Source: Roseovarius indicus (GTDB lineage: Bacteria; Pseudomonadota; Alphaproteobacteria; Rhodobacterales; Rhodobacteraceae). From it: DNA of 64,000 nucleotides. The notes beneath the pieces were generated by a model that searched no databases, was not told the DNA's origin, and saw only the letters and a program-made list of their open reading frames with translations. Shown here one piece after another: positions 1-64,000 of this stretch (position 1 is its first letter; each line of letters starts with the position of its first letter). The position numbers and the translations under genes were made by a program. The stretch covers positions 4,526,001 to 4,590,000 of the forward strand of contig NZ_CP031598.1 of assembly GCF_008728195.1 (NCBI RefSeq), in the 5' to 3' direction.

Positions 1-2000
1 AAGGGCTTGAACACCCGGTCGAGATCTTCGTCGCAGATGCCCGCGCCGGTATCCTCGACGCACAGCTCAAGTGCCCCGTCCCGGGTCAGCGTCATGGTCA
101 CGGTCACGTGGCCCCGGGCGGTGAACTTGATCGCATTGCCGATCAGGTGCTGGCCGATCTGCAGGATCCGCTTCGGATCGCCGGTCAGCACCGTGTCGCC
201 ATCGCCCGAGATATAGAGCTCGAAATCGAGCCCCTTGTCCTCGGCCTTCGCGGAAAACTGGCTGTCCAGCCGCTCGGCCAGCCCGTTCGGCGTGAACGCT
301 TCGCGCGCCAGCGTGATTGTCTCGGTCTCGAGCTTCGCCATGTCCAGCAGGTCCTCGAGAATCCCGACCAGTCCCTCGCCCGATTCCCGCAGCACCTGCA
401 GGTGACGGCGCTGCTCCTCGTTCAGGTCGGTATGGCTCAGCAATTCGGCCATGCCCAGCACCCCGTTCAGCGGCGTCCGGATCTCGTGGCTCATGTTCGA
501 CAGGAACTGCGTCTTCGCCGCATTCGCGGCCTCGGCCCGATCGCGCGCCTGGCGCAGGAAATCCGCCGCCGCTTCCTGCGCGGTCACGTCGCTCACGCTG
601 CACACCACCTGCATGCCTTCCGGCATCTTCACCGGCACGGCATTGACCGACAGCACCCGTCGCTCGCCATTCGGCAGGATCAGCGCGTGACGCATGTCGG
701 TGACCTTCTCACCGGTGCGCAGCACAATGGAAACGGGAAGGTCCTCGGCGGCCATCGGCCTGCCGTCCAGCGTCTCGTTGCGCCAATCCTCATCCCGGTA
801 CCCGCGCGAGGTGATCTCGGAAGAGGAAAGCCCGGTGATCTTCTCCGCCTCGGGGTTGGCATAGACGATGTCGCCGGTCTCGCTGATCAGGAAAATGCCG
901 ATCTCGCTGTTCTCCATCAGCGATTGCAGCCGGTCGCGCTCGGTCTCGAGCCGCCGCGACAGGTCCAGCATCTCGGTCGTGTCCCGCAACGTCAGCACCC
1001 AGCCCATCGTCAGCCGGCCAATGTGAAGCGGGCGGAAGATCGGCACCATCCGCATATCGTAATACCGGTCGTTCAGCCGGATGATCCGAGGCTCAAGCGT
1101 GCTGTCCCGGCCCAGGTTCTCCTCGAGATACTCCCAGATCGGTCCGACCCCGCGCATCGACGCGCCCTCGCGCGTCAGATCCGCCCCCAGCAACGCCGTC
1201 GCCGGCTCGTTCGCCCCCCAGACGATGCCGTCGGTATCCAAAACGATGATCCCGTCCGAGTTCGACAGGAACAGAACCTCCTTGCCGATGCTGTCGAGGT
1301 TCAGCACCCGGCTGACGATCAGCAGCCAGACGAACAGCGTGACCACGGCGGAAAACAGGAACGGCGTCGGGTCGAACCCGAAGATCGTGATGTCATAGAC
1401 CAGGTAGCCGATATTGCCCGCCACCGGCACGATCGTGACCACGAACAGCGCCCGGAAGAATGGCCGGTACATCCGCTTCGCCTGGTTCGACGCATAGCCG
1501 AGAATACCCACCGCCGCCGCCAGGAACACGTAAAGCACCGCCGCGCAGACATAGAACAACGGCCCATGGTCGAAATCCGCCGACAATCGCCCGTCGATGA
1601 CCTCGAGCGACGTGCCCGCCCCGTAGAACAGGCCGTGCCACGCGTTCGTCCCGGTCACGGCCATGACACCGACCAGAACGGCCAGGATCAGCGCCTTCAC
1701 CCGCGGGTCGCGATCGCTTCGGACCGAGAAGGAGTAATTGTAGAGAAAGAAGAACCACGTCACCGGCACCGTGGCGATGGCGGGCCAGGCCGCTGACGCC
1801 CAGAAGGTCTTGGTCTTCAGCGTGGTCGACTGAATCTCCATCCCGGCGCTGACCAGCCACCAGAACATCGCCGCGCAGGTCAGGATCAGGAACGGCTTGC
1901 CGTTGAAGAACGTCCGCCCCCCCAGAAAGAGGATGCAGAAGATCATCAACGCCGCGTTGATCACGACAATAAGCGTAGGGGCGTGCGCGAGATCGATCAA
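1..2000 (-). CDS. 7TM-PAS-PAS sensor histidine kinase (3' end beyond window)
   Basis: Membrane sensor kinase; the C-terminus lies off the left edge. Read on the minus strand, about 220 N-terminal residues form seven hydrophobic segments, matching the His_kinase_N_7TM architecture. Two PAS regions follow (the second contains GIFLISETGDIVYANPEAE), then a dimerisation domain with the H-box SNMSHEIRTPLNG (His505) and the start of the ATPase domain with N-box IGNAIKFT and G-box DTGAG. Whether a receiver domain follows cannot be seen. The start is a TTG at 2000 preceded by GGAAAG, giving MIDLAHAP; GTG or ATG codons some 13-19 residues further in are alternatives. The gene begins 46 bases after the stop of the receiver gene at 2047 and is probably co-transcribed with it and the kinase upstream. 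The ligand is unknown. Confidence 0.85.
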   Translation of the reverse strand, partial: MIDLAHAPTLIVVINAALMIFCILFLGGRTFFNGKPFLILTCAAMFWWLVSAGMEIQSTTLKTKTFWASAAWPAIATVPVTWFFFLYNYSFSVRSDRDPRVKALILAVLVGVMAVTGTNAWHGLFYGAGTSLEVIDGRLSADFDHGPLFYVCAAVLYVFLAAAVGILGYASNQAKRMYRPFFRALFVVTIVPVAGNIGYLVYDITIFGFDPTPFLFSAVVTLFVWLLIVSRVLNLDSIGKEVLFLSNSDGIIVLDTDGIVWGANEPATALLGADLTREGASMRGVGPIWEYLEENLGRDSTLEPRIIRLNDRYYDMRMVPIFRPLHIGRLTMGWVLTLRDTTEMLDLSRRLETERDRLQSLMENSEIGIFLISETGDIVYANPEAEKITGLSSSEITSRGYRDEDWRNETLDGRPMAAEDLPVSIVLRTGEKVTDMRHALILPNGERRVLSVNAVPVKMPEGMQVVCSVSDVTAQEAAADFLRQARDRAEAANAAKTQFLSNMSHEIRTPLNGVLGMAELLSHTDLNEEQRRHLQVLRESGEGLVGILEDLLDMAKLETETITLAREAFTPNGLAERLDSQFSAKAEDKGLDFELYISGDGDTVLTGDPKRILQIGQHLIGNAIKFTARGHVTVTMTLTRDGALELCVEDTGAGICDEDLDRVFKP

Positions 2001-2046
2001 GAGACGTGGACTTTCCGGAAGTAAGAGCCGCGGTGACGGCGATCCG

Positions 2047-2460
2047 TCATTGCAGGGCGAGACGCCGACTGACCCATTTTATCAGGCCCGAGGCGTCAAT
2101 CGGCTTGGGCATGTAAAGGCTCGCTTCTGCCAATTGCAGGCTGCCTTCCCTCACATGGTCAAGCTCCGCCGTGGTCAGGATCATCGGCGACTCGCGGTTC
2201 GGCGATGCGCCCGTACGCAGGCAGCGGATGATGCGATCGCCCTTGATCGGCTCCATGTTGCGATCGAAGATCAGCAAGTCGAACCGCTGCGACAGGGCCA
2301 TCACCAGCGCCTGGTGCCCGTCTGCGACCATGGTGAACTCGACTTGGCCGACCGCACTCAGCACATCCGAAATGATGCTGCGCGCAATCTCGTCGTCGTC
2401 GGCCAGCAGAACCTTTGCCGCACCCTCTCCCGATCTCGCCGGTGTAGACATTACGTTCAT
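2047..2460 (-). CDS. single-domain response regulator (receiver only)
   Basis: A 137-residue stand-alone receiver with no output domain, so probably a phosphate shuttle or sink in a phosphorelay. The acidic pocket is LLADDDEIA (residues 18-26), the phospho-acceptor is Asp66 in LLIFDRN, the switch threonines are in ILTTAE and the invariant lysine is Lys119 in YMPKPI. Its start overlaps the stop of the upstream 1222-residue hybrid kinase by 4 bases (ATGA), implying translational coupling and a functional pair. The receiver resembles the C-terminal receiver of the kinase at 11373-13436 (shared G-A-x-P-N-R pattern after the phospho-acceptor helix), so the two are likely paralogues. Confidence 0.93.
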   Translation of the reverse strand: MNVMSTPARSGEGAAKVLLADDDEIARSIISDVLSAVGQVEFTMVADGHQALVMALSQRFDLLIFDRNMEPIKGDRIIRCLRTGASPNRESPMILTTAELDHVREGSLQLAEASLYMPKPIDASGLIKWVSRRLALQ

Positions 2461-5400
2461 GGCTCCTCCGCCGGAATGAAGGCATCGAGCAGCTCGAGCA
2501 ACTCCCGCTGCCGGAACGGTTTGGACAGGAAGCTGTCGAACCCCGCGACGATGTAATCGGCAATCTGCTGCGGCATGGCGTTGGCGGTCGCCGCCACCGC
2601 CGGCGCGGGCTCCAGACCCGCCTCTTTCTCAAGCCGGCGGATCTCGTCGAGACAGGCCATGCCGTCCATCTCGGGCATGGAAATGTCGATCATCAGGATG
2701 TCGAAGGGCGCCCCCTCACAGGCCTCCTGCGCGGCTTTCCAGATCTCGATCGCATCGCGCCCGTCCCTGGCTTCCTCGATCTCGATGCCACTGCTGCCCA
2801 GCATGGTGGTGATCACGAGCCGGTTGGTGGAACTGTCGTCCGCCACAAGCGCACGGCGGCCCGGATAGCTGTCACGCACCGGCCGCACTTCCGGCGCGGC
2901 CTCGTCGCCGGCCTCGGCGGGCTGCGGCAGCGCCACCTCCTCCAGCGGCAGCGTCACCCGGAAGGTCGTGCCGTGGCCCGGTGTGCTGGTGACGTCGATC
3001 TCGCCGCCCATCAGCCGCGTCATGTCGCGCACCACCGCAAGGCCCAGGCCCGTGCCGCCATAGCGCGCGGAAATATCCGCCCCCGCCTGCCGGAACGCCT
3101 GGAAGATATTCTTCAGTTGCTCGTCGGTCATGCCGATCCCGGAATCGGTGACCTCGAAGATCAGCGGCTTGTTCTTCCGCGCCGACAGTTTCAGCGTCAC
3201 CTCGCCGTCGGCGGTGAACTTCATCGCGTTGTTCAGCAGGTTGTGCAGCACCTGCTTCAGGCGGTGCTCGTCGCCGCTGCGGCCCGCCCCTGCGCCGGGG
3301 CTGACCAGCAGGCGGAATCCGATGCCCTTGCTTTCGGCCAGCGTGCTGTAGATCTCGGCCACTTCCTCGACCATCTTCAGCGGGCTGAACGGCGACGACA
3401 CGATTTCCAGCTCGCCCGCCTCGATCTTCGACATGTCGAGGATGTTGTTCAGGATCCGCAGCAACAGCTCGCCCGAGTTGCGGATCGTATTGATCATCTT
3501 GTGCTGCCGCTCGGTCTCGAGCGTCGGCGCCAGCAGGTCGGCGATGCCCAGCACCCCGTTCAGCGGCGTCCGGATCTCGTGGCTCATATTGGCAAGGAAC
3601 ATGCTCTTGGCATCGCTCGCCGCCAGCGCCTTGAGCCGCTCGTTGTAAAGCTCGGTCACGTCCGAGCCGACCCCGCGATAGCCGCTGAACTCGCCGGTTA
3701 TCAGGTCATAGAAGGGCGCAGCGGACAGCCGGAACCAGACCTGTGAACCGTCGGTGTTGCGTGACGACAGGATATGGTTCGAAAATCCTTCCCGCGCGTC
3801 CAGCGCGTCCTGCACCACCTTCCACGCCGCCACGTCGGACTCGGCGGGCTGCCCGCCGGGCAGCAGCGCCGACAGGCTCTTGCCATCGAGTTCGGCTGGG
3901 TCCTGCCCGGTGATGGTCTGGAAGGTATCCGACAGGAAACTGTGATTGAGGTCGGCGTCCAGTTCGAAGAACCAGTCGCTCGAAATCGCCGCCACGTCGT
4001 AGAAGCGGCGCACGGCCGTATCCCGCTCCTGCAGCGCGCGCATCAGGTCCGCGTTCGACTGCCGCAACGCGGCCTCGGATTCCTTGCGCGCGGAAATGTC
4101 GATCAGCACACCCGAGATACGCATCGTCCGGCCCTCGGCATCGCGCGACGTGATCCGCCCGCGCATCTCGACCCAGACATACTGCCCGCCGGCGTGTTTC
4201 ATCCGGAACTCGCGGCGCACATGGTTGCGCTGCCCGCTCAGCAGCATCTCGAAATTCTGCAGCACCTGCGCCCGCTGGTCGGGGTCGACAAGCTCGAAAT
4301 GCGACATCACCGTCTTGCCCGACACCGCCTCCCGTCCGCGCCCGAGGATCGCGGCATAGCGATCGTTGGTGATCACCTGGTCGACGCCACGGCGCCATTC
4401 CCACGTGCCCACCTGCGCGCCCTCGATGATCTCGGCAAGCCGCTCCTCGGCGCGCTTCAGCTCGGTAATGTCGATCCGCATTCCGACCCAGCCCCCATCG
4501 AGGGTCGGCTCCTCCATGATCCGGACGCTCCGACCGCTCAGAAGGTTCTCGGTAATGGAGGACTGCCGCTCGTCGCGCCGCGCCAGCCGCTCGGCAATCC
4601 AGGTCTCCTCGCACCCCACGGCATCGGCGTATTCGCCGTGCTCGACCCCGTACCGAAGCAGCTCCTCGTAGCCCACGCCCGGCTCCATCGCGGCGGCGGA
4701 GCGCGGATAGAACTCGCGGTACTTGTCGTTGAAGATCACCAGCTTGTCGTCACGGTCGTAATAGGCAAACGCATCCGGCAGCGCCGAAAGCGCGTTCTCC
4801 AACAGCCAGCGCGACCGTTCGGCATCCTGCTCGGCGGTCTTCATCGCGGTAATGTCGGTCGCCACGTGCACCAGAATGCCGTCCGCGCCTTCCTCGTCGA
4901 TCTCGGCGCTGATGTTGAGATCGATCCAGTATTCCTCGCCGTCGCGGGTCGCGTTGAGGATCTCGCCGCGGAACGGCTTGCCCACCTCGATCGCCTCGCC
5001 GATCTGGCGCGCGATGTCCGGGTCGCTGTTGTCGCTGCGGGTAAACTCCAGAAGCGACCGGCCCGCCATCTCCTCCAGCGCGTAGCCGGACCGCTCGATG
5101 AACGCCCGGTTCGCCCACATGACGTTGCCGGTCCGGTCGGTGATGATGACGTGGTTCGTCATCAGCTCGGCCACCTTGCTCAACCGCTCCAGCCGGTTGC
5201 GCGCCTGCGCGTCATGGGTCACGTCGCGGATCACGGCGACGAACCGGAAATCGGGGTCGCCCGGCCGGCCGCTCGCCGCCACCGTCGCCTCGTGAATCTC
5301 CACCTTTCCCACGTCATAACGCTCGAACCGGCGCGCCTGCGACACGCCGTTCTCCTCGGCCTCATCCATGCAGCGGTCGAGGATCTTCGAAATGTAGTCC

Positions 5401-6125
5401 GGCAGCACATCGGCCGGCGTCTTGCCCGCCCGCCGCTCCATCGGCACGATCATCATGTCCGAGGGCCCGGCCGAAATGCCGGTATAGCGACGCTGGGCAT
5501 CCAGTTCGAAGAACAGCTCCGGCAAGGTACGGAACAGCGCCTTGAACCGGTTCGTGGTCAGCCGAAGCGCCTCTTCGGCGCGTTCCCGGGCGACATCGGC
5601 CTCGATCCGGCGGATCGTCACCCAGATGATGTCGGCCACGGCCTTCAGCAATTCGATCGTGGGCTCTGCAAAGGGCGTGGCGATACGGGTGTTGTCGAAC
5701 CCGATGAACCCGCCAAGCTCGCCGTCATGCATGAAGGGCACAACGAGAAGCGCCTTGATATCCTGATCCTTCAGCGTCCGGCTCAGTTCGCCGTCATGGT
5801 CCCAGTTATCGACATCGGGAAGGTGAATATGGGCGCCCGCCAGAAGGTCGTCCATCCACGGCTCGAGAATCTCGACCGGAAGGTCCTTGTTGTCCTCGAT
5901 CGCCGGGCGTGTCGTGTCGGCCACCCACTCGTGGGTATTGTCGAGCCGCCCCTCGGGCGTGACGCGGAAAATATAGCACCGGTCAGCGCCGGCAATCGCG
6001 CCGACCCGTTCGATCCCCTGCTCCAGAAGGGCATCAAGATCATCGGGCGTCGCACGCACGAGATCGGCAAGAAGCCTCGTGACGAACGCCTGATCTTTCA
6101 CTGCTCGCGAATGGGTCATGTCCAT
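2457..6125 (-). CDS. GAF/multi-PAS hybrid sensor histidine kinase
   Basis: A soluble hybrid kinase of 1222 residues with no membrane segment. In order: an N-terminal GAF-type region (about 10-180), about five PAS modules (roughly 190-790), HisKA with MSHEIRTPLNG (His849), an HATPase domain with LNNAMKFT, DSGIGM and GGTGLGL, and a receiver with VADDSSTN and phospho-acceptor Asp1147 in MIDISMPEMDG. The chosen ATG at 6125 has GGAGAG five bases upstream; the frame stays open to 6176 but without a ribosome site there. It is translationally coupled to the receiver at 2047-2460. The GAF and PAS modules suggest sensing of cytoplasmic small molecules, redox or light, but no cofactor-binding residue is diagnostic. 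Confidence 0.93.
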   Translation of the reverse strand: MDMTHSRAVKDQAFVTRLLADLVRATPDDLDALLEQGIERVGAIAGADRCYIFRVTPEGRLDNTHEWVADTTRPAIEDNKDLPVEILEPWMDDLLAGAHIHLPDVDNWDHDGELSRTLKDQDIKALLVVPFMHDGELGGFIGFDNTRIATPFAEPTIELLKAVADIIWVTIRRIEADVARERAEEALRLTTNRFKALFRTLPELFFELDAQRRYTGISAGPSDMMIVPMERRAGKTPADVLPDYISKILDRCMDEAEENGVSQARRFERYDVGKVEIHEATVAASGRPGDPDFRFVAVIRDVTHDAQARNRLERLSKVAELMTNHVIITDRTGNVMWANRAFIERSGYALEEMAGRSLLEFTRSDNSDPDIARQIGEAIEVGKPFRGEILNATRDGEEYWIDLNISAEIDEEGADGILVHVATDITAMKTAEQDAERSRWLLENALSALPDAFAYYDRDDKLVIFNDKYREFYPRSAAAMEPGVGYEELLRYGVEHGEYADAVGCEETWIAERLARRDERQSSITENLLSGRSVRIMEEPTLDGGWVGMRIDITELKRAEERLAEIIEGAQVGTWEWRRGVDQVITNDRYAAILGRGREAVSGKTVMSHFELVDPDQRAQVLQNFEMLLSGQRNHVRREFRMKHAGGQYVWVEMRGRITSRDAEGRTMRISGVLIDISARKESEAALRQSNADLMRALQERDTAVRRFYDVAAISSDWFFELDADLNHSFLSDTFQTITGQDPAELDGKSLSALLPGGQPAESDVAAWKVVQDALDAREGFSNHILSSRNTDGSQVWFRLSAAPFYDLITGEFSGYRGVGSDVTELYNERLKALAASDAKSMFLANMSHEIRTPLNGVLGIADLLAPTLETERQHKMINTIRNSGELLLRILNNILDMSKIEAGELEIVSSPFSPLKMVEEVAEIYSTLAESKGIGFRLLVSPGAGAGRSGDEHRLKQVLHNLLNNAMKFTADGEVTLKLSARKNKPLIFEVTDSGIGMTDEQLKNIFQAFRQAGADISARYGGTGLGLAVVRDMTRLMGGEIDVTSTPGHGTTFRVTLPLEEVALPQPAEAGDEAAPEVRPVRDSYPGRRALVADDSSTNRLVITTMLGSSGIEIEEARDGRDAIEIWKAAQEACEGAPFDILMIDISMPEMDGMACLDEIRRLEKEAGLEPAPAVAATANAMPQQIADYIVAGFDSFLSKPFRQRELLELLDAFIPAEEP

Positions 6126-6246
6126 TCGAACTCTCCGGAAAACCTTGGCCTGCGAAGCACCATACAAATACGGCATCTTTAAGGATGCTCTTGGTTTGAA
6201 ATCTGTTTTCGCGCCCGGTTCGTGGCCCTATTTGCGCGTCTCTAGC

Positions 6247-6265
6247 ACGCGCGTAACACGCGCGT
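6247..6265. repeat. two ACGCGCGT palindromes one helical turn apart
   Basis: ACGCGCGT, itself a perfect palindrome, occurs at 6247-6254 and 6258-6265, an 11-base period. It lies in the 184-base gap between the receiver gene ending at 6310 and the hybrid-kinase start at 6125, about 120 bases before that start. The spacing would put two identical protein contacts on one face of the DNA. No known operator is recognised. Confidence 0.4.
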
Positions 6266-6309
6266 CGAGGCGCCAAAATCCAGCTGGGCCAAACCGTCGC
6301 ACAGAGGAC

Positions 6310-6708
6310 TCACCCCGCCGTGCCGCCCCCGGTTTCCGACCAGATCGCGCGCAGCTCGTCGGCCAGCGTCATCGGGTCGAACGGCTTGGACAGAACCTTG
6401 ACGGCCCCCAGCCCCATCAGCCGGTCGACCTCCTTGCCGTGCACCTTCGCCGTCAGGAAGACGGCCGGTGCCGAGGCGAGGCTGTCCAACGACTTGAGCG
6501 CAGACATCGTCATCGGACCATCCATGTCCGGCATCATGACGTCCAGCAGCAAGAGCTGCGGACCAAATGCCTCTGCGGCCGCAACCGCCTCTTCCCCTGA
6601 AGAGAAACCGCGCACTGAAAGACCCCCCACAGTCGACAGGGCCACGTCGATCAGATCGCGGATGGCCGGGTCGTCGTCAACAAACAAGACCCTTTCCAGC
6701 TCGCTCAT
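6310..6708 (-). CDS. single-domain response regulator
   Basis: A 132-residue receiver-only protein. Acidic residues lie in VLFVDDDPA, the phospho-acceptor is Asp56 in LLLLDVMMPDMDG, the switch threonine is in VFLTAK, and the invariant lysine is in LSKPF. The start is the ATG at 6708, preceded by GAGGAAG at good spacing; the frame extends in-frame to 6777 and into the kinase gene, but without a ribosome site. It lies 55 bases downstream of the 1056-residue membrane kinase, so it is a likely phosphorylation target of that kinase, which has no receiver of its own. Confidence 0.93.
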   Translation of the reverse strand: MSELERVLFVDDDPAIRDLIDVALSTVGGLSVRGFSSGEEAVAAAEAFGPQLLLLDVMMPDMDGPMTMSALKSLDSLASAPAVFLTAKVHGKEVDRLMGLGAVKVLSKPFDPMTLADELRAIWSETGGGTAG

Positions 6709-6763
6709 GTCACTTCCTCTGGTTTGCATCCCGGCGTCACCCATTATGGGACACAATTGCGTG

Positions 6764-9700
6764 TCAGGCATGTTCAAATGCTCCTGTCACGTCAAATCCC
6801 GTTTCGCAGAGTGGAAATTCAACCCAAAAACGCGCGCCCTCGCCTTCGCGAGACGCAAAACCAACACGTCCACCCATCTGGTTCGCCAGTTCCTTCGATA
6901 TTGCAAGACCGAGCCCGGAACCACCGCTTTTCCGCGTGTCCGACGCATCGGTCTGTGAAAACTTCTCAAAGATTGCCCCGTGAAACTTCTCGGGGATCCC
7001 GCGACCCCGGTCGCTCACGACGATACGTACCGCTCCGGGGATATTCTCTACGGTAATCGTCACTGTCTGGCCTTCTGCCGAGAACTTGACCGCATTCGAG
7101 ATGTAGTTGGTCAGGATTTGTGCGGCCCGGTCATGGTCGACCGAAACCTGCACCTCGGGCACCGTGCCCGCGATAGCCAGCCGCACGCCGAACCGCTCGG
7201 CATATCCCTGGTTGATGTCGACCGAGTGCCGCACCAGCGTGTCCAGCGGGCTCGGCGCGACCTCCAGCGTCAACTTGCCCGCGGTAAGCCGTTCGAGATC
7301 GAGGATCTCGTCGATCAGCCCGCCCAGCCGCTTGCTGTTGGCCATGGCCGCCTCGACGATCTTGTCGCCCTTCTCGTCCAACTTGCCAAACACGCCATTC
7401 CGGACAAGCGACAGCGTCCCCGAAATCGAGGTCAGCGGCGTCCGAAGCTCGTGGCTGACCGTCGCGATGAACTCCGCCTGCATCCGCGCCACCCGCCGCT
7501 TCTCGGTGATGTCGCGGATGATGGCGATGAAGACCTTCTCACCCCGCGTCTCCACCTCCGAAACCGCGAACGACACCGGGAAGGCCTCGCCGTTCCGGCG
7601 CAGCGCCACCGTCTCGCGCACCTGCCCCAGAAGCTCCGACGCTTTGGGCGACAGGTACTCCGCCATGAACCCGCCTTCGAGGCCCGTCGTGCCTTCCGGG
7701 AACAACGCCTTCACATCGCGCCCGATCACATCCTCGGCCGGATAGCCGAACATGCTTTCCGAGGCGCGGTTGAACGACTGGATCGCCCCCTTGCGGTCCA
7801 GCGTGATGATACTGTCGGCCACGTTGTCCAGCACCGCCGCGTTGCGCTTGGCGGCGTTGCGCAGCGCCTCGGCCGCGCGGCGGTCTTCGGTCACGTCGAG
7901 ATTGACGCCGATCATCCTGACCGCCCGCCCCTGCTCATCCCGCGAAACCCGCGCCACCGAGCGGAAGACCCGCGCGCCCTTCTCGGGGTTGTAGATGCGG
8001 AATTCCGAGGCAAACGGTTCGCCGTCGCCGTCCAGCGCCGCCTGCACTTCCTTGGTCACCCGCGCCCGGTCTTCCGGATGCACCAGGTCGGGCCACGCAT
8101 CCATCGTCTGGTTGAACGCCCGCGGCGACAGCCCGTAAAGCCGGAAATTCTCGTTGCTCCATTCGACCTTGCCGGCCTGCGGGTCGTAGGCCCAGATGCC
8201 GATCTGCGCCACTTCCGTCGCAAGCCGCACCCGCTCGAGCGATTCCCTCAGCATCTGCGAGGTCTTCCGCCGGTCGGTGATGTCGGTCATGATCGCGATG
8301 AAGCCGGCGTGGCGCCCGCTCGAATCCCATATCGGGTTGCAATGCACCTCGGCCCAGTACGGACGCCGCACCTTGCCGTAACAAACGACCTCCACGTCGA
8401 ACCCCTCGATCCGGCTCAGCGCATCCCGCATCTGGGCCACCACCTCCGGGTCCGAGTCCGGGCCAAGGAACACCCGCCCGGGCCGCTGGCCCACCACCTC
8501 GTCCAGCGTATAGCCCGACATCTCGGTGAACGCGTCGTTGATCCACTCGATCCGCGCGTCCACATCGGTGATCAGCACCGAGTTCGTGGTCTGCCGGGCC
8601 ACCTGCGACATCCGGTCAAGCTCGCGGGTCCGGTCCTGAACCCGCTCCTCGAGCGTTTTCTGCACCGCCTTCTGCGACCGGAAGCTCTCGCCCAGCTTCG
8701 CCGACATGTCGCGAAGCGATCCCGACAGGGTCTCGTACTCGGCGACATTGCTGGTGGGGAACATCACGTCGGGGTCATCGCCCGACATGATCGACCGGCT
8801 CAGCCCGTCACTGATCCGCGCCAGCCGCCGGATCGGGGCGCCAAGCCATTCGCTCAGCACCTTGGCAACGATCATCGCCAGCCCGATGGCAAGCGCCAGC
8901 ACCACCATGTTCCAGCGCCCGCCCGATTCGAGATGCGCCATCATCGAGTCGGCCGACAGTTCCACGATCAGGTCCCGCCCCGCGGCGTCGCCCTCCAGCG
9001 GCGCGCGCAGGAAATAGCGGCCCTGCCGCGCCCGCACCATCGCCGGCATGTCACCCGTCGGGTTCCAGAGCATCAGCCCGTCGTCATGCGGTGTCATCTC
9101 GCCCGGCCGGCTCAGGCTGACCATCGACCCGATCAGCACCTCGCTCTCCCCGTCCGGCCCCACCAGCCCGATACCGATATCCGGCCGCCGCGGCAGGTCG
9201 TGCGCCATGTTCGCCATGAACAGCGCGATGTCGCTTTCGTAGGCCGCCTCCATCTCCGACGGCGCGCGCCCCTCCGCCAGTTCCTGCCGCGACCACCCGG
9301 CCAGCAGCGAGACCAGCGACTCCACATGCTCCATCGCCTGCCGGTATTCGCGCCGGCTTTCCAGAACCGTCATGCCCGCAGCCGACACGCTTGCCACCAG
9401 CACCAGGACATAGAAGACCAGCGAATGGAACGAGGCCCGCGGCCCGGGCTTGAACCCCTCCGGCAACCACCGCCGCACCGCGATCAGCAACAGCCCCGCG
9501 ACCACCGCGTTGAAGACACCGTTCGTCGCCTGTTTCAGCGCGACCAGCCCGGCCGACACGCCGTCCATCTGCATCAGGCCGGAATAGAACACCAGAACCA
9601 TGGGGCAGCCGGCAAAGATCCAGAACAGCGCATCCGCCATGGCGATGTTCGAAATCCGCCGCGACAGCGCATAGACCGCCGCCGCCTCGGCCGTAAACAC

Positions 9701-9934
9701 GACAAGCGCATAGGGGTGCCCCCAGGCATAGACCGTGAAACACGACCCCATCAGCGCCACCACGCACCCGCCGGCCAGCCCGAACAGGCGCACCGCGATC
9801 AGGGCGAAGACCGAACCGAAGATGAACGAGATCGGGCCGAACAGCGTGACGTTGACCGCGTTGCCGGCATACGCCAGCCCCGACAGCAGCAACAAGCCGG
9901 CCACTCTCTGGATTACACTTGGTCCGGATGCCAC
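6764..9934 (-). CDS. membrane multi-PAS sensor histidine kinase
   Basis: A 1056-residue inner-membrane kinase. About six hydrophobic segments (residues 5-200) are followed by a probable periplasmic loop (about 205-335), another membrane segment (about 340-362), a HAMP-like linker and coiled coil (to about 445), three PAS domains (about 450-830) and HisKA with SHELRTPLTS (His828). The HATPase region has ISNAVKFS, DRGRGI and GGSGLGLAI. It lacks a receiver, so it should signal to separate receivers, the nearest being at 6310-6708. The start is a GTG at 9934 with CGGAG eight bases upstream. It is the first leftward gene from the 9935-10362 control region. Its first PAS resembles that of the kinase at 11373. 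Confidence 0.92.
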   Translation of the reverse strand: MASGPSVIQRVAGLLLLSGLAYAGNAVNVTLFGPISFIFGSVFALIAVRLFGLAGGCVVALMGSCFTVYAWGHPYALVVFTAEAAAVYALSRRISNIAMADALFWIFAGCPMVLVFYSGLMQMDGVSAGLVALKQATNGVFNAVVAGLLLIAVRRWLPEGFKPGPRASFHSLVFYVLVLVASVSAAGMTVLESRREYRQAMEHVESLVSLLAGWSRQELAEGRAPSEMEAAYESDIALFMANMAHDLPRRPDIGIGLVGPDGESEVLIGSMVSLSRPGEMTPHDDGLMLWNPTGDMPAMVRARQGRYFLRAPLEGDAAGRDLIVELSADSMMAHLESGGRWNMVVLALAIGLAMIVAKVLSEWLGAPIRRLARISDGLSRSIMSGDDPDVMFPTSNVAEYETLSGSLRDMSAKLGESFRSQKAVQKTLEERVQDRTRELDRMSQVARQTTNSVLITDVDARIEWINDAFTEMSGYTLDEVVGQRPGRVFLGPDSDPEVVAQMRDALSRIEGFDVEVVCYGKVRRPYWAEVHCNPIWDSSGRHAGFIAIMTDITDRRKTSQMLRESLERVRLATEVAQIGIWAYDPQAGKVEWSNENFRLYGLSPRAFNQTMDAWPDLVHPEDRARVTKEVQAALDGDGEPFASEFRIYNPEKGARVFRSVARVSRDEQGRAVRMIGVNLDVTEDRRAAEALRNAAKRNAAVLDNVADSIITLDRKGAIQSFNRASESMFGYPAEDVIGRDVKALFPEGTTGLEGGFMAEYLSPKASELLGQVRETVALRRNGEAFPVSFAVSEVETRGEKVFIAIIRDITEKRRVARMQAEFIATVSHELRTPLTSISGTLSLVRNGVFGKLDEKGDKIVEAAMANSKRLGGLIDEILDLERLTAGKLTLEVAPSPLDTLVRHSVDINQGYAERFGVRLAIAGTVPEVQVSVDHDRAAQILTNYISNAVKFSAEGQTVTITVENIPGAVRIVVSDRGRGIPEKFHGAIFEKFSQTDASDTRKSGGSGLGLAISKELANQMGGRVGFASREGEGARFWVEFPLCETGFDVTGAFEHA

Positions 9935-10126
9935 GAATGATACTCCGAAAGGTTACACGTAGCTGAACTGCCTGCGGGTTCGGTAACGTGGCCCCTTGAC
10001 ATGCTCGTCGCTGGACTTCCAGAGATGTCTGGCTGAGAGGCTATTTCAGGGTCAATATGTTGCCGATACAAAACATTCACGTTTGAAACATGTGACGGAA
10101 AGGCCCTCACACGCAAACGTCGAATG

Positions 10127-10142
10127 TTAAGGAATGCTTAAC
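10127..10142. promoter_or_regulatory. CtrA-type binding box TTAA-N7-TTAAC
   Basis: TTAAGGAATGCTTAAC is an exact match to the alphaproteobacterial CtrA consensus (TTAA, seven bases, TTAAC). It lies 193 bases before the leftward kinase gene and 220 bases before the rightward receiver gene, in non-coding DNA. Binding is inferred from the match only. Confidence 0.6.
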
Positions 10143-10183
10143 ACTTTTTAATTGTGCATTCAGGCCACACCCCTCCTTACCTT

Positions 10184-10226
10184 ACGGCAAGAAACCACAA
10201 GCACCTGACGGCAAGAAACCACAAGC
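10184..10226. repeat. two perfect 19-base direct repeats, period 24
   Basis: ACGGCAAGAAACCACAAGC occurs at 10184-10202 and again at 10208-10226 with no mismatch, separated by five bases. The period of 24 bases is slightly over two helical turns. It may be a tandem operator or a recent slippage duplication. Only two copies are present, so it is not a CRISPR array. Confidence 0.7.
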
Positions 10227-10301
10227 TCAAAAAAGGTGCCCGTTTCCTGCCGCATTTCGGCCAGAAAGAACAAACAGAATACTCAAATCTGCCACACCCT
10301 A

Positions 10302-10315
10302 ACCGAAATTTCGGT
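10302..10315. promoter_or_regulatory. 14-base perfect palindrome before receiver gene
   Basis: ACCGAAATTTCGGT is a perfect palindrome 47 bases before the GTG start at 10363, in an AT-rich stretch. Its placement and symmetry fit an operator for a dimeric regulator; none is identified. Confidence 0.4.
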
Positions 10316-10362
10316 GCAATTTTCGTAAAAAAACAACCAAAGGGTAAAGAACGAGGGCGCCG

Positions 10363-11331
10363 GTGATACGGATTCTGAGCATTGAAGACGATCTGATCAT
10401 GCAGGACATGATCGCAGCCACCCTGGAAGCCAAGGGTGGCTACCGGGTCGACTTTGCCGACACGGGCGCGCAGGGCCTGACCATGCTGTCGGAAGGTCTG
10501 CGCAAGTTCGATTGCCTGCTGATCGACGTCAACCTGCCCGACATGACCGGCATCGGGTTCCTCGAAAACGCCCGCGCCCTGCGCGGCTACGACGAGACGC
10601 CGATGATCGTGGTCACCAAAAGCGACGACGAGACGACCATCGTCGATGCCTTCTGCGCCGGGGCCACCGACTTTCTGGCAAAGCCGTTCATCCCGTCCGA
10701 ACTGATCGCCCGGCTCAGCGTTGCCCAGCCTCAGACGCGCCAGCGCTCCCACGACGTTCCCGCGCCCCGGCGCCAGACATTGCCTGCCGTGGCCGGCGTC
10801 ACCGCACCATCCTATCGCAGCAGCGACGTCTTCCTGAACTTCCTGCACAGCCTCGATCCCGGGCAGGTGCGCAAGACGACCCTGATCGCGGTCGACCACC
10901 TCGCCGCCCATGACATGGCGGCCGCCCACAGGGATCCCGAGAATGTCGTGGCCGCCGTCGTCAACGCCATGAGCTTCGTCTTCGACGGCCAGCTGGTGAT
11001 CTGCACCTCGATGACCGAGCACCAGGTCGTTGCCGCCCTGTCCGCCCGCCCGTCGGAGACGCCGCTGATGCTGACCCACCAGCTTGTCGAGCGGATCCAG
11101 GTCACCCACCGGAACGCCGGCGGCTGGACACCGGGCATCGTCGTCGGCAATCCGATCACGCCGTCGATGTTCTTTGCCGATGAACCGCTGCGCCTGCTCG
11201 AACGGGCGCTTCTCAGTGTCGAGCGCCGTCGCCGTGCGGTGGAATCGGACCGGAACGTAGAGAACGGGCTGCCAATCGGCGGGCGAGCCGGCATGAGGGG
11301 GCGTATCCGCACGGCTGACGACTTCGCCTGA
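10363..11331 (+). CDS. response regulator with degenerate GGDEF-like output domain
   Basis: A 322-residue protein. Residues 1-120 are a receiver with ILSIEDD, phospho-acceptor Asp55 in LLIDVNLPD, switch threonine in IVVTKS and lysine in FLAKPF. The C-terminal 170 residues have no recognised DNA-binding domain; the end (PGIVVGNP, then a helix rich in L-L-E-R-A-L) resembles the last part of a GGDEF fold, but no GG[DE]EF motif is present, so cyclase activity is not expected. The GTG start follows GAGGGCG. The same architecture recurs at 13570-14538. It is the first rightward gene from the CtrA-box region, 41 bases before the next kinase. Confidence 0.85.
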   Translation: MIRILSIEDDLIMQDMIAATLEAKGGYRVDFADTGAQGLTMLSEGLRKFDCLLIDVNLPDMTGIGFLENARALRGYDETPMIVVTKSDDETTIVDAFCAGATDFLAKPFIPSELIARLSVAQPQTRQRSHDVPAPRRQTLPAVAGVTAPSYRSSDVFLNFLHSLDPGQVRKTTLIAVDHLAAHDMAAAHRDPENVVAAVVNAMSFVFDGQLVICTSMTEHQVVAALSARPSETPLMLTHQLVERIQVTHRNAGGWTPGIVVGNPITPSMFFADEPLRLLERALLSVERRRRAVESDRNVENGLPIGGRAGMRGRIRTADDFA

Positions 11332-11372
11332 AAGGCCGGACCGGATTATGAGATTTGTAATTGGTGAAAAAG

Positions 11373-13436
11373 ATGGTATCGAGTTTAATCAGTGACGTTA
11401 CGTCAAGAAGATTAACCGCGACACGCGGACCAAGGCTTAAGACGGTGGAGAGCAGTTTAGAGGGCAATACCTCCAGGGCCGATGAGGGCACCGTGGCGCG
11501 CGAAGCGTTGTCGGGTTCCGAGGACATCGGGCCTGCGGCGCTCGTGGCCACCCACACGTCCGATGTCACCCTCGTCTCCGACAACACCGGTCGCATCGTC
11601 TGGGCCAACGGCGCGTTCGAACAGCTGACAGGCTACAGCGAGGCGGAATATATCGGCCAGAAGCCCGGCGACCTGCTGCAGGGCCCCGAAACCGATCCGG
11701 CCACCGTCCGGCTGGTCAGCCGCAAGCTCGCCGTCCATGAACCCGTCGACGTCGAAATCCTCAACTACACCAAGTCCGGCGAGCGATTCTGGCTCAACAT
11801 GCTGATCAACCCGGTCTTCGGCCCCGATGGCAGGCTGACCAACTTCATCGCAATCCAGCAGGACATCACCCGCCACAAGCTCACCGAGGTCGAACTTCAG
11901 CGCAGCCGAGACCAGCTGCGCATGGCGCTCGACTACGGCGCCCTGCCCATCTGGGATCTCGAGCTTGGCACCGGCCATTGCGAGTTCTCCGATAATTTCG
12001 CGCCCCTGCTCGGAGGCACCCCCGGGGAGGGCGGCCAGTTCAACTTCGAATGGCTGATGCAGCGGTCCCACCCGACCGAGCGGCGCGGGCTGCGCCGCGC
12101 CATGCTGCGCCACGCCGCCGGCGAGGATCTCGACGTGACCTGCCGCATGCGCCAGATCGACGGCACCTGGATGTGGCTGCGCCTGCGCGGCCGCATCGTG
12201 CTCGACGAAACCGGCTTCCCGGTGCGCAGTCTCGGCGTCGTCAGCGACATCACCAAGATCCAGTCCGAACGTGTCCGGGCCGAGGAACGCGACCGCCGCA
12301 AATCCGAGGCGCTGGCCCACACCACGCATGAAATCCGCAATCTTCTCAACGGCATATCCGGCACGACCCAGGTCCTGCTCTGGTCCGACCTGTCCGAAGA
12401 ACACGCCAACCTCGCCAACCGGATCCGGAAGAACTGCGACATCCTGCACGAGCTGGTGAACCACACGCTCGACCTCTCCCGCATCGAGGCCGGCCTGCTC
12501 ACGCTTCACCCCGAACCCTTCGTCGTCTCCGGCCTCGTCGACGAGGTGCGCGACACCCTGATCGACCAGGCCGAGAACAAGGGCCTGCAACTCGTGGGCT
12601 GCACCGGCCCCGGCGTGCCCCGCCGCGTCATGGGCGACCGCGGCCGCCTCCGCCAGGTGCTCATCAACCTCACCGGCAACGCCGTCAAGTTCTCGACCGA
12701 CGGGCAGGTCTGCGTCTGTGCCGACATCACGCCCGCCGGCGACATCTCCTTCACGGTGCGCGACGACGGCCCCGGCATCCCCGAGGCCGACCAGCCGCAC
12801 CTGTTCGAACGTTTCCGCCAGGTCGATGACGGCCGCAGCGGCGAACGCGAGGGCTCGGGCCTCGGCCTGGCCATCTGCGCCGAGCTGGTCCGCCTGATGG
12901 GCGGCTCGATCGCGGTCGAAAGCAGCCCCGGCAACGGCGCCACCTTCCGCATCGTGCTTCCCCTCGAACGGGTCGAAAGCGACGACGCCGCCGAAACGAC
13001 CTCCGACACCGACCGCCCCGAGGAAATCCTCGACATCGCCATGGGCGATGCCCGGGTCCTGCTGGCCGAGGATGACGAGATCTCACGCGGCGTCATCACC
13101 GAGATGCTGGCCCTGATGGGCATCACCAACCTGCGCGCGGTCGACAGCGGCGACATCGCCGTCGGCGCCGCCAGCCAGGAACGCTACGACCTGATGATGT
13201 TCGACCAGAACCTCCTCGGCATGAAGGGCGCCACAGCCGTCCACACCATCCGCAACGGCGCCGGCCCCAACCGCCGCACCCCCGCCCTGCTGATGAGCGG
13301 CAATGTCAACGATCTGCCCGACAACATGCCGGGCAACGTCTCTGTCCTCTCCAAGCCCTTGGAATGGCAGAAACTTATCCGTCTGGTCAGCGATCTGGTG
13401 ACCGGAACGGAGCCCGTCGAAGACAAGAGCGCCTGA
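11373..13436 (+). CDS. PAS hybrid sensor histidine kinase with LOV-like PAS
   Basis: A soluble hybrid kinase of about 687 residues: PAS1 (about 55-165), PAS2 (about 175-290), HisKA (His319 in HTTHEIRNLLNG), HATPase (LTGNAVKFS, DDGPGI, GSGLGLAI) and a C-terminal receiver (LLAEDDEIS, phospho-acceptor in MMFDQNLLG, lysine in LSKPLE). PAS1 has the LOV-type stretch LLQGPETDP and a sequence like the LOV core, but the photoactive-cysteine segment (consensus GRNCRFLQG) reads GQKPGDLLQG, so no flavin adduct is expected. The H-box is unusual: RN replaces the common RTPL. The ATG at 11373 is preceded by GGTGA; in-frame GTG (11364) and TTG (11361) are alternatives. Confidence 0.9.
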   Translation: MVSSLISDVTSRRLTATRGPRLKTVESSLEGNTSRADEGTVAREALSGSEDIGPAALVATHTSDVTLVSDNTGRIVWANGAFEQLTGYSEAEYIGQKPGDLLQGPETDPATVRLVSRKLAVHEPVDVEILNYTKSGERFWLNMLINPVFGPDGRLTNFIAIQQDITRHKLTEVELQRSRDQLRMALDYGALPIWDLELGTGHCEFSDNFAPLLGGTPGEGGQFNFEWLMQRSHPTERRGLRRAMLRHAAGEDLDVTCRMRQIDGTWMWLRLRGRIVLDETGFPVRSLGVVSDITKIQSERVRAEERDRRKSEALAHTTHEIRNLLNGISGTTQVLLWSDLSEEHANLANRIRKNCDILHELVNHTLDLSRIEAGLLTLHPEPFVVSGLVDEVRDTLIDQAENKGLQLVGCTGPGVPRRVMGDRGRLRQVLINLTGNAVKFSTDGQVCVCADITPAGDISFTVRDDGPGIPEADQPHLFERFRQVDDGRSGEREGSGLGLAICAELVRLMGGSIAVESSPGNGATFRIVLPLERVESDDAAETTSDTDRPEEILDIAMGDARVLLAEDDEISRGVITEMLALMGITNLRAVDSGDIAVGAASQERYDLMMFDQNLLGMKGATAVHTIRNGAGPNRRTPALLMSGNVNDLPDNMPGNVSVLSKPLEWQKLIRLVSDLVTGTEPVEDKSA

Positions 13437-13569
13437 CCAAGCGAAACCCCGCCGAAACCTGCAACCCTGACGGTGCAATGCCACGAAAAGGCCCAAATTG
13501 CGCCCTCAATATGAGCGACGGGTCACTAAACTCTTAAGAGATTGCCCCCGTTCACGAAATGGAACCAGT

Positions 13570-14538
13570 ATGATGAGAATTCTTGCCGTTGACGATGATC
13601 CCGTATTTCGCGAGATCCTCGAGTCCTACATGGACAGGCTGGGCTATTCAGACGTGACCTACGCCGTGTCGGGCCCCGACGCGCTTCAGAACATCCAGAA
13701 GGCACAGCAGCCGTTCGACTGCTTCCTCTGCGACATCGAGATGCCCGGCATGAACGGCATCGAGCTGGTGCGCAACATCCGCTCGACCGAAGCCGGCAAG
13801 CGCGCGCCCGTGGTGATGATCACCTCGATGGGCGACCGCGAAAGCGTCGACGGCGCCTTCCAGGCCGGCGCCATCGACTACCTGTCCAAGCCGCTCGACA
13901 TCAACCAGCTCCGCGGCCGCCTCAGCGCGGTCGACCGGATCGTCCGTGAAAGCCGCCGCTTCGAGTCGATGAAGGCGATGCTGCGCGACCACGACGCCAT
14001 CGAGCAGGGCATGCGCGATTTCGACGAGCCGGTGGCGCTCAACGATGTCGACGGGGTGATGCACTACGTCGCCGTCAAGAACTACCTCGAAACCGTCGGC
14101 CGCCTGCGGATGATGAACCACGCCGCCATGTGCCTGCACATCCGCAACGCCGAGAAACTCTTCGGCCTGATGACCCGCACCGCCTTCATGGACATGCTGG
14201 GCGACGTGGCCGAAACCGCCCATGGCGAGCTGCAGACCATGCACCACATGTTCGCCTATGCCGGCTCGGGCGACTTCGTCGTGCTCCTCCCCCGTCTTGC
14301 GGCGATCGATCCGGGCGAATTCGAAGCGCTTGTCAACGTCGCGCTCGACCAGTTCTACGATCAGCTCGACGAGCCCGACGTGATGCGTCCGGTCGTGACC
14401 TGCGGCCCGGTCGTGCGCCCGTCGCTCCTGCAGTTCGGCGACCCGGTGAACATGCTCGAGAAGGCCCGCTCGCTGGCCCAGTTCCCCCTGCCGCACAAGA
14501 CACAGGTCAAATCAATCCTTCAATCCGCCAGAGCATAA
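13570..14538 (+). CDS. response regulator with degenerate GGDEF-like domain
   Basis: A 322-residue protein of the same build as the one at 10363. The receiver (1-125) has ILAVDDDP, the phospho-acceptor in FLCDIEMPGMNG, the switch threonine in VMITSM and lysine in YLSKPL. The C-terminal half has a beta-strand/helix pattern like a GGDEF fold (FAYAGSGDFVVLLPR where GGDEF would lie, later CGPVVRPSLL) but lacks catalytic GGDEF and inhibitory-site residues. The ATG at 13570 follows GGAACC; the frame extends upstream to 13498 without a ribosome site. It lies 12 bases before the Hpt gene and is likely co-transcribed. Confidence 0.87.
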   Translation: MMRILAVDDDPVFREILESYMDRLGYSDVTYAVSGPDALQNIQKAQQPFDCFLCDIEMPGMNGIELVRNIRSTEAGKRAPVVMITSMGDRESVDGAFQAGAIDYLSKPLDINQLRGRLSAVDRIVRESRRFESMKAMLRDHDAIEQGMRDFDEPVALNDVDGVMHYVAVKNYLETVGRLRMMNHAAMCLHIRNAEKLFGLMTRTAFMDMLGDVAETAHGELQTMHHMFAYAGSGDFVVLLPRLAAIDPGEFEALVNVALDQFYDQLDEPDVMRPVVTCGPVVRPSLLQFGDPVNMLEKARSLAQFPLPHKTQVKSILQSARA

Positions 14539-14550
14539 ACGGGAGCAGTC

Positions 14551-14916
14551 ATGACACAGGCACAGATGCAGGATCTCGATCAGATCATGGCCCAGAGGCT
14601 GGCCAAGACGCGCGATCTTTTCCTCAAGATTTTGTCCGAACGCGACCGCGAAATCGTCGACGCCCGCCGCAAGGTCGAACAGGACGAAGCGCCGATCGAC
14701 CGCGGCATGGCCGAGATCCGCTCGGTCTATCACCGGATCGCCGGGTCGGCCGGCTCGCTGGGCTTTGCCGAGTTCGGCGATCTCGCCTCGACTTTCGAGG
14801 CCACGATCGACAGCCTGCGCGAAGCGCGCCGCACGGACGACACCGGCTGGGCCGCCGTCGTCCGCGATTCCGAGATCTTCCGGGCCCGCATCGCAGAGAT
14901 CCTGGAACGCCGCTGA
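14551..14916 (+). CDS. Hpt (histidine phosphotransfer) domain protein
   Basis: A 121-residue, mainly helical protein. VYHRIAGSAGSLGFAEFGDLA matches the Hpt signature (H-x-x-x-G-S-A-x-x-x-G), so His61 is the expected phospho-acceptor. It would move phosphate between the hybrid kinases' receivers and stand-alone receivers, completing a His-Asp-His-Asp relay. The start follows GGGAG at good spacing, and an intrinsic terminator lies 40 bases after the stop. As the only Hpt gene in the island it is probably a shared hub, although phosphotransfer partners cannot be read from sequence. Confidence 0.9.
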   Translation: MTQAQMQDLDQIMAQRLAKTRDLFLKILSERDREIVDARRKVEQDEAPIDRGMAEIRSVYHRIAGSAGSLGFAEFGDLASTFEATIDSLREARRTDDTGWAAVVRDSEIFRARIAEILERR

Positions 14917-14956
14917 TCACCGGCATTTCACGCAGATTTGAGTAAATGGCATCGAT

Positions 14957-14993
14957 CCCGGCCCGCCAGACGCGTGGGCCGGGTTATTTTTTA
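14957..14993 (+). terminator. Rho-independent terminator after Hpt gene
   Basis: CCCGGCCC (14957-14964) pairs perfectly with GGGCCGGG (14976-14983) around an 11-base loop and is followed by TTATTTTTT. This ends the rightward signalling operon before the protease operon. Confidence 0.88.
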
Positions 14994-15075
14994 CTATGCG
15001 AAATCACTAACTCGGGCTTACTGTTGAGTCTGGTTTAACCGCATGCATCGCGACTCCCGGGGAGGATGACACTTG

Positions 15076-17262
15076 ATGCGCGGCCTGTTGGTGGTTTTGA
15101 TCTTCGGTATTTTCCTGTCTGCGCCTCAGCGCGCGGTATCGGAAACTCGCGCCCTTCTGATCGGCGTCTCCGACTATGACGATAGCGCCGGTGTGGCCGA
15201 CCTCAAGGGCCCGGCCAACGACGTCCGCCTTCTGAGCACAACCCTGCGCAACCGCGGCATCGACGACCTCATCGTGCTGGCCGACGGCGTAGAGGGCGGC
15301 GCACGCCCGACCCGCGCCGCGATCCTCGATGCCTTCGCCGCGCTCGCGGCCTCCGCGCAGGACGGCGATTTCATCTACATTCATCTCAGCGGCCACGGCA
15401 CCCGGCAGGCCGACCGCAACGGCGACGAAACAGACGGCCTCGACGAGGTCTTCCTGCCCGCCGACACCGCCCGCGCCGAGGCCGGCGCCGGCGCGATCCC
15501 CAATGCCATCACCGACGACGAGATCGGCGCGGCGCTCCATGCCATCCGCATGACCGGCGCCGATGTCTGGTTCGTTCTCGACAGCTGTCATTCCGGCTCC
15601 GGCACCCGCGCGGCCACACCCGGCACCGTGGCCCGCTTCGTCGATCCGGCCACGCTGGGTGTCTCCGTCACCCCCGCTCACCAGGTCGAGGACGCCACCG
15701 ACCCGGCCGAGGGGCCCGAACCGCCGGGCGGCTTCCTCGCCTTCTACGCCGCCCAGTCCACCGAACTGGCCCGCGAGGTGAACTTCGCCGAGGCCGAGGG
15801 CGGCGACGACTGGTACGGCCTCTTCACCTCCACGCTCGCCGCCCGGCTTCAGGACGACGCGGCGCTCAGCTTCCGCCAACTCTTCCAGGCGGTGCTCTCC
15901 GACATGAACGCCGGCCACGTGCCGGGCGCGGCCCGGCTTCAGACACCGCTCTGGGAAGGCAACCTGATCGACGCCGCCGTCTTTGGCGGGCGCGACACCT
16001 CCGGCATCCGCCGCTTTGCAGTGACCGACGACAGCGTCGCCGCCGGCATGGTTCACGGGCTGGCCGAGGGCACGTTGCTGGGGCTCGTCGCCGACGCGGC
16101 CGATCCGGCCGACGCGGTGATCGGCTTCGCCCAGGTCGAAGACCCCGACGCGGCCGAGGCCTTCCTCCGCCCGGTCTCGGCCGACTGCACGCCGCGGGCC
16201 AATGCGCTCTGCGCCATCGAAGGCGCCCTGCCCGCCGAGACCCGCTTCGCCCAGGTCATCGCCCACCCGGTCGACCTCACCATCGCCCTCGCCCGCCCCC
16301 GCGACCTTGCAACCGGCACCCCGCTCGGCGACGACGACCCGCTGGTCCGGGCCCTCGCCGAGGCCGTCACCGCCACGTCCGACGGCACCGGGCCCGGCGT
16401 CACCCTCGCCGACACCGACGCCGATATCGACGTGCTTGCCGCCGATGGCGCGCTCTGGTTCGGCCTGCCCGCCCAGGCCGGCGAAAGCCCGGCGGGCCTC
16501 ACCTGGCATCCGGATGACGGCCCCGAGCTCTCCGCCGTGCTCGCCCGCATCGCCAAGGCCGAAACCCTGGCCCGCATGCTCGAAAACCTCTCCGGCTCAG
16601 GCTCGCTCCTGAACCCGAGCCCGATCAACGTCGAAACCCTGCTCCAGCCCGCCCCGATCGAGGCGCTGGCCGAGCCGGGCAGCGACGTTTCGCCCCGCCG
16701 CGAATGCCGCGCAGCCTACCGCGCCGCCAGCCAGACCGCGCCCGTCGCCCTCGACAGTGGCGCCAGGCTCAAGCAATGCGACGGCCTCGCCTTCCGCGCC
16801 CAAGGCGCCACCGGCGATACGTTCGACGTCAACCGCGTGCATGTCGACGCCCAGTTCTGCGTCCACGCCGCCCACGAACGGATCACCGGCAACCGCAACG
16901 CGCTCGCCCTCGGCCCCGAGATGACCATCTGCTCCGACTGCCCGGGCGGCTATTCCGCCGGCACCGAACGGCTTTTCGTCGTGGTCACCGAGGCGCGCGA
17001 CAACACCGAATCTCTCAATCTCGAAGGGCTCGTCGAAACCTGCGACGCCAGCCCGACACGGGGCGCGGCCACCGATCCGCGCGCCTTTCTCGAAGACCTG
17101 GCCAAGCGCGGGGACACGCGCGGCGCCTTTGGCGGACTTGGCTCCGCCGGCATCTGGGTCGAGGCATGGACCTGGCAAGTACTGCCGCGCCGCGAAGCGT
17201 TTCTGCGCGCGGGGCGGCCCATCAAGCAACCGGAACGCGTGGGGACGCAACAGGATTACTAA
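15076..17262 (+). CDS. exported caspase-like (C14) protease
   Basis: A 728-residue secreted or periplasmic cysteine protease. A signal peptide (hydrophobic core LLVVLIFGIFLSA) precedes a p20-like caspase domain: RALLIGVSDY, LKGPANDV, then catalytic His107 in IHLSGHGTR and Cys171 in VLDSCHSGSGTR. The long C-terminal region (about 300-728) has many aspartates and several cysteines late on (such as CSDCPGG) and no recognised domain; it may be a substrate-binding or regulatory region. GGAGG at 15061 serves the ATG at 15076 or an in-frame TTG at 15073. It is first in a four-gene operon with a trypsin-fold protease 12 bases downstream. The family usually cleaves after basic residues (metacaspase-like) or acidic ones; specificity cannot be read here. 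Confidence 0.88.
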   Translation: MRGLLVVLIFGIFLSAPQRAVSETRALLIGVSDYDDSAGVADLKGPANDVRLLSTTLRNRGIDDLIVLADGVEGGARPTRAAILDAFAALAASAQDGDFIYIHLSGHGTRQADRNGDETDGLDEVFLPADTARAEAGAGAIPNAITDDEIGAALHAIRMTGADVWFVLDSCHSGSGTRAATPGTVARFVDPATLGVSVTPAHQVEDATDPAEGPEPPGGFLAFYAAQSTELAREVNFAEAEGGDDWYGLFTSTLAARLQDDAALSFRQLFQAVLSDMNAGHVPGAARLQTPLWEGNLIDAAVFGGRDTSGIRRFAVTDDSVAAGMVHGLAEGTLLGLVADAADPADAVIGFAQVEDPDAAEAFLRPVSADCTPRANALCAIEGALPAETRFAQVIAHPVDLTIALARPRDLATGTPLGDDDPLVRALAEAVTATSDGTGPGVTLADTDADIDVLAADGALWFGLPAQAGESPAGLTWHPDDGPELSAVLARIAKAETLARMLENLSGSGSLLNPSPINVETLLQPAPIEALAEPGSDVSPRRECRAAYRAASQTAPVALDSGARLKQCDGLAFRAQGATGDTFDVNRVHVDAQFCVHAAHERITGNRNALALGPEMTICSDCPGGYSAGTERLFVVVTEARDNTESLNLEGLVETCDASPTRGAATDPRAFLEDLAKRGDTRGAFGGLGSAGIWVEAWTWQVLPRREAFLRAGRPIKQPERVGTQQDY

Positions 17263-17274
17263 AGGGAGACTACA

Positions 17275-18330
17275 ATGAAATTTCTTACTGCAAGCGCCAC
17301 GGCATTGTCCGTGCTCTGCCTGATCGCACCGCCTGTGGCGGCTCAGGAATCGGCCTTTTCAAAAGTGGCCGTGCCCGCAACGGGAAGCGGCACCTCGGTC
17401 GCCAAATACGTCGTCAAGGAACGCGCCAAGGCCGAGAACCTCGGCGGCGAGGCCGCCTCTCGCATCTACGGCGGCCGCGCCGCCCAGGATGGCGCCTGGC
17501 CACACCAGGTCTCGCTTCACCTGGTCGAACGGCTCGACGGCTCGACAGAAGGGCTCTACGGCTCGCAATTCTGCGGCGGCTCTATCATCGCCCGCCAATG
17601 GGTGCTCACCGCGGCCCACTGCATCGCCGATGACGAGGGGCGCGCCGTCGACCCGGCCACCATCGCGGTGAAATCCGGCGCCACCGATCTCGGCGAGGGC
17701 GACCTGCGCGCCGTCGCAAGCGTGATCGTCCACGAGAACTACGACCCGAGCACCGGCGATGCCGATATCGGTCTGATCCAGCTCACCGAACCCATTGCCG
17801 ACAGCTCCGGCCCGGTCGCGGCCATTCCGGTTCAGACCAACTCGACACAGCTGCCCGACGGCCCGGCCGTGGTCATCGGCTGGGGGATGATGGAAGAAAA
17901 CAAGTTCCCCGTCGACCTGATGGAAACCGATATCGACATCGTCTCCAACGCCACCTGCAACAAGGGCATGGCCGAGGTGTCTCAACGCGACCTGGGGGCC
18001 TTCCTCTTCGTCATCGGCACCGAGAACCGCATCCCGATGGACCGCCTCGAAGAGGCCTATTCCATCATCCTCAACAACTGGGGCGACGCGCTCACCAACA
18101 ACATGATCTGCGCCGGCGTGCCCAGCGGCAAGCGCACCTCCTGCAACGGCGACAGCGGCGGCCCGCTGATGATCAAGGAACCCGACGGCGACTGGCTTCA
18201 GGTCGGCATCGTCAGCTGGGGCCGCAAGCCTCTCGGCTCGAACGAACCCTGCGGGCATGAAAACCTCTACTCTGTCTACACCCGGGTCTCGAACTACTTC
18301 GACTGGATCGCAAGCCACGTGCGCGGCTGA
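17275..18330 (+). CDS. exported trypsin-fold serine protease (S1A)
   Basis: A 351-residue secreted serine protease. The signal peptide (to about residue 23, VAA-QE) is followed by a propeptide of about 40 residues and the activation-type junction SRIYGG (63-67). The triad is His115 in LTAAHC, Asp164 in ADIGLIQL and Ser294 in CNGDSGGPL. The residue at chymotrypsin position 189, six before the serine, is Thr288 rather than Asp, so classic Arg/Lys specificity is not expected. About 30 extra residues precede NNMICAGV. The Arg-Ile activation bond suggests a zymogen; the caspase-like enzyme encoded 12 bases upstream is a candidate activator (inference). The start follows AAGGGAG. Confidence 0.93.
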   Translation: MKFLTASATALSVLCLIAPPVAAQESAFSKVAVPATGSGTSVAKYVVKERAKAENLGGEAASRIYGGRAAQDGAWPHQVSLHLVERLDGSTEGLYGSQFCGGSIIARQWVLTAAHCIADDEGRAVDPATIAVKSGATDLGEGDLRAVASVIVHENYDPSTGDADIGLIQLTEPIADSSGPVAAIPVQTNSTQLPDGPAVVIGWGMMEENKFPVDLMETDIDIVSNATCNKGMAEVSQRDLGAFLFVIGTENRIPMDRLEEAYSIILNNWGDALTNNMICAGVPSGKRTSCNGDSGGPLMIKEPDGDWLQVGIVSWGRKPLGSNEPCGHENLYSVYTRVSNYFDWIASHVRG

Positions 18331-18351
18331 GGCGCGACAAGGAGAAACCGA

Positions 18352-19275
18352 ATGACCCTTATGACACGCACCGCGACCAGTGCGGCGCTGGCGGCGCTTC
18401 TCAGCGCCCCGGCGTTCGCCGAAGACAGCTTCGGCGGCAGCTTCGACGACGGGTTCGAGCAACCCGCCGCCGAGGCGTCGTCGGATTCCAAGGAACCAGA
18501 GCCGAATTACGGCACCGACACCCAGGCGCAGGCGGGCACCCAGCCCGCCGCCGATGACGGGTTCGGCGGCAGCTTCGGCCCGGCCAGCGAAACCACGACC
18601 GACAGCGGCACCACGGGCACCACCGCCGAGACGGCAGACAGCACGGCCCAGGATGGCGATTTCGATCCCGACTTCTCGATCACCGGCACCGGAACCGGCA
18701 CCGAAGAGACGACCGAGACCGCCATGCCGGAAACCCAGCCCGAGCCACAGCCTGAACCGCAGCCCGAGGCACAGCCCGAGACCAACCAGCAGGCACAGGC
18801 CATCACGGTCGACCCGCAGATCCTCACCTTCGAAAGCCGCGACTACGGCGTGCCGCCCACAGGCAACCTTCGCAATGGCGGCATGCATGCGCCCACGCCC
18901 ACCATGGTGCCCGGCGCCTCCGTGGTCTCGACCGAGGGTCTGGCCAACGCCATGGCCAGCGGGCTCGACATGATCATCATCGACGTGCTCGGGCAGCAAT
19001 ACTCCCTGCCCAGCGCCTACATGATCCCCGAGATGTCCTCGCCCGGCTCCTACCAGGACCGCATTCAGCAGCAGACGGGCCAGTTCCTGGCACAGGTCAC
19101 CGGCCAGGTCGCCGACTACCCGATCATTCTCTACTGCTCCGATCCGCAATGCTGGCTCAGCTATAACGCGACCCTGCGGGTGGTGGCAGCCGGCTATACC
19201 AACGTCTACTGGTATCGCGGCGGCATCACGGCGTGGCAGATGGCGGGCTTCCCGGTCTATCCGTCCGGATACTGA
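18352..19275 (+). CDS. exported rhodanese-like protein, low-complexity N-half
   Basis: A 307-residue exported protein. The signal peptide (cleavage near AFA-ED) is followed by a disordered acidic stretch to about 155 with twice-repeated GGSF elements, Thr/Ser/Glu-rich sequence and a PEPQPEPQPEAQPE run. Residues 170-307 are a rhodanese-like domain ending in YCSDPQCW, then YNVYWYRGGITAW-type sequence (here TNVYWYRGGITAW). The cysteine pair before tryptophan recalls the CXXCW proteins of PQQ-linked catabolism clusters, but the spacing is CxxxxCW. It may bind a thiol or act as a scaffold for the neighbouring proteases. It sits 21 bases after the serine protease gene and one base before the CHAT gene. 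Confidence 0.8.
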   Translation: MTLMTRTATSAALAALLSAPAFAEDSFGGSFDDGFEQPAAEASSDSKEPEPNYGTDTQAQAGTQPAADDGFGGSFGPASETTTDSGTTGTTAETADSTAQDGDFDPDFSITGTGTGTEETTETAMPETQPEPQPEPQPEAQPETNQQAQAITVDPQILTFESRDYGVPPTGNLRNGGMHAPTPTMVPGASVVSTEGLANAMASGLDMIIIDVLGQQYSLPSAYMIPEMSSPGSYQDRIQQQTGQFLAQVTGQVADYPIILYCSDPQCWLSYNATLRVVAAGYTNVYWYRGGITAWQMAGFPVYPSGY

Positions 19276-19276
19276 C

Positions 19277-22200
19277 ATGCGGCGCGCGGCCCTGGGGTTC
19301 GCTCTCGCCGCGGGCCTTTTCCTTGCCCATGCGGCCCCGGCGCAGGACAGCACCGCCGATATCGGCGCCCTGAACGGGGCGACGATGGAAGCGCTGAACG
19401 CGGGCGACACACCGCTCGCCGTGGAACGCGCCCGCGCCGCTGTCGAAGCGGCGCGGGCCGCCGACACCCCCGACCCGCTGGCCTATGCCTACGCCCTCAA
19501 CAACCTCGGCTATGCCCTCGCGCTCGCCGGTGATGCCCAGGCCGGCGCGCAGCTCGACGAAGCCATCGCCTTCGCCGAGCAAGCCGGCCTCACCGGTTCC
19601 GACCCGTGGTATCTCGCCGCCTCGAACCGCGCGAATGTCCACCTCATGCAGGGCGACATCCCCGCAGCCGAGGCGCTGGTCGACCGCATCCTTGGCGCCG
19701 GCCGTGGCACGCCCGACCACGGTCGCGCCCTCGGCATCGCCGCCTCGGTTCATTTCGCCGCCGGACAATACATCGCCTCCATCGAATTCCTAGAAGAACT
19801 CCTCGCCGTCGAACCCGAGCTTCTGCGCCCGCTCTACGGCACGATCTACACCACCTACGCCCAGACGCAGGAAGCGATGGAACAGGCCGGCCGCACCGAT
19901 GAGGCCATCGCCCTCATCACCGGGCGCATCGCCGTCCTCCGCCGCTTCATGCCGGAAGAGGTCGAGGGTATCCAGAACCTGCTGTCGCAGAAATTCTTCC
20001 TCCTCCACCAGGCCGAACGCTATGGCCCCGCCGCCGACGCCCTGCGCGCATGGGGCGCCGCCGCGCCGCTCTCCGAAGACGAGCTGGCCTATGTCAACGA
20101 GATGGCGACCCTGACCCTCACCGCAACACAGGCCGCCAGCTACACCGAACTGCGCGAGGTGCAGCTCGACTATGCCCAGCTTGCCGTGGCCTATGCCGAA
20201 CTGACCGGCATCGAGAACGACCCCCGCCTCGGCCTCGCCCTGCGCGAGGTGGCCCATGCCCAGACCAATCTCGGCCTCCACCAGGAGGCCGCCCAGACCC
20301 TCCGCCGCGCCGCCCGCGTGCTCGAGGCGACCGAGGAGGGCCGCAAGAGCCTGCACCTCATCCTCGACGACCTCGCCGCCAACGCGTGGCAACGCAATGA
20401 CCTGTCGCTCTCCGAACGGCTCTACGACCAGTCCGAGCGTGCCTACAGCATCGCCCTCGACCAGGGCGCGGAACCGCTCACCCCCATCGACCTCGCCATC
20501 AGCGCCACCAACCGGGCCCGCCTGATGACCGACATGGGCCGCCCGCAGGATGCGCTCGACCTCACCGAAGAAGCACTGACGCAATACCGACAAAATACCG
20601 ACGTTATACCGACGTGGAATACACGGGCCGAAATGGCCCGCATCCACGCCGCCGCGGCCGTGGCGCTCGGCGATCTCGGGCAGCCGGAACAGGCCCTCGA
20701 CCGCCTCGAACAGGCCCTCTCCATCGCCCGCGAGGCCTATCCGGAAAACCACCCCGACCTTGCCACCGCCCTGACCAACGCCGCCGACTTTCTCTTCGTT
20801 CAAGGCAATAAAACAAGGGCTGTCAGCCTTTTGGAAGAGGCCATCGCCATCAACGACGCCGCCCTGCCCCACGCCCTGCCCATGGCCGTCGACGCCCAGC
20901 TGAAACTGGCGCTCTTTCACGTCTCCGAGGGCAATCTCGACGCCGCCACCCCCCTCCTCCGCGATATCGCAGAGGCCCGGAAATCCCCGCTCTACCGCGC
21001 GCAACTCCCTGAATCTATTCAAGATTTCGAGATCCTCGCCTGGTCCCTCCTCGCCCGCTCCGGCACGGCACCGCCCGACCCCGCCACGATCGACGAGGCC
21101 CTCTCCGCCCTGCAATGGACCCAGGTCACCCGCTCGGCCGAAGCCCTCGCCATGATGGAAGCCCGCCTCGCCGCCGACGACCCCCTGCAAGCCGTCTGGC
21201 TCCGCCGCCGCCAGGACCTCCGCGAAGCCCACACCCGCGAAACCTCCGCCCTCCTCACCGCCTACGGCGAAGGCGCCGACCGGTCCACGCTCCGGGCCTT
21301 TGATACAAGGCTCAACACGCTCGAGCGCGACCTGCAGACCGTCGAAACCAGGCTCTCCGGCCTGGGCCTTGAAACCGCCGGCCTCACTGGCGTCCAACCC
21401 TTGCAAGTCTCTGAAATTCAATCCCTTCTCAAGCCCGACGAGGTGCTCCTCACCTTCCTTCTGCCCGGCCTGCGCCCCGACATGGTCGCCGCCCTCGACG
21501 GCTCTTCCAACCAGACCATCGCCATCAGCCGCGGCGCCATCCGCGTGGCCCCCATCCCCGACGACAGCCGCCGCAGCCTCAACGACAGGATCACCGCCTT
21601 CCGCTGCCAGATCGCCGTCAGCGACCCCGGCTGCGCCACCTTCGGCACCACCGGCCTTCGCGGCGCCATGCTGGCCGAACAGGAGGAAGACACCCGCGGG
21701 TTTGACGCCGAAGGGGCATTCCGCCTCTACCGAGACCTCTTCGGCGGCGTAAGCGGCATGCTGACCGGCAAGGACCACCTGATAATCGCCCCGCCCGCAG
21801 ACTTGTTACGCCTGCCTTTTCAAGCACTTGTCGCCGACACACAGGGCGGGCCGAACGGGTCGCCCGACTGGCTCATTCGCCACCACGCGATCTCGGTCCT
21901 GCCTTCGATCAGCAGCCTCCGGGGCCTTCGGAACCACCCGCTCCCCCGCGGCAAGGGGCTTGGCCGCTACCTCGGGATCGGCGACCCGGTCATCGGCACC
22001 AGCGGCCCGGTCGATTGCGCCACCGTCCGCATGGCCGCCCTCCGCGCCGCCCCGCCCGACACGCCCGACCTGATGGATAACGACACCGGCACTCCCCTCG
22101 CCCGCCCGGCCGTGCTGCGCTCGCTGCCCCGCCTGCCGGACTCGGCCTGCGAAGTCGAGGCCATCGGCCGCGTCTTCGGCGGGTCCGCTTCGCTCTTCAC

Positions 22201-22726
22201 CGGCCCGCAAGCCACGGAAACGAAAGTCAAACTCCTCGACGCCTCGGCCCAGCTCGCCCAATACGACGTGATCGTCTTCGCCACCCACGGCCTGACGGCG
22301 GGCGAGGCCGGCGCCCGAGCGCCCGGCCTTGTCCTAACCCCGCCCGACACGCCCACGGCAGAAGATGACGGCCTGCTCACCGCCGCCGAGATTGCCACGC
22401 TCGGCCTCAAGGCCAGCCTCGTCGTCCTCTCCGCCTGCAACACCGCCGCGGGCGAGGATGCCAACGCCGAGGGCCTTTCCGGCCTCGCCCGAGCGTTCTT
22501 CCACGCCGGCGGCTCCTCGCTCCTCGTAACCCATTGGTCTGTCTATTCTTCCGCCGCGGTCGAGGTCTCCACCGGCCTCTTCCGCACGCTTCAGGACGAG
22601 CCCGACCTCAGCCATGCAGAAGCGCTGCGCCGCTCGGTCCTCGCCATCCTCGACGACCCCGCGCAGGATCCGCTGCGCACGCATCCGTCCTACTGGGCCC
22701 CCTTCGCCATCGTCGGCCTGCGCTAA
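19277..22726 (+). CDS. exported TPR-CHAT caspase-family protease
   Basis: A 1149-residue protein: signal peptide (APA-QD), a helical TPR array from about 30 to 640 (several A-x-x-L-x-x-L-G/A repeats, e.g. LNNLGYALALAGDAQAG), a coiled-coil linker, and a C-terminal CHAT domain (about 790-1149). The catalytic dyad is His1004 in VFATHGLT and Cys1054 in VLSACNTAAGE, the spacing and motifs of active CHAT proteases. TPRs normally bind partner proteins, here possibly the other operon products. The ATG lies one base after the rhodanese-like gene's stop, so translation is coupled. The stop overlaps that of the convergent GAPDH gene. Inside the gene TACCGAC occurs three times at an 11-base period (20585-20613). 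Confidence 0.9.
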   Translation: MRRAALGFALAAGLFLAHAAPAQDSTADIGALNGATMEALNAGDTPLAVERARAAVEAARAADTPDPLAYAYALNNLGYALALAGDAQAGAQLDEAIAFAEQAGLTGSDPWYLAASNRANVHLMQGDIPAAEALVDRILGAGRGTPDHGRALGIAASVHFAAGQYIASIEFLEELLAVEPELLRPLYGTIYTTYAQTQEAMEQAGRTDEAIALITGRIAVLRRFMPEEVEGIQNLLSQKFFLLHQAERYGPAADALRAWGAAAPLSEDELAYVNEMATLTLTATQAASYTELREVQLDYAQLAVAYAELTGIENDPRLGLALREVAHAQTNLGLHQEAAQTLRRAARVLEATEEGRKSLHLILDDLAANAWQRNDLSLSERLYDQSERAYSIALDQGAEPLTPIDLAISATNRARLMTDMGRPQDALDLTEEALTQYRQNTDVIPTWNTRAEMARIHAAAAVALGDLGQPEQALDRLEQALSIAREAYPENHPDLATALTNAADFLFVQGNKTRAVSLLEEAIAINDAALPHALPMAVDAQLKLALFHVSEGNLDAATPLLRDIAEARKSPLYRAQLPESIQDFEILAWSLLARSGTAPPDPATIDEALSALQWTQVTRSAEALAMMEARLAADDPLQAVWLRRRQDLREAHTRETSALLTAYGEGADRSTLRAFDTRLNTLERDLQTVETRLSGLGLETAGLTGVQPLQVSEIQSLLKPDEVLLTFLLPGLRPDMVAALDGSSNQTIAISRGAIRVAPIPDDSRRSLNDRITAFRCQIAVSDPGCATFGTTGLRGAMLAEQEEDTRGFDAEGAFRLYRDLFGGVSGMLTGKDHLIIAPPADLLRLPFQALVADTQGGPNGSPDWLIRHHAISVLPSISSLRGLRNHPLPRGKGLGRYLGIGDPVIGTSGPVDCATVRMAALRAAPPDTPDLMDNDTGTPLARPAVLRSLPRLPDSACEVEAIGRVFGGSASLFTGPQATETKVKLLDASAQLAQYDVIVFATHGLTAGEAGARAPGLVLTPPDTPTAEDDGLLTAAEIATLGLKASLVVLSACNTAAGEDANAEGLSGLARAFFHAGGSSLLVTHWSVYSSAAVEVSTGLFRTLQDEPDLSHAEALRRSVLAILDDPAQDPLRTHPSYWAPFAIVGLR

Positions 22727-23760
22727 CCCGCCAACCTTTGCTCGCCCACCGGCAAGCCAAGCCGCCGCGCAATCCACGCGCCCGTGTCGAGCATCCGGTT
22801 CGAGAACCCCCATTCGTTGTCATACCACGACAGCACCCGCACCATGCCGCCCTCGGTCACCCGCGTCTGCCCGGGGCAGAAGACCGAGGAATGGGAATCG
22901 TGGTTGAAATCGCTCGACACCAGCGGCGCATCATTCACCGCAAGGATCCCCTGCAACGGCCCTGATCCGGCCGCCTGCCGGATCGCTTCGTTCACCTCGT
23001 CTGCCGTCGCGTTCCGCCTGGGCATGAAGGTCAGATCGACCACCGAGACATTCGGCGTCGGCACCCGGATCGCCGCGCCATCCAGCCGCCCGGCCAGGTG
23101 CGGCAGCACCAGCCCCACGGCCCGCGCCGCCCCGGTCGACGTCGGGATCATCGACAGCGCCGCCCCCCGTGCCCGGTAGAGATCCTTGTGCGCCGCATCC
23201 AGCACCGGCTGATCGCCGGTATAGCTGTGCACGGTGGTCATGTAGCCGGTCTCGATCCCGAAGGCGTCGTCCAGCACCTTGGCCACCGGAGCCAGGCAGT
23301 TCGTCGTGCAGGAGGCGTTGGAAATGACCGTGTCACCGGCGCTCAGGCTCTGGTGATTCACCCCGTAAACGATGGTCTTGTCCGCCCCGTCCGCCGGGGC
23401 CGAGACCAGAACCCGGCCCGACCCATTCCGCAAATGCCGCGCCGCCTTGTCCCGCGCGGTGAAGACCCCGGTGCACTCCAGCGCCACGTCCACGTCGGAC
23501 CACGGCAGATCCTCCGGCGCCCGCTCGGCGGTGACGCGAATACGCCGGCCGCCGACGATCAGGTCGCCCCCCTCCACCGAAACATCCTCAGCCAACCGGC
23601 CATGCACGCTGTCGTATTTCAGAAGATGCGCGCTGGTCTCGATCGGGGCGAGGTCGTTGATCGCGACGATCTCGATATCGTCGCGCCCCGACTCGACCCA
23701 CGCCCGAAGAACACAGCGGCCGATCCGGCCGAACCCGTTGATGGCAAGCTTGGCAGTCAT
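22723..23760 (-). CDS. gap: GAPDH-family phosphate aldehyde dehydrogenase
   Basis: A 345-residue type-I glyceraldehyde-3-phosphate dehydrogenase family protein. INGFGRIGR is the NAD-binding turn and INDL carries the acidic residue that selects NAD. SNASCTTNC holds catalytic Cys151 and TTVHSYT the base His178. SWYDNEWGFSNRM closes the catalytic domain. It oxidises glyceraldehyde 3-phosphate, or in the Epd subgroup erythrose 4-phosphate; sequence alone does not decide. It is last in the LacI/ABC/DhaK operon, 110 bases after the kinase gene, so it may act on the triose or tetrose phosphate formed there rather than as the housekeeping glycolytic enzyme. Its stop codon overlaps the CHAT gene's stop in a tail-to-tail arrangement. 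Confidence 0.92.
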   Translation of the reverse strand: MTAKLAINGFGRIGRCVLRAWVESGRDDIEIVAINDLAPIETSAHLLKYDSVHGRLAEDVSVEGGDLIVGGRRIRVTAERAPEDLPWSDVDVALECTGVFTARDKAARHLRNGSGRVLVSAPADGADKTIVYGVNHQSLSAGDTVISNASCTTNCLAPVAKVLDDAFGIETGYMTTVHSYTGDQPVLDAAHKDLYRARGAALSMIPTSTGAARAVGLVLPHLAGRLDGAAIRVPTPNVSVVDLTFMPRRNATADEVNEAIRQAAGSGPLQGILAVNDAPLVSSDFNHDSHSSVFCPGQTRVTEGGMVRVLSWYDNEWGFSNRMLDTGAWIARRLGLPVGEQRLAG

Positions 23761-23870
23761 GGCAAAGGCTCCCTGTTACTGATTTTTCGATTTATGATAG
23801 CGCTAACATATCCGGTCGGAAATTACCACCGGCCCGACCATTTTTCCGGCCGGACCCGTGGCAACCCGGA

Positions 23871-25508
23871 TCAGGAGGCCAGTTCGTCGACCCGTGAGAG
23901 ATGCTCGAACAACCGCGCCACCGCCTCGGCGCCCGGGTCGTTATGCCCCGCAAGGCTCTCAGCCGAGACGTAGCTCGCCCGCCCGGCCCGCGCGCGGGTG
24001 ATCTCCGCCGTGGCATCCGCGCCCTTCCTCGCCGCCTCCGCCGCCGCCGCCAGCCCGTCGGGCAACGCCTCCAGTGCGGGCAGCAGCGCGTCGATCATCG
24101 TCCGGTCGCCGGGGCTCGCCCCACCCACCTGCTGCACCCGGTCGAGACCCGATTTCAAAGCGCCAATGGCATCCTTCCCGCTGGCCGAGGCATCTCCCGC
24201 TGCCGCAAAGAAGATCGCCAGCAACACCCCCGACGAGCCTCCCATCGTCTGGCTCAGTTCCAGCCCGATGGCCCGGTACAGCTGCGTCTGGTCCGCCAAA
24301 GGCAACCGGTCGAGCGACCCGATCAGCGCCCGCGACGCGGTGGCCAGCGTACTGCCCGTATCCCCATCCCCCGACTTCGCATCCAGCGCATTCAGCGCAT
24401 CCTGCTCCCCGATCAGAAGGTTGCAGCACCGTTCCACGAACGCACGCGTCGCCTCGTGCGACGACGGGATCGGCTTGATCGGCGTCAGCCCGTCCGGCAG
24501 GTCGAGCACCGCGACCTCGCCGATCATGTGACAGCCCGGCCAGGCCCACGGCGCCACCGGCGCCAGGAGCGCCGCCTCATCCGCCTTCGACACCGGGTAG
24601 ACCGAGATCGAGAACCCCCGCATATCCAGCGAGGTCATCATCGGCGCCGGCCCGATCAGCCAGCGCAGCTGGTCTCCGATCCGCGAGCGCGTCAGCTCCT
24701 CGGCCAGCACCCCCATCTCCAGCGGCGTCGTCGCCCCGAGGTTATTGAGCAAAGCCACGTGCGGCCCGCTCCCCAGATGCGGCGCCAGCCTGTCGATCAC
24801 CATCGAGATCGCCTCCCGCGCCGTGGTGAAGGGCACCTGCTCGATCCCCGCCTCGCCATGAATGCCCAGCCCCAGCTCGGCCTTGCCCGGCCCGATCCGG
24901 TCTTCCTTGGGCGAGCCGGGCACGGTGCAGGTATCGAGCGACATGCCGATCGACACCGCCCCCTTGATCACTCGCTCCGCCGCCTCGGTCACGGCGTCGA
25001 GGTCGGCGCCCTGTTCGGCCAGCGCGCCTGCAATCTTGTGCACGAACAGCGTCCCTGCCACCCCGCGCGCCTGCGGCAGGTCGGGAAGGGCCACGTCATC
25101 GTCGACGATCACCATGTTCACCTTCAGCCCCTGCGCCCGTGCCCGCTCCGCCGCTAGCCCGAAATTCAGCCGGTCGCCGGTATAGTTCTTCACGATCAGC
25201 AGGCACCCCGCCTTGCCCGTCACCGACAGGATCCCCGCCAGCACCGCATCGACCGAGGGGGAGGCGAAGACCTCCCCGCACACCGCCGCCGTCAGCATCC
25301 CTTGCCCGACGAACCCCGCATGGCTCGGCTCGTGCCCCGATCCGCCGCCCGACACCAGCGCCACTTTCGAGCGGTCCCAGTCGGTGCGCACCACCACCTT
25401 GATATGCGGATACCCGTCCAGCCTTGCCAGCCGCCCGCCCGCGATGCGCAGATGGCCGTCGATCGCTTCGGTGACGACCGTTTCCTTTTCGTTGATGAAC
25501 TGCTTCAT
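23871..25508 (-). CDS. fused DhaK-DhaL ketose kinase (dihydroxyacetone kinase family)
   Basis: A 545-residue ATP-type dihydroxyacetone kinase. The DhaK half (1-330) has SGGGSGHEPSH (53-63), VKNYTGD (106-112) and the conserved GIHGEAG motif with His217, which in the family holds the keto substrate covalently. The DhaL half (about 355-545) has LDAKSGDGDTGSTL, the ATP/Mg site. Fused K-L kinases phosphorylate dihydroxyacetone, and close relatives act on D- or L-erythrulose. It lies 12 bases after the second ATPase gene of a sugar-type importer, so its substrate is likely what the importer brings in or a product of it. Start: ATG at 25508 near an AAGGAG site. Confidence 0.92.
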   Translation of the reverse strand: MKQFINEKETVVTEAIDGHLRIAGGRLARLDGYPHIKVVVRTDWDRSKVALVSGGGSGHEPSHAGFVGQGMLTAAVCGEVFASPSVDAVLAGILSVTGKAGCLLIVKNYTGDRLNFGLAAERARAQGLKVNMVIVDDDVALPDLPQARGVAGTLFVHKIAGALAEQGADLDAVTEAAERVIKGAVSIGMSLDTCTVPGSPKEDRIGPGKAELGLGIHGEAGIEQVPFTTAREAISMVIDRLAPHLGSGPHVALLNNLGATTPLEMGVLAEELTRSRIGDQLRWLIGPAPMMTSLDMRGFSISVYPVSKADEAALLAPVAPWAWPGCHMIGEVAVLDLPDGLTPIKPIPSSHEATRAFVERCCNLLIGEQDALNALDAKSGDGDTGSTLATASRALIGSLDRLPLADQTQLYRAIGLELSQTMGGSSGVLLAIFFAAAGDASASGKDAIGALKSGLDRVQQVGGASPGDRTMIDALLPALEALPDGLAAAAEAARKGADATAEITRARAGRASYVSAESLAGHNDPGAEAVARLFEHLSRVDELAS

Positions 25509-25520
25509 GGGTCAGTCTCC

Positions 25521-26516
25521 TTAAGCGATCCGCGCGCCGGCGGCGTCGAAGTAAAGGGCGTTGCGGGGTTGAATGGCCACGGTGTCCCCGGGCTCGAGGT
25601 CGGTATGCGGGTCGGTCAGCGTCACGATGTCATGCCCGTCAAGCTGCAGATGCAGACGCGTCTGATCCCCCAGCCGCTCGACCCGCGACACGGTCGAGGG
25701 CTTGCCCTCGCCATGCGCGATATGCTCGGGGCGAAGGCCGATGGTCTTCGCCTCCGTGGGCGCCCCGCCGAAAACGCCGGCGGGCAGCGCGTTGATACGT
25801 GGCAGACCCAGCCGACCGGCCACGTAAAGGCTCACCGGGTCCTCGTAAATCTCACGCGGGCTGCCGAACTGCACAAGGCGGCCTTCATCGAGAACGCCCA
25901 CATGCGTCGCCATCGTCATCGCTTCGATCTGGTCATGCGTCACGTAGAGCATCGTCGCCCCCAGGCTCGCCTGGATGCGCTTCAACTCGACCCGCAGATC
26001 GGCCCGCAGCTTGGCATCGAGCGACGACAACGGCTCGTCCATCAGGTAGATCGACGGGTCCCGCACCAGCGCCCGGCCGATCGACACCCGCTGCATCTCG
26101 CCCCCCGACAGCTCCGTCGCCTTGTTGTCGAGCTTGTGGGGGATGCTCAGCACCTCCGCCACCTCGCGGATCTTCCGCGCGATCTCGTCTTCAGGCGTTT
26201 TCAGGATCGGCGAGCGCAAGGGAAAGGCGAGGTTCTCGCGCACCGTCATATGCGGGTAAAGCGAGTATTGCTGAAACACCATCGCCACGTCCCGCTGTGC
26301 CGGCGTCTCGTTCACCACCGACCGCCCATCGATGCGGATATCCCCGGCATCCGGCCGCTCCAGCCCCGAAATCAGCCGCAGCGTCGTGGTCTTCCCCGCC
26401 CCGGTGGGGCCCAGCAGCACCACGAAGGCGCCGTCGCTCACCGTCATGGTCAGGTTGTCGACCGCCAGCGTCGAGCCATAGCTCATCGATACGTTTTCCA
26501 GCAGCACGTCAGACAT
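25521..26516 (-). CDS. sugar-type ABC importer ATPase (second of pair)
   Basis: A 331-residue ATPase: Walker A GPTGAGKTT, signature LSGGEMQR, Walker B IYLMDEP, switch VTHDQ, then an OB/TOBE regulatory domain (about 235-331). It overlaps the first ATPase gene by 8 bases, and both are coded with one permease pair, so they likely form an ATPase heterodimer, as in the glycerol importer GlpS/GlpT of rhizobia. The signature motif has EM where the partner has DR. It acts on the cytoplasmic face of the inner membrane. Confidence 0.92.
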   Translation of the reverse strand: MSDVLLENVSMSYGSTLAVDNLTMTVSDGAFVVLLGPTGAGKTTTLRLISGLERPDAGDIRIDGRSVVNETPAQRDVAMVFQQYSLYPHMTVRENLAFPLRSPILKTPEDEIARKIREVAEVLSIPHKLDNKATELSGGEMQRVSIGRALVRDPSIYLMDEPLSSLDAKLRADLRVELKRIQASLGATMLYVTHDQIEAMTMATHVGVLDEGRLVQFGSPREIYEDPVSLYVAGRLGLPRINALPAGVFGGAPTEAKTIGLRPEHIAHGEGKPSTVSRVERLGDQTRLHLQLDGHDIVTLTDPHTDLEPGDTVAIQPRNALYFDAAGARIA

Positions 26517-27606
26517 GCGACAGCACCCCCTCGTTCAGGTCCGAGCGAATGGCCCGCCCCGCCTGCGTATCGAACAGCGTCACCGTCCGGCCATTGAAAT
26601 CGAGCCCCACGCTCTCGCCCACCCGCGCCGGCTGCTCCGACCCGATCCGCGCCTTTACCTCGCCGTTATGGGTTTTCATCGTCACGATCTGGGTAGTGCC
26701 GAGGTATTCCGTCGCGATCACCTCGCCGCGATAGCCCGAGGCATCGGACAGCCGCACATGCTCGGGCCGCACCCCATAGATCATGTCCCCGTCAAACGGC
26801 TCCCGTAGCGCCGGAATATGCAGCGTCTCGTGATGCAGCGTCACGCTGGTCGCCCCGACCTCAAGGCTATCGTGGAACTTGAGGAAATTCATTGAGGGCG
26901 ACCCGATGAACTCGGCCACGAAGCGGCTGGCGGGCTTGTCGTAGATATCCTGCGGCGTGCCGAACTGTTCGATCACCCCGTGGTTCATCACCACGATCTT
27001 GTCGCCCATCTGCATCGCTTCCAGCTGGTCATGGGTCACGTAAACCGTGGTCGCCCCCATCCTGTCATGCAGGTTCCGCAGCTCCTCCGCCATATGCTCC
27101 CGGAACTCGGCATCGAGGGCACCCAAAGGCTCGTCCATCAGGAAGCACTTCGGGTTCCGCACGATCGCCCGGCCCAGCGCCACGCGCTGCCGGTCGCCGC
27201 CCGACAAGCCCCCCACCGGCCGGTCGAGGATCTTCTCGATCCCCAGGATCCGCGCCGCCTCCGCCACCTTCTCGCGCACCTGCGCCCGCGGCATCCCCTG
27301 GCTCACCAGCGGATAGCTGATGTTCTTGCGCACGTTCATATGCGGGTAGAGCGCGAACATCTGGAAGACGAAGGCAATGTCCCGCTGGCTCGCCGGCTTC
27401 TGACCCACCTCCTCGCCGTCGATGTAAATCTCGCCCGACGTCGGAAGCTCCAGCCCCGCGATCATCCGCAAGGTCGTGGTCTTGCCGCATCCCGACGGCC
27501 CCAACAGCATGAAGAACTCCCCGTCCTCGATCCGGAAGGAAGAGGATTTGACGGCGGTGAAGTCGCCGAAGTCCTTGCGCACATTCTGAATGACGATCTC
27601 TGCCAT
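26509..27606 (-). CDS. sugar-type ABC importer ATPase (first of pair)
   Basis: A 365-residue MalK/UgpC-like ATPase: Walker [11 protein letters not shown]-loop FQMFALYPHM, signature LSGGDRQR, Walker B CFLMDEP, H-loop VTHDQ, and a C-terminal TOBE domain containing YGVRPEHVRL. It starts 9 bases after the small membrane-protein gene and overlaps the second ATPase gene. Paralogous to its neighbour but about 35 residues longer in the regulatory domain. Confidence 0.93.
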   Translation of the reverse strand: MAEIVIQNVRKDFGDFTAVKSSSFRIEDGEFFMLLGPSGCGKTTTLRMIAGLELPTSGEIYIDGEEVGQKPASQRDIAFVFQMFALYPHMNVRKNISYPLVSQGMPRAQVREKVAEAARILGIEKILDRPVGGLSGGDRQRVALGRAIVRNPKCFLMDEPLGALDAEFREHMAEELRNLHDRMGATTVYVTHDQLEAMQMGDKIVVMNHGVIEQFGTPQDIYDKPASRFVAEFIGSPSMNFLKFHDSLEVGATSVTLHHETLHIPALREPFDGDMIYGVRPEHVRLSDASGYRGEVIATEYLGTTQIVTMKTHNGEVKARIGSEQPARVGESVGLDFNGRTVTLFDTQAGRAIRSDLNEGVLSHV

Positions 27607-27615
27607 GCGCGCCTC

Positions 27616-27804
27616 CTATTCCGGGAAATGGCTGACGACGATGAACATCACCGTCCCCGTCAGCGTGATGATGAAGGAATAGGTGAAGGCCCACAGGATG
27701 AACGGCTGCATCAGCATCACCACGCCCAGCGCGATGAGCGCCGAGGCAACCATCTCCCAAGGACCGCGGCGCAGCCGCAGCAAACCGTTGACGAAAGCAC
27801 TCAT
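27616..27804 (-). CDS. 62-residue two-helix membrane protein of ABC operon
   Basis: A small inner-membrane protein starting MSAFVNGLLRLRRGPWEM, with two hydrophobic helices (about 18-34 and 38-58) and ending VSHFPE. Its ATG overlaps the stop of the permease gene by 4 bases (ATGA) and it ends 9 bases before the ATPase gene, so it is a translated operon member. Position recalls the small accessory membrane protein (DUF2160 type) of rhizobial glycerol importers, but at 62 residues it is shorter and family membership is uncertain. It may stabilise the permease pair. Confidence 0.82.
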   Translation of the reverse strand: MSAFVNGLLRLRRGPWEMVASALIALGVVMLMQPFILWAFTYSFIITLTGTVMFIVVSHFPE

Positions 27805-28739
27805 TTCCGAACCGCTCCGAAGGTGATCCCGCGCAGCAGGTGCTTGCGCAGCAGGATGGTGAAAACCATGACCGGGACAAGGAAGATGGTCGCGCCGGCC
27901 GCGACGGCAGGCCAATCCTGCCCGCCCACGCCGATGATCGTGGGGATGAAGGGCGGCGCCGTCTGTGCCGTGCCGGAAGTCAGCAGAACCGCGAAGGCAT
28001 ACTCGTTCCACGAAAAGATCAGGCAGAAAATCGCGGTCGAGGCGATGCCTGTCGCCGCCTGCGGCAGCACCACTTTGTAGAAGGCCTGGAACCGCGTGTA
28101 CCCGTCGATCAGGGCGGCCTCTTCGTATTCCCGCGGGATCTCGTCGATGAACCCTTTCAGCAACCAGACCGACAAGGACAGGTTCACCGCCGTGTAAAGC
28201 AGGATCATCCCGGCATGGGTGTCCGACAGGCCCAGTGTCCGGAACATCAGGAAGATCGGAATGGCAATCGCGATCGGCGGCATCATCCGCGTCGACAGGA
28301 TGAAGAACAGCAGGTCATCCTTGAGCGGGATGCGATAGCGCGAAAACGCATAGGCCGCGAGCGTGCCGAGAAAGACCGACAGGAAGGTCGAGCCGAACCC
28401 GATGATCACCGAGTTCATGAACCGCTCGCCAAACCGCGACGGCCCGGCGATCACCATCCCCTTGTCGTGCACGACCTCTTCGTACCACGTCGTCGGCGGA
28501 TTCTCTTGAAGGTATTCCGGGCTTTGCCGCATCTGCGTGGTGAAGAGGTTCACGTAGCCTTCCAGCGACGGCTCGAAGACAACCTTGGGCGGATAGGCAA
28601 TGGAATCCGGCGAGCTCTTGAAGCCCGTCGCAAGGATCCACAACAAGGGCATCAACGTGATCAGCGCGTAGCCGATGACAAGCACGCCCGCGACCCATTT
28701 CTGCCGGCCGGAGGCTTCGGTGATCGAGTAGCTGCTCAT
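27801..28739 (-). CDS. sugar ABC importer permease (MalG-like)
   Basis: A 312-residue inner-membrane permease with six predicted membrane segments; the first is VAGVLVIGYALITLMPLLWI. The cytoplasmic EAA loop reads EEAALIDGYTRFQAFYKVVLP, which contacts the ATPases. The true start is MSSYSITEA at 28739, where ATGA overlaps the stop of the partner permease. The protein has an extra periplasmic stretch after the first helix (YVNLFTTQMRQSPEYL and following) as in other binding-protein-dependent sugar importers. Confidence 0.93.
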   Translation of the reverse strand: MSSYSITEASGRQKWVAGVLVIGYALITLMPLLWILATGFKSSPDSIAYPPKVVFEPSLEGYVNLFTTQMRQSPEYLQENPPTTWYEEVVHDKGMVIAGPSRFGERFMNSVIIGFGSTFLSVFLGTLAAYAFSRYRIPLKDDLLFFILSTRMMPPIAIAIPIFLMFRTLGLSDTHAGMILLYTAVNLSLSVWLLKGFIDEIPREYEEAALIDGYTRFQAFYKVVLPQAATGIASTAIFCLIFSWNEYAFAVLLTSGTAQTAPPFIPTIIGVGGQDWPAVAAGATIFLVPVMVFTILLRKHLLRGITFGAVRK

Positions 28740-29683
28740 CTTTCCTTCACCTTGTTCAGCGCCTTCACGTAGATCGAGGCCAGCCCGAACACCGTCACGA
28801 AAAGGATGATCGCGTAGGCCGAGGAAAACCCGGTCCGCCACTTCTCGAACGCCTCGCGCTTGAGGTCGATCGACGTCAGCGTCGTGGTGTTCCCCGGCCC
28901 GCCCCCGGTCAGCTGCACCACCAGGTCGAACATCTTGAAGTTCTCGATCCCCCGGAACAGCACCGCCAGCATCAGGAACGGCAGCACCATCGGCACCGTG
29001 ATCGTCCAGAACTGCCGCCATTTCGACGCCCGGTCACACTCCGCCGCCTCGTAGATCGTGTCTGGTATCGACCTCAGCCCCGCCAGGCAGATCAACATCA
29101 CGAAGGGCGTCCACATCCACGTGTCCACGATCACGATCGCCCAGGGTGCCAGCGCCACCTCGCCGATCATCGAGAAACTCGCCGGGTCCGCCCCGGTGAA
29201 GAACGCCACCACGTAATTGAAAAGCCCGATCTGAGGCTGGTACAGGAACGTCCAGAAGTTCCCCACCACGGCGGGCGACAGCATCATCGGGAAAACGATG
29301 ATCGTCGTCCAAAGATCGTTTCCCTTGAACTTCTTGTTGATCAGCCACGCCAGCGTGAACCCGATCAGAACCTGGAAGACGATCGTCCATATCAGGAAAT
29401 GCGCCGTTGCCTGCATCGTCAGCCAGATATCGCTGTCGGTCAGGATGCGCTCGTAATTCCGCAGCCCGATCCACTTCACCTCGGCATTCGGCCGGTTCGC
29501 CCGGAAATTGGTAAAGCTCAGCCGGATCGTCCAGATCAGCGGGAAGATATTCACCGCCAGCAACAGGAACACCGTCGGCGCCACGAAGAGCCACGCGATG
29601 GTTCGGTCGGACAACCCCCTGATACGGCGCGCAACTTTCTTGGGCGTGGCGCTGGCGGCCCGATCCATGACCGTCTCGGACAT
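28736..29683 (-). CDS. sugar ABC importer permease (MalF-like)
   Basis: A 315-residue permease with six predicted membrane segments after a basic N-terminus (KKVARRIRGLSDR). The EAA loop reads YEAAECDRASKWRQFWTITVP. It lies about 110 bases downstream of the binding-protein gene, with a stable stem in between, and is translationally coupled to the next permease. With that permease it forms the channel of the importer. Confidence 0.93.
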   Translation of the reverse strand: MSETVMDRAASATPKKVARRIRGLSDRTIAWLFVAPTVFLLLAVNIFPLIWTIRLSFTNFRANRPNAEVKWIGLRNYERILTDSDIWLTMQATAHFLIWTIVFQVLIGFTLAWLINKKFKGNDLWTTIIVFPMMLSPAVVGNFWTFLYQPQIGLFNYVVAFFTGADPASFSMIGEVALAPWAIVIVDTWMWTPFVMLICLAGLRSIPDTIYEAAECDRASKWRQFWTITVPMVLPFLMLAVLFRGIENFKMFDLVVQLTGGGPGNTTTLTSIDLKREAFEKWRTGFSSAYAIILFVTVFGLASIYVKALNKVKER

Positions 29684-29758
29684 GAGACTTCCTTCCCGGT
29701 ATTGCTTTGGCGTTGCGCGGGGCCAAAATCGGCCAGATGGCCTCGCGCGAGAGTGAAC

Positions 29759-29784
29759 CTGCCGCCCAGGGAGACAGGCGGCAG
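29759..29784 (-). other. stem-loop between binding-protein and permease genes
   Basis: CTGCCGCC (29759-29766) pairs perfectly with GGCGGCAG (29777-29784) around ten bases, 12 bases after the binding-protein stop. There is no U-tract, so it is better read as an mRNA-stabilising or partial attenuation stem, which commonly raises binding-protein yield over permeases in such operons. Confidence 0.6.
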
Positions 29785-29795
29785 ATCAGCCCGGA

Positions 29796-31118
29796 TCAGA
29801 TCTTGCCTTCATCCTCGAAGACTTCGGTCCAATCCTCGACCAGCGCATCAAGCGCCTCCTGCGCCGTGCCCTCGCCGGCGATCACGTAGCTGTGCACGTG
29901 GTCCTGCATGGCCAGAAGCAGCGAGGCATAGGCCGGCTCCGCCCAGAAATCCTTCACGATCGCCATCGAGTCGAGGAAGGTCTGCGCATAGGGCTGGCTG
30001 GTCGCGAAACCCGGGTCCTCGACCACGGCTTTCAGAGCCGAATACCCGCCAAGCTCCCACCATTTCGACTGGATCTCGGGTTGCGCGAACCACTTGATAT
30101 ACTCAAGCGCCGCGTCCTGGCTGTCGGAATAGGACACAACCGAGATCCCCTGCCCGCCAAGCTGGGCGAAATGCCCACCCGGGCCCTTCGGGTTGGGGAA
30201 ATAGCCCGACTTGTCGCCGCCCACGTTCGGGTCGGCGTTCACGCCCGGCCAGATGAAGGCAAAGTTCATCTGCAGCGCCACCTGCCCCGACTTGTAGGCG
30301 TCGATATTGGCCGACATGTACCAGTCGGACGAGCCCGGCGGCGTGCAGCAATCGTACAGCGCCTTGTAATACTCCAGCCCTTCCGCCGCCTCGGGCGAAT
30401 TCACGTAGCCTTCCAGCTCATAGGGGTTCTCCGGATTGCCGTATTCGAACCCGTAATTGTAAAGCGCGTTGGTCACGCCCATGGTGATCCCTTCCGAGCC
30501 CCGCTCGGTATAGATCGCCGCGCCATACACCGTCTTCCCGTCGATCTCGCGGCCCTGGAAGAACTCCGCGATATCCTTCAGCTCGGCCAGCGTTTCCGGC
30601 GCCTTCAGGTCACGGCCATAGGTCTCCTTGAACTCGGCCTGGTGCTCGGGCATCTCGAACCAGTCCTTGCGATAGGTCCACCCCACCACGTCGCCAAAGG
30701 CCGGCAGCGCCCAGTAATTGGGCGTGCCCTTCGGCCATTCCGAATAGCCGGTCACGGTCGCCGGAATGAAATCGTCCATGCTGATCCCTTCGGCCTCGAA
30801 GAAATCGTTCAGCTTCACGTAATGCCCGGCCTCGGCGCCCAGCCCGATCCACTGGCTGTCCCCGATCATCAGGTCGCACAGCTTCCCGCCCGAATTCAGC
30901 TCGTTCAGCATCCGGTCGGCAAAGTTGGGCCACGGCACGAACTCGAAGCTCATCGAGTGGCCCGACTCGGCCTCGAAATCCTTCGACAGTTCGATCAGGG
31001 CGTTCGCCGGGTCCCACGCGGCCCAGCACAGCGTCAATTCATCGGCCTGCGCGCCACTTGCGGCAAAGCCGGTGGCCGCTGTCAGGGCAGCAGCCGACAT
31101 TAATTGCGTCGTCTTCAT
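29796..31118 (-). CDS. periplasmic carbohydrate-binding protein of ABC importer
   Basis: A 440-residue solute-binding protein. The signal peptide (MKTTQLMSAAALTAATGFAAS, cleavage near AQA-DE) precedes a cluster-1 sugar-binding fold starting LTLCWAAWDPANALIEL. Many tryptophans (SQWIGLGAE, FGDVVGWTYRKDW, FIWPGVN) fit stacking against a carbohydrate or polyol. A Cys-Cys pair occurs in ALYDCCTPPG. The ATG at 31118 follows GGGAGGAG; the frame opens earlier at 31154 without a site. It is the first gene of the LacI-controlled operon. The ligand is unknown; glycerol, a tetritol or another short polyol would suit the downstream kinase. Confidence 0.93.
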   Translation of the reverse strand: MKTTQLMSAAALTAATGFAASGAQADELTLCWAAWDPANALIELSKDFEAESGHSMSFEFVPWPNFADRMLNELNSGGKLCDLMIGDSQWIGLGAEAGHYVKLNDFFEAEGISMDDFIPATVTGYSEWPKGTPNYWALPAFGDVVGWTYRKDWFEMPEHQAEFKETYGRDLKAPETLAELKDIAEFFQGREIDGKTVYGAAIYTERGSEGITMGVTNALYNYGFEYGNPENPYELEGYVNSPEAAEGLEYYKALYDCCTPPGSSDWYMSANIDAYKSGQVALQMNFAFIWPGVNADPNVGGDKSGYFPNPKGPGGHFAQLGGQGISVVSYSDSQDAALEYIKWFAQPEIQSKWWELGGYSALKAVVEDPGFATSQPYAQTFLDSMAIVKDFWAEPAYASLLLAMQDHVHSYVIAGEGTAQEALDALVEDWTEVFEDEGKI

Positions 31119-31201
31119 TGATTGTCTCCTCCCGTTGGTCGACGCGCTCATCAACGCGTCGCGCCTCCGCGGTATGGGTCGGGAGGCAGGGAAAAGGTAA
31201 A

Positions 31202-31247
31202 TGAGGAACGTACCTCATGTCTAGGAATTTCTGAGGTACGTTCCTCC
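31202..31247. promoter_or_regulatory. paired LacI-type operators (inverted repeat)
   Basis: TGAGGAACGTACCTCA (31202-31217) and TGAGGTACGTTCCTCC (31232-31247) are each near-palindromic (idealised TGAGGTACGTACCTCA) and are reverse complements over 15 perfect bases, centres 30 bases apart. They lie 85-130 bases before the binding-protein start. A third partial copy lies in the lacI promoter (32475-32484). The central ACGT/CG step and the site in both promoters fit binding by the adjacent LacI protein. Confidence 0.75.
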
Positions 31248-31412
31248 ACTCGCCCAATTTCCGGGCAAATGCGCGCAATTCGCAGGCAAGGGCCCTCGCG
31301 GCCCAATTTTTCTCTCACTCGGAATATTGTGCTGAATTCCAGTGACTTACGCTAGGTAAGGCGCGGTCGTTCAGCCCCGGGCAACCCCACCGGCCCGACC
31401 ACCCGAAATTGC

Positions 31413-32438
31413 TCAGTAAAGGTTCTCGCGCAGGACGATTTCGATCCGAATCCGCTCCTGCGCCTCGAAAATCGACTGCGAGTCGCAGAACGCCCGCAGC
31501 ACCCGCAAGGCACTCCGGACAAGGTGCCCCACGTTCTGCGTGATCACCGCTGCCAGCTCGTTCTGCTGCAACGCCTCCCGCGTCTTCGGGGTCAGCTCAT
31601 GCGCGATCACGATAAGGTCGCCGGCCCGCCCCGCATCGCGCAACGCATCGAGAAGCGGCACGTTCCCAAGCCCCATCGAATAGAGCCCCACCACCCCTGG
31701 CCTGTTCTCGACCACGTCGGCGATCACGCTCTCCATCCGCGCCGGGTCGTCATAGGTCTCGATCGACGGCAGCACCACCATTTCGGGGAAGTCGCTTTTC
31801 ATCACCTCGTCGAAGCCTAGCCGCCGCTCGAGGCTGTCCCGCGACCGCATCGAATTGGTCACGACCAGCACCTCGCCACGCCCCCCGGCAAACCGCCCCA
31901 TCAACAGGGCAGCGGTCCGCCCGGCCGACAAGTTGTTGATACCAATAAAGTAATCGCGCTTCGAGTTCGGCAAGTCGGTAGCCAGGGCCACCACGGCAAG
32001 CCCTGCCTCCTTGAGCCGCGCGATGGCGTCACGCACCTGCGGCGTCTCCGGCGCCATGATCGCCACGCCATCCAGCCGATCGGTATCGAGCGACCGCAAG
32101 CTCCGCACGATGGCATGCGGGTCATTCGCCGGCACGCTCACCGTCCGCAACACCACCCGGTCGGCGATTTGCGAGGCATAAGCCTCCTTCAGCGCCGCCT
32201 TCAGCGTCTCTGTAAATTGGCTCGGCCCCTCTGGTAGGACGAAGACGAACCGGTATTGCCGCTGCCGCGCAAGGTTGGCGGCATAGGTGTCGCGGACGTA
32301 GCCCAACCGCTCGACAGCGGCGTTCACCTTTGCAATGGTTTTCTCACGCACGCCGGGCCGCGCATTCAGCACACGGTCGACGGTGGCAAGGCTGACGCCC
32401 GCCTCCTTGGCGATGTCGTGTACCGTGGGTTTGCTCAT
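31413..32438 (-). CDS. LacI-family transcriptional regulator
   Basis: A 341-residue regulator: N-terminal LacI helix-turn-helix (TVHDIAKEAGVSLATVDRVLN, residues 5-25) with the hinge helix near YAANLARQ, and a periplasmic-binding-protein-like effector domain (60-341). Effector domains of this class bind the sugar or its phosphate and release DNA. The start at 32438 follows GGAGGGG; an in-frame upstream ATG at 32459 would overlap the predicted -10. It reads in the same direction as the importer operon, with paired operators between them, so it probably represses the operon and itself. Confidence 0.93.
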   Translation of the reverse strand: MSKPTVHDIAKEAGVSLATVDRVLNARPGVREKTIAKVNAAVERLGYVRDTYAANLARQRQYRFVFVLPEGPSQFTETLKAALKEAYASQIADRVVLRTVSVPANDPHAIVRSLRSLDTDRLDGVAIMAPETPQVRDAIARLKEAGLAVVALATDLPNSKRDYFIGINNLSAGRTAALLMGRFAGGRGEVLVVTNSMRSRDSLERRLGFDEVMKSDFPEMVVLPSIETYDDPARMESVIADVVENRPGVVGLYSMGLGNVPLLDALRDAGRAGDLIVIAHELTPKTREALQQNELAAVITQNVGHLVRSALRVLRAFCDSQSIFEAQERIRIEIVLRENLY

Positions 32439-32458
32439 CGGCCCCTCCATGGCCAACA

Positions 32459-32487
32459 AGGTTAGCCGGGCGCCTGAGGTACGTCAA
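32459..32487 (-). promoter_or_regulatory. lacI promoter overlapped by operator half
   Basis: On the minus strand TTGACG (32487-32482) and TAACCT (32464-32459) are separated by 17 bases, a good sigma-70 arrangement, 20 bases before the lacI start. The operator half TGAGGTACGT (32475-32484) lies over the -35 and spacer, which predicts negative autoregulation. Confidence 0.6.
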
Positions 32488-32613
32488 TCAAAGCCACGCC
32501 CCGCCTCATCCACTCACACCAGCTTTTGATCAAATTACCGATTTCCTTTCCCCGCGTCATCTGACAGAGTTTCGCCAATCCAGAAATCTCCACCACTCAA
32601 CACGGAACAGAAG

Positions 32614-33981
32614 ATGACACTCGCCCCCAATTCGCCCGAAGCCCGCGATATCGCCTACCACTTCCACTCCTACACCGACGCCATGGCGCATGCCGAGCAG
32701 GGCCCGCAGATCATCGAACACGGCGAGGGGGTTTTCGTCTTCGACAACCACGGCAAACGCTACGTCGAGGCGATGGCCGGCCTGTGGAGCGTCGGCGTCG
32801 GCTTCGGCGAAGACCGGCTTGTCGCAGCCGCGGCCGAGCAGATGAAGAAGCTGCCCTACTACCACAACTTCGCCCACCGCGCGCACCCCGCCGCCATCGA
32901 CCTGGCCGAGAAGCTGGTCACGATGGCGCCCGTGCCGATGTCGAAGGTGTTCTACACGAACTCCGGCTCCGAGGCGAACGACACCGTCATCAAGATGCTG
33001 TGGTACCGCTCCAACGCCCTCGGCAAGCCCGAAAAGAAAAAGATCATCTCGCGCAATCGCGGCTATCACGGCGTCACCATCGCCTCGGCCAGCCTCACGG
33101 GCCTGCCCAACAACCACCGCTCCTTCGACCTGCCCCTGCCCGGCATCCTGCACACCACTTGCCCGCATTACTGGAAAGAGGGCCGCGACGGTGAAAGCGA
33201 GGAAGACTTCGCCACCCGCTGCGCCGAAGATCTCGACGCGATGATCCAGGCGGAAGGCCCCGACACCATCGCCGCCTTCATCGGCGAGCCGGTGATGGGC
33301 GCCGGCGGCGTGGTCGTACCGCCGGCCACCTACTGGGAAAAGATCCAGGCGGTGCTGGCGAAATACGACATCCTGCTGATTGCCGACGAGGTCATCAACG
33401 GCTTCGGCCGCACCGGCAACATGTTCGGCTGCGAAACCTACGGCATCAAGCCCGATGCGATCGTCATGTCGAAACAGATCACCTCCAGCTACGTGCCCTT
33501 CTCGGCCATCCTGCTGAATGACCGTTTCTACGAACCGATCGCCGAGGAAAGCGGCCGCATCGGCGTTCTGGGCCACGGCTACACCGGCGCGGGCCACCCG
33601 GTCGGCGCGGCCGTCGCGCTTGAAAACATCAAGATCATCGAGGAACGCGACCTCGTGACCAAATCCGCCGAGAACGGCGCCTATTTCCGCGAGAAGCTGT
33701 CCCAGTTCGCCCGCCATCCGATGGTGGGCGAGGTGCGCGGCGTCGGCCTGATCGCGGCGGTCGAGTTGGTGCACCCCGAACTCGGCGACACGCTTCCCGC
33801 AGGCAAGCTGGGCGCGGCCATGAACAAGCTGCTCTTCGAACGCGGCGTGATTTCCCGCGCGATGATGGATGCGATGGCCTTCTGCCCGCCGATGATCATC
33901 GAGCGGGAGGAAATCGACCTGATCGTCGACGCCTTCGCCGATGCGCTGACGGAACTGGAAAAGATGGATTTCGCCGCCTGA
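32614..33981 (+). CDS. class-III PLP aminotransferase (putrescine/omega-amino type)
   Basis: A 455-residue fold-type I aminotransferase. NSGSEAND binds the PLP phosphate, Asp258 in LIADEVI pairs with the ring nitrogen and Lys287 in VMSKQITSSY forms the internal aldimine. Length and the HFHSYTDAMAHAEQGP start match the SpuC-like group that moves the terminal amino group of putrescine, or another omega-amine, to pyruvate. It lies just before an RpiR regulator and a polyamine-type importer, which favours diamine catabolism; taurine- or beta-alanine-pyruvate activity is the main alternative. Confidence 0.9.
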   Translation: MTLAPNSPEARDIAYHFHSYTDAMAHAEQGPQIIEHGEGVFVFDNHGKRYVEAMAGLWSVGVGFGEDRLVAAAAEQMKKLPYYHNFAHRAHPAAIDLAEKLVTMAPVPMSKVFYTNSGSEANDTVIKMLWYRSNALGKPEKKKIISRNRGYHGVTIASASLTGLPNNHRSFDLPLPGILHTTCPHYWKEGRDGESEEDFATRCAEDLDAMIQAEGPDTIAAFIGEPVMGAGGVVVPPATYWEKIQAVLAKYDILLIADEVINGFGRTGNMFGCETYGIKPDAIVMSKQITSSYVPFSAILLNDRFYEPIAEESGRIGVLGHGYTGAGHPVGAAVALENIKIIEERDLVTKSAENGAYFREKLSQFARHPMVGEVRGVGLIAAVELVHPELGDTLPAGKLGAAMNKLLFERGVISRAMMDAMAFCPPMIIEREEIDLIVDAFADALTELEKMDFAA

Positions 33982-34013
33982 CCCCGGCAACGTGGCAAAT
34001 GGCCGGGCCGGGC

Positions 34014-34949
34014 TTACGCCTTCGGCCCGGCGTATTTCCCCTTCCAGAGGGGCCGGCGCCGGCGCGGTGTCTTTCTCGAGTAATACCGCATATCCCCGGC
34101 GATCTGGGCCCAGTGATCCAGCCGCGCGGCGGTGGCAACCGGGTCGCGCTCGGCCACGGCCTGCGCCAGCAACGACAACAGCGTCGCCAGCGGCCCGGTC
34201 GATTCAATCGTCAGGTCGGTCGAAATCCGCGCCGTCAGCACGTGATCGGTATGCGCCTTGGCCCACTGGTTCAGCTCATCCGTCAGGATCACGATCTCGA
34301 ACCCCGATTTCCGCGCCAGCGCCGCCACCGTCTCGGCCTCGCGCCCGTAGGGCACGATATCGACCAGCACCAGCACACGTTTCCGATCCCGCCCCTTCGG
34401 CGGAATCAGCTCGGCAAGACAGCCGTCATGCGTCGCGGCATAGCGCACGTTGTCGCGATAGGTGGAGAGCCTGCGGGTAAAATCCTCGACATGGCCGCGC
34501 AACATCTGGAACCCGGCCACGACCACGTCATCGGCGCCGTGGATCAGGTCGACCGCCTCGCGCCACCGGTCATCGGCCACCAACTCTGCCAGTGCCAGCA
34601 CCGCCTCGGCCTCGCGCTTGAGGAATTCCCCGATCGACCCATCGAGCAGATGTTCATTACGGTCTTTCAGATCGATCGCATCCAGCGCATCGTCCTCGCG
34701 CAACGTCCGCTTCAACGCCGCAAGCCCCTGGAACCCCAGTTTCCGAAGCAGACGACTCACCGTCATCTGGCTGACGCCCGCCTCCTGAGCCAGCGCCGCG
34801 CCGGTGTCGAGCAACAGCAGACTGCCTCTTGCTTTCATGCAGGACGCCGCCCGCCGTTCGGCCGACGACAGGCTGTCCCACACATCTTCGATGCGTTTCT
34901 CCAGCGATGCCGCAGGTGCGAAAGTTGATGTTGCCGTGGGACCAGTCAT
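34014..34949 (-). CDS. RpiR/MurR-family transcriptional regulator
   Basis: A 311-residue regulator: an N-terminal HTH_6 domain (about 20-95; EAGVSQMTVSRLLRKLGFQG is the recognition region) and a C-terminal SIS-like sensor domain (about 130-280; VVAGFQMLRG, LVLVDIVPYGREAETV). SIS domains usually bind phosphosugars, although several relatives near amino-compound transporters sense other ligands. The ATG at 34949 has no strong ribosome site and is overlapped by a 16-base palindrome. It is divergent from the polyamine-type importer (80 bases apart) and convergent with the aminotransferase, so it probably controls both. Confidence 0.9.
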   Translation of the reverse strand: MTGPTATSTFAPAASLEKRIEDVWDSLSSAERRAASCMKARGSLLLLDTGAALAQEAGVSQMTVSRLLRKLGFQGLAALKRTLREDDALDAIDLKDRNEHLLDGSIGEFLKREAEAVLALAELVADDRWREAVDLIHGADDVVVAGFQMLRGHVEDFTRRLSTYRDNVRYAATHDGCLAELIPPKGRDRKRVLVLVDIVPYGREAETVAALARKSGFEIVILTDELNQWAKAHTDHVLTARISTDLTIESTGPLATLLSLLAQAVAERDPVATAARLDHWAQIAGDMRYYSRKTPRRRRPLWKGKYAGPKA

Positions 34950-34964
34950 GTTATTATCATAACA
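34949..34964. promoter_or_regulatory. palindromic operator over RpiR start codon
   Basis: TGTTATTATCATAACA (34949-34964) has perfect 6-base arms (TGTTAT/ATAACA) and touches the first base of the RpiR start codon. A second palindrome, TATCG-N5-CGATA (34966-34980), adjoins it. Both lie in the 80-base gap shared with the importer genes; likely the RpiR site, giving control of both directions. Confidence 0.6.
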
Positions 34965-35029
34965 GTATCGCGATTCGATAAATAAATACCACAAACAATG
35001 TCGCGGCGAAAAATAAACAGGGACAGGGA

Positions 35030-36151
35030 ATGACCAGCGATACCGCAAAGGCCCCCAAAGACTCCGACGCCCGGCGTAGCATGATTTCCGCCCGGGCACT
35101 GACAAAAACCTTCGGCCAGGGCGAGACGGCGGTCACCGCGCTCGACCATGTCGACATCGATATCCGCGAGAACGAGTTCTTCACGCTGCTCGGCCCCTCG
35201 GGCTGCGGCAAGACCACTCTTCTGCGCCTCATCGCCGGGTTCGAACTGCCCACCAGCGGCACGATCGAGCTTGACGGGCAAGACATCACGGCCCTGCCCC
35301 CGCATGTGCGGCCCGTGAACACCGTCTTCCAGAACTACGCGCTCTTCCCGCACATGACCGTCTCCGAAAACATCGGCTTCGGCCTCAAGATGCTGGGCAA
35401 GCCCTCGGGCGAAATCGATGCCCGCGTGAAACAGATGCTCTCACTCGTCCAGCTCGAGGCGATGGCGAACCGCCGCACCGATCAACTCTCCGGCGGACAG
35501 CAACAGCGCGTCGCACTCGCCCGCGCCCTCGCCCCCGCGCCCAAGGTGCTTCTGCTCGACGAACCGCTCGCGGCGCTCGACCTCAAGCTGCGCAAGAACA
35601 TGCAGATCGAGCTGAAAAGCCTTCAGGCCGAGACCGGCATCACCTTCATCTTCGTCACCCACGACCAGGAAGAAGCGCTGACCATGTCCGACCGGATCGC
35701 GGTCATGCGCGACGGCCAGATCCTGCAGATCGGCACGCCCAAGGAAATCTACGACAAGCCGACCCACCGCTTCGTGGCCGACTTCATCGGCGACATCAAC
35801 ATTCTCGAGGCGGAGGTCGAAGGCACCGAGGGCAACCAGACCCGCGTCCGCCTGAAGGACGGCACCACCATGCTGGCCCGCTCCACCGGCGACGCAGAAA
35901 CGCAAGGCCATTGCGCGGTCGCCCTGCGCCCCGAAAGCATTCGCGTCGCACAGGCCGGAGAGACCCCGGCGCTTCAGGGACAGCTCGAAAACCTCGTTTA
36001 CATGGGCTCGGCCCACAACCTGCATCTCCGGCTCGGCTCGGGCGAGGAACTGGTCGTCCGCCACGGCGGCTCGACCGAGGGGATGGACCTTTCGCAGGGC
36101 GCCAAAATCGGCGTCGTCATCGCGTCGGGCGGCGCGCGGGTGCTGGCATGA
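35030..36151 (+). CDS. polyamine-type ABC importer ATPase (PotA-like)
   Basis: A 373-residue ATPase: Walker [11 protein letters not shown]-loop [10 protein letters not shown], signature LSGGQQQR, Walker B LLLDEP, H-loop VTHDQEEA and a TOBE_2 domain (about 290-373) containing ALRPESIRV. The whole ATPase/permease/permease/binding-protein order matches the spermidine/putrescine (PotABCD/PotGHIF) class. The start follows ACAGGGA. Its stop overlaps the next permease start (ATGA). Confidence 0.94.
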
Positions 36152-37074
36152 GCGCGACCACCCTCACGGCGGCCGAGCAGGAATCGCGCCGCAAGCGCCG
36201 CCAGACCCGCCGCGCCCTGCTGGCCCCGGCGCTGCTCATCATCCTCAGCATCTCCATCCTGCCGCTCGGCATCACGGCCGTCTATTCCTTCCTGACGCCC
36301 GGTACCTATGGTGGCGTGATCTGGGATTTCACCCCCAACGCCTATATCCAGTTCCTGTTCGAGCGGGACATCTTCGACGGCACCCTCCAGTTCAGTGACT
36401 CCTACCTGACCATCTACATGCGCTCGATCGGGCTGGCCTTCGGCGCCACCATCGGCGCCCTGCTCATCGGCTTCCCCACGGCTTACTTCATCGCCACCAA
36501 GCCACGCGAACAGCGTAACTTCTGGCTCTTCCTGATCACCCTGCCGTTCTGGACCAACCTGCTCATCCGCACGTACGCGATGCTGCTGATCCTGCGCGAC
36601 GAGGGGCTCATCAACCTGGGCCTCATGGGCATCGGCGTGATCGATCAGCCGCTGTCGATCCTCTACACCGATACCGCCGTGTTCATCGGCCTGATCTACA
36701 CCTACCTGCCCTTCATGGTGCTGCCGCTCTACGCTAGCCTCGAAAAGCTCGACTTCCGGCTGGTCGAGGCGGGCTACGACCTCTACGCCAACCGCTTCCG
36801 GGTGCTGCGCCATATCATCGCCCCGATCGCCAAGCCCGGCATCATCGCCGGCTGCATCCTCGTCTTCATCCCCGGCCTCGGCGCCTACATCACCCCGGCC
36901 CTGCTGGGCGGCGGCAAGCAGCTGATGATCGGCAACATGATCGCCATCCAGTTCGGCTCGTCGCGCAACTGGCCCTTCGGCTCGGCCGCCGCGCTGATCC
37001 TGATGGCGCTCGTGGTCATCGCCCTGCTGATCTATGCCCGCGCCGCCACGAAGGGAGGACGCGCCCATGGCTGA
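36148..37074 (+). CDS. polyamine-type ABC permease (PotB/PotH-like)
   Basis: A 308-residue permease starting [11 protein letters not shown], with a basic tail (RRKRRQTRR) before six predicted membrane helices (first [25 protein letters not shown]). The EAA-type loop is [22 protein letters not shown]. The ATG overlaps the ATPase stop by 4 bases. The preceding frame is open but lies within the ATPase gene. Confidence 0.94.
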
Positions 37075-37924
37075 CACCCCTCCCCTCGCTGCCGGCGCCA
37101 CGGCCCAGTCGGGCCGCCGCAAAATCCGCGCCCGCGATCTCAAGGCGATGCCCGGCTTCAAGACCGTCGGATGGGCCTGCGTCTTCGCACTCTACATGCC
37201 GCTGATCGTGTTGATCGTCTTCTCCTTCAACGACAACCGCTCTGTGGTGAAGTGGACGGAGTTCTCCCTGCGCTGGTACGCCGCCGCATTGGAAAACGAA
37301 GGCACCCGCAACGCCGCCTGGATGTCGGTCAAGGTGGCGGCAGTCGCGACCTTCTTCTCGACCATCGCCGCCACGATGGCCGCGCTGGCCACCACCCGCA
37401 CCACAGCCTTCCGCGGGCAGGGGCTGGTCTACGGCATCATCAACCAGCCGCTGATGATCCCCGAGATCGTGACCGCCATCTCGACCCTGTCGCTCTTCTC
37501 GCTGATCAAGCAGCTGACTGGCATCACCGGCGTGGGCTACCTGATGGCGGCGCATACCGCTTTCTGCATCCCCTTCGCCTACATGCCCATCCGCGCCCGG
37601 CTCGAAGACATGACCCTAACGCTCGAACAGGCCGGCGCCGACCTCTATGCCACCCCGTGGCAGACCTTCCGTCACATCACCCTGCCCCTGCTGATGCCCG
37701 GCATCCTGGCCGGGGCCATGCTGGCCTTCGTCGTCTCTCTCGACGACGTGATCATCACGCTGATGGTGGCGGGCCCGGGCGAGACCACCTTGCCCATCTA
37801 CATCCTCGGCGCCCTGCGCCGGGGTATCACGCCCGAGATCAACGCGGTCTCCACCATCCTTGTCGGGGTGTCGGTGCTGCTCGTGCTCGTGCTCTTCCTC
37901 GTCCAGGGGAAAATGAAGAAGTAA
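37067..37924 (+). CDS. polyamine-type ABC permease (PotC/PotI-like)
   Basis: A 285-residue permease starting [17 protein letters not shown] precedes the ATG, which overlaps the previous gene by 8 bases. Six predicted helices; the segment after the first contains SFNDNRSVVKWTEFSLRWY, typical of PotC/PotI permeases. The EAA loop is LEQAGADLYATPWQTFRHITLP and the SLDDVIIT motif is characteristic of the family. Confidence 0.94.
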   Translation: MADTPPLAAGATAQSGRRKIRARDLKAMPGFKTVGWACVFALYMPLIVLIVFSFNDNRSVVKWTEFSLRWYAAALENEGTRNAAWMSVKVAAVATFFSTIAATMAALATTRTTAFRGQGLVYGIINQPLMIPEIVTAISTLSLFSLIKQLTGITGVGYLMAAHTAFCIPFAYMPIRARLEDMTLTLEQAGADLYATPWQTFRHITLPLLMPGILAGAMLAFVVSLDDVIITLMVAGPGETTLPIYILGALRRGITPEINAVSTILVGVSVLLVLVLFLVQGKMKK

Positions 37925-37956
37925 CCAAAAACCAAACCAACCGGAGGTATCAACCA

Positions 37957-38988
37957 ATGACAACAACACTGAAGGCCCTCACGGCCGCCACGGCGCTGGC
38001 GCTCGTCGGCGGTGCGGCCCTCGCCGAGGGCGAGCTCAACATCTACAACTGGGGCAACTACACCAACCCCGAAATGATCGAGAAGTTCGAGGAAGAATAT
38101 GACGTCACCGTCAACCTCGACAGCTACGACTCGAACGAAACCATGCTGGCCAAGGTTCAGGCCGGCAACACCGGCTATGACGTGGTCATGCCCGGCGATT
38201 ACATGGTCAAGGTCATGATCGGCGAAGGTCTCCTGGCCGAGGTGAAGCCCAACGAAATGGAGAACTTCGAGAACGTCGACCCGAAATGGGTCGATGTCTG
38301 GTGGGACGAAGGCCGCAACTACTCGATCCCCTACCAGTGGGGCACCACCGCCTTCACCGTAGACACGGCGGTCTATGACGGTGACATCAACACCCTCGCC
38401 CTGCTGTTCGATCCGCCTGAAGTGCTTCAGGGCCGGATCAACATGCTCAACGACATGAACGACGTCATCAACGCCGGCCTGCGCTACCTCGGCTATGGCC
38501 GCTGCAACGGCAACGAAGAGGAAATGCGCGAAGTGCTCGAGCTGCTGCTCGCCGCGAAAGAGCATTGGCGCACGATGGACTACTCGACCATCGAAAAGCT
38601 GACCTCGGGCGATGTCGACCTGTCGCAAAACTGGAACGGCGCCGCCATGCGCGCCCGGATGCAGCGCCCGACGCTGCAATACGCCTACCCCAAGGAAGGC
38701 TTCACCGGCTGGATGGACAACGTCGCCGTCCTGGCCGACGCGCCGAACATGGAGAACGCCAAGCTCTTCATCAACTTCATGATGGACCCGGAAAACGCGG
38801 CGATGACCTCGAACTTCGCCCGCTACGCCAACGGCATCCTAGGTTCCGAGGAATTCATGGATGAAGAAATGCTGACCGCGCCCGAAATCGTCATGCCGGA
38901 CGACGCCCCGGCCCCCGACTTCGTGCAGCCCTGCCCGCAGGAAGTGGTCGACCTCTACAACAAGGTCTGGACGCGTCTGAAGCAGTAA
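37957..38988 (+). CDS. periplasmic polyamine-type binding protein (PotD/PotF-like)
   Basis: A 343-residue solute-binding protein. A signal peptide (to about residue 23, ALA-EG) precedes ELNIYNWGNYTNPEMIEKFEEEY, the typical opening of spermidine/putrescine-binding proteins. DSNETMLAKVQAG and YDVVMPGDYMV form the hinge region. Conserved aromatic and acidic residues (WGTTAF, NWNGAAM, GFTGWMDNVAV) fit the diamine cage, although GEAL-type changes alter specificity in relatives. CGGAGGT gives strong initiation. A very stable stem follows the stop. Confidence 0.93.
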   Translation: MTTTLKALTAATALALVGGAALAEGELNIYNWGNYTNPEMIEKFEEEYDVTVNLDSYDSNETMLAKVQAGNTGYDVVMPGDYMVKVMIGEGLLAEVKPNEMENFENVDPKWVDVWWDEGRNYSIPYQWGTTAFTVDTAVYDGDINTLALLFDPPEVLQGRINMLNDMNDVINAGLRYLGYGRCNGNEEEMREVLELLLAAKEHWRTMDYSTIEKLTSGDVDLSQNWNGAAMRARMQRPTLQYAYPKEGFTGWMDNVAVLADAPNMENAKLFINFMMDPENAAMTSNFARYANGILGSEEFMDEEMLTAPEIVMPDDAPAPDFVQPCPQEVVDLYNKVWTRLKQ

Positions 38989-38999
38989 CGCTGTCCACC

Positions 39000-39026
39000 G
39001 GGGCGCGCGGCCCGTCCGCGCGCCCC
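39000..39026 (+). other. 11-bp GC stem after binding-protein gene
   Basis: GGGGCGCGCGG (39000-39010) pairs perfectly with CCGCGCGCCCC (39016-39026) around a 5-base loop, 12 bases after the stop at 38988. No U-tract follows, so it probably protects the binding-protein message or attenuates readthrough into the hydrolase gene at 39054. Confidence 0.65.
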
Positions 39027-39053
39027 AACTTCAAGGCAATCCGAGGAAAAATC

Positions 39054-40289
39054 ATGACGGCCCGACCCACGCCCCCCGCACCCGCAGGCGTGCCTCTGAC
39101 GGCGCGTGCCCAGGGCATCATGCAGGGCTTCCCCCCGCCCCCCGACAAGCGCCCTTCCCTCCTCAACTGGGACCTCCCGCCCTACAACCGGTGGAGCTTC
39201 CAAAACATGCACCGCCTGTTTCCCACGGCGGATGTCTTCCGCGGCACCGGCCCGGAAAGCGACCTGCGCGACGACCCGGCCGATCTCGACAACACCCCCG
39301 TCACCGTTGAAAGCGGCGACACGCTCGACCTCTCCCATTTCCTCCAGACGGCCTATGCCGACGGCATTCTCGTCATGCATCGCGGCCGCGCCGTCTATGA
39401 ACGCTATTTCAACGACATGGCCCCCCACAGCCTGCACCTGTCGCAATCGGTTGCGAAATCCGTCACCGCGCTGGCCGCTGGCGCGCTCTGGGGCAATGGC
39501 CTGCTCGACCTCGACGCGCCGCTCGCCGACTTCATCCCCGAGCTGAAGGACAGCGGCTATGCCGACGCCACGCTCGATCATGTGCTCGACATGCGTTCCG
39601 GCGTTCGTTTCACCGAAGATTACAACACCCCCGGCAGCGACATGACGCAGATCGACATCGCCTCGGGCTGGCGCCCCGCCGACCCGGCCAAGGGCCGCCC
39701 CACGATCCGCGAGGTCATCCTCTCCCTGCCGAAAATCCGCCCCCACGGCGGCGACTTCGACTATCGCTCGATCGAAACCGACATGGTCGCCTGGGTGATG
39801 GAACGGGTCACGGGCGACGATCTCGCCTCGCTTCTCAGCGCCCGAATCTGGCAGCATATCGGCGCCAGCCGCGATGCCAATTTCACCGTCGACGAAGACG
39901 CCACGGCGCTGGCCGACGGGGGCTTCAACGCCACCCTGCGCGACTATGCCCGCCTCGGCCAGCTTGTCCTCGACGGCGGCCGCGCGGGCGACAGCCAGCT
40001 TGTTCCGCAGGCATGGATCGACCAGATGCGCACCGGCGATCCCGCCATCTTCGGCCCGCCCTGGTCCGACAACTTCCCCAACGGCGCCTATCGCCGCTTC
40101 TGGTGGATCCGCGATGCCGATCGCGGCGATATCTGCGCCCGCGGCGTCTTCGGCCAGTTCATCTATGTCGACCCGGACAGCGACCTCGTGATCGCCCTTG
40201 TCTCAAGCTGGCCCGACTACCTGATCAGCGACTACACCCGCAACACCATGCGCGCCTTCGACGCCATCCGCGACGCGCTCGGCGCCTGA
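39054..40289 (+). CDS. serine-hydrolase of the beta-lactamase/NylB fold
   Basis: A 411-residue class-C beta-lactamase-fold hydrolase without a signal peptide. The SxxK motif is Ser132-V-A-Lys135 in LSQSVAKSV and the third catalytic residue is likely Tyr237 in FDYRSIETD, the arrangement of 6-aminohexanoate-dimer hydrolase NylB and related amidases/esterases. A cytoplasmic place and a position after a polyamine-type importer suggest cleavage of an imported amide or ester, not antibiotic resistance. GAGGAAA precedes the start. It lies 65 bases after the binding-protein gene and 26 bases before the amidohydrolase gene. Confidence 0.88.
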   Translation: MTARPTPPAPAGVPLTARAQGIMQGFPPPPDKRPSLLNWDLPPYNRWSFQNMHRLFPTADVFRGTGPESDLRDDPADLDNTPVTVESGDTLDLSHFLQTAYADGILVMHRGRAVYERYFNDMAPHSLHLSQSVAKSVTALAAGALWGNGLLDLDAPLADFIPELKDSGYADATLDHVLDMRSGVRFTEDYNTPGSDMTQIDIASGWRPADPAKGRPTIREVILSLPKIRPHGGDFDYRSIETDMVAWVMERVTGDDLASLLSARIWQHIGASRDANFTVDEDATALADGGFNATLRDYARLGQLVLDGGRAGDSQLVPQAWIDQMRTGDPAIFGPPWSDNFPNGAYRRFWWIRDADRGDICARGVFGQFIYVDPDSDLVIALVSSWPDYLISDYTRNTMRAFDAIRDALGA

Positions 40290-40315
40290 CGACAGACGAT
40301 AAAGGGAGGGATGAC

Positions 40316-41974
40316 ATGACAGCCGATCTCATCATCACCGGGGGCAAGATCCTCACGATGGAGGGCGACCGGCCCCGCGCCGAGGCCATCGCCATCAACA
40401 GCGGCTATATCGACGCCATCGGCGATGCCGCCGATATCGAGGCACTCGCCGGCCCGGACACGCAGTGGATCGACGCCAACGGCGCCACCGTCCTGCCCGG
40501 CTTCATCGAAAGCCACATGCACCTGCTGATCGGCGGCTGCGAATTGCTGAACATTCAGCTCGACGGCGCCAGCGAACCCGCCGAAATCCGCAAGCACGTC
40601 CGCGCCTATGCGTCCGAGCATCCCGACCTGCCGCTCATCATGGCACAGGCCCCCGATTACGCCGTCTTCGCCGACAGCCCCCCGCGCGAGGTGCTCGATG
40701 CCATGCTCCGCGACCGCCCGCTGGCGATGATGGCCCATGACCACCACACCGTCTGGGCCAACACCATCGCGCTCGAGCAGGCCGGCCTCATCAACGGTCT
40801 CGAAACCTCCCCCGGCCACGAGGTGGTGATGGGCGACGACGGTCTCGCCAACGGCGCCCTGCTCGAACCCGAGGCCTATAGCCCCGTCCTCCGCCTCGCC
40901 GGACAGGAACGGGTTGGCCTCGGCCTCAACACCGGCCGCAACCCCGACCCGTGGCCCACCGAAGACGAGCGCGAGGAAGACCTCAAGCACCTCAAGCGCG
41001 GCCTCGACCACGCCGCCCGCCACGGCATCACCTCCATCGTCAACATGGACGGCAACCCTTACCTGCTCGAGCTGCTCTCAGAACTTCGCTCGCGGGGCGA
41101 GCTTCAGGTGCGCGTCCGCGTCCCCTTCCATTTCGTCCCCGACATGGAGGTGGCCGACCTCGAGACCGCCAAGGCGATGCACGAAAAATGGAACGACGAC
41201 TGGCTCGCCTCCGGTTTCGTCAAGTTCTTCATGGACGGCGTCATCGACAGCCGCACCGCCTTCATGAAGAACGACTACCCCGGCCAACCGGGCTATCGCT
41301 CACACGGCCGCTTCGAGGCCGACCGTTTCGCCGACCTCGCCACGCGGGTCGACGCGATGGGCCTGCAGATCGCCGTCCACTCCATCGGCGACGCCGCCAC
41401 CCAGCGCGTGCTCGACGGCTACGCCGCCGCCCGCAAGGCCAACGGCGACACCGGCCCGCGCCACCGCATCGAACATCTCGAACTGGTCGCGCCCGAAGAT
41501 TTCGAGCGCATCGGCGCCATGCGCATCACCGCCTCGATCCAGCCGCCCCACGCGCCGGGCACCTGCGGCCTGCCTCTCGAGCCGACGCTGACCAATATCG
41601 GCCGCGACCGCTGGGAGGACGCCTTCGCCTGGCAACGCCTTGCCCAGGCCGGCGCTCCCATCGCGCTCGCCTCCGACTGGCCGGTCTCCGACATCTCGAT
41701 CATCCGCGGCCTCCACGCCGCCACCACCCGAGACGCCTGGACAGACGACGTCCCGAACCACCGCTTCACCCTGAACGAGGCGCTCGCGGGCTACACCATC
41801 GGCGGCGCCTGGGCCGAGGGAACCGACACGAAGAAAGGTTCGCTCGCCAAGGGCAAGCTGGCCGATGTCGTCGTCCTCGACCGGGATATCGAAGCCATCC
41901 CGCTCGACGAGCTCGACAAGACCCAAATCGCCGCGACAATCTGCGGCGGCAAGGTCAGCTTCAGGGCCGGCTGA
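40316..41974 (+). CDS. metal-dependent amidohydrolase (YtcJ-like)
   Basis: A 552-residue amidohydrolase_3 protein. The N-terminal sandwich (ADLIITGGKILTMEG) leads to the metal-binding HxH in PGFIESHMHLL; further ligand-like histidines occur in VHSIGDAA and RHRIEHLEL, and the aspartate in LASDWPVSD. The C-terminal strand GSLAKGKLADVVVLDRD completes the fold. Members hydrolyse C-N bonds in formamides, cyclic amides or N-acyl compounds. The ATG at 40316 follows GGGAGGG. It probably acts with the serine hydrolase and importer on one nitrogenous substrate (inference). Confidence 0.9.
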   Translation: MTADLIITGGKILTMEGDRPRAEAIAINSGYIDAIGDAADIEALAGPDTQWIDANGATVLPGFIESHMHLLIGGCELLNIQLDGASEPAEIRKHVRAYASEHPDLPLIMAQAPDYAVFADSPPREVLDAMLRDRPLAMMAHDHHTVWANTIALEQAGLINGLETSPGHEVVMGDDGLANGALLEPEAYSPVLRLAGQERVGLGLNTGRNPDPWPTEDEREEDLKHLKRGLDHAARHGITSIVNMDGNPYLLELLSELRSRGELQVRVRVPFHFVPDMEVADLETAKAMHEKWNDDWLASGFVKFFMDGVIDSRTAFMKNDYPGQPGYRSHGRFEADRFADLATRVDAMGLQIAVHSIGDAATQRVLDGYAAARKANGDTGPRHRIEHLELVAPEDFERIGAMRITASIQPPHAPGTCGLPLEPTLTNIGRDRWEDAFAWQRLAQAGAPIALASDWPVSDISIIRGLHAATTRDAWTDDVPNHRFTLNEALAGYTIGGAWAEGTDTKKGSLAKGKLADVVVLDRDIEAIPLDELDKTQIAATICGGKVSFRAG

Positions 41975-42004
41975 CGGCAACAAACACAGGGAATCGCCCG
42001 ATCC

Positions 42005-42101
42005 GGGCTGGCCACGCCAGCCCGTGCGCCAGCGCGCATTTCGGGTTGATCCCGCCGTAAACCTCTGGAAAACCGGACTCTCCGACCAATCTTTTGATTG
42101 G
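42005..42101 (+). other. two stem-loops upstream of mrpA
   Basis: GGGCTGG-N5-CCAGCCC (42005-42023) and CCAATC-TTTT-GATTGG (42086-42101) lie in the 186-base gap between the amidohydrolase stop and mrpA. Neither is followed by a U-tract. The first may be a weak terminator or 3' stem; the second may lie in the mrp leader. Confidence 0.4.
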
Positions 42102-42160
42102 GGGCTTTCATCAGGGAATGACCCGTATATTGTCGGTTAGACCTATTGGGACAGGTGAAG

Positions 42161-45025
42161 ATGTCGTTATTTCTGATTGTCGCACTTCCATTCCTGGGCG
42201 CGCTTCTGCCCGGGCTGATGATCCGCGCCGGGCGTCAGGCGTGCGGCCTGGTCACCTTCCTCGTGACGCTGACCGCCTTTCTCGGGCTGATGACCCACCT
42301 GCCCACGGTGATGGCCGGCGAAACGGTGACCGCGCGGCTCGACTGGATGCCGTCCCTCGGGCTCAACTTCAATCTCTTCGTCGACGGGCTGGGCCTGTTC
42401 TTCGCGTCCCTGATCCTCGGCATCGGCCTGCTGATCATCACGTATGCCCGCTTCTACCTCTCGCGCGACGACAACATGGGCGAGTTCTACACCTACCTCC
42501 TGCTCTTCCAGGGTGCGATGGTGGGCATCGTCCTGTGCGACAACATCCTGATGTTGCTCATTTTCTGGGAGCTGACCTCGCTCTCCTCCTTCCTGCTGAT
42601 CGGCTATTGGAAACACCTCCCCGAAGGCCGGCAGGGCGCACGCATGGCTTTGGCCGTCACCGGTATGGGCGGACTCGCGATGATCGGTGGCATGCTCCTG
42701 CTGGGCAATATCGCCGGTAGCTACGACCTCACCGTCATCCTTCAGCACCGCGAGGAAATCCAGGCCTCACCCTACTACATGCCGGCGCTGATCCTGATCC
42801 TGCTGGGCTGCTTCACCAAGTCGGCACAGTTCCCCTTCCACTTCTGGCTGCCGCACGCCATGGCCGCGCCCACGCCCGTTTCGGCCTACCTGCACTCGGC
42901 CACCATGGTAAAGGCCGGCATCTTCCTGATGGCCCGCCTCTGGCCGGTGCTTTCCGGCACCGATGCGTGGTTCATCCTCGTCACCGGTGCGGGGTTGGTG
43001 ACCATGGTGATCGGCGCCATCGTGGCGCTCTTCAAGAACGACCTGAAGGCGCTTCTGGCCTTCTCGACCGTCTCGCATCTCGGCCTCATCACCATGCTGC
43101 TGGGCACCGGCACCCCCTTCGGCGCCATGGCGGCGGTGTTCCACATCCTCAACCACGCCACCTTCAAGGCGGCGCTCTTCATGTCCGCCGGCATCATCGA
43201 CCACGAGGCCGGCACCCGCGACATCACCCTGCTGGGCGGCCTGCGCAAGCTGATGCCGGTCACCTTCGTGATCGCCACCATCGCCTCGCTCTCGATGGCG
43301 GGCATCCCCTTCCTAAACGGCTTCCTGTCGAAGGAAATGATGCTCGAGGAAACCACGCACACCACGCTCTTCGGCAACCCGATGCTGGTGCCAGTGCTGG
43401 CCACGATCGGCGCGCTCTTCTCGGCGGCCTATTGCTTCCGCTTCATCGCCCACACCTTCCTCGGCCCCGAGCGGGATGACTACCCCGGCCACCCGCATGA
43501 TCCGGGCTTCGGCATGTGGGGCCCGCCGGCGCTGCTCGTCATCCTCGTGGTCGCCATCGGCGTCGCGCCCTTCCTCGCCGAGCCGCTGGTCAAGACCGTC
43601 ACCGCCGCCGTCCTCGGCGGTGCAGCCGAACTGCCCGATGCCCACCTGAAAATCTGGCACGGGGTCACCCCGGCGCTCTGGATGTCGGTCATCGCGGTCG
43701 CGGGCGGCATCATCCTGCTGCTGATGTTCAAGCCGCTCTCCCGCGCCTGGGCCGCCGCCGGCCCGCCCTTCGCCAAGTCCATCTACGACGGGATCATCGC
43801 CATGCTGGTCAGCATTGCCCAGGTGATCACGGGGCGGCTGCATGACGGCTCGCTCACCCGCTACGCGGCGATCTTCACGGTGACCGTCGTCGCGGTCACC
43901 GCGCACGCCTGGATGTCCGGCACCGTCAGCCCGCCCAGCCGCGAGGGTCTGTCGATCGAACCCGTGCCGATGACCGCGTGGATCCTGCTCGTAACAGCCA
44001 CCGCCGTGCTGCTGCGCTATCACCGCAACCGCTTCCTCGCCCTGATCCTGATGGGGGTCGTGGGCCTCGTCGTGTCGATGGCCTTCGCCTATCTCAGCGC
44101 GCCCGACCTTGCCCTGACCCAGCTTTCAGTCGAGGTGGTCACCATCATCCTGCTGCTGCTGGCGCTCAACTTCCTGCCGCGGCACACACCGGTGGAAAGC
44201 ACGGCAGGGCGCCGCCTGCGCGACGGGGTGATCTCGGTCGGCGCCGGTGTCGGCGCGGCGGCGCTCATCTACACCATGATGCTGCGCGACTTCGTCGAAC
44301 CGTCGATCTCGGGCTACCACCTCGAGAACTCCTACAAGGGTGGCGGCGGCACCAACGTCGTCAACGTGATCCTGGTCGACTTCCGTGGCTTCGACACGTT
44401 CGGCGAGATCATCGTGCTCGGCATCGCGGCCCTGATCATCTACGCCATCACCGAGGCGCTGCTCTCGGGGCCGGTCCGCGCCCGCCTGCTCAACCGACCC
44501 GTAGAGGACGTGGCCGGCGACGCGCACCCGATGATGATGGTCGTCGTCACCCGCGTGATGATGCCCGTCATCCTGCTGGTCGGCGTCTACATCTTCCTGC
44601 GCGGCCACAACGAACCGGGCGGCGGCTTCATCGCCGGGCTGGTCGTGGCCATCGGCGTGGTGATGCAATACATGGCCTCGGGCTTCGCCTGGGCCTCGGC
44701 CCGGCAGCGGTATCCCTATCACGGCATCATCGGCACCGGCGTGCTGGTGGCCGGGCTTACCGGCATCGGCGCCTGGTTCTTCGGCGCCGAATTCCTCACC
44801 TCGGCCTTCGGCTACTTCCGCATTCCGCCGTTCCAGGAATTCGAACTGGCCACCGCCATGGGCTTCGACCTTGGCGTGTTCCTCTGCGTCGTGGGCGCGG
44901 TGATGCTGTCTCTGGAAAGCTTCTCGCGCCTTGCCCGCCGCAGCGATACCGAGGTCAGCGAATACGCCATGGATATCGACCCGTCGCGCGACGACGCACC
45001 GCAAACCACCGGAAAGGAGGGCTGA
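42161..45025 (+). CDS. mrpA: Mrp cation/proton antiporter subunit A (fused MrpA-MrpB)
   Basis: A 954-residue membrane subunit. The N-terminal two-thirds is NuoL-like (FWELTSLSSFLLIGYW, KSAQFPFHFWLPHAMAAPTPVSAYLHSATMVKAG), with the proton-channel lysines and histidines of Complex-I antiporter subunits. The C-terminal third (from about 770) is an MrpB domain (FLRGHNEPGGGFIAGLV), so A and B are fused as in group-2 (Pha-type) Mrp systems of rhizobia. AGGTGAAG precedes the ATG at 42161; an upstream TTG at 42146 is less likely. It starts the mrpABCDEFG operon, which exports Na+ or K+ for protons. Pairs of motif segments exceed the 20-residue limit only if joined; they are at about residues 130-145 and 225-255. 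Confidence 0.96.
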   Translation: MSLFLIVALPFLGALLPGLMIRAGRQACGLVTFLVTLTAFLGLMTHLPTVMAGETVTARLDWMPSLGLNFNLFVDGLGLFFASLILGIGLLIITYARFYLSRDDNMGEFYTYLLLFQGAMVGIVLCDNILMLLIFWELTSLSSFLLIGYWKHLPEGRQGARMALAVTGMGGLAMIGGMLLLGNIAGSYDLTVILQHREEIQASPYYMPALILILLGCFTKSAQFPFHFWLPHAMAAPTPVSAYLHSATMVKAGIFLMARLWPVLSGTDAWFILVTGAGLVTMVIGAIVALFKNDLKALLAFSTVSHLGLITMLLGTGTPFGAMAAVFHILNHATFKAALFMSAGIIDHEAGTRDITLLGGLRKLMPVTFVIATIASLSMAGIPFLNGFLSKEMMLEETTHTTLFGNPMLVPVLATIGALFSAAYCFRFIAHTFLGPERDDYPGHPHDPGFGMWGPPALLVILVVAIGVAPFLAEPLVKTVTAAVLGGAAELPDAHLKIWHGVTPALWMSVIAVAGGIILLLMFKPLSRAWAAAGPPFAKSIYDGIIAMLVSIAQVITGRLHDGSLTRYAAIFTVTVVAVTAHAWMSGTVSPPSREGLSIEPVPMTAWILLVTATAVLLRYHRNRFLALILMGVVGLVVSMAFAYLSAPDLALTQLSVEVVTIILLLLALNFLPRHTPVESTAGRRLRDGVISVGAGVGAAALIYTMMLRDFVEPSISGYHLENSYKGGGGTNVVNVILVDFRGFDTFGEIIVLGIAALIIYAITEALLSGPVRARLLNRPVEDVAGDAHPMMMVVVTRVMMPVILLVGVYIFLRGHNEPGGGFIAGLVVAIGVVMQYMASGFAWASARQRYPYHGIIGTGVLVAGLTGIGAWFFGAEFLTSAFGYFRIPPFQEFELATAMGFDLGVFLCVVGAVMLSLESFSRLARRSDTEVSEYAMDIDPSRDDAPQTTGKEG

Positions 45026-45026
45026 G

Positions 45027-45377
45027 ATGGAACTGCTTCTTGCAAGCGCCGTCGGCGTTCTCACCGCAGCGGGGGTCTACCTCGTCCTGCGCCTGCGCAC
45101 CTTCCCGGTGATCGTGGGCACCGCCTTCCTGTCCTACGCGGTCAACGTCTTCCTCTTTGCCTCGGGCCGCCTCGCGGTGCACCTGCCGCCGGTCCTGAGC
45201 GACGATGCCACCGCCTACACCGACCCGCTGCCACAGGCGCTGGTGCTGACGGCGATCGTGATTTCCTTCGGGATGACGGCCGTCGTGGTGATGGTGGCGC
45301 TCGGCGCCTATCTCAGCTCCGAGGACGACCATATCGACGACCAGCCGCAAGCCGGTGACGAGGGGGCGCAGTCATGA
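45027..45377 (+). CDS. mrpC: Mrp antiporter subunit C (NuoK-like)
   Basis: A 116-residue membrane protein with three predicted helices and a short acidic tail (EDDHIDDQ). TAIVISFGMTAVVVMVAL is the conserved NuoK/MrpC third helix. AAGGAGG lies just upstream, and the ATG comes one base after the mrpA stop. The stop overlaps mrpD by 4 bases. Confidence 0.95.
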   Translation: MELLLASAVGVLTAAGVYLVLRLRTFPVIVGTAFLSYAVNVFLFASGRLAVHLPPVLSDDATAYTDPLPQALVLTAIVISFGMTAVVVMVALGAYLSSEDDHIDDQPQAGDEGAQS

Positions 45378-47029
45378 GCCACTGGATCATCCTGCCCATC
45401 GTCCTGCCCGCCATGATGGCGGCCTTCATCGTGCTCGTCGTCCGGCATCACGCCGTGCTCCAGCGGGTCTTCTCGCTCGCCGGAACGCTGGCCGTTCTCA
45501 CCGTCGCCACCGGGCTGGTGATGGCCACCTGGGACGGTACGATCATCCTTTACCAGCTCGGCGACTGGGCGGCGCCCTTCGGTATCGTGCTGGTGGCCGA
45601 CCGGCTGTCGACACTCTTCGTCTTCCTCACGTCCCTGCTCGCGGTCTTCGTGCAACTCTATGCCATAGGCTCCAAATGGGACATGCGCGGCCGGCATTTC
45701 TACGCGCTTTTCCAGTTCCAGCTGATGGGCATCATCGGCGCCTTCCTCACCGGCGACGCCTTCAATCTCTTCGTTTTCTTCGAGGTACTGCTGATCGCCT
45801 CCTACGGGCTGATGATCCATTCCGGCGGGTCCGAACGCTTCCGCGCGGGCGTGCAATACGTTGTCTTCAACCTGCTCGGCTCGACGCTCTTCCTCTTCGC
45901 CCTCGGCACCATTTACGCCGAGACCGGCACGCTGAACATGGCCGACCTCGCACAGCGCATCGCCGCCGCCCCGCCCGAATATACCTCGGGCATCCGCGCG
46001 GCCTCCGTCATGCTGCTGATGGTCTTCGCGGTGAAGGCGGCAATCCTGCCCCTGCATTTCTGGCTGCCTGCGGCCTATGCCAACGCCCCGGCGCCCGTCG
46101 CCGCGCTCTTCGCCATCATGACCAAGGTGGGCGCCTACGCGATCATCAGGTTCTACACGCTGGTCTTCCCGCCCGACCTCGAGATCACGCAGGGTCTCTT
46201 CGACACGTGGCTGATGCCCGCGGCGCTCGTCACCCTCTTCCTCGGCATGCTGGGCGTGCTCGGCGCACGCCGGCTCGACAGGCTGGTGGCCTTCGCGGTG
46301 ATCGGCTCGATGGGCATGCTGATGGCCGCCGTCTCGGTCTTCACGCCACAGGGCATCGCCGCAGCCCTCTTCTACGCCATCCACTCCACCCTGGCGACGG
46401 CGGCGCTCTTCCTACTGGTCGACGTCGTCCGCGAACGGCGCGAGCGCAACCTGCTGACCTTCGACCTTGCCCCGCCCATCGCCGGCGGCGCGCTGGTGGC
46501 GGGCATGTTCTTCGCCGCGGCCATCGCCATGGCGGGCCTGCCGCCGCTCTCGGGGTTCATCGGCAAGCTGCTGATCCTCGACGCCGCCATGAGCGACGCG
46601 CGCATGGCCTGGGTCTGGGCCATCGTTCTCGGCATGAGCCTCATCGCCGTCATCGGCTTCGCCCGCGCCGGCAGCACGATCTTCTGGAAGGCCCACGCCT
46701 CGGAAGCGGCCTATGACGAGGGTCCGCCGCCCGCAGACGAGCAAACACTGCAACCGCTCCCGGCCCTGCCGATGGTCGCGATCGGCGGCATCCTCGCGAC
46801 GCTGGTCGCAGTCACCGTCTTTGCCGGGCCGCTGCAACGGCACCTGACCGCCACGGCCGAACAGCTCTTCGCACCCGGGCCCTATATCTCCACCGTGCTG
46901 GAAACGCCCGGCAAGGAAATTTCCTACAAGGGCCACGGCGAGGACGACCACGGAGAAGAGAGCAAGGCGAGAGACTCACACGACGCCGACGACAGCCACG
47001 GCGACGCACAAGAAGAGGAGGGGCACTGA
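45374..47029 (+). CDS. mrpD: Mrp antiporter subunit D (NuoN/M-like)
   Basis: A 551-residue membrane protein of the Complex-I antiporter family. VFFEVLLIASYGLMIH carries the conserved glutamate of the fifth helix, and VKAAILPLHFWLPAAYANAP the channel lysine and histidine. About fourteen helices are predicted. The C-terminal 40 residues form a charged, His/Asp/Glu-rich tail (GHGEDDHGEES, DADDSHGDAQEEEGH) which is unusual and might bind divalent metal or sense pH. Starts in an ATGA overlap with mrpC. Confidence 0.95.
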   Translation: MSHWIILPIVLPAMMAAFIVLVVRHHAVLQRVFSLAGTLAVLTVATGLVMATWDGTIILYQLGDWAAPFGIVLVADRLSTLFVFLTSLLAVFVQLYAIGSKWDMRGRHFYALFQFQLMGIIGAFLTGDAFNLFVFFEVLLIASYGLMIHSGGSERFRAGVQYVVFNLLGSTLFLFALGTIYAETGTLNMADLAQRIAAAPPEYTSGIRAASVMLLMVFAVKAAILPLHFWLPAAYANAPAPVAALFAIMTKVGAYAIIRFYTLVFPPDLEITQGLFDTWLMPAALVTLFLGMLGVLGARRLDRLVAFAVIGSMGMLMAAVSVFTPQGIAAALFYAIHSTLATAALFLLVDVVRERRERNLLTFDLAPPIAGGALVAGMFFAAAIAMAGLPPLSGFIGKLLILDAAMSDARMAWVWAIVLGMSLIAVIGFARAGSTIFWKAHASEAAYDEGPPPADEQTLQPLPALPMVAIGGILATLVAVTVFAGPLQRHLTATAEQLFAPGPYISTVLETPGKEISYKGHGEDDHGEESKARDSHDADDSHGDAQEEEGH

Positions 47030-47030
47030 C

Positions 47031-47534
47031 ATGGCCAGCCGCCTGACCCGACGCATCTTTCCGCATCCGCTGCTGACCCTGCTGCTCACCCTCGTCTGGT
47101 GCCTCCTGATCAACACGCCAAGTTCCGGCGCCGTTGCCTTCGGCCTGATCCTCGGCATCCTGATCCCGATCCTCACGGCCCCCTACTGGCCAAAACGCCC
47201 GGTGATGCAGAAACCCTACCGGATGGTCAGTTACATCCTCATCGTGGTCTGGGACATCATCGTCGCCAACGTGCAGGTCGCGCTGATCGTCCTCTTCAAG
47301 AGCAACGCGAAGATGCAGCCCAACTGGGTCTGCATCCCGCTTGACCTGCGCACGCCCGAGGCCATCGCCATCCTCGCCGGCACCATCACCCTGACCCCGG
47401 GCACCGTCTCGGCCGACCTCTCGGACGAAGGGCATTCCCTTCTGGTCCACGCGCTCGACGCCCCCGACCCGGCCGCGGTGCGCGAAGAGATCAAGGAACG
47501 CTACGAACGCCGCCTGAAGGAGATTTTCGAATGA
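47031..47534 (+). CDS. mrpE: Mrp antiporter subunit E
   Basis: A 167-residue membrane protein with two or three N-terminal helices (LLTLLLTLVWCLLIN; VSYILIVVWDIIVANVQVA) and a cytoplasmic C-terminal domain with TLTPGTVSADLSDEG, the family signature. It starts one base after the mrpD stop and overlaps mrpF by 4 bases. MrpE is required for full antiport in the family. Confidence 0.95.
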   Translation: MASRLTRRIFPHPLLTLLLTLVWCLLINTPSSGAVAFGLILGILIPILTAPYWPKRPVMQKPYRMVSYILIVVWDIIVANVQVALIVLFKSNAKMQPNWVCIPLDLRTPEAIAILAGTITLTPGTVSADLSDEGHSLLVHALDAPDPAAVREEIKERYERRLKEIFE

Positions 47535-47800
47535 TCACCTACGCCCTCTATTTCGGCTTCGCCGCGGTCGGGCTGTCGCAGGTCCTGGCCCTCTGGCGCC
47601 TGCTCATCGGCCCGGGTTCGGGCGACCGCGTACTGGCGCTCGACACCATTTCCGTGAACGCCGTGGCGTTGATCGTGCTCTACGGCATCCTCACCCGGAC
47701 ACAGGTCTATTACGAGGCCGCCCTGCTCATCGCCATGCTGGGCTTCGTCTCGACCGTCGCCTACGCGCGCTTCATCCTGCGCCGGGATGTGATCGAATGA
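47531..47800 (+). CDS. mrpF: Mrp antiporter subunit F
   Basis: An 89-residue protein with three predicted helices. LWRLLIGPGSGDRVLALDTISVN is the conserved MrpF loop (positions about 22-44, key residues G-P-x-x-x-D-R-x-x-x-x-D). It overlaps both neighbours by ATGA junctions, so subunits E, F and G are translationally coupled. Confidence 0.95.
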   Translation: MITYALYFGFAAVGLSQVLALWRLLIGPGSGDRVLALDTISVNAVALIVLYGILTRTQVYYEAALLIAMLGFVSTVAYARFILRRDVIE

Positions 47801-48165
47801 TGGAAGCGGCCGAAATCCTCGTCAGCGCCCTGATCGTGATCGGATCGGTGTTCATCCTCGTGGGCTCCTACGGGCTCCTGAAGCTCGACAGCCCCATGTC
47901 GCGCCTGCATGCGCCCACCAAGGCCGGAACGCTGGGTGTCGGCAGCACGCTCGCCGCCTCGATGGCCTATGCCTTCATCTGGGGCGAGGGCTCGATGCAC
48001 GAGCTGCTGATCATGGGCTTCCTCTTCGTCACGGCGCCCGTCTCGGCCATGTTCATCGCCAAGGTCGCCATCCATCGCCGCCGCGTCGCCGAAGAACCGC
48101 CCCAGCCCCCCGAAGACAGCACCTGGGCCACCCAGGCGACCCCGGCCACCGAGGAACAGGGCTGA
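47797..48165 (+). CDS. mrpG: Mrp antiporter subunit G
   Basis: A 122-residue protein with three predicted helices. The YGLLKLDSPMSRLHAPTKAG stretch (about 28-47) is the MrpG signature. A soluble Pro/Thr/Glu-rich tail follows residue 100. It is the last gene of the operon; only three bases separate its stop from the stop of convergent hutC, and no terminator is visible between them. Confidence 0.95.
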   Translation: MMEAAEILVSALIVIGSVFILVGSYGLLKLDSPMSRLHAPTKAGTLGVGSTLAASMAYAFIWGEGSMHELLIMGFLFVTAPVSAMFIAKVAIHRRRVAEEPPQPPEDSTWATQATPATEEQG

Positions 48166-48168
48166 CGC

Positions 48169-48870
48169 TCAGATACTGGTTTCCATCCGGTAGCCCGGCC
48201 GGAAATACTGCCTGACCCCGGTGATCGACCGGTCATTGTCCCATGTCACCCGGTCGATCACGAAGATCGCCGCGCCCGGCTCGCAACCAAGGACACCGGC
48301 GACCTCATCGCTGGCATTACTTGCGAAAAAGCCGATATCGCCCTCGGTGTAGGGCGCGTTGGTCAGCAGCCATTCATTGGCGCTGACCGTCTCGAACCCC
48401 TCCGCCGCCGCAGCGGGCACCGTCGAAAGATTGATCCACCGGTCCTCGAAAACGAACGGTGCGCCATCCGCCGTCTGCACCGAGGTTACCCTGACGAACC
48501 GGTCCCCCGCCCGCGCCTTCATCCGCCGCGAAAGCTCCTCCGGCGGCACGCCGTCGCGATACATGAGCCGCTCGTAGCCATAGCTCTGCCCCCGGTCCTC
48601 GATTTCCTTCCGGATCATCGGGATGTTCAGCGTCGCCTTCCGCACCGGATGCAAGGCCACCCGTGTGCCCGCCTTGCGCCGCCGCTCCAAAAGGCCCGCA
48701 TCCGACAGGTTCCGCAGCGCCCGGTTCACCGTCGCCCGGGCACAGCCGAACTCCTCCGCGAGGTCCTGCTCGTTGGGAATCATCTCGCCCGGCGCCCAGA
48801 TCCGCGCATGGATGCGCCGGCGCACCTCGTCCTGCACCGCCTGCCAGTTCTTGAACGCCGCTTCGGTCAC
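48169..48870 (-). CDS. hutC: GntR/HutC-family regulator of histidine catabolism
   Basis: A 233-residue regulator: N-terminal winged helix (about 5-70; NEQDLAEEFGCARATVNRALRNL) and a UTRA effector domain (about 90-233). The GTG start at 48870 overlaps the stop of hutF in a GTGA junction; earlier in-frame codons lie inside hutF. In the family HutC is released from DNA by urocanate or its product formimidoylglutamate. It is probably the protein that binds the perfect inverted repeat before hutF. Confidence 0.9.
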   Translation of the reverse strand: MTEAAFKNWQAVQDEVRRRIHARIWAPGEMIPNEQDLAEEFGCARATVNRALRNLSDAGLLERRRKAGTRVALHPVRKATLNIPMIRKEIEDRGQSYGYERLMYRDGVPPEELSRRMKARAGDRFVRVTSVQTADGAPFVFEDRWINLSTVPAAAAEGFETVSANEWLLTNAPYTEGDIGFFASNASDEVAGVLGCEPGAAIFVIDRVTWDNDRSITGVRQYFRPGYRMETSI

Positions 48871-50231
48871 AGCGCCGCGCTCAGCTTGGCCATCGTCGCC
48901 GCATACCGGTCGCGAATCTCGGCATGTTTCACATGCCGCCCGCCCTCGACCACGGGCCGCCCGGCCGCCCACACGCGCGACACCATCCGGTCATCACCCG
49001 CAAAGATGTAGGCGTCTAGGATCGCATCCCCCTCACGCCCCTGCAAATCCACCGCCTTGCCATCAAGCGCCAGCAGATCGCCCCAGCTTCCCTCGGCAAT
49101 GCCCCCGGTCCCACGGCCCGCAGCCTGCGCGCCACCATCGACCATCGCCTCGAATACCCGCCGCCCCGTCGACTTTTCCCCGGACGCCAGCGCCGCCCGC
49201 GACCGGTCCCGCAGCCGCTGGGAATATTCCAGCGTCCGTAGCTCCTCGGTCAGCGAAATCCTGATATTGCTGTCCGACCCGATGGCGATCTTGCCGCCGG
49301 CATCGAACCACCGCACCCCGTCGAAGATCCCGTCGCCAAGGCTGCTCTCGGTGATCGGGCACAGCCCCGCCACGGCCCCGGTCGCGGCCAGGCCCTCCGT
49401 TTCGTGCGGCTGCATCTGCGTGCAGTGGATCATGCACCACCGCCCATCTACGTCGGCCTGATCCAGAACCCATTCCACCGGCCGCTTGCCCCAGGCCGCC
49501 TCGACCTCCTCGACCTCGGCCACCTGCTCGGCCAGGTGCATGTGCACCGGCCCCTCTCCGGCCAGCTTCGCGGTCCCGGCAAGATCCTCCCGGCCCACGG
49601 CCCGCAAGCTATGCGGCGCAACGCCCAGCACGCTATCACCCGGCAATCCGGCAAGCGCCTTGCCCGCCCCCTCGTGCAGCCGCGCAAACCGCTCCGGATC
49701 GTTCCCGAACCTGATCTGCCCCGGCCCCAACTCCCGCTTGTCACAGCCGCCATACTGGTAATGCACCGGCAACAGCGTCAGCCCGATCCCGGTTTCCGCC
49801 GCCGCGGCGGCGATCCGTCCACTCATCTCGGCAAGGGCATCATAGGGCACCCCGCCCGGCTGGTGATGCAGGTAGTGGAACTCGACATTCGTCCCGTATC
49901 CCGCCTCCAGCATCTCCATCTGCACGAACGCCGCGATCGCCTCGACATGATCAGGTGTCAGCTGATCGAGGAACCGGAACATAAGCTGCCGCCACGTCCA
50001 GAAACTGTCGCTCCCGCTCGGGCCGCGCCGCTCGGTCAGGCCCGCCATCGCCCGCTGAAACGCGTGGCTATGCGCATTGACCGGCGCTGGCAGCAATATC
50101 TCGACCCGTTCGCCACTGGCCGGCTGCCCGGCCGTGACGCTGGCAATACGCCCCGCCGCGTCAAGCTCCACCGCCACGTCCCGCTGCCAGCCCTCGGCCG
50201 TCAGGGCCTGTTTCGACCAAATCGTCGGCAT
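48867..50231 (-). CDS. hutF: formimidoylglutamate deiminase
   Basis: A 454-residue amidohydrolase that converts N-formimidoyl-L-glutamate to N-formyl-L-glutamate and ammonia in the five-step histidine pathway. The metal-binding HxH is in VNAHSHAFQRAMAG; other ligands are the histidines in HMHLAEQ and IHCTQM and Asp in IAIGSDSNI. The start is ATG 50231 (MPTIWSKQ); an upstream in-frame start at 50297 would read through the operator. Other hut genes (hutU, hutH, hutI, hutG) are not in the window, so they lie elsewhere. Confidence 0.93.
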   Translation of the reverse strand: MPTIWSKQALTAEGWQRDVAVELDAAGRIASVTAGQPASGERVEILLPAPVNAHSHAFQRAMAGLTERRGPSGSDSFWTWRQLMFRFLDQLTPDHVEAIAAFVQMEMLEAGYGTNVEFHYLHHQPGGVPYDALAEMSGRIAAAAAETGIGLTLLPVHYQYGGCDKRELGPGQIRFGNDPERFARLHEGAGKALAGLPGDSVLGVAPHSLRAVGREDLAGTAKLAGEGPVHMHLAEQVAEVEEVEAAWGKRPVEWVLDQADVDGRWCMIHCTQMQPHETEGLAATGAVAGLCPITESSLGDGIFDGVRWFDAGGKIAIGSDSNIRISLTEELRTLEYSQRLRDRSRAALASGEKSTGRRVFEAMVDGGAQAAGRGTGGIAEGSWGDLLALDGKAVDLQGREGDAILDAYIFAGDDRMVSRVWAAGRPVVEGGRHVKHAEIRDRYAATMAKLSAAL

Positions 50232-50253
50232 GTCTGCGCCTGTCCTGTCCTTG

Positions 50254-50277
50254 GATAATATGTGCAGACATATTATC
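50254..50277. promoter_or_regulatory. hutF operator, 10-bp perfect inverted repeat
   Basis: GATAATATGT (50254-50263) and ACATATTATC (50268-50277) are exact reverse complements around GCAG, 22 bases before the hutF start. On the minus strand a TTGTCA (50297-50292) and TAATAT lie 16 bases apart, so the repeat covers the -10 and would block polymerase when bound. HutC, the second gene, is the obvious ligand. Confidence 0.75.
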
Positions 50278-50310
50278 AGACGCGCCACCGTTGACAAGAG
50301 CCCGCTGCAA

Positions 50311-50991
50311 TCACCCCGCCGGGTCTTCCTTCACCCCTTCGCCCTGCCGCACGATCCGCATCTTCTCCGCCGGAAAGGGGCGCATCAACTGCGCCGCCTC
50401 GTCAGATGACCCGGTCAGCCACGTCTCGTAATCCTCCGGGTCGAGGATCACCGGCATCCGGTCGGGATGCACCGGCTTGACCAGCTCGTTCGGCGTGGTG
50501 GTGATCATCGTATGCGTCTCGATTTCCACCATCTCGCCTCGGTACTCGCCCCGAAACCCCCGCCACATCCCGGCAAAGGCGAAGGGCGGCCGCGCCTCCG
50601 GGTCGTCGGCATCCATCCCGAACCAGTAATATGTCGCCGGGTTACGCCCCTTCGCCTCGCAGAACGACGTGCCCGGGATCAGGCACCGCCGCTCCTCGAA
50701 ACTGGCCCGCCAGAAACTCGAACTCCGCACCTTGTCGTCGCGCGCATTGTTCACCGCCTTCGGCATGATCGGCTTGCCCGTCTTCTTCGACACCTGCGGC
50801 AGCAGGAACCCCCAATGCATCGACACCAGCTCCCGCCGGCCGCCCTCGCCCGGCCGAACCACCGGCGCGCTGTATCGCGGGTAGATCGCCGGCAGCGGCG
50901 CAAAATTGCCCAGCCCGTCAAGCTCGGCGGCGACATCGAACAACTGGCGCATCGCCTGTTGGGTCGTCATGTTGGAATGCAGGTTGCACAT
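50311..50991 (-). CDS. SRAP-family abasic-site DNA-protein crosslinking protein (YedK/HMCES-like)
   Basis: A 226-residue SOS-response-associated peptidase family protein. Residue 2 is the invariant cysteine (MCNLHSN), which after Met removal forms a thiazolidine bond with abasic sites in single-stranded DNA. The other active-site residues are Asn82 in NNARDD, Glu112 in CEAKG and His175 in VHPDRMPVIL. The start at 50991 is fixed by the need for Cys2; the frame extends 30 codons upstream. It is divergent from the LysR gene with 108 bases between, and apparently unrelated to its neighbours. Confidence 0.95.
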   Translation of the reverse strand: MCNLHSNMTTQQAMRQLFDVAAELDGLGNFAPLPAIYPRYSAPVVRPGEGGRRELVSMHWGFLLPQVSKKTGKPIMPKAVNNARDDKVRSSSFWRASFEERRCLIPGTSFCEAKGRNPATYYWFGMDADDPEARPPFAFAGMWRGFRGEYRGEMVEIETHTMITTTPNELVKPVHPDRMPVILDPEDYETWLTGSSDEAAQLMRPFPAEKMRIVRQGEGVKEDPAG

Positions 50992-51099
50992 GCGCCCGAT
51001 GCTAGCACCGCCGCCCGGCCCGGCAAGCCCGGATGATGCCATTCGGCGCCACCCCTGACCGATAAGTTTTTTTGAACTCACCGGCAGGATCCGTTATTG

Positions 51100-52083
51100 A
51101 TGGTTGCGCAACCGCAAGAGAGCACGCCCGCCATGCCGAAAGACGGCTCCAGGATCACCCTGCGCCAGCTCGAGATCTTTCTTGCTGCCGTCGAGAACCG
51201 CAGCTTCGCCGCCGCGGCCGACAGGCTGTCGCTGTCCGCCCCCGCCGTCTCCATGCAGATGAGCAAGCTGGGCGAGGAACTCGGCGCCGTCCTCTTCGAA
51301 AAAGACGGCCGCTCGATCCAGCCCACCGATATCGCCCACGCCCTCGTGCCTTACGCCCGCGAAATGACAACGACCCTGTCCGAAGCGGTCGAAACGGTGA
51401 AATCCATGCAAGGCGAGCTCGACAACCGCCTGCGCGTTGCCATGGTATCGACCGCCCGCAACTTCGGCCCGCAACTGCTGCAGGAGTTCCAGAAAACCCA
51501 TCCCGGGATCGACCTGCAGATCACCATCGCCAACCGCCGCGGGGTGATCGACGCCCTCGAAAGCGGCCAGGCCGACATCGCCCTCATGGGCCGCCCGCCC
51601 CGCCGCATCGAAGTGACGGCGCATCAGTTCGCCCGCCATCCCTACGTGCTTATCAGCCACCCGGACCACCCGCTCGCCCGTTTCCGGCACATCCGCCGCG
51701 CCGACCTCACGGCCCACCGCTTCCTCGTGCGCGAAGCCGGCTCCGGCACCCGAATGGTGCATGAACACTACTTCCTCAGCGAAGGCCTCGCCCTGCCACA
51801 GGCCCAGGAAATGGACAGCAACGCCAATATCAAGCAGGCGGTGATGGCCAACATGGGCCTTGCCTTCATCTCGGCGCACACCATCGCGCTCGAGCACGAA
51901 GCCGGCAAGCTCACCATCCTGGACGCCGAAGGCATGCCGGAATGGCGCGACTGGTTCGTGCTCTATCCGAAAGACGCCAAGCTGGGCGCCGCCGGCCGAC
52001 AGTTCCGCGACCACATCAGGGCCAAGGGCCCGGCCTTCATGCAAGACTTCTTCGGCGACGCTCTCGCGCTGGATCAGTCGTAA
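51100..52083 (+). CDS. LysR-family transcriptional regulator
   Basis: A 327-residue regulator: helix-turn-helix at about 20-75 (LRQLEIFLAAVENRSFAAAADRL, then SAPAVSMQMSKLGEELG) and a type-2 periplasmic-binding fold effector domain (about 105-310). The effector domain resembles the CbbR-like group (MVSTARNFGPQLLQEFQ, NRRGVIDALESGQADIALMGRPP). Start ATG at 51100 follows CAGGAT; M12 at 51133 is an alternative. Divergent from the SRAP gene; the 3' end overlaps the cobalamin-domain gene tail-to-tail by 10 bases. No cbb genes are in the window, so its target is unknown. Confidence 0.92.
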   Translation: MVAQPQESTPAMPKDGSRITLRQLEIFLAAVENRSFAAAADRLSLSAPAVSMQMSKLGEELGAVLFEKDGRSIQPTDIAHALVPYAREMTTTLSEAVETVKSMQGELDNRLRVAMVSTARNFGPQLLQEFQKTHPGIDLQITIANRRGVIDALESGQADIALMGRPPRRIEVTAHQFARHPYVLISHPDHPLARFRHIRRADLTAHRFLVREAGSGTRMVHEHYFLSEGLALPQAQEMDSNANIKQAVMANMGLAFISAHTIALEHEAGKLTILDAEGMPEWRDWFVLYPKDAKLGAAGRQFRDHIRAKGPAFMQDFFGDALALDQS

Positions 52084-52556
52084 TTCGCCACCGCCGGTGC
52101 CACGCCAAAGGCGCCGGCCCCGTAAAGGTGCGCGCCCGGCCGGCGCAGATCGATATCGTCCCGCAGCTTCGCCGCAATCCGCGATACGTTCGTGCGCGGC
52201 GGAAACACCCGGTCGAACCCGTTTGCAAGAAACAGCGCCTCGGCCTCGTCCCAGGCCCCCTTGGCGGCAAGGAACCCGCCACCGAGATACAGCAGCACGT
52301 CGCTTACGCCGTTGGCCGCACAGGTTTCACGCAAAGACTTGCACTCCGTCTCCGCCACCCCGTCGGCGCAGGAGACGAGAATCGCATCCGCCCCCGTTTC
52401 AATCGCCGCCCTGACAAGGTCGGTCCGGCTGCCGCAGCACCCGATATTCTCAACGTCGAACCCGTGGTCGGTCAGAACCTGCGCCATCACGCAATTGCCA
52501 ACCGTCTGCTGCTCCGCCCCGATAACCCCGAGGACGATCCTGTATGTCGAAGGCAT
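52074..52556 (-). CDS. GlmS-like cobalamin-domain protein lacking axial histidine
   Basis: A 160-residue Rossmann-like protein resembling the small subunit (GlmS/MutS) of glutamate mutase along its length: LGVIGAEQQTVGN, VENIG, AAIETGADAILVS, LLYLGGGFLAA and GFDRVFPPRT. The family cobalamin motif D-x-H-x-x-G reads E-Q-Q-T-V-G here, so the cobalt-ligating histidine and its aspartate are both replaced. Normal base-off/His-on B12 binding is therefore unlikely. No mutase large subunit is encoded nearby. It may bind a nucleotide or another ligand as a sensor. It follows a GntR gene by 108 bases; the ATG at 52556 was chosen over a GTG at 52583. Confidence 0.8.
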   Translation of the reverse strand: MPSTYRIVLGVIGAEQQTVGNCVMAQVLTDHGFDVENIGCCGSRTDLVRAAIETGADAILVSCADGVAETECKSLRETCAANGVSDVLLYLGGGFLAAKGAWDEAEALFLANGFDRVFPPRTNVSRIAAKLRDDIDLRRPGAHLYGAGAFGVAPAVANYD

Positions 52557-52664
52557 GTTTGCCTGTCCATGTTGCCTGCTCACTGCAGCGACCGGTAGAA
52601 AACCTCGCAGCGCTGGTCAACTGCCCTTATCTGGGTGCAGGCTCACTTCAGCTTGATTTACCAA

Positions 52665-53348
52665 TCAATGGGCGATTTCCGGCTCATCCTCCGCAGTGGC
52701 AAACCCGGCCTCCACCCGGCGCGCGGCCATCGCGGTATGGTTCTCCTGCATGTTCGCCACCGCCCGCATGTCGCCCTGCTCCAGCCAGAACACCGTCTCC
52801 CGAACCTCCCGCTCCAGCAGGGTGAACTCCCGTTCCGGCGCCTCGGCATAAAGCGCGAACCAGAACGGCGCGACCTTGAAGTAATAGAGGTCGTGCAGCC
52901 CCCGCAGTTCCCGGTTCTCGATCAGCGCGTTGACGATCTCGTGCCGCTCCTCGTTGAACTGCCAGAAAGCCCTCGGCCCCGGCGGCACGGGCACACCCGC
53001 GATCCGATCATGCAATGCCCGCATCATGCCGGCCGCCTCCGGCGGGCATGGCCCCGTCGCCAGCGCGCCGATCAGCCCCGCCAGCTTGATCCTCAACTGG
53101 TAGATATCGGCCAGCGTGTCCGGGTCCCCCGCCGTCACCAGCGTGCCCACCCCGTTGCGCGTCTCCACCAGCCCGAACGCCGCCAACTGGTGCAGCGCCT
53201 GCCGCACCGGCGTCCGGCTCACCCCGAATTCCTTCGCCAACTCGACCTCGCGCAGAACCGCGCCAAAGGGCAGCTCCAGCGTACAGATCCGCTCCCTGAC
53301 CACCCGGAAAATCGCGGCAGCGCCGGTGATCTCGGCCACGTCCTTCAA
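52665..53348 (-). CDS. GntR-family (FCD) transcriptional regulator
   Basis: A 227-residue regulator: winged helix in the first 75 residues (VVRERICTLELPFG, KEFGVSRTPVRQALHQLAAFG) and an all-helical FCD sensor domain (about 90-220; the histidines in ALHDRIAG, EERHEIVNALIE and MQENHTAM fit the metal-binding pocket). A TTG at 53348 overlaps the stop of the upstream isomerase gene by 4 bases; a GTG at 53339 is the alternative. Two TGTATACA-type palindromes in the divergent promoter region at 54158-54229 are probable binding sites. Confidence 0.88.
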   Translation of the reverse strand: MKDVAEITGAAAIFRVVRERICTLELPFGAVLREVELAKEFGVSRTPVRQALHQLAAFGLVETRNGVGTLVTAGDPDTLADIYQLRIKLAGLIGALATGPCPPEAAGMMRALHDRIAGVPVPPGPRAFWQFNEERHEIVNALIENRELRGLHDLYYFKVAPFWFALYAEAPEREFTLLEREVRETVFWLEQGDMRAVANMQENHTAMAARRVEAGFATAEDEPEIAH

Positions 53349-54127
53349 TGCTCGCGCAAAAGCCGGCCCAGCCCCTCCAGCCGGTCCTGCACCCCGGCCA
53401 GCCGAAGCACATCCCACAGCATCGCCTGGTTGGAACAGATCGCGGGCTTGCCCAGCGCCTGCTCGATCCGGTCGATCACGTCGATACTGCGCAACGCCCC
53501 GCAACTCAGCAGCACCGTATCGGCCTCCGGATGGTCGATCGCCCGCGCGTAATCCATCAGGTACTCGGGCGAGACCCGGATCATCTCGGTGTCGTAATTC
53601 AATCCCATCCCGTGCGCCCGCAGCACCTCGAACCCGGCGTCTTCGAGGTACCGCACCATCCGCGCGTTCAACTCCGGCACGTAAGGCGAGCCCAGCACGA
53701 TCTTCGCCGCTCCCATCGCCGCCAGCGCCTTGCGCACCGCGCCCGCCAGGGTCGAGGCCACGGCCCCCTTGGCGCCCTTCTCCAGCTCGGAACAGGCCAC
53801 CGCCTCGCCCACAGCCACGGTCCCCGAGGTACAGCCCAGCGTCACCACGTCCAGCCCGTCATCCGGCAAGATCCGCCCCGCCGCCGCGGCCAACGACTGC
53901 TTCAACTGCGCAAGGCTGTCCGAGGTGATATCCCGCGGCATCGGCGCCCGGCTGAAATACGCCCCCACCCCCGGCGGCATGTATTTCAGCATATCCTCCT
54001 CGATCGTCTGTTCGTTGGGGATCAGCACGAACCCGATCTTCGCCCGCGCATTGCGCCCCTCGTCAAATCGCACCTCGTCAAGAATCGCCGCCCTTGCGGC
54101 CTCGGTCATCGGATCAGCGGTATTCAT
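53345..54127 (-). CDS. maleate cis-trans isomerase / Asp-Glu racemase family protein
   Basis: A 260-residue two-domain protein of the Asp/Glu racemase superfamily. The two catalytic cysteines are in TLGCTSGT and LLSCGALRS, as in maleate isomerase and arylmalonate decarboxylase. IPNEQTIEEDM near the N-terminus is typical of the maleate-isomerase branch. The ATG at 54127 follows GGAGGGAG. It is divergent from an M24-type hydrolase and coupled to a GntR gene. A related EutA-type protein occurs with an M24 hydrolase in ectoine-utilisation clusters, but the other ectoine genes are absent, so the substrate remains open. Confidence 0.88.
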   Translation of the reverse strand: MNTADPMTEAARAAILDEVRFDEGRNARAKIGFVLIPNEQTIEEDMLKYMPPGVGAYFSRAPMPRDITSDSLAQLKQSLAAAAGRILPDDGLDVVTLGCTSGTVAVGEAVACSELEKGAKGAVASTLAGAVRKALAAMGAAKIVLGSPYVPELNARMVRYLEDAGFEVLRAHGMGLNYDTEMIRVSPEYLMDYARAIDHPEADTVLLSCGALRSIDVIDRIEQALGKPAICSNQAMLWDVLRLAGVQDRLEGLGRLLREH

Positions 54128-54157
54128 TTCGGCATCTCCCTCCGGAATGGGTCGCAT

Positions 54158-54229
54158 ATGTATACATCACCCGTCGATTCCGCACAAACCCGTTGCCGCA
54201 ATGACTAATACCCTCCAACCTGTATACAG
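54158..54229. promoter_or_regulatory. two TGTATACA-core palindromes in divergent promoter
   Basis: ATGTATACAT (54158-54167) and CTGTATACAG (54220-54229) are perfect palindromes sharing TGTATACA, centres 62 bases apart, one close to each divergent gene (starts 54127 and 54260). GntR-FCD proteins commonly bind TNGTATACNA-like sites, so the adjacent GntR is the likely regulator of both genes. Confidence 0.65.
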
Positions 54230-54259
54230 CTCGACCCGATTCCCCTGAAGGAGCCCGCC

Positions 54260-55402
54260 ATGCACTCGAACCCCTTCACCGATGCCGAACTGGCCCGCCG
54301 CGTCGCCGCCACCCGCACGGAAATGGCCAAACGCGGCCTCGACATGGCCCTCTTCAGCTCGCCCGAGAACATCTTCTACCTCATCGGTCTCGACCACTGG
54401 GGCTACTTCGCGCCCCACATCCTCCTCGTCCCGGCCCAGGGCGACCTCACCCTCATCACCCGCCAGATGGAACAGGTCGTCATCCGCAACCAGGTCCGCA
54501 ACGCCACCTTCATCGGCCACACCGATTCCGAGACGGCCGCCGACGTCGCGGTGAAACACCTGAACGGCCAATGCGGGGGCCTTACCCTCGGCCTCGAAAA
54601 CTGGTCCTCCGGCCTCGCCTACGGCATGGGCCACCAACTCACCAACCAGATCGATGCCGGGGAATGGCAAGACATCACCGGCATGCTCGACCTCATGCGC
54701 CTCGTCAAATCGCCCGAGGAAATCGTCTTCATGCGCGCCGCCGCCAAGGCGGCCGACGCCGGCACCCAGGCCGCCATCGACGCCGTCCACGATGGCGCCC
54801 TCGAAACCGAGGTCGCCGCCGAATGCCTCGCCGCCATGACCCGCGCCGGCGGCACGCCCCCGGGCTTCGGCCCCTTCCTCCGCCCCGCCGCCCGTATGGC
54901 CGAGGAACACACAAGCTGGGGCGACGGCGAACACCACCAGACCGTCTTTCTCGAGGTCGCCGGCTGCGTCGCCCGCTACAACGCGCCGATGGGCCGGCTC
55001 GTCCATATCGGCTACATCTCCGAGGAAGATCAGCAGATGGCCGAGCTCAGCATCCGCGCCTTCCACGCCACGCTCGACGCCCTCAAACCCGGCGTCACCG
55101 CACGCGATGTCTACAACGGCTGGCAATCCGTGGTCGACGCGGCGGGCCTGCCCACCTACCGCCGCCACCACTGCGGCTACCTCGTCGGCATCGGCTTCCC
55201 GCCGTCGTGGACAGGCGGCCCCCGCGTCACCGGCCTCCGCCACGATTCCGACCTCGAGATGAAGGTCGGCATGACCTTTCACCTCATGTCATGGTTCACC
55301 GAAACCGGCCGCGGCAACTATTTCGTCTCGAACACCGTTCTCCTCGGCCCCGAGGGCGCCGAAGTCCTCAACGACACCCATTTCGGCCCCCACGTCAAAT
55401 GA
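54260..55402 (+). CDS. metal-free M24 (creatinase/ectoine-hydrolase-like) hydrolase
   Basis: A 380-residue pita-bread-fold protein. The N-terminal creatinase domain (5-140) contains LDMALFSSPENIFYLIG. The C-terminal M24 domain (about 150-375) lacks most of the five metal ligands: where aminopeptidases have two aspartates the sequence is VFLEVAGCVARYNAP, and the late glutamates are missing (FHLMSW, YFVSNTVLLG), while a histidine pair (RRHHCGYLVGIG) remains. This matches metal-free members such as creatinase and ectoine hydrolase, which cleave cyclic or amidine C-N bonds. AAGGAG precedes the ATG. Divergent from the isomerase-family gene and probably under the same GntR. Confidence 0.87.
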   Translation: MHSNPFTDAELARRVAATRTEMAKRGLDMALFSSPENIFYLIGLDHWGYFAPHILLVPAQGDLTLITRQMEQVVIRNQVRNATFIGHTDSETAADVAVKHLNGQCGGLTLGLENWSSGLAYGMGHQLTNQIDAGEWQDITGMLDLMRLVKSPEEIVFMRAAAKAADAGTQAAIDAVHDGALETEVAAECLAAMTRAGGTPPGFGPFLRPAARMAEEHTSWGDGEHHQTVFLEVAGCVARYNAPMGRLVHIGYISEEDQQMAELSIRAFHATLDALKPGVTARDVYNGWQSVVDAAGLPTYRRHHCGYLVGIGFPPSWTGGPRVTGLRHDSDLEMKVGMTFHLMSWFTETGRGNYFVSNTVLLGPEGAEVLNDTHFGPHVK

Positions 55403-55472
55403 CCTTGCCTTGACCTCTGACCGGCCCCCGACTTAACTGGCGCCCCGCCGGTCACCGCCAAGGACATACGCC

Positions 55473-56180
55473 CTGCCGCTCGCCCCGATCCTCTTCGACA
55501 CCGCCGATGACGGCCTCGCCGCCGAAATGGCCATGCTCTCGGCCGTGGCCTCCGGCGACACCCGCCGCGCCGCCTTCTTCTGGTCCGTCGCCGCCCCCTG
55601 CCTCGTCCTCCCCGACCGCTACGCGCGCTCCGAAACCTACCCGCAAGCCGCACGCACCTGCGCCGCCGCAGGCTGGCCCGTCACCACCCGCAAGACCGGC
55701 GGCGGCATCACCCCGCAAGGGCCGGGCGTCCTCAACGTCGCGCTCGCCTTCACCGTCGCCCCGCCGAAAGGCCGCGACATCCGTGGCAGCTATGCCGAAA
55801 TCACCGACCCGCTCACCGAAGCCTTCGCATCCCTCGGCATCGCCTCCTCCGCCCAGCCCGTCGAAGGCAGCTTCTGCGACGGCGACTACAACCTCGCCGT
55901 CGCGGGCCGCAAGATCGTCGGCACGGCCCAGCGCTGGCGCGGCAACACCTGCCTCGCCCACGCGCTTATCCTCATCGATATCGACCTCGCCCCCGCCGTG
56001 ACAGCCGTCCAGCAGCTCGCCACCGCCCTCGGCCACGACACCCGCTTCGCCCTCGACGTCCACAGCCGCCTCGCCGACCTCGCCGCGCACCCGGACACCC
56101 TCACCGAAGACCTGAACGCCGCCCTGCACAAGGCCCTGGCAAACCGCGCCTACGCCGACTGGACCCCCGCAAGCGCCTGA
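55473..56180 (+). CDS. lipoate-protein ligase-fold protein, non-canonical start
   Basis: A BPL/LplA-family protein. PVTTRKTGGGITPQGPGVLNV matches the family's R-x-T-G-G-G nucleotide loop, and GDYNLAVAGRKIVGTAQRW holds the catalytic lysine (in GRKIVGTAQ). Family members attach lipoate or a related acyl group to carrier-protein lysines, or transfer it. Coding similarity appears to start upstream of the first ATG (55527): LPLAPILFDTADDGLAAE is in frame, and the only initiator near the AAGGA site (55460-55464) is CTG at 55473. The 3' end overlaps the convergent dehydrogenase gene by 31 bases. The precise acceptor is unknown. Confidence 0.78.
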   Translation: MPLAPILFDTADDGLAAEMAMLSAVASGDTRRAAFFWSVAAPCLVLPDRYARSETYPQAARTCAAAGWPVTTRKTGGGITPQGPGVLNVALAFTVAPPKGRDIRGSYAEITDPLTEAFASLGIASSAQPVEGSFCDGDYNLAVAGRKIVGTAQRWRGNTCLAHALILIDIDLAPAVTAVQQLATALGHDTRFALDVHSRLADLAAHPDTLTEDLNAALHKALANRAYADWTPASA

Positions 56181-57085
56181 CGCATCGCCAGTATCATCGC
56201 ATCCCGCCGCGCGCTCAGCTCCTCCACCGACTGCCCCGCATTGGCCTCCTCCAGCCCCTCGACCAGCAGCGCAACCGTCGCCTCATCCAGCACCGGCTCG
56301 CCCATATCCTGCCACCAACCGTTGAACGTCTCGGCAAAGTGGTCGCAGAACGCCTGCAACCCGCCCACCCCGGCGCCCAGACCGAACAACGCCGTCGGCC
56401 CCATCGCCGCCCAGCGCAGCCCCGGCCCGGCGCTCATCGCCTTGTCCACGTCGCCCACGCTCGCCACGCCGCTCTGCACAAGGTGAATGGCCTCGCGCCA
56501 CACCGCCGCCTGCAACCGGTTCGCCACATGCCCCGGCACCTCGCGCTTCACCCGGATCGTCACCTTCCCGACATCGGCGTAAAACGCCTCCGCCGCCTCC
56601 AGTACGCCAGCCTCGGTCCGCTCGTTCGCCATCAGCTCGACCAGCGGTATCAGGTGCGGCGGGTTGAACGGATGCCCGAGAATGAACCGCCCCGGCGACT
56701 GCCACCCCGCCTGCATCTGCCCCAGTGTCAGCCCCGACGCCGAGCTCGCCACAACCGCCCCCGGCGCCAGCACCGGCTCGATCTCGGCAAAGGTCGCATG
56801 CTTCACCGCCACCCGCTCCGGCACGTTCTCCTGCACGAACCCGGCGCCCTCGACGGCCTCCGCCGCCGAGCCATGAAACGTCACCCGCCCCGGGTCCCCC
56901 CGCTCCGTCAGCCCCAGCGCCTCCATCGTCGGCCACGCCCGCTCGACATAGGCCCGCATCGCCGTCTCGGCCCCCTCGACAGGGTCGTAAACGGCCACCG
57001 ACCGCCCCGACGCCAGGAACAACGCCGTCCAGCTCGCCCCGATCACTCCCGCGCCCAGCACGGCGCATTGCGTCATATCATTCAT
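56150..57085 (-). CDS. 3-hydroxyacyl-CoA dehydrogenase-family (carnitine/gulonate dehydrogenase-like)
   Basis: A 311-residue NAD-dependent dehydrogenase. VLGAGVIGASW is the dinucleotide fold, NVPERVAVKHATFAEIE and SSASGLTLGQMQ the middle strands, and GHPFNPPHLIPLVELM carries the catalytic histidine of the group that includes L-carnitine 3-dehydrogenase and L-gulonate 3-dehydrogenase. It therefore likely oxidises a small 3-hydroxy acid, not a fatty acyl-CoA. It is last in a run with two SDRs and a Rieske oxygenase; its ATG directly abuts the SDR stop. Its 3' end overlaps the convergent ligase-fold gene by 31 bases. Confidence 0.9.
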   Translation of the reverse strand: MNDMTQCAVLGAGVIGASWTALFLASGRSVAVYDPVEGAETAMRAYVERAWPTMEALGLTERGDPGRVTFHGSAAEAVEGAGFVQENVPERVAVKHATFAEIEPVLAPGAVVASSASGLTLGQMQAGWQSPGRFILGHPFNPPHLIPLVELMANERTEAGVLEAAEAFYADVGKVTIRVKREVPGHVANRLQAAVWREAIHLVQSGVASVGDVDKAMSAGPGLRWAAMGPTALFGLGAGVGGLQAFCDHFAETFNGWWQDMGEPVLDEATVALLVEGLEEANAGQSVEELSARRDAMILAMRQALAGVQSA

Positions 57086-57826
57086 TCAGAACATCCCCGG
57101 ATTGAGGGGGGAGGCCGCGGTCATCCCCCCGTCGATCGTAAACAACTGCCCGCTGGCGAACCCCGCCGCGTCCGAGGCGAGCCACACCGCCATCGCGGCA
57201 ATATCGCCGGGCTCCCCGAACCGCCGCACCGGATGCCGCGCAATCGCGTCCCGCCTTGCCGCCTTCGGATCATCCGCAAGGTCGAACCCCGCCTCCAGCA
57301 TCCCCGTATTGATCCACCCCGGACAGATCGCGTTGCACCGAATTCTCGGCCCATGATCCACCGCGATCGACCGTGTCAACCCATGCACGAAAGCCTTCGA
57401 CGCATTGTAAAGCGCCATCGACGGATCGGCCTGATGCCCCGAAATCGACCCGATATTGATAATCGATCCCCCCTCCCGCATCACCGGAATCGCCGCCCGG
57501 CAGAGATTGAACACTCCTCGGCAATTCGCCCCGATCACGAGATCCCAATCCGCATCCGTGCTATCGACAACCGTCTTCTCCACCTGCACGCCCGCATTGT
57601 TCACCAGCACGTCCAACGCCCCGCAGGCCTCCACCAGCGCCGCCGCCTGCGCCGGGTCCGACACATCCGCCTGAACCCAGCCACAGCCCTCCGGCAAATC
57701 CCCCGGATCACCCCCGCGCCCACAGGTCACCACCTCGGCGCCTTCCCTCAGGAACGCCTCGACGATCGCACGCCCGATCCCCTGCCGCCCGCCCGTCACC
57801 AGCGCCCTTTTCCCCTCAAGCCGCAT
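57086..57826 (-). CDS. SDR-family oxidoreductase
   Basis: A 246-residue classical short-chain dehydrogenase. TGGRQGIG is the cofactor loop (residues 11-18), NNAG the structural motif, and Ser in NIGSISG with YNASK the catalytic residues. FTIDGGMT closes the fold. NAD or NADP choice is unclear, as CGRGGD follows the second strand. It lies 39 bases after the other SDR gene. A role in oxidising an alcohol intermediate of the Rieske-oxygenase substrate is inferred. Confidence 0.92.
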   Translation of the reverse strand: MRLEGKRALVTGGRQGIGRAIVEAFLREGAEVVTCGRGGDPGDLPEGCGWVQADVSDPAQAAALVEACGALDVLVNNAGVQVEKTVVDSTDADWDLVIGANCRGVFNLCRAAIPVMREGGSIINIGSISGHQADPSMALYNASKAFVHGLTRSIAVDHGPRIRCNAICPGWINTGMLEAGFDLADDPKAARRDAIARHPVRRFGEPGDIAAMAVWLASDAAGFASGQLFTIDGGMTAASPLNPGMF

Positions 57827-57865
57827 CCCGTTCTCCCGACCGAACTTTCACCGTTCCCGAAATAC

Positions 57866-58675
57866 TCATATCCTCATCTGCTGAACCTGCGCCGACAAGC
57901 CCCCATCCAGCACCCATAACTGCCCGCTCGCATAGCGCGCCTCGTCACTGGCCAGCCACGTCACCAGGTTGGCAATATCCTCCGGCGTCCCATAGGTCCG
58001 CAGCGGATGCACATCCCGCACCGCCTGCTGCAACTCCCCGATGCTCTTGCCGCCCCCGCCCGACCCCTCGCCGGTAAAGAAACTCTGCAACATCGGCGTG
58101 TCGATGTAGCCGGGACAGACCGCATTCACCCGGATCCCCTCCGGCCCGTGATCGCAGGCCATCGCCCGGGTCAGCGCATGCACCGCCCCCTTGGTCGCAC
58201 AATAGGCGGCCAGCCCCGGATCGGCGATGAACCCGTCATACGATCCGAAATTGATGATCGACGCGCTCACCCCGCCCTCCGCCGCCTTCCGCATCAAGGG
58301 CAACGCATGTTTCGACGTCAGGAACGTCCCCGTCACGTTCACGGCAAAAGACCGGTTCCACTCCCCCAGGTTCGTCTCCTCGATCGTCTTCTCGATCTCG
58401 ATCCCGGCCGCATTAACCAGCACGTCCAGCCGCCCCTGCTCCTCGGCCACCCGCGCCATCGCGGCCGTCACACAATCCTCATCCGACACATCGACCCGAA
58501 CAAAGCGAGACGCGCCGTCAGGCGCGGCGAGCGACCCCGCCTCTGACAGATCCGCCGCGTAAACCACCGCCCCTTCCGCCTCGAACCGCGCACAGATCGC
58601 CCGTCCGATCCCCCCGCGCCCGCCGGTCACCAACGCCACCTTGCCCTCAAGCCTGCCCATTTCGACCACCCTCAC
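57866..58675 (-). CDS. SDR-family oxidoreductase
   Basis: A 269-residue classical SDR: TGGRGGIG loop, AADLSEAG (Asp after the second strand suggests NAD), NAAG, catalytic Ser in NFGSYDG and YCATK. A Gly-rich insertion (GEGSGGGGKS) in the substrate loop is unusual. The GTG at 58675 overlaps the Rieske gene stop (GTGA); the ATG at 58660 is an alternative. Only moderately similar to the next SDR, so the two probably act on different steps. Confidence 0.92.
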   Translation of the reverse strand: MRVVEMGRLEGKVALVTGGRGGIGRAICARFEAEGAVVYAADLSEAGSLAAPDGASRFVRVDVSDEDCVTAAMARVAEEQGRLDVLVNAAGIEIEKTIEETNLGEWNRSFAVNVTGTFLTSKHALPLMRKAAEGGVSASIINFGSYDGFIADPGLAAYCATKGAVHALTRAMACDHGPEGIRVNAVCPGYIDTPMLQSFFTGEGSGGGGKSIGELQQAVRDVHPLRTYGTPEDIANLVTWLASDEARYASGQLWVLDGGLSAQVQQMRI

Positions 58676-59811
58676 CCGATCGCCTTCTCATAAGCCTCCA
58701 GCATCAGCCCGTGGAAATGATGCACCGCATGCTCCGACTTCCCCGACCCGCTCGGGTCGTTCACGATCCGCCCTTGCGTGAAGGCCGGCGTGCTCATCCC
58801 CCGCTGCACGCTCTCGACCAGCCCGATATCCTCCACCTGCAACACCTCGTCGAGATACCGGATCGCATCCAGCTCCATCGAATCCGGCTCCGGCGTCTCG
58901 AGGAAGAAATCATAGGTCTCCAGCGTCCGGTCCGGCCCCGCCGGAATGATATTGAGAACGATCATGCTCGACCGCCCCGGATAGCGCATCAGGCAGGTCG
59001 TCGGCCAAAGCCACCACACCGCATGGGTCCGCACCGTGGCGTTCGACACGTCATAGGCGCTGTTCGCCCCCTGCCCCGCATCCGCCATGTGGCTCGAATA
59101 GATCCCGTAGGTGGTCACCTTGTAGGTATCCATATCCACGAGGTCGCAGAAATCCTTGTGCGCGGTCGGGCAGTGGTAACACTCGAGGAAATTGTCGACC
59201 ACGTTCTTCCAGTTCGACCTGATGTCATAGGTCAGCCGGTGCCCGAAGGTCAGATCCGCGATATCCGGTGCCCAGTGGCGGATCTCGGTGCCAAGGTTCC
59301 CCGACTGCACATGCAACGGCGCGGCGTGAGGGTCGAGATTGACAAAAACGAAGCCACAGAACTCTTCCACCTGCACGTCATCAAGGCAGATCTCCCCCGT
59401 CTCGAAATCCTCCAGATGCTCCGTCTCCGGCGCCCGCACCAACTGCCCGTCCAGCTTGTAAACCCACGCGTGATAGGGGCACATGATCCGGCTCGCCTGC
59501 CCCTCGCCCCGCAGCAATTCATGCGCCCGGTGCTTGCACACGTTGTAGAAGGCCCGCAGCACCCCCTCCCGGTCTCGCACCACCGCAACCGGCCGCTCGG
59601 CAATGCTCACCGTCACATAAGACCCCGGCTCCCGCAGCTTCTCGACATGACACACCCACTGCCACGTCTTCGCGATCACCGCCTGCAAATCGGCCTTGTA
59701 CCACCCGGCCTCCGTATAGGCATCGGCGTGCAGCGACAGCGACTTCCCCGAATCCTCGGAATACCCCGTGCGGATGCGTTCGAAATCGGCACGGTTCGGC
59801 ATGTCGGTCAT
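58672..59811 (-). CDS. Rieske non-haem iron oxygenase, quaternary-amine type
   Basis: A 379-residue oxygenase alpha subunit. The Rieske 2Fe-2S ligands are in CKHRAH and CPYHAW. The mononuclear-iron histidines lie in NFLECYHCPTAH, where the residue bridging the two iron centres is Glu (ECYH) instead of the usual Asp, as in carnitine monooxygenase CntA and stachydrine demethylase. The family demethylates or cleaves quaternary amines such as carnitine, betaines and choline-like compounds. No reductase is encoded in the cluster, so electrons must come from elsewhere. The ATG at 59811 follows GGAGGG. Confidence 0.9.
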   Translation of the reverse strand: MTDMPNRADFERIRTGYSEDSGKSLSLHADAYTEAGWYKADLQAVIAKTWQWVCHVEKLREPGSYVTVSIAERPVAVVRDREGVLRAFYNVCKHRAHELLRGEGQASRIMCPYHAWVYKLDGQLVRAPETEHLEDFETGEICLDDVQVEEFCGFVFVNLDPHAAPLHVQSGNLGTEIRHWAPDIADLTFGHRLTYDIRSNWKNVVDNFLECYHCPTAHKDFCDLVDMDTYKVTTYGIYSSHMADAGQGANSAYDVSNATVRTHAVWWLWPTTCLMRYPGRSSMIVLNIIPAGPDRTLETYDFFLETPEPDSMELDAIRYLDEVLQVEDIGLVESVQRGMSTPAFTQGRIVNDPSGSGKSEHAVHHFHGLMLEAYEKAIG

Positions 59812-59936
59812 GGCTCGGCCCTCCAGCTCGCTGGCAGGCCACACGCGACTCGGGGCCCGCCTCTCCCCAACAGCATCACCCCCAAACGCCGGTCAGATTT
59901 AAACCAAACCCGCCGTCAACTTGACCAAACCAGACA

Positions 59937-60947
59937 TCACACCGTCTTGCGATGCATCGGCCACGCCCGGAACTCGAACGGCACCCGCCCCTCGATCCGG
60001 TCCTGCCTTGGCGGCAACCCGAACCGCGCCCGATAGGCCCGCGAAAAATGCACCTGGCTCGCGAACCCCGACGCCAGAGCCACCTGGCTCAACGCCATCT
60101 CCGTCTGCGTCACCAGCCCCCGTGCCCGGTCCAGCCGGATATCCCGGTAATACGCCGCCGGCGCCTTCTTCACGTAACGACGAAACAGCCGGTCCAACTG
60201 CCGGTGCGAAATCTCCATCCGCTCGCAGATCTCCGAAATCGACAGCGGGTCTTCCAGGTGCTTCTCCATCAGCGCAATCGCCCGCCGCACGTTCCGCGGC
60301 GCGGTGTTCCCCAGCGGCTCCAGCGGGTCCGCATTCTGCTGGCTCCCCGGCGGCCGCACGCTCTGGTGAAACAGGTACCGCGCCGCCCGGTTCGCCAGCG
60401 CATCGCCATGCGTCCCCCGCAGGATGTTCAGCGCGAAATCCGTCGCCGCACTGCCACCGCTGCAACTGATCCGGTTGCCGTCATAAACGAACAGGTCTTC
60501 CGTCACCTCGATCTCCGGGTACATCTCGCCGAACGCATCGATATGCTCGTAATGCACCGTCGCCCGCCGCCCCTTGAGCAGCCCCGCCTCGGCAAGAATG
60601 AACGCCCCCGTATCCAGCGCCGCCATCGTCGCCCCGGCCCTGGCCCAGCGCCACAAGGCCGCCTGCAACTGCGCCGATCTATGCGCCTCCGGCGTCCAAC
60701 TCGACGACACCGCCACGATATCCCGCCTTTGCCCCGCGATCTCCGCCAAGGGCCGCGTCCCGATCACCATGCCGTTGCTCGCCGCGCAGTCCCCACCCGC
60801 CTCCGACACCACGTCCCAGCGGAACAGGATCTGCCCGTTCAGGTAATTCGCCACGCGAAACGGGTCGATGAACCCCACCGTCGCGGCAAGGTTGAAATGC
60901 GGCGTCACCAGAACGGCAAGCTGCACCGGGGTGCGGGGCGCGGGCAT
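59937..60947 (-). CDS. GlxA-family AraC regulator (DJ-1/PfpI domain plus HTH)
   Basis: A 336-residue regulator: N-terminal class-I glutamine-amidotransferase-like domain (about 8-180; GAFILAEAGLL and SGGSAATDFAL) and C-terminal AraC HTH (about 235-320; ISEICERMEISHRQLDRLF, then VALASGFASQVHFSRAYRARFG). GbdR and CdhR, which sense glycine betaine and carnitine, share this build. The gene precedes the Rieske operon in the same direction with 125 bases between, so it likely activates it. The amidotransferase cysteine position reads TGAF rather than C, so it is probably a sensor and not an enzyme. Confidence 0.91.
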   Translation of the reverse strand: MPAPRTPVQLAVLVTPHFNLAATVGFIDPFRVANYLNGQILFRWDVVSEAGGDCAASNGMVIGTRPLAEIAGQRRDIVAVSSSWTPEAHRSAQLQAALWRWARAGATMAALDTGAFILAEAGLLKGRRATVHYEHIDAFGEMYPEIEVTEDLFVYDGNRISCSGGSAATDFALNILRGTHGDALANRAARYLFHQSVRPPGSQQNADPLEPLGNTAPRNVRRAIALMEKHLEDPLSISEICERMEISHRQLDRLFRRYVKKAPAAYYRDIRLDRARGLVTQTEMALSQVALASGFASQVHFSRAYRARFGLPPRQDRIEGRVPFEFRAWPMHRKTV

Positions 60948-60999
60948 AGGTCCACTTTCGGCCAGAACACGTCCAGCCCAGTTAAGTCGGCATCACCGG

Positions 61000-62169
61000 C
61001 TAAAGCAATTCTCCGATCCGCCGGATCGCCTCGCGAATGTTCTCCGTGCTGTTGGCATAAGAGAACCGCAAATACCCCTCGCCGAACTTGCCGAAGGAGG
61101 TTCCCGCAATCGCCGCCACCCCGGCCTCCTCGAGAATCCGGTCCTGCGCCTCGCGACTGGTCATCCCCGTCCCCTCGATATTCGGAAACGCATAGAAGGC
61201 CCCCGCCGCATCGGCACAGCGCACCCCCGGCAACCCGTTCAGCGCCTCGACGATCACCTGCCGCCGTTCATCGAACTCCGCCACCATCTCCCGAACCGCG
61301 TCCTGCGGCCCGTTCAGCGCGGCGATCCCCGCAAACTGCGTCGCCGCGTTCACACAGGAATGGTCGTTGATGCACAGCCGCGTCACGTGATCCACCGCCG
61401 CCTCGGGCCACACCGCATAGCCCAGCCGCCAGCCCGTCATGGCATAGGTCTTCGACCACCCGTCCAGCATGATCAGCCGGTCGCGGATCTCGGGATACTG
61501 CAACAGGCTCACATGTTCCCGCCCGCCATAGAGCATGTTGGAATAGATCTCGTCCGACATCACCGCCACCTGCGGATGGTCGGCCAGTCCCGCGACCAGC
61601 TTGTCGATCTCCTCCTTCTGCGTCACACCGCCCGTGGGATTCGCCGGGCTGTTGATGATGATCAGCCGCGTCTTCGGCGTGATCTGCCCCAGCACCGCCT
61701 CGGCGGAAAACGCAAACCCGTTCTCCTCCTTCAGCTCGATCGGCACCGGCGTCGCCCCGCTGTACCTGATCACGCTCTCGTAGATCGGAAAGCCCGGATT
61801 CGGATACATGATCTCCGCCCCCGGCTCGCCGAACATCAGCACGGCAAAGAACATCGTCGGCTTGCCCCCCGGCACCGCGACCACGTGATCGGGGTTCACC
61901 TCGACCCCGTGCCGCCGGTGCAGATCCGCCGCCACCGCCTCGCGCAGCTCCGGCAGGCCATTGGCCGGCGTATACCCGTGATGCCCGTCGCGCAGCGCCT
62001 TGATCCCTGCCTCGACGATATGCTCCGGCGTCCGGAAATCCGGCTGCCCGATCCCGAGATTGATGATATCGCGCCCCTCGGCCGCCATCTTCCCGGCTTT
62101 CGCCAGCACCGTGAAGGCCGACTCCGTCCCCAGACGAGAGAGGTTTTCGGCAAACTGCAACTCAGCCAT
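61000..62169 (-). CDS. class I/II PLP aminotransferase (aspartate-family fold)
   Basis: A 389-residue fold-type I aminotransferase. INLGIGQPDF opens the protein, NSPANPTGG and SDEIYSNM bind PLP, and Lys240 in DGWSKTYAMTGWRLGY forms the Schiff base. RFSYANS near the end holds the substrate-carboxylate arginine. It is of the I-gamma aspartate/aromatic aminotransferase type; the amino donor cannot be decided. It ends 52 bases before the AraC gene start and may be the first gene of that transcript. Confidence 0.9.
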   Translation of the reverse strand: MAELQFAENLSRLGTESAFTVLAKAGKMAAEGRDIINLGIGQPDFRTPEHIVEAGIKALRDGHHGYTPANGLPELREAVAADLHRRHGVEVNPDHVVAVPGGKPTMFFAVLMFGEPGAEIMYPNPGFPIYESVIRYSGATPVPIELKEENGFAFSAEAVLGQITPKTRLIIINSPANPTGGVTQKEEIDKLVAGLADHPQVAVMSDEIYSNMLYGGREHVSLLQYPEIRDRLIMLDGWSKTYAMTGWRLGYAVWPEAAVDHVTRLCINDHSCVNAATQFAGIAALNGPQDAVREMVAEFDERRQVIVEALNGLPGVRCADAAGAFYAFPNIEGTGMTSREAQDRILEEAGVAAIAGTSFGKFGEGYLRFSYANSTENIREAIRRIGELL

Positions 62170-62234
62170 GCGGATGATCCCTTTCCTTCGAACTGGCCCC
62201 CAGTCCTACCGCAAACCCCGCCCGGCGAACACGG

Positions 62235-63206
62235 TCAAAAAACCGCGTGATCCCCCCGGTCAACGCTCACCTCGGCCCGCACCAGCCGCTCGTAGAAATC
62301 AAACAACGTCTCCTCCCCGTATTCCGGCGTCTGCTCGGCCGAATACCGCCCGGCGGCCGCATCCCACACCAGCATCGACTCCGTCGCATAATACCGCCCG
62401 ATCCGCGCCAGCTCCGCCTTGGCCCGCATCCGGGCCGACACGCGGCCGGCCAGAGACAACCCGCCCACAATCGCATCCATCATCCCCACCGGCACATGCT
62501 TGAACCGCGACGTCTTGCCCGTAAGCTCGAACAGCTTCTCCCCCATCTCCACCGGCGTCATCGCCGGCCCCGGTCCGCCAATCGGCAGCACCCGGTCAAA
62601 TCTGTCAGGCTCCATAAGACACCCGGCGATATAACGCCCCAGATCCCCGTCACTGATCGGCTTGCACGCCGTCAGCCGCCCATCCCCGAACAACAGAAAG
62701 GGCTTCCCCGCCCTGACCCTCTCCACCTGCCCTGAGAGCGACTTGAAATACGCCGTCGGCCGCACGATCGAATAGCCCATCCCGCTCCCCGCCAAAGCCT
62801 CCTCGAACGCCAGCTTCGCACGCTGAAACTCCAGCTTCGGCTTCTGCACGCAGATCGCCGACAGCAGCACGAACCGCCCGATCCCCGCCGCCTGCGCTGC
62901 CGCCAACACTTCCATATGCGCCGCGTAATCCACCGCCCAGGCATCCTCCGGCGCCCCGGTCCGCGACGCCATGCACGACACCACCGCATCGAACCGCTCG
63001 CCGCAAAGGCCCTCCCGCGCAAACGCCCCGGGCTCATGCAAATCCCCCACGCGCACCAAAGGCCCCACCGCCTTCGACCCCGGCCGCACGAAGCACACCA
63101 CCTCGTGCCCCGCCTCCTGCAACGCAGACAGCACGGCCCGCCCGATCGTCCCGGTCGCGCCCAGCAGCAGCACCCGCTGCCCCGATCTCTCCGCAAGTTC
63201 CTCCAT
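62235..63206 (-). CDS. bciA: BciA-type divinyl (proto)chlorophyllide 8-vinyl reductase
   Basis: A 323-residue NADPH-dependent extended-SDR protein. VLLLGATGTIGRAV is the cofactor loop. FVLLSAICVQKPKLEFQRAK, YSIVRPTAYFKSLSGQVERV and LTACKPISDGDLG (together about residues 110-200) are characteristic of BciA, which reduces the C8 vinyl group in bacteriochlorophyll synthesis. The start at 63206 gives MEELAERSGQ; the frame is open another 99 codons upstream, but that part is unlike the family. Presence suggests an aerobic anoxygenic phototroph, or a remnant of one; no other photosynthesis gene is in the window. Confidence 0.87.
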   Translation of the reverse strand: MEELAERSGQRVLLLGATGTIGRAVLSALQEAGHEVVCFVRPGSKAVGPLVRVGDLHEPGAFAREGLCGERFDAVVSCMASRTGAPEDAWAVDYAAHMEVLAAAQAAGIGRFVLLSAICVQKPKLEFQRAKLAFEEALAGSGMGYSIVRPTAYFKSLSGQVERVRAGKPFLLFGDGRLTACKPISDGDLGRYIAGCLMEPDRFDRVLPIGGPGPAMTPVEMGEKLFELTGKTSRFKHVPVGMMDAIVGGLSLAGRVSARMRAKAELARIGRYYATESMLVWDAAAGRYSAEQTPEYGEETLFDFYERLVRAEVSVDRGDHAVF

Positions 63207-63348
63207 GCCCCCGACCCTAGGCACCCGCGCCGCATTCCAGAAGCCCAAATCCAATGCCCACAAATCAGGCGCGCCGCCCATTATTTGCGCACCTGCGCCG
63301 AGGTAACCCGACACACTCCCCCAGAATCTTGCCGCCCGACCACCACCC

Positions 63349-64000
63349 GTGATCCGATCCAAACGAACACCACGCAAAATCTCTGGGGGGAGAACCGTCA
63401 TCACGCTGCATCCGGCCCATGTTCTGCCGCCCGTCCTCCCGCGGGCTAGGGGCGAGATCGCCCTCTCGACCAAGCCGGTCGCCGGGCGCAGCGTGCTCGA
63501 CACCCTCCGCCAGTCCGGCGCCTACAAGGCGCTCTTCCCCCGGCCAGAACACAGCCTGCAAGCCATCCTCGTCAACACCTCCGGCGGCGTCACCGGGGGC
63601 GACCGCTTCCACGTTACCGCCCATATTGGCGCCGACACCCATACCACCCTCACGACCCAGGCCGCCGAACGCGCCTACCGCGCGAGCCCTGGCGAAACCG
63701 GCCACATGCGCACCCGGCTGACCGTGTGGGAAAACGCCACCCTCCACTGGCTCCCGCAGGAACTCATCCTCTACAATGGCTGCGCCCTCGACCGCCGGCT
63801 GGAAATCGACCTCGCCCCTACCGCCCGCCTGCTGATGGCCGAACCAATCCTCTTCGGCCGCACCGCGATGGGCGAAACCCTCACAGATGCCACCTTCCGC
63901 GACCGCATAAGCATCACGCGGCAAGGCCAGCCCCTTTACCTCGACGGTGTCTCCCTCACCGGCGATCTCGCCGCCCGCCTTGCCCGCGCCTCCTCGGGCA
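63349..64000 (+). CDS. ureD: urease accessory protein UreD (3' end beyond window)
   Basis: The N-terminal part of UreD, which with UreF and UreG inserts nickel into urease. RARGEIALSTK, FPRPEHSLQAILVNTSGGVTGGD (about residues 45-70) and TTQAAERAYR are clear family signatures. GTG at 63349 is the first canonical start in frame, but the good ribosome site GGGGGGAG (63385-63392) points to initiation near 63400, where only ATC (63400) or CTG (63406) is in frame. The start is therefore uncertain. The remaining urease genes are expected to the right. Confidence 0.88.
   Translation, partial: MIRSKRTPRKISGGRTVITLHPAHVLPPVLPRARGEIALSTKPVAGRSVLDTLRQSGAYKALFPRPEHSLQAILVNTSGGVTGGDRFHVTAHIGADTHTTLTTQAAERAYRASPGETGHMRTRLTVWENATLHWLPQELILYNGCALDRRLEIDLAPTARLLMAEPILFGRTAMGETLTDATFRDRISITRQGQPLYLDGVSLTGDLAARLARASSG

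Follow-up and report, generated by a model that had tools for sequence, protein, structure and literature searches.

Organization of the locus

The window, by which we mean the whole stretch of 64,000 nucleotides analysed here, covers positions 4526001-4590000 of contig 1 in the 6.17 Mb genome of Roseovarius indicus. Four co-oriented genes on the plus strand, at 15076-22726, encode a metacaspase-like (C14) protease, a chymotrypsin-fold (S1A) protease precursor, a rhodanese-like protein and a TPR-CHAT protease (Table 1). The sequence-only reading had described these genes as tightly spaced, with intergenic gaps of 12, 21 and 1 base, and had assigned them to the same four families. The spacing was confirmed from the ORF coordinates and the family calls by Pfam profiles, with scores of 82.2 bits for the caspase (PF00656, cut-off 21.4), 171.1 bits for the S1A protease (PF00089, cut-off 20.6) and 173.5 bits for the TPR-CHAT protein (PF12770, cut-off 24). 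The start codon of the caspase gene is the ATG at 15076, with an in-frame TTG at 15073. At the other end of the array, the CHAT gene has a 4-base overlap with a convergent GAPDH gene. The stem-loop upstream of the operon was the only one found, as compared to a mean of 4.5 in shuffled sequences, and is weak evidence taken alone.

Table 1. Genes, domains and key codons in and next to the operon (window coordinates).
Feature	Position	Strand	Remarks
Terminator-like stem-loop and T-run	14957..14983	+	upstream of operon, after Hpt gene
Metacaspase-like (C14) protease	15076..17262	+	728 aa; PF00656 6e-23, residues 26-296
Caspase catalytic His107 codon	15394..15396	+	H in 120/120 homologues
Caspase catalytic Cys171 codon (DSCHSG)	15586..15588	+	C in 120/120 homologues
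Caspase C-terminal region, no Pfam family	15988..17259	+	eight conserved Cys
S1A chymotrypsin-fold protease precursor	17275..18330	+	351 aa; PF00089 4e-50, residues 64-345
Zymogen-type activation junction Arg63-Ile64	17461..17466	+	codons located
170-loop, 50-residue stretch Cys228-Cys279	17959..18108	+	Cys-Cys spacing 51 in 120/120
S1-pocket position 189 = Thr288	18136..18138	+	homologue alignment
Rhodanese-like protein	18352..19275	+	307 aa; PF00581 2e-8, residues 208-297
TPR-CHAT protease	19277..22726	+	1149 aa; PF12770 9e-51, residues 831-1147; TPR_12 7e-20
CHAT domain, His1004/Cys1054	21767..22717	+	dyad intact

Conserved residues in the four proteins

Conservation was scored in the best 120 of 426 homologues for the caspase, 1683 at E<=1e-20 for the S1A protease and 434 for the rhodanese-like protein; the searches for the first two scored only candidates sharing most words. 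The metacaspase fold spans residues 21-306 of the caspase, and its last ~200 residues bear a weak resemblance to Ig-like sandwiches. The model for EACC1-associated caspases (NF047832) was rejected, with a score of 42.5 against a curated cut-off of 140. The dyad H107/C171 is present, and Asp49, Ser105, His107, Asp169 and Cys171 were each found in 120/120 of the best homologues. Asp49 and Asp169 align with Asp95 and Asp211 of T. brucei MCA2 (4af8, numbering offset 20, derived from its mutated Cys213), which are the two acidic residues that accept basic substrates according to the accessible text of PMC6426788, where orthocaspases are also described as cleaving after positively charged residues. 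The caspase keeps both Asp residues of the Arg/Lys-specific metacaspase pocket, and Arg/Lys specificity is predicted. Its Asp123, Asp147 and Asp148 match MCA2 Asp173, Asp189 and Asp190 in the alignment, which we take to be Ca2+ ligands; all three were invariant in 16 sequences, and with the plasmid rows Asp147 was present in 18/19 and Asp148 in 17/19. The caspase is probably Ca2+-dependent, a property for which seawater, with about 10 mM Ca2+, would offer favourable conditions if the enzyme works outside the cell interior.

The S1A protease has an intact triad (H115/D164/S294), Asp194 and an Ile/Val16 junction, and its closest PDB sequence match is a tryptase (1.1e-34). The triad and Asp194 were intact in 120/120 of the best homologues, all of which had Arg at P1, followed by Ile (79) or Val (41) at P1'. 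The zymogen-type junction noticed in the initial reading is thus genuine. Among 30 S1A proteins from the fetched loci that covered the site, P1 was Arg in 22 and Lys in 8; in one relative (L096) Arg-Gly-Ile-Gly-Gly replaces Arg-Ile/Val. Position 189, which is Asp in trypsin, was Thr in 106, Asp in 7, Ser in 6 and Ala in 1 of the best 120 homologues, and Thr in 24, Gly in 4, Ser in 1 and Leu in 1 of the 30 proteins from the fetched loci. With Thr at this position, classification as a true trypsin with Arg/Lys specificity was rejected. Since the basic P1 residue is invariant while 113/120 homologues are without Asp189, tryptic self-activation is unlikely. The stretch between the two cysteines of the 170-loop is far shorter in trypsin, about 13 residues.

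The N-termini of the four proteins (MRGLLVVLIFGIFLSAPQRAVSE, MKFLTASATALSVLCLIAPPVAAQ, MTLMTRTATSAALAALLSAPAFAE, MRRAALGFALAAGLFLAHAAPAQ) resemble Sec signals by inspection. A crude signal heuristic identified a hydrophobic start in 110/120 S1A and 96/120 caspase homologues, and a hydrophobic start plus an AxA site in 87/120 and 52/120, and failed in the remaining rows. Eight non-catalytic Cys in the C-terminal region of the caspase were found in 120/120 homologues, five of the six conserved Cys in the S1A protease in 120/120 and the sixth in 119/120, and four non-catalytic Cys were invariant among five CHAT orthologues. Such even-numbered sets fit disulfides, and in the caspase and the S1A protease they support, along with the signal-like N-termini, the suggestion that the proteins may be exported. 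The contrast with caspases as usually cytoplasmic effectors was overstated: the accessible part of PMC3501461 already describes a single N-terminal helix in 46 sequences that may be a signal peptide, and signal-like N-termini occur in all four caspases of the genome, in the three others by predicted starts.

The rhodanese-like protein consists of two FGGSF repeats, a P/E/Q-rich linker and a C-terminal domain with the motif Cys262-x4-Cys267-Trp. Both Cys were present in 120/120 and Trp268 in 119/120 of the best homologues, and the two were the sole Cys after residue 25 in 116/120; FGGSF-like repeats were found in 87/120 and none in the other 33. Rhodaneses have a CxxxxR-type active loop, and with C-x4-C-W in its stead the protein was rejected as a classical rhodanese sulfurtransferase. 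It shares a CW-containing rhodanese-like domain with the PQQ_CXXCW family (TIGR03865), for which the score was 81.9 bits, below the curated cut-off of 128.05. The statement that all four proteins have intact catalytic residues accordingly holds for the three proteases and not for this loop. The protein probably serves the two Cys proteases through dithiol or persulfide chemistry.

The His/Cys dyad was intact in 18/18 aligned CHAT proteins from the loci, and the gene in the window is the only CHAT gene over the Pfam cut-off in the genome. At E 0.1, none of the PDB sequences matched the CHAT part. TPR-mediated recruitment, as suggested earlier, was unsupported, with evidence neither for nor against it.

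Locus types in related genomes

A caspase match at E<=1e-30 was obtained in 35 of 394 family genomes, and stretches were fetched from all 35, our own window included. Eight, matching at 49% or more, belonged to the window type. The other 27 had 33-51% over the matched stretch, with at least two caspase matches in 22 of these 27 when the two best candidates per genome were scored. The gene calls for the relatives came from a simple predictor and some starts are wrong, whereas the tblastn survey of the loci is independent of this predictor.

Conservation of gene order, which had been set as a check, was found in some relatives only. All four genes are present in the same order in Roseovarius sp. 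MAG CCMP836 (L085), with 81-90% identity (BLAST), and in two other genera (G005 and G213) with 44-63% identity, which argues against a chance cluster. We compared 11 window-type loci: the window, these three, G028, G329, G225, G229, G073 and plasmids of Sulfitobacter sp. SK012 and THAF37. The S1A gene directly follows the caspase gene in 8/11 and is absent there in SK012, THAF37 and G073. A rhodanese gene follows S1A in 6/11 (the window, L085, G005, G213, G028 and G225), the locus of G329 being interrupted by a contig end. A CHAT gene is present in 10/11, the exception being G329; the CHAT protein of G073 differs and has Sel1 repeats. A hydrolase gene adjoins the caspase in 9/11, homologous by tblastn to a G005 protein, the one for which Pfam gave the DUF900 assignment. 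The window and L085 have no hydrolase at the locus, and the two DUF900 matches of the genome are ~0.95 and 2.4 Mb distant.

Among 16 loci of a second, larger type (L126-L141), the caspase is followed by S1A in 15, and genes for a PDZ-trypsin protease, a response regulator and a histidine kinase are present in 14/16 and a patatin-like gene in 10/16, Pfam support for these gene kinds coming from one example each. The second-type gene set is also carried by two annotated Pseudosulfitobacter plasmids. Since both locus types hold the pair, caspase and S1A are the common core of a broader family of loci, in which the quartet represents one variant. The module was found in several marine roseobacters, with some copies being plasmid-borne. 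The sequence-only reading had missed the hydrolase and lipase genes that accompany the pair, as well as the larger locus type with its two-component link.

Linkage of the caspase and S1A genes

By tblastn, S1A adjoins a caspase in 29/35 genomes. It was not seen next to a caspase in the stretches of G020, G073, G184, G272 and G273, while that of G022 was cut by contig ends; one second-type locus of G005 also has no S1A beside the caspase. Caspase loci of this kind indicate that the caspase has other work too. All 32 S1A genes in the fetched loci come immediately downstream of a caspase gene in the same orientation, a count biased by fetching mostly round caspases. Searching 149 family genomes with S1A as query yielded some trypsin-like match in 116 and a match below 1e-40 in 9. 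In all nine the match was adjacent to a caspase match, with an in-frame TGA in the caspase stretch of one (G121), and the next S1A match was at 1.2e-15. Among 385 genomes of the class, the S1A subfamily was found at 1e-22 only in the window's own genome.

As a proxy for location on the same contig, we compared source-sequence sizes: 44/120 S1A rows matched a caspase row, as compared to 0-2/120 in five draws of a shifted control, and 37/120 rhodanese-like rows matched an S1A or caspase row. Caspase and S1A divergences were correlated (Mantel r 0.85, 0/1000 shuffles, n=30), which is no proof of interaction because linked genes share their history. The same-genus genome G278 had no caspase match at 1e-30, indicating that the locus is accessory. 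Taken together, the array, the export signals and the conserved pairing are well supported.

A putative exported zymogen cascade

We suggest, with a probability of roughly 50%, that the products of the operon form an exported proteolytic module working as a zymogen cascade. All four proteins would cross by Sec, after which the metacaspase-like enzyme, with its acidic Arg/Lys pocket, would cut the S1A precursor at Arg63-Ile64, and the freed Ile64 N-terminus would pair with Asp293 (chymotrypsin Asp194) to switch the protease on. The mature S1A enzyme would have a chymotrypsin/elastase-like S1 pocket and hence not be readily self-activating. Chymotrypsinogen is activated in trans by an Arg-specific protease, trypsin, and the activation proposed here is alike. 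In that compartment the CHAT enzyme would be another protease of the caspase clan, and the Cys redox state of the two Cys proteases is probably maintained by the CxxxxCW rhodanese-like protein. Activation of the S1A zymogen by the caspase outside the cytoplasm is the most likely reading, at about even odds, and the non-tryptic S1A pocket, the acidic caspase pocket and the fixed adjacency provide new indirect support for it.

Relatives often add a hydrolase (DUF900 or patatin) with a signal-like or lipoprotein-like N-terminus. These hydrolases suggest that the output is most likely controlled envelope breakdown or remodelling, governed by stress signals where the locus has a two-component link. 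The fuller picture, in which an exported metacaspase activates a chymotrypsin-fold zymogen much as in blood clotting, and is joined by CHAT, by a partner that tends thiols and, in many of the relatives, by a lipase acting on the envelope, is put forward tentatively.

The enzymes could also be co-regulated, independent exported proteases, for example for digestion of external protein, with S1A activated by itself or by another protease. We consider this unlikely, since the S1A subfamily was linked to a caspase in 9/9 genomes and never found away from a caspase in 149, and since 113/120 homologues combine a non-tryptic pocket with the invariant basic P1. It would nevertheless accommodate the seven homologues of 120 with Asp189, which could self-activate, and the caspase loci without S1A; these and the deviating L096 junction count against the cascade. 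Of the four further loci in the genome that Pfam assigns to trypsin, three have a DegP-like Ser motif, in favour of the cascade; the type of the fourth was unreadable, which counts for this alternative.

Decidedly improbable is a periplasmic defence or self-destruction module, in which phage or envelope attack would trigger the caspase and CHAT enzymes and unleash S1A and the lipase on the envelope. The patchy distribution (35/394 family genomes and none in G278) and the copies on four plasmids examined would suit such a role, as would the caspase, trypsin and CHAT effectors in the predicted conflict systems of PMC10907252. However, those systems have NTPase sensors and EAD adapters, according to the accessible part of that paper, and neither was detected among the Pfam-scanned neighbours. 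PADLOC matched its generic caspase model (1.4e-15), with E>0.02 for everything else.

Very improbable, finally, is activation of S1A by the CHAT enzyme with a separate substrate for the C14 caspase: the two belong to one clan, and CHAT is present in 10/11 window-type loci and in second-type loci of G005, G099, G100, G020, G346 and two Pseudosulfitobacter plasmids, but it was seen in only 3/16 of the L126-L141 stretches as compared to caspase-S1A adjacency in 15/16, although absence from finite stretches is weak evidence.

Under the zymogen cascade, a bacterial caspase relative gains a precise candidate substrate, its near-constant S1A neighbour, whose activation site has an invariant basic residue and is probably beyond the reach of most members' own activity. 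If true, a caspase-fold activator and a chymotrypsin-fold zymogen would work as an extracytoplasmic pair, which would shift the debate on bacterial caspases from cytoplasmic death toward the cell envelope.

Relation to known systems

The caspase differs from type I metacaspases and bacterial orthocaspases in its signal-like N-terminus, in the added C-terminal region with eight conserved Cys and no Pfam family, and in its location, mostly beside an S1A zymogen. The S1A protease has the triad, Asp194, an Arg15-Ile16-type junction and a non-Asp189 pocket in common with chymotrypsinogen-type zymogens, but is bacterial, has the 50-residue 170-loop stretch and has a presumed activator of the caspase fold. 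The TPR plus CHAT architecture is shared with Csx29 of Craspase (type III-E CRISPR), from which the protein in the window differs by its signal-like N-terminus. Pfam scans of the four proteins and of three neighbours gave no match to gasdermin.

In titles and abstracts, including few subscription papers, we found no description of such a locus, in agreement with the earlier statement that no system of this makeup had been described. The words 'trypsin', 'serine protease' and 'CHAT' are absent from the accessible main text of PMC3501461, and signal peptide, trypsin and CHAT were not found in the accessible part of PMC4933709. Proteolysis domains are however reported in the former for 23 operons with a metacaspase, and relatives of the locus may be among them.

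Upstream of the operon lies a dense phosphorelay cluster, and similar genes likewise precede the operon in the Roseovarius sp. MAG CCMP836 locus (L085). The three further caspases of the window's own genome also have signal-like N-termini, given their predicted starts, and the third weakly matched the WD40-caspase of the family genome G073.

The family genome G005 carries, in addition to its four-gene locus, a separate two-caspase locus. This type was also read from two Pseudosulfitobacter plasmids of 65 and 82 kb (L117 and L118), among 46 plasmid records of this genus with caspase matches. Beyond its caspase and hydrolase, the THAF37 plasmid locus is annotated with a mechanosensitive channel as well as a long protein of the caspase family, both located after that pair.

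The larger, second locus type is accompanied by small proteins that often adjoin a divergent caspase; their N-termini appear signal-like, and none matched a Pfam family over the cut-off. The second caspase gene of G121, another family genome, is interrupted by an in-frame TGA, although the S1A gene after it is open; the interruption reflects either decay or a sequencing error.

Coordinates of features in the window and in the stretches fetched (L-numbers)
Feature	Location	Remarks
Phosphorelay cluster	window 1-14916	both strands; several histidine kinases, response regulators, one Hpt gene
Other caspases, window's genome	L143 8977-10257; L144 5312-8362; L145 4859-8701	
Two-caspase locus, G005	L087 (G005:C22) 7087-16811	S1A gene absent
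THAF37 plasmid locus	L116 16162-24640	annotation
Small proteins, second locus type	L098 9915-10535; L090 739-1449; L091 10730-11371	signal-like N-termini
Second caspase, G121	L099 (G121) 6922-9000	in-frame TGA
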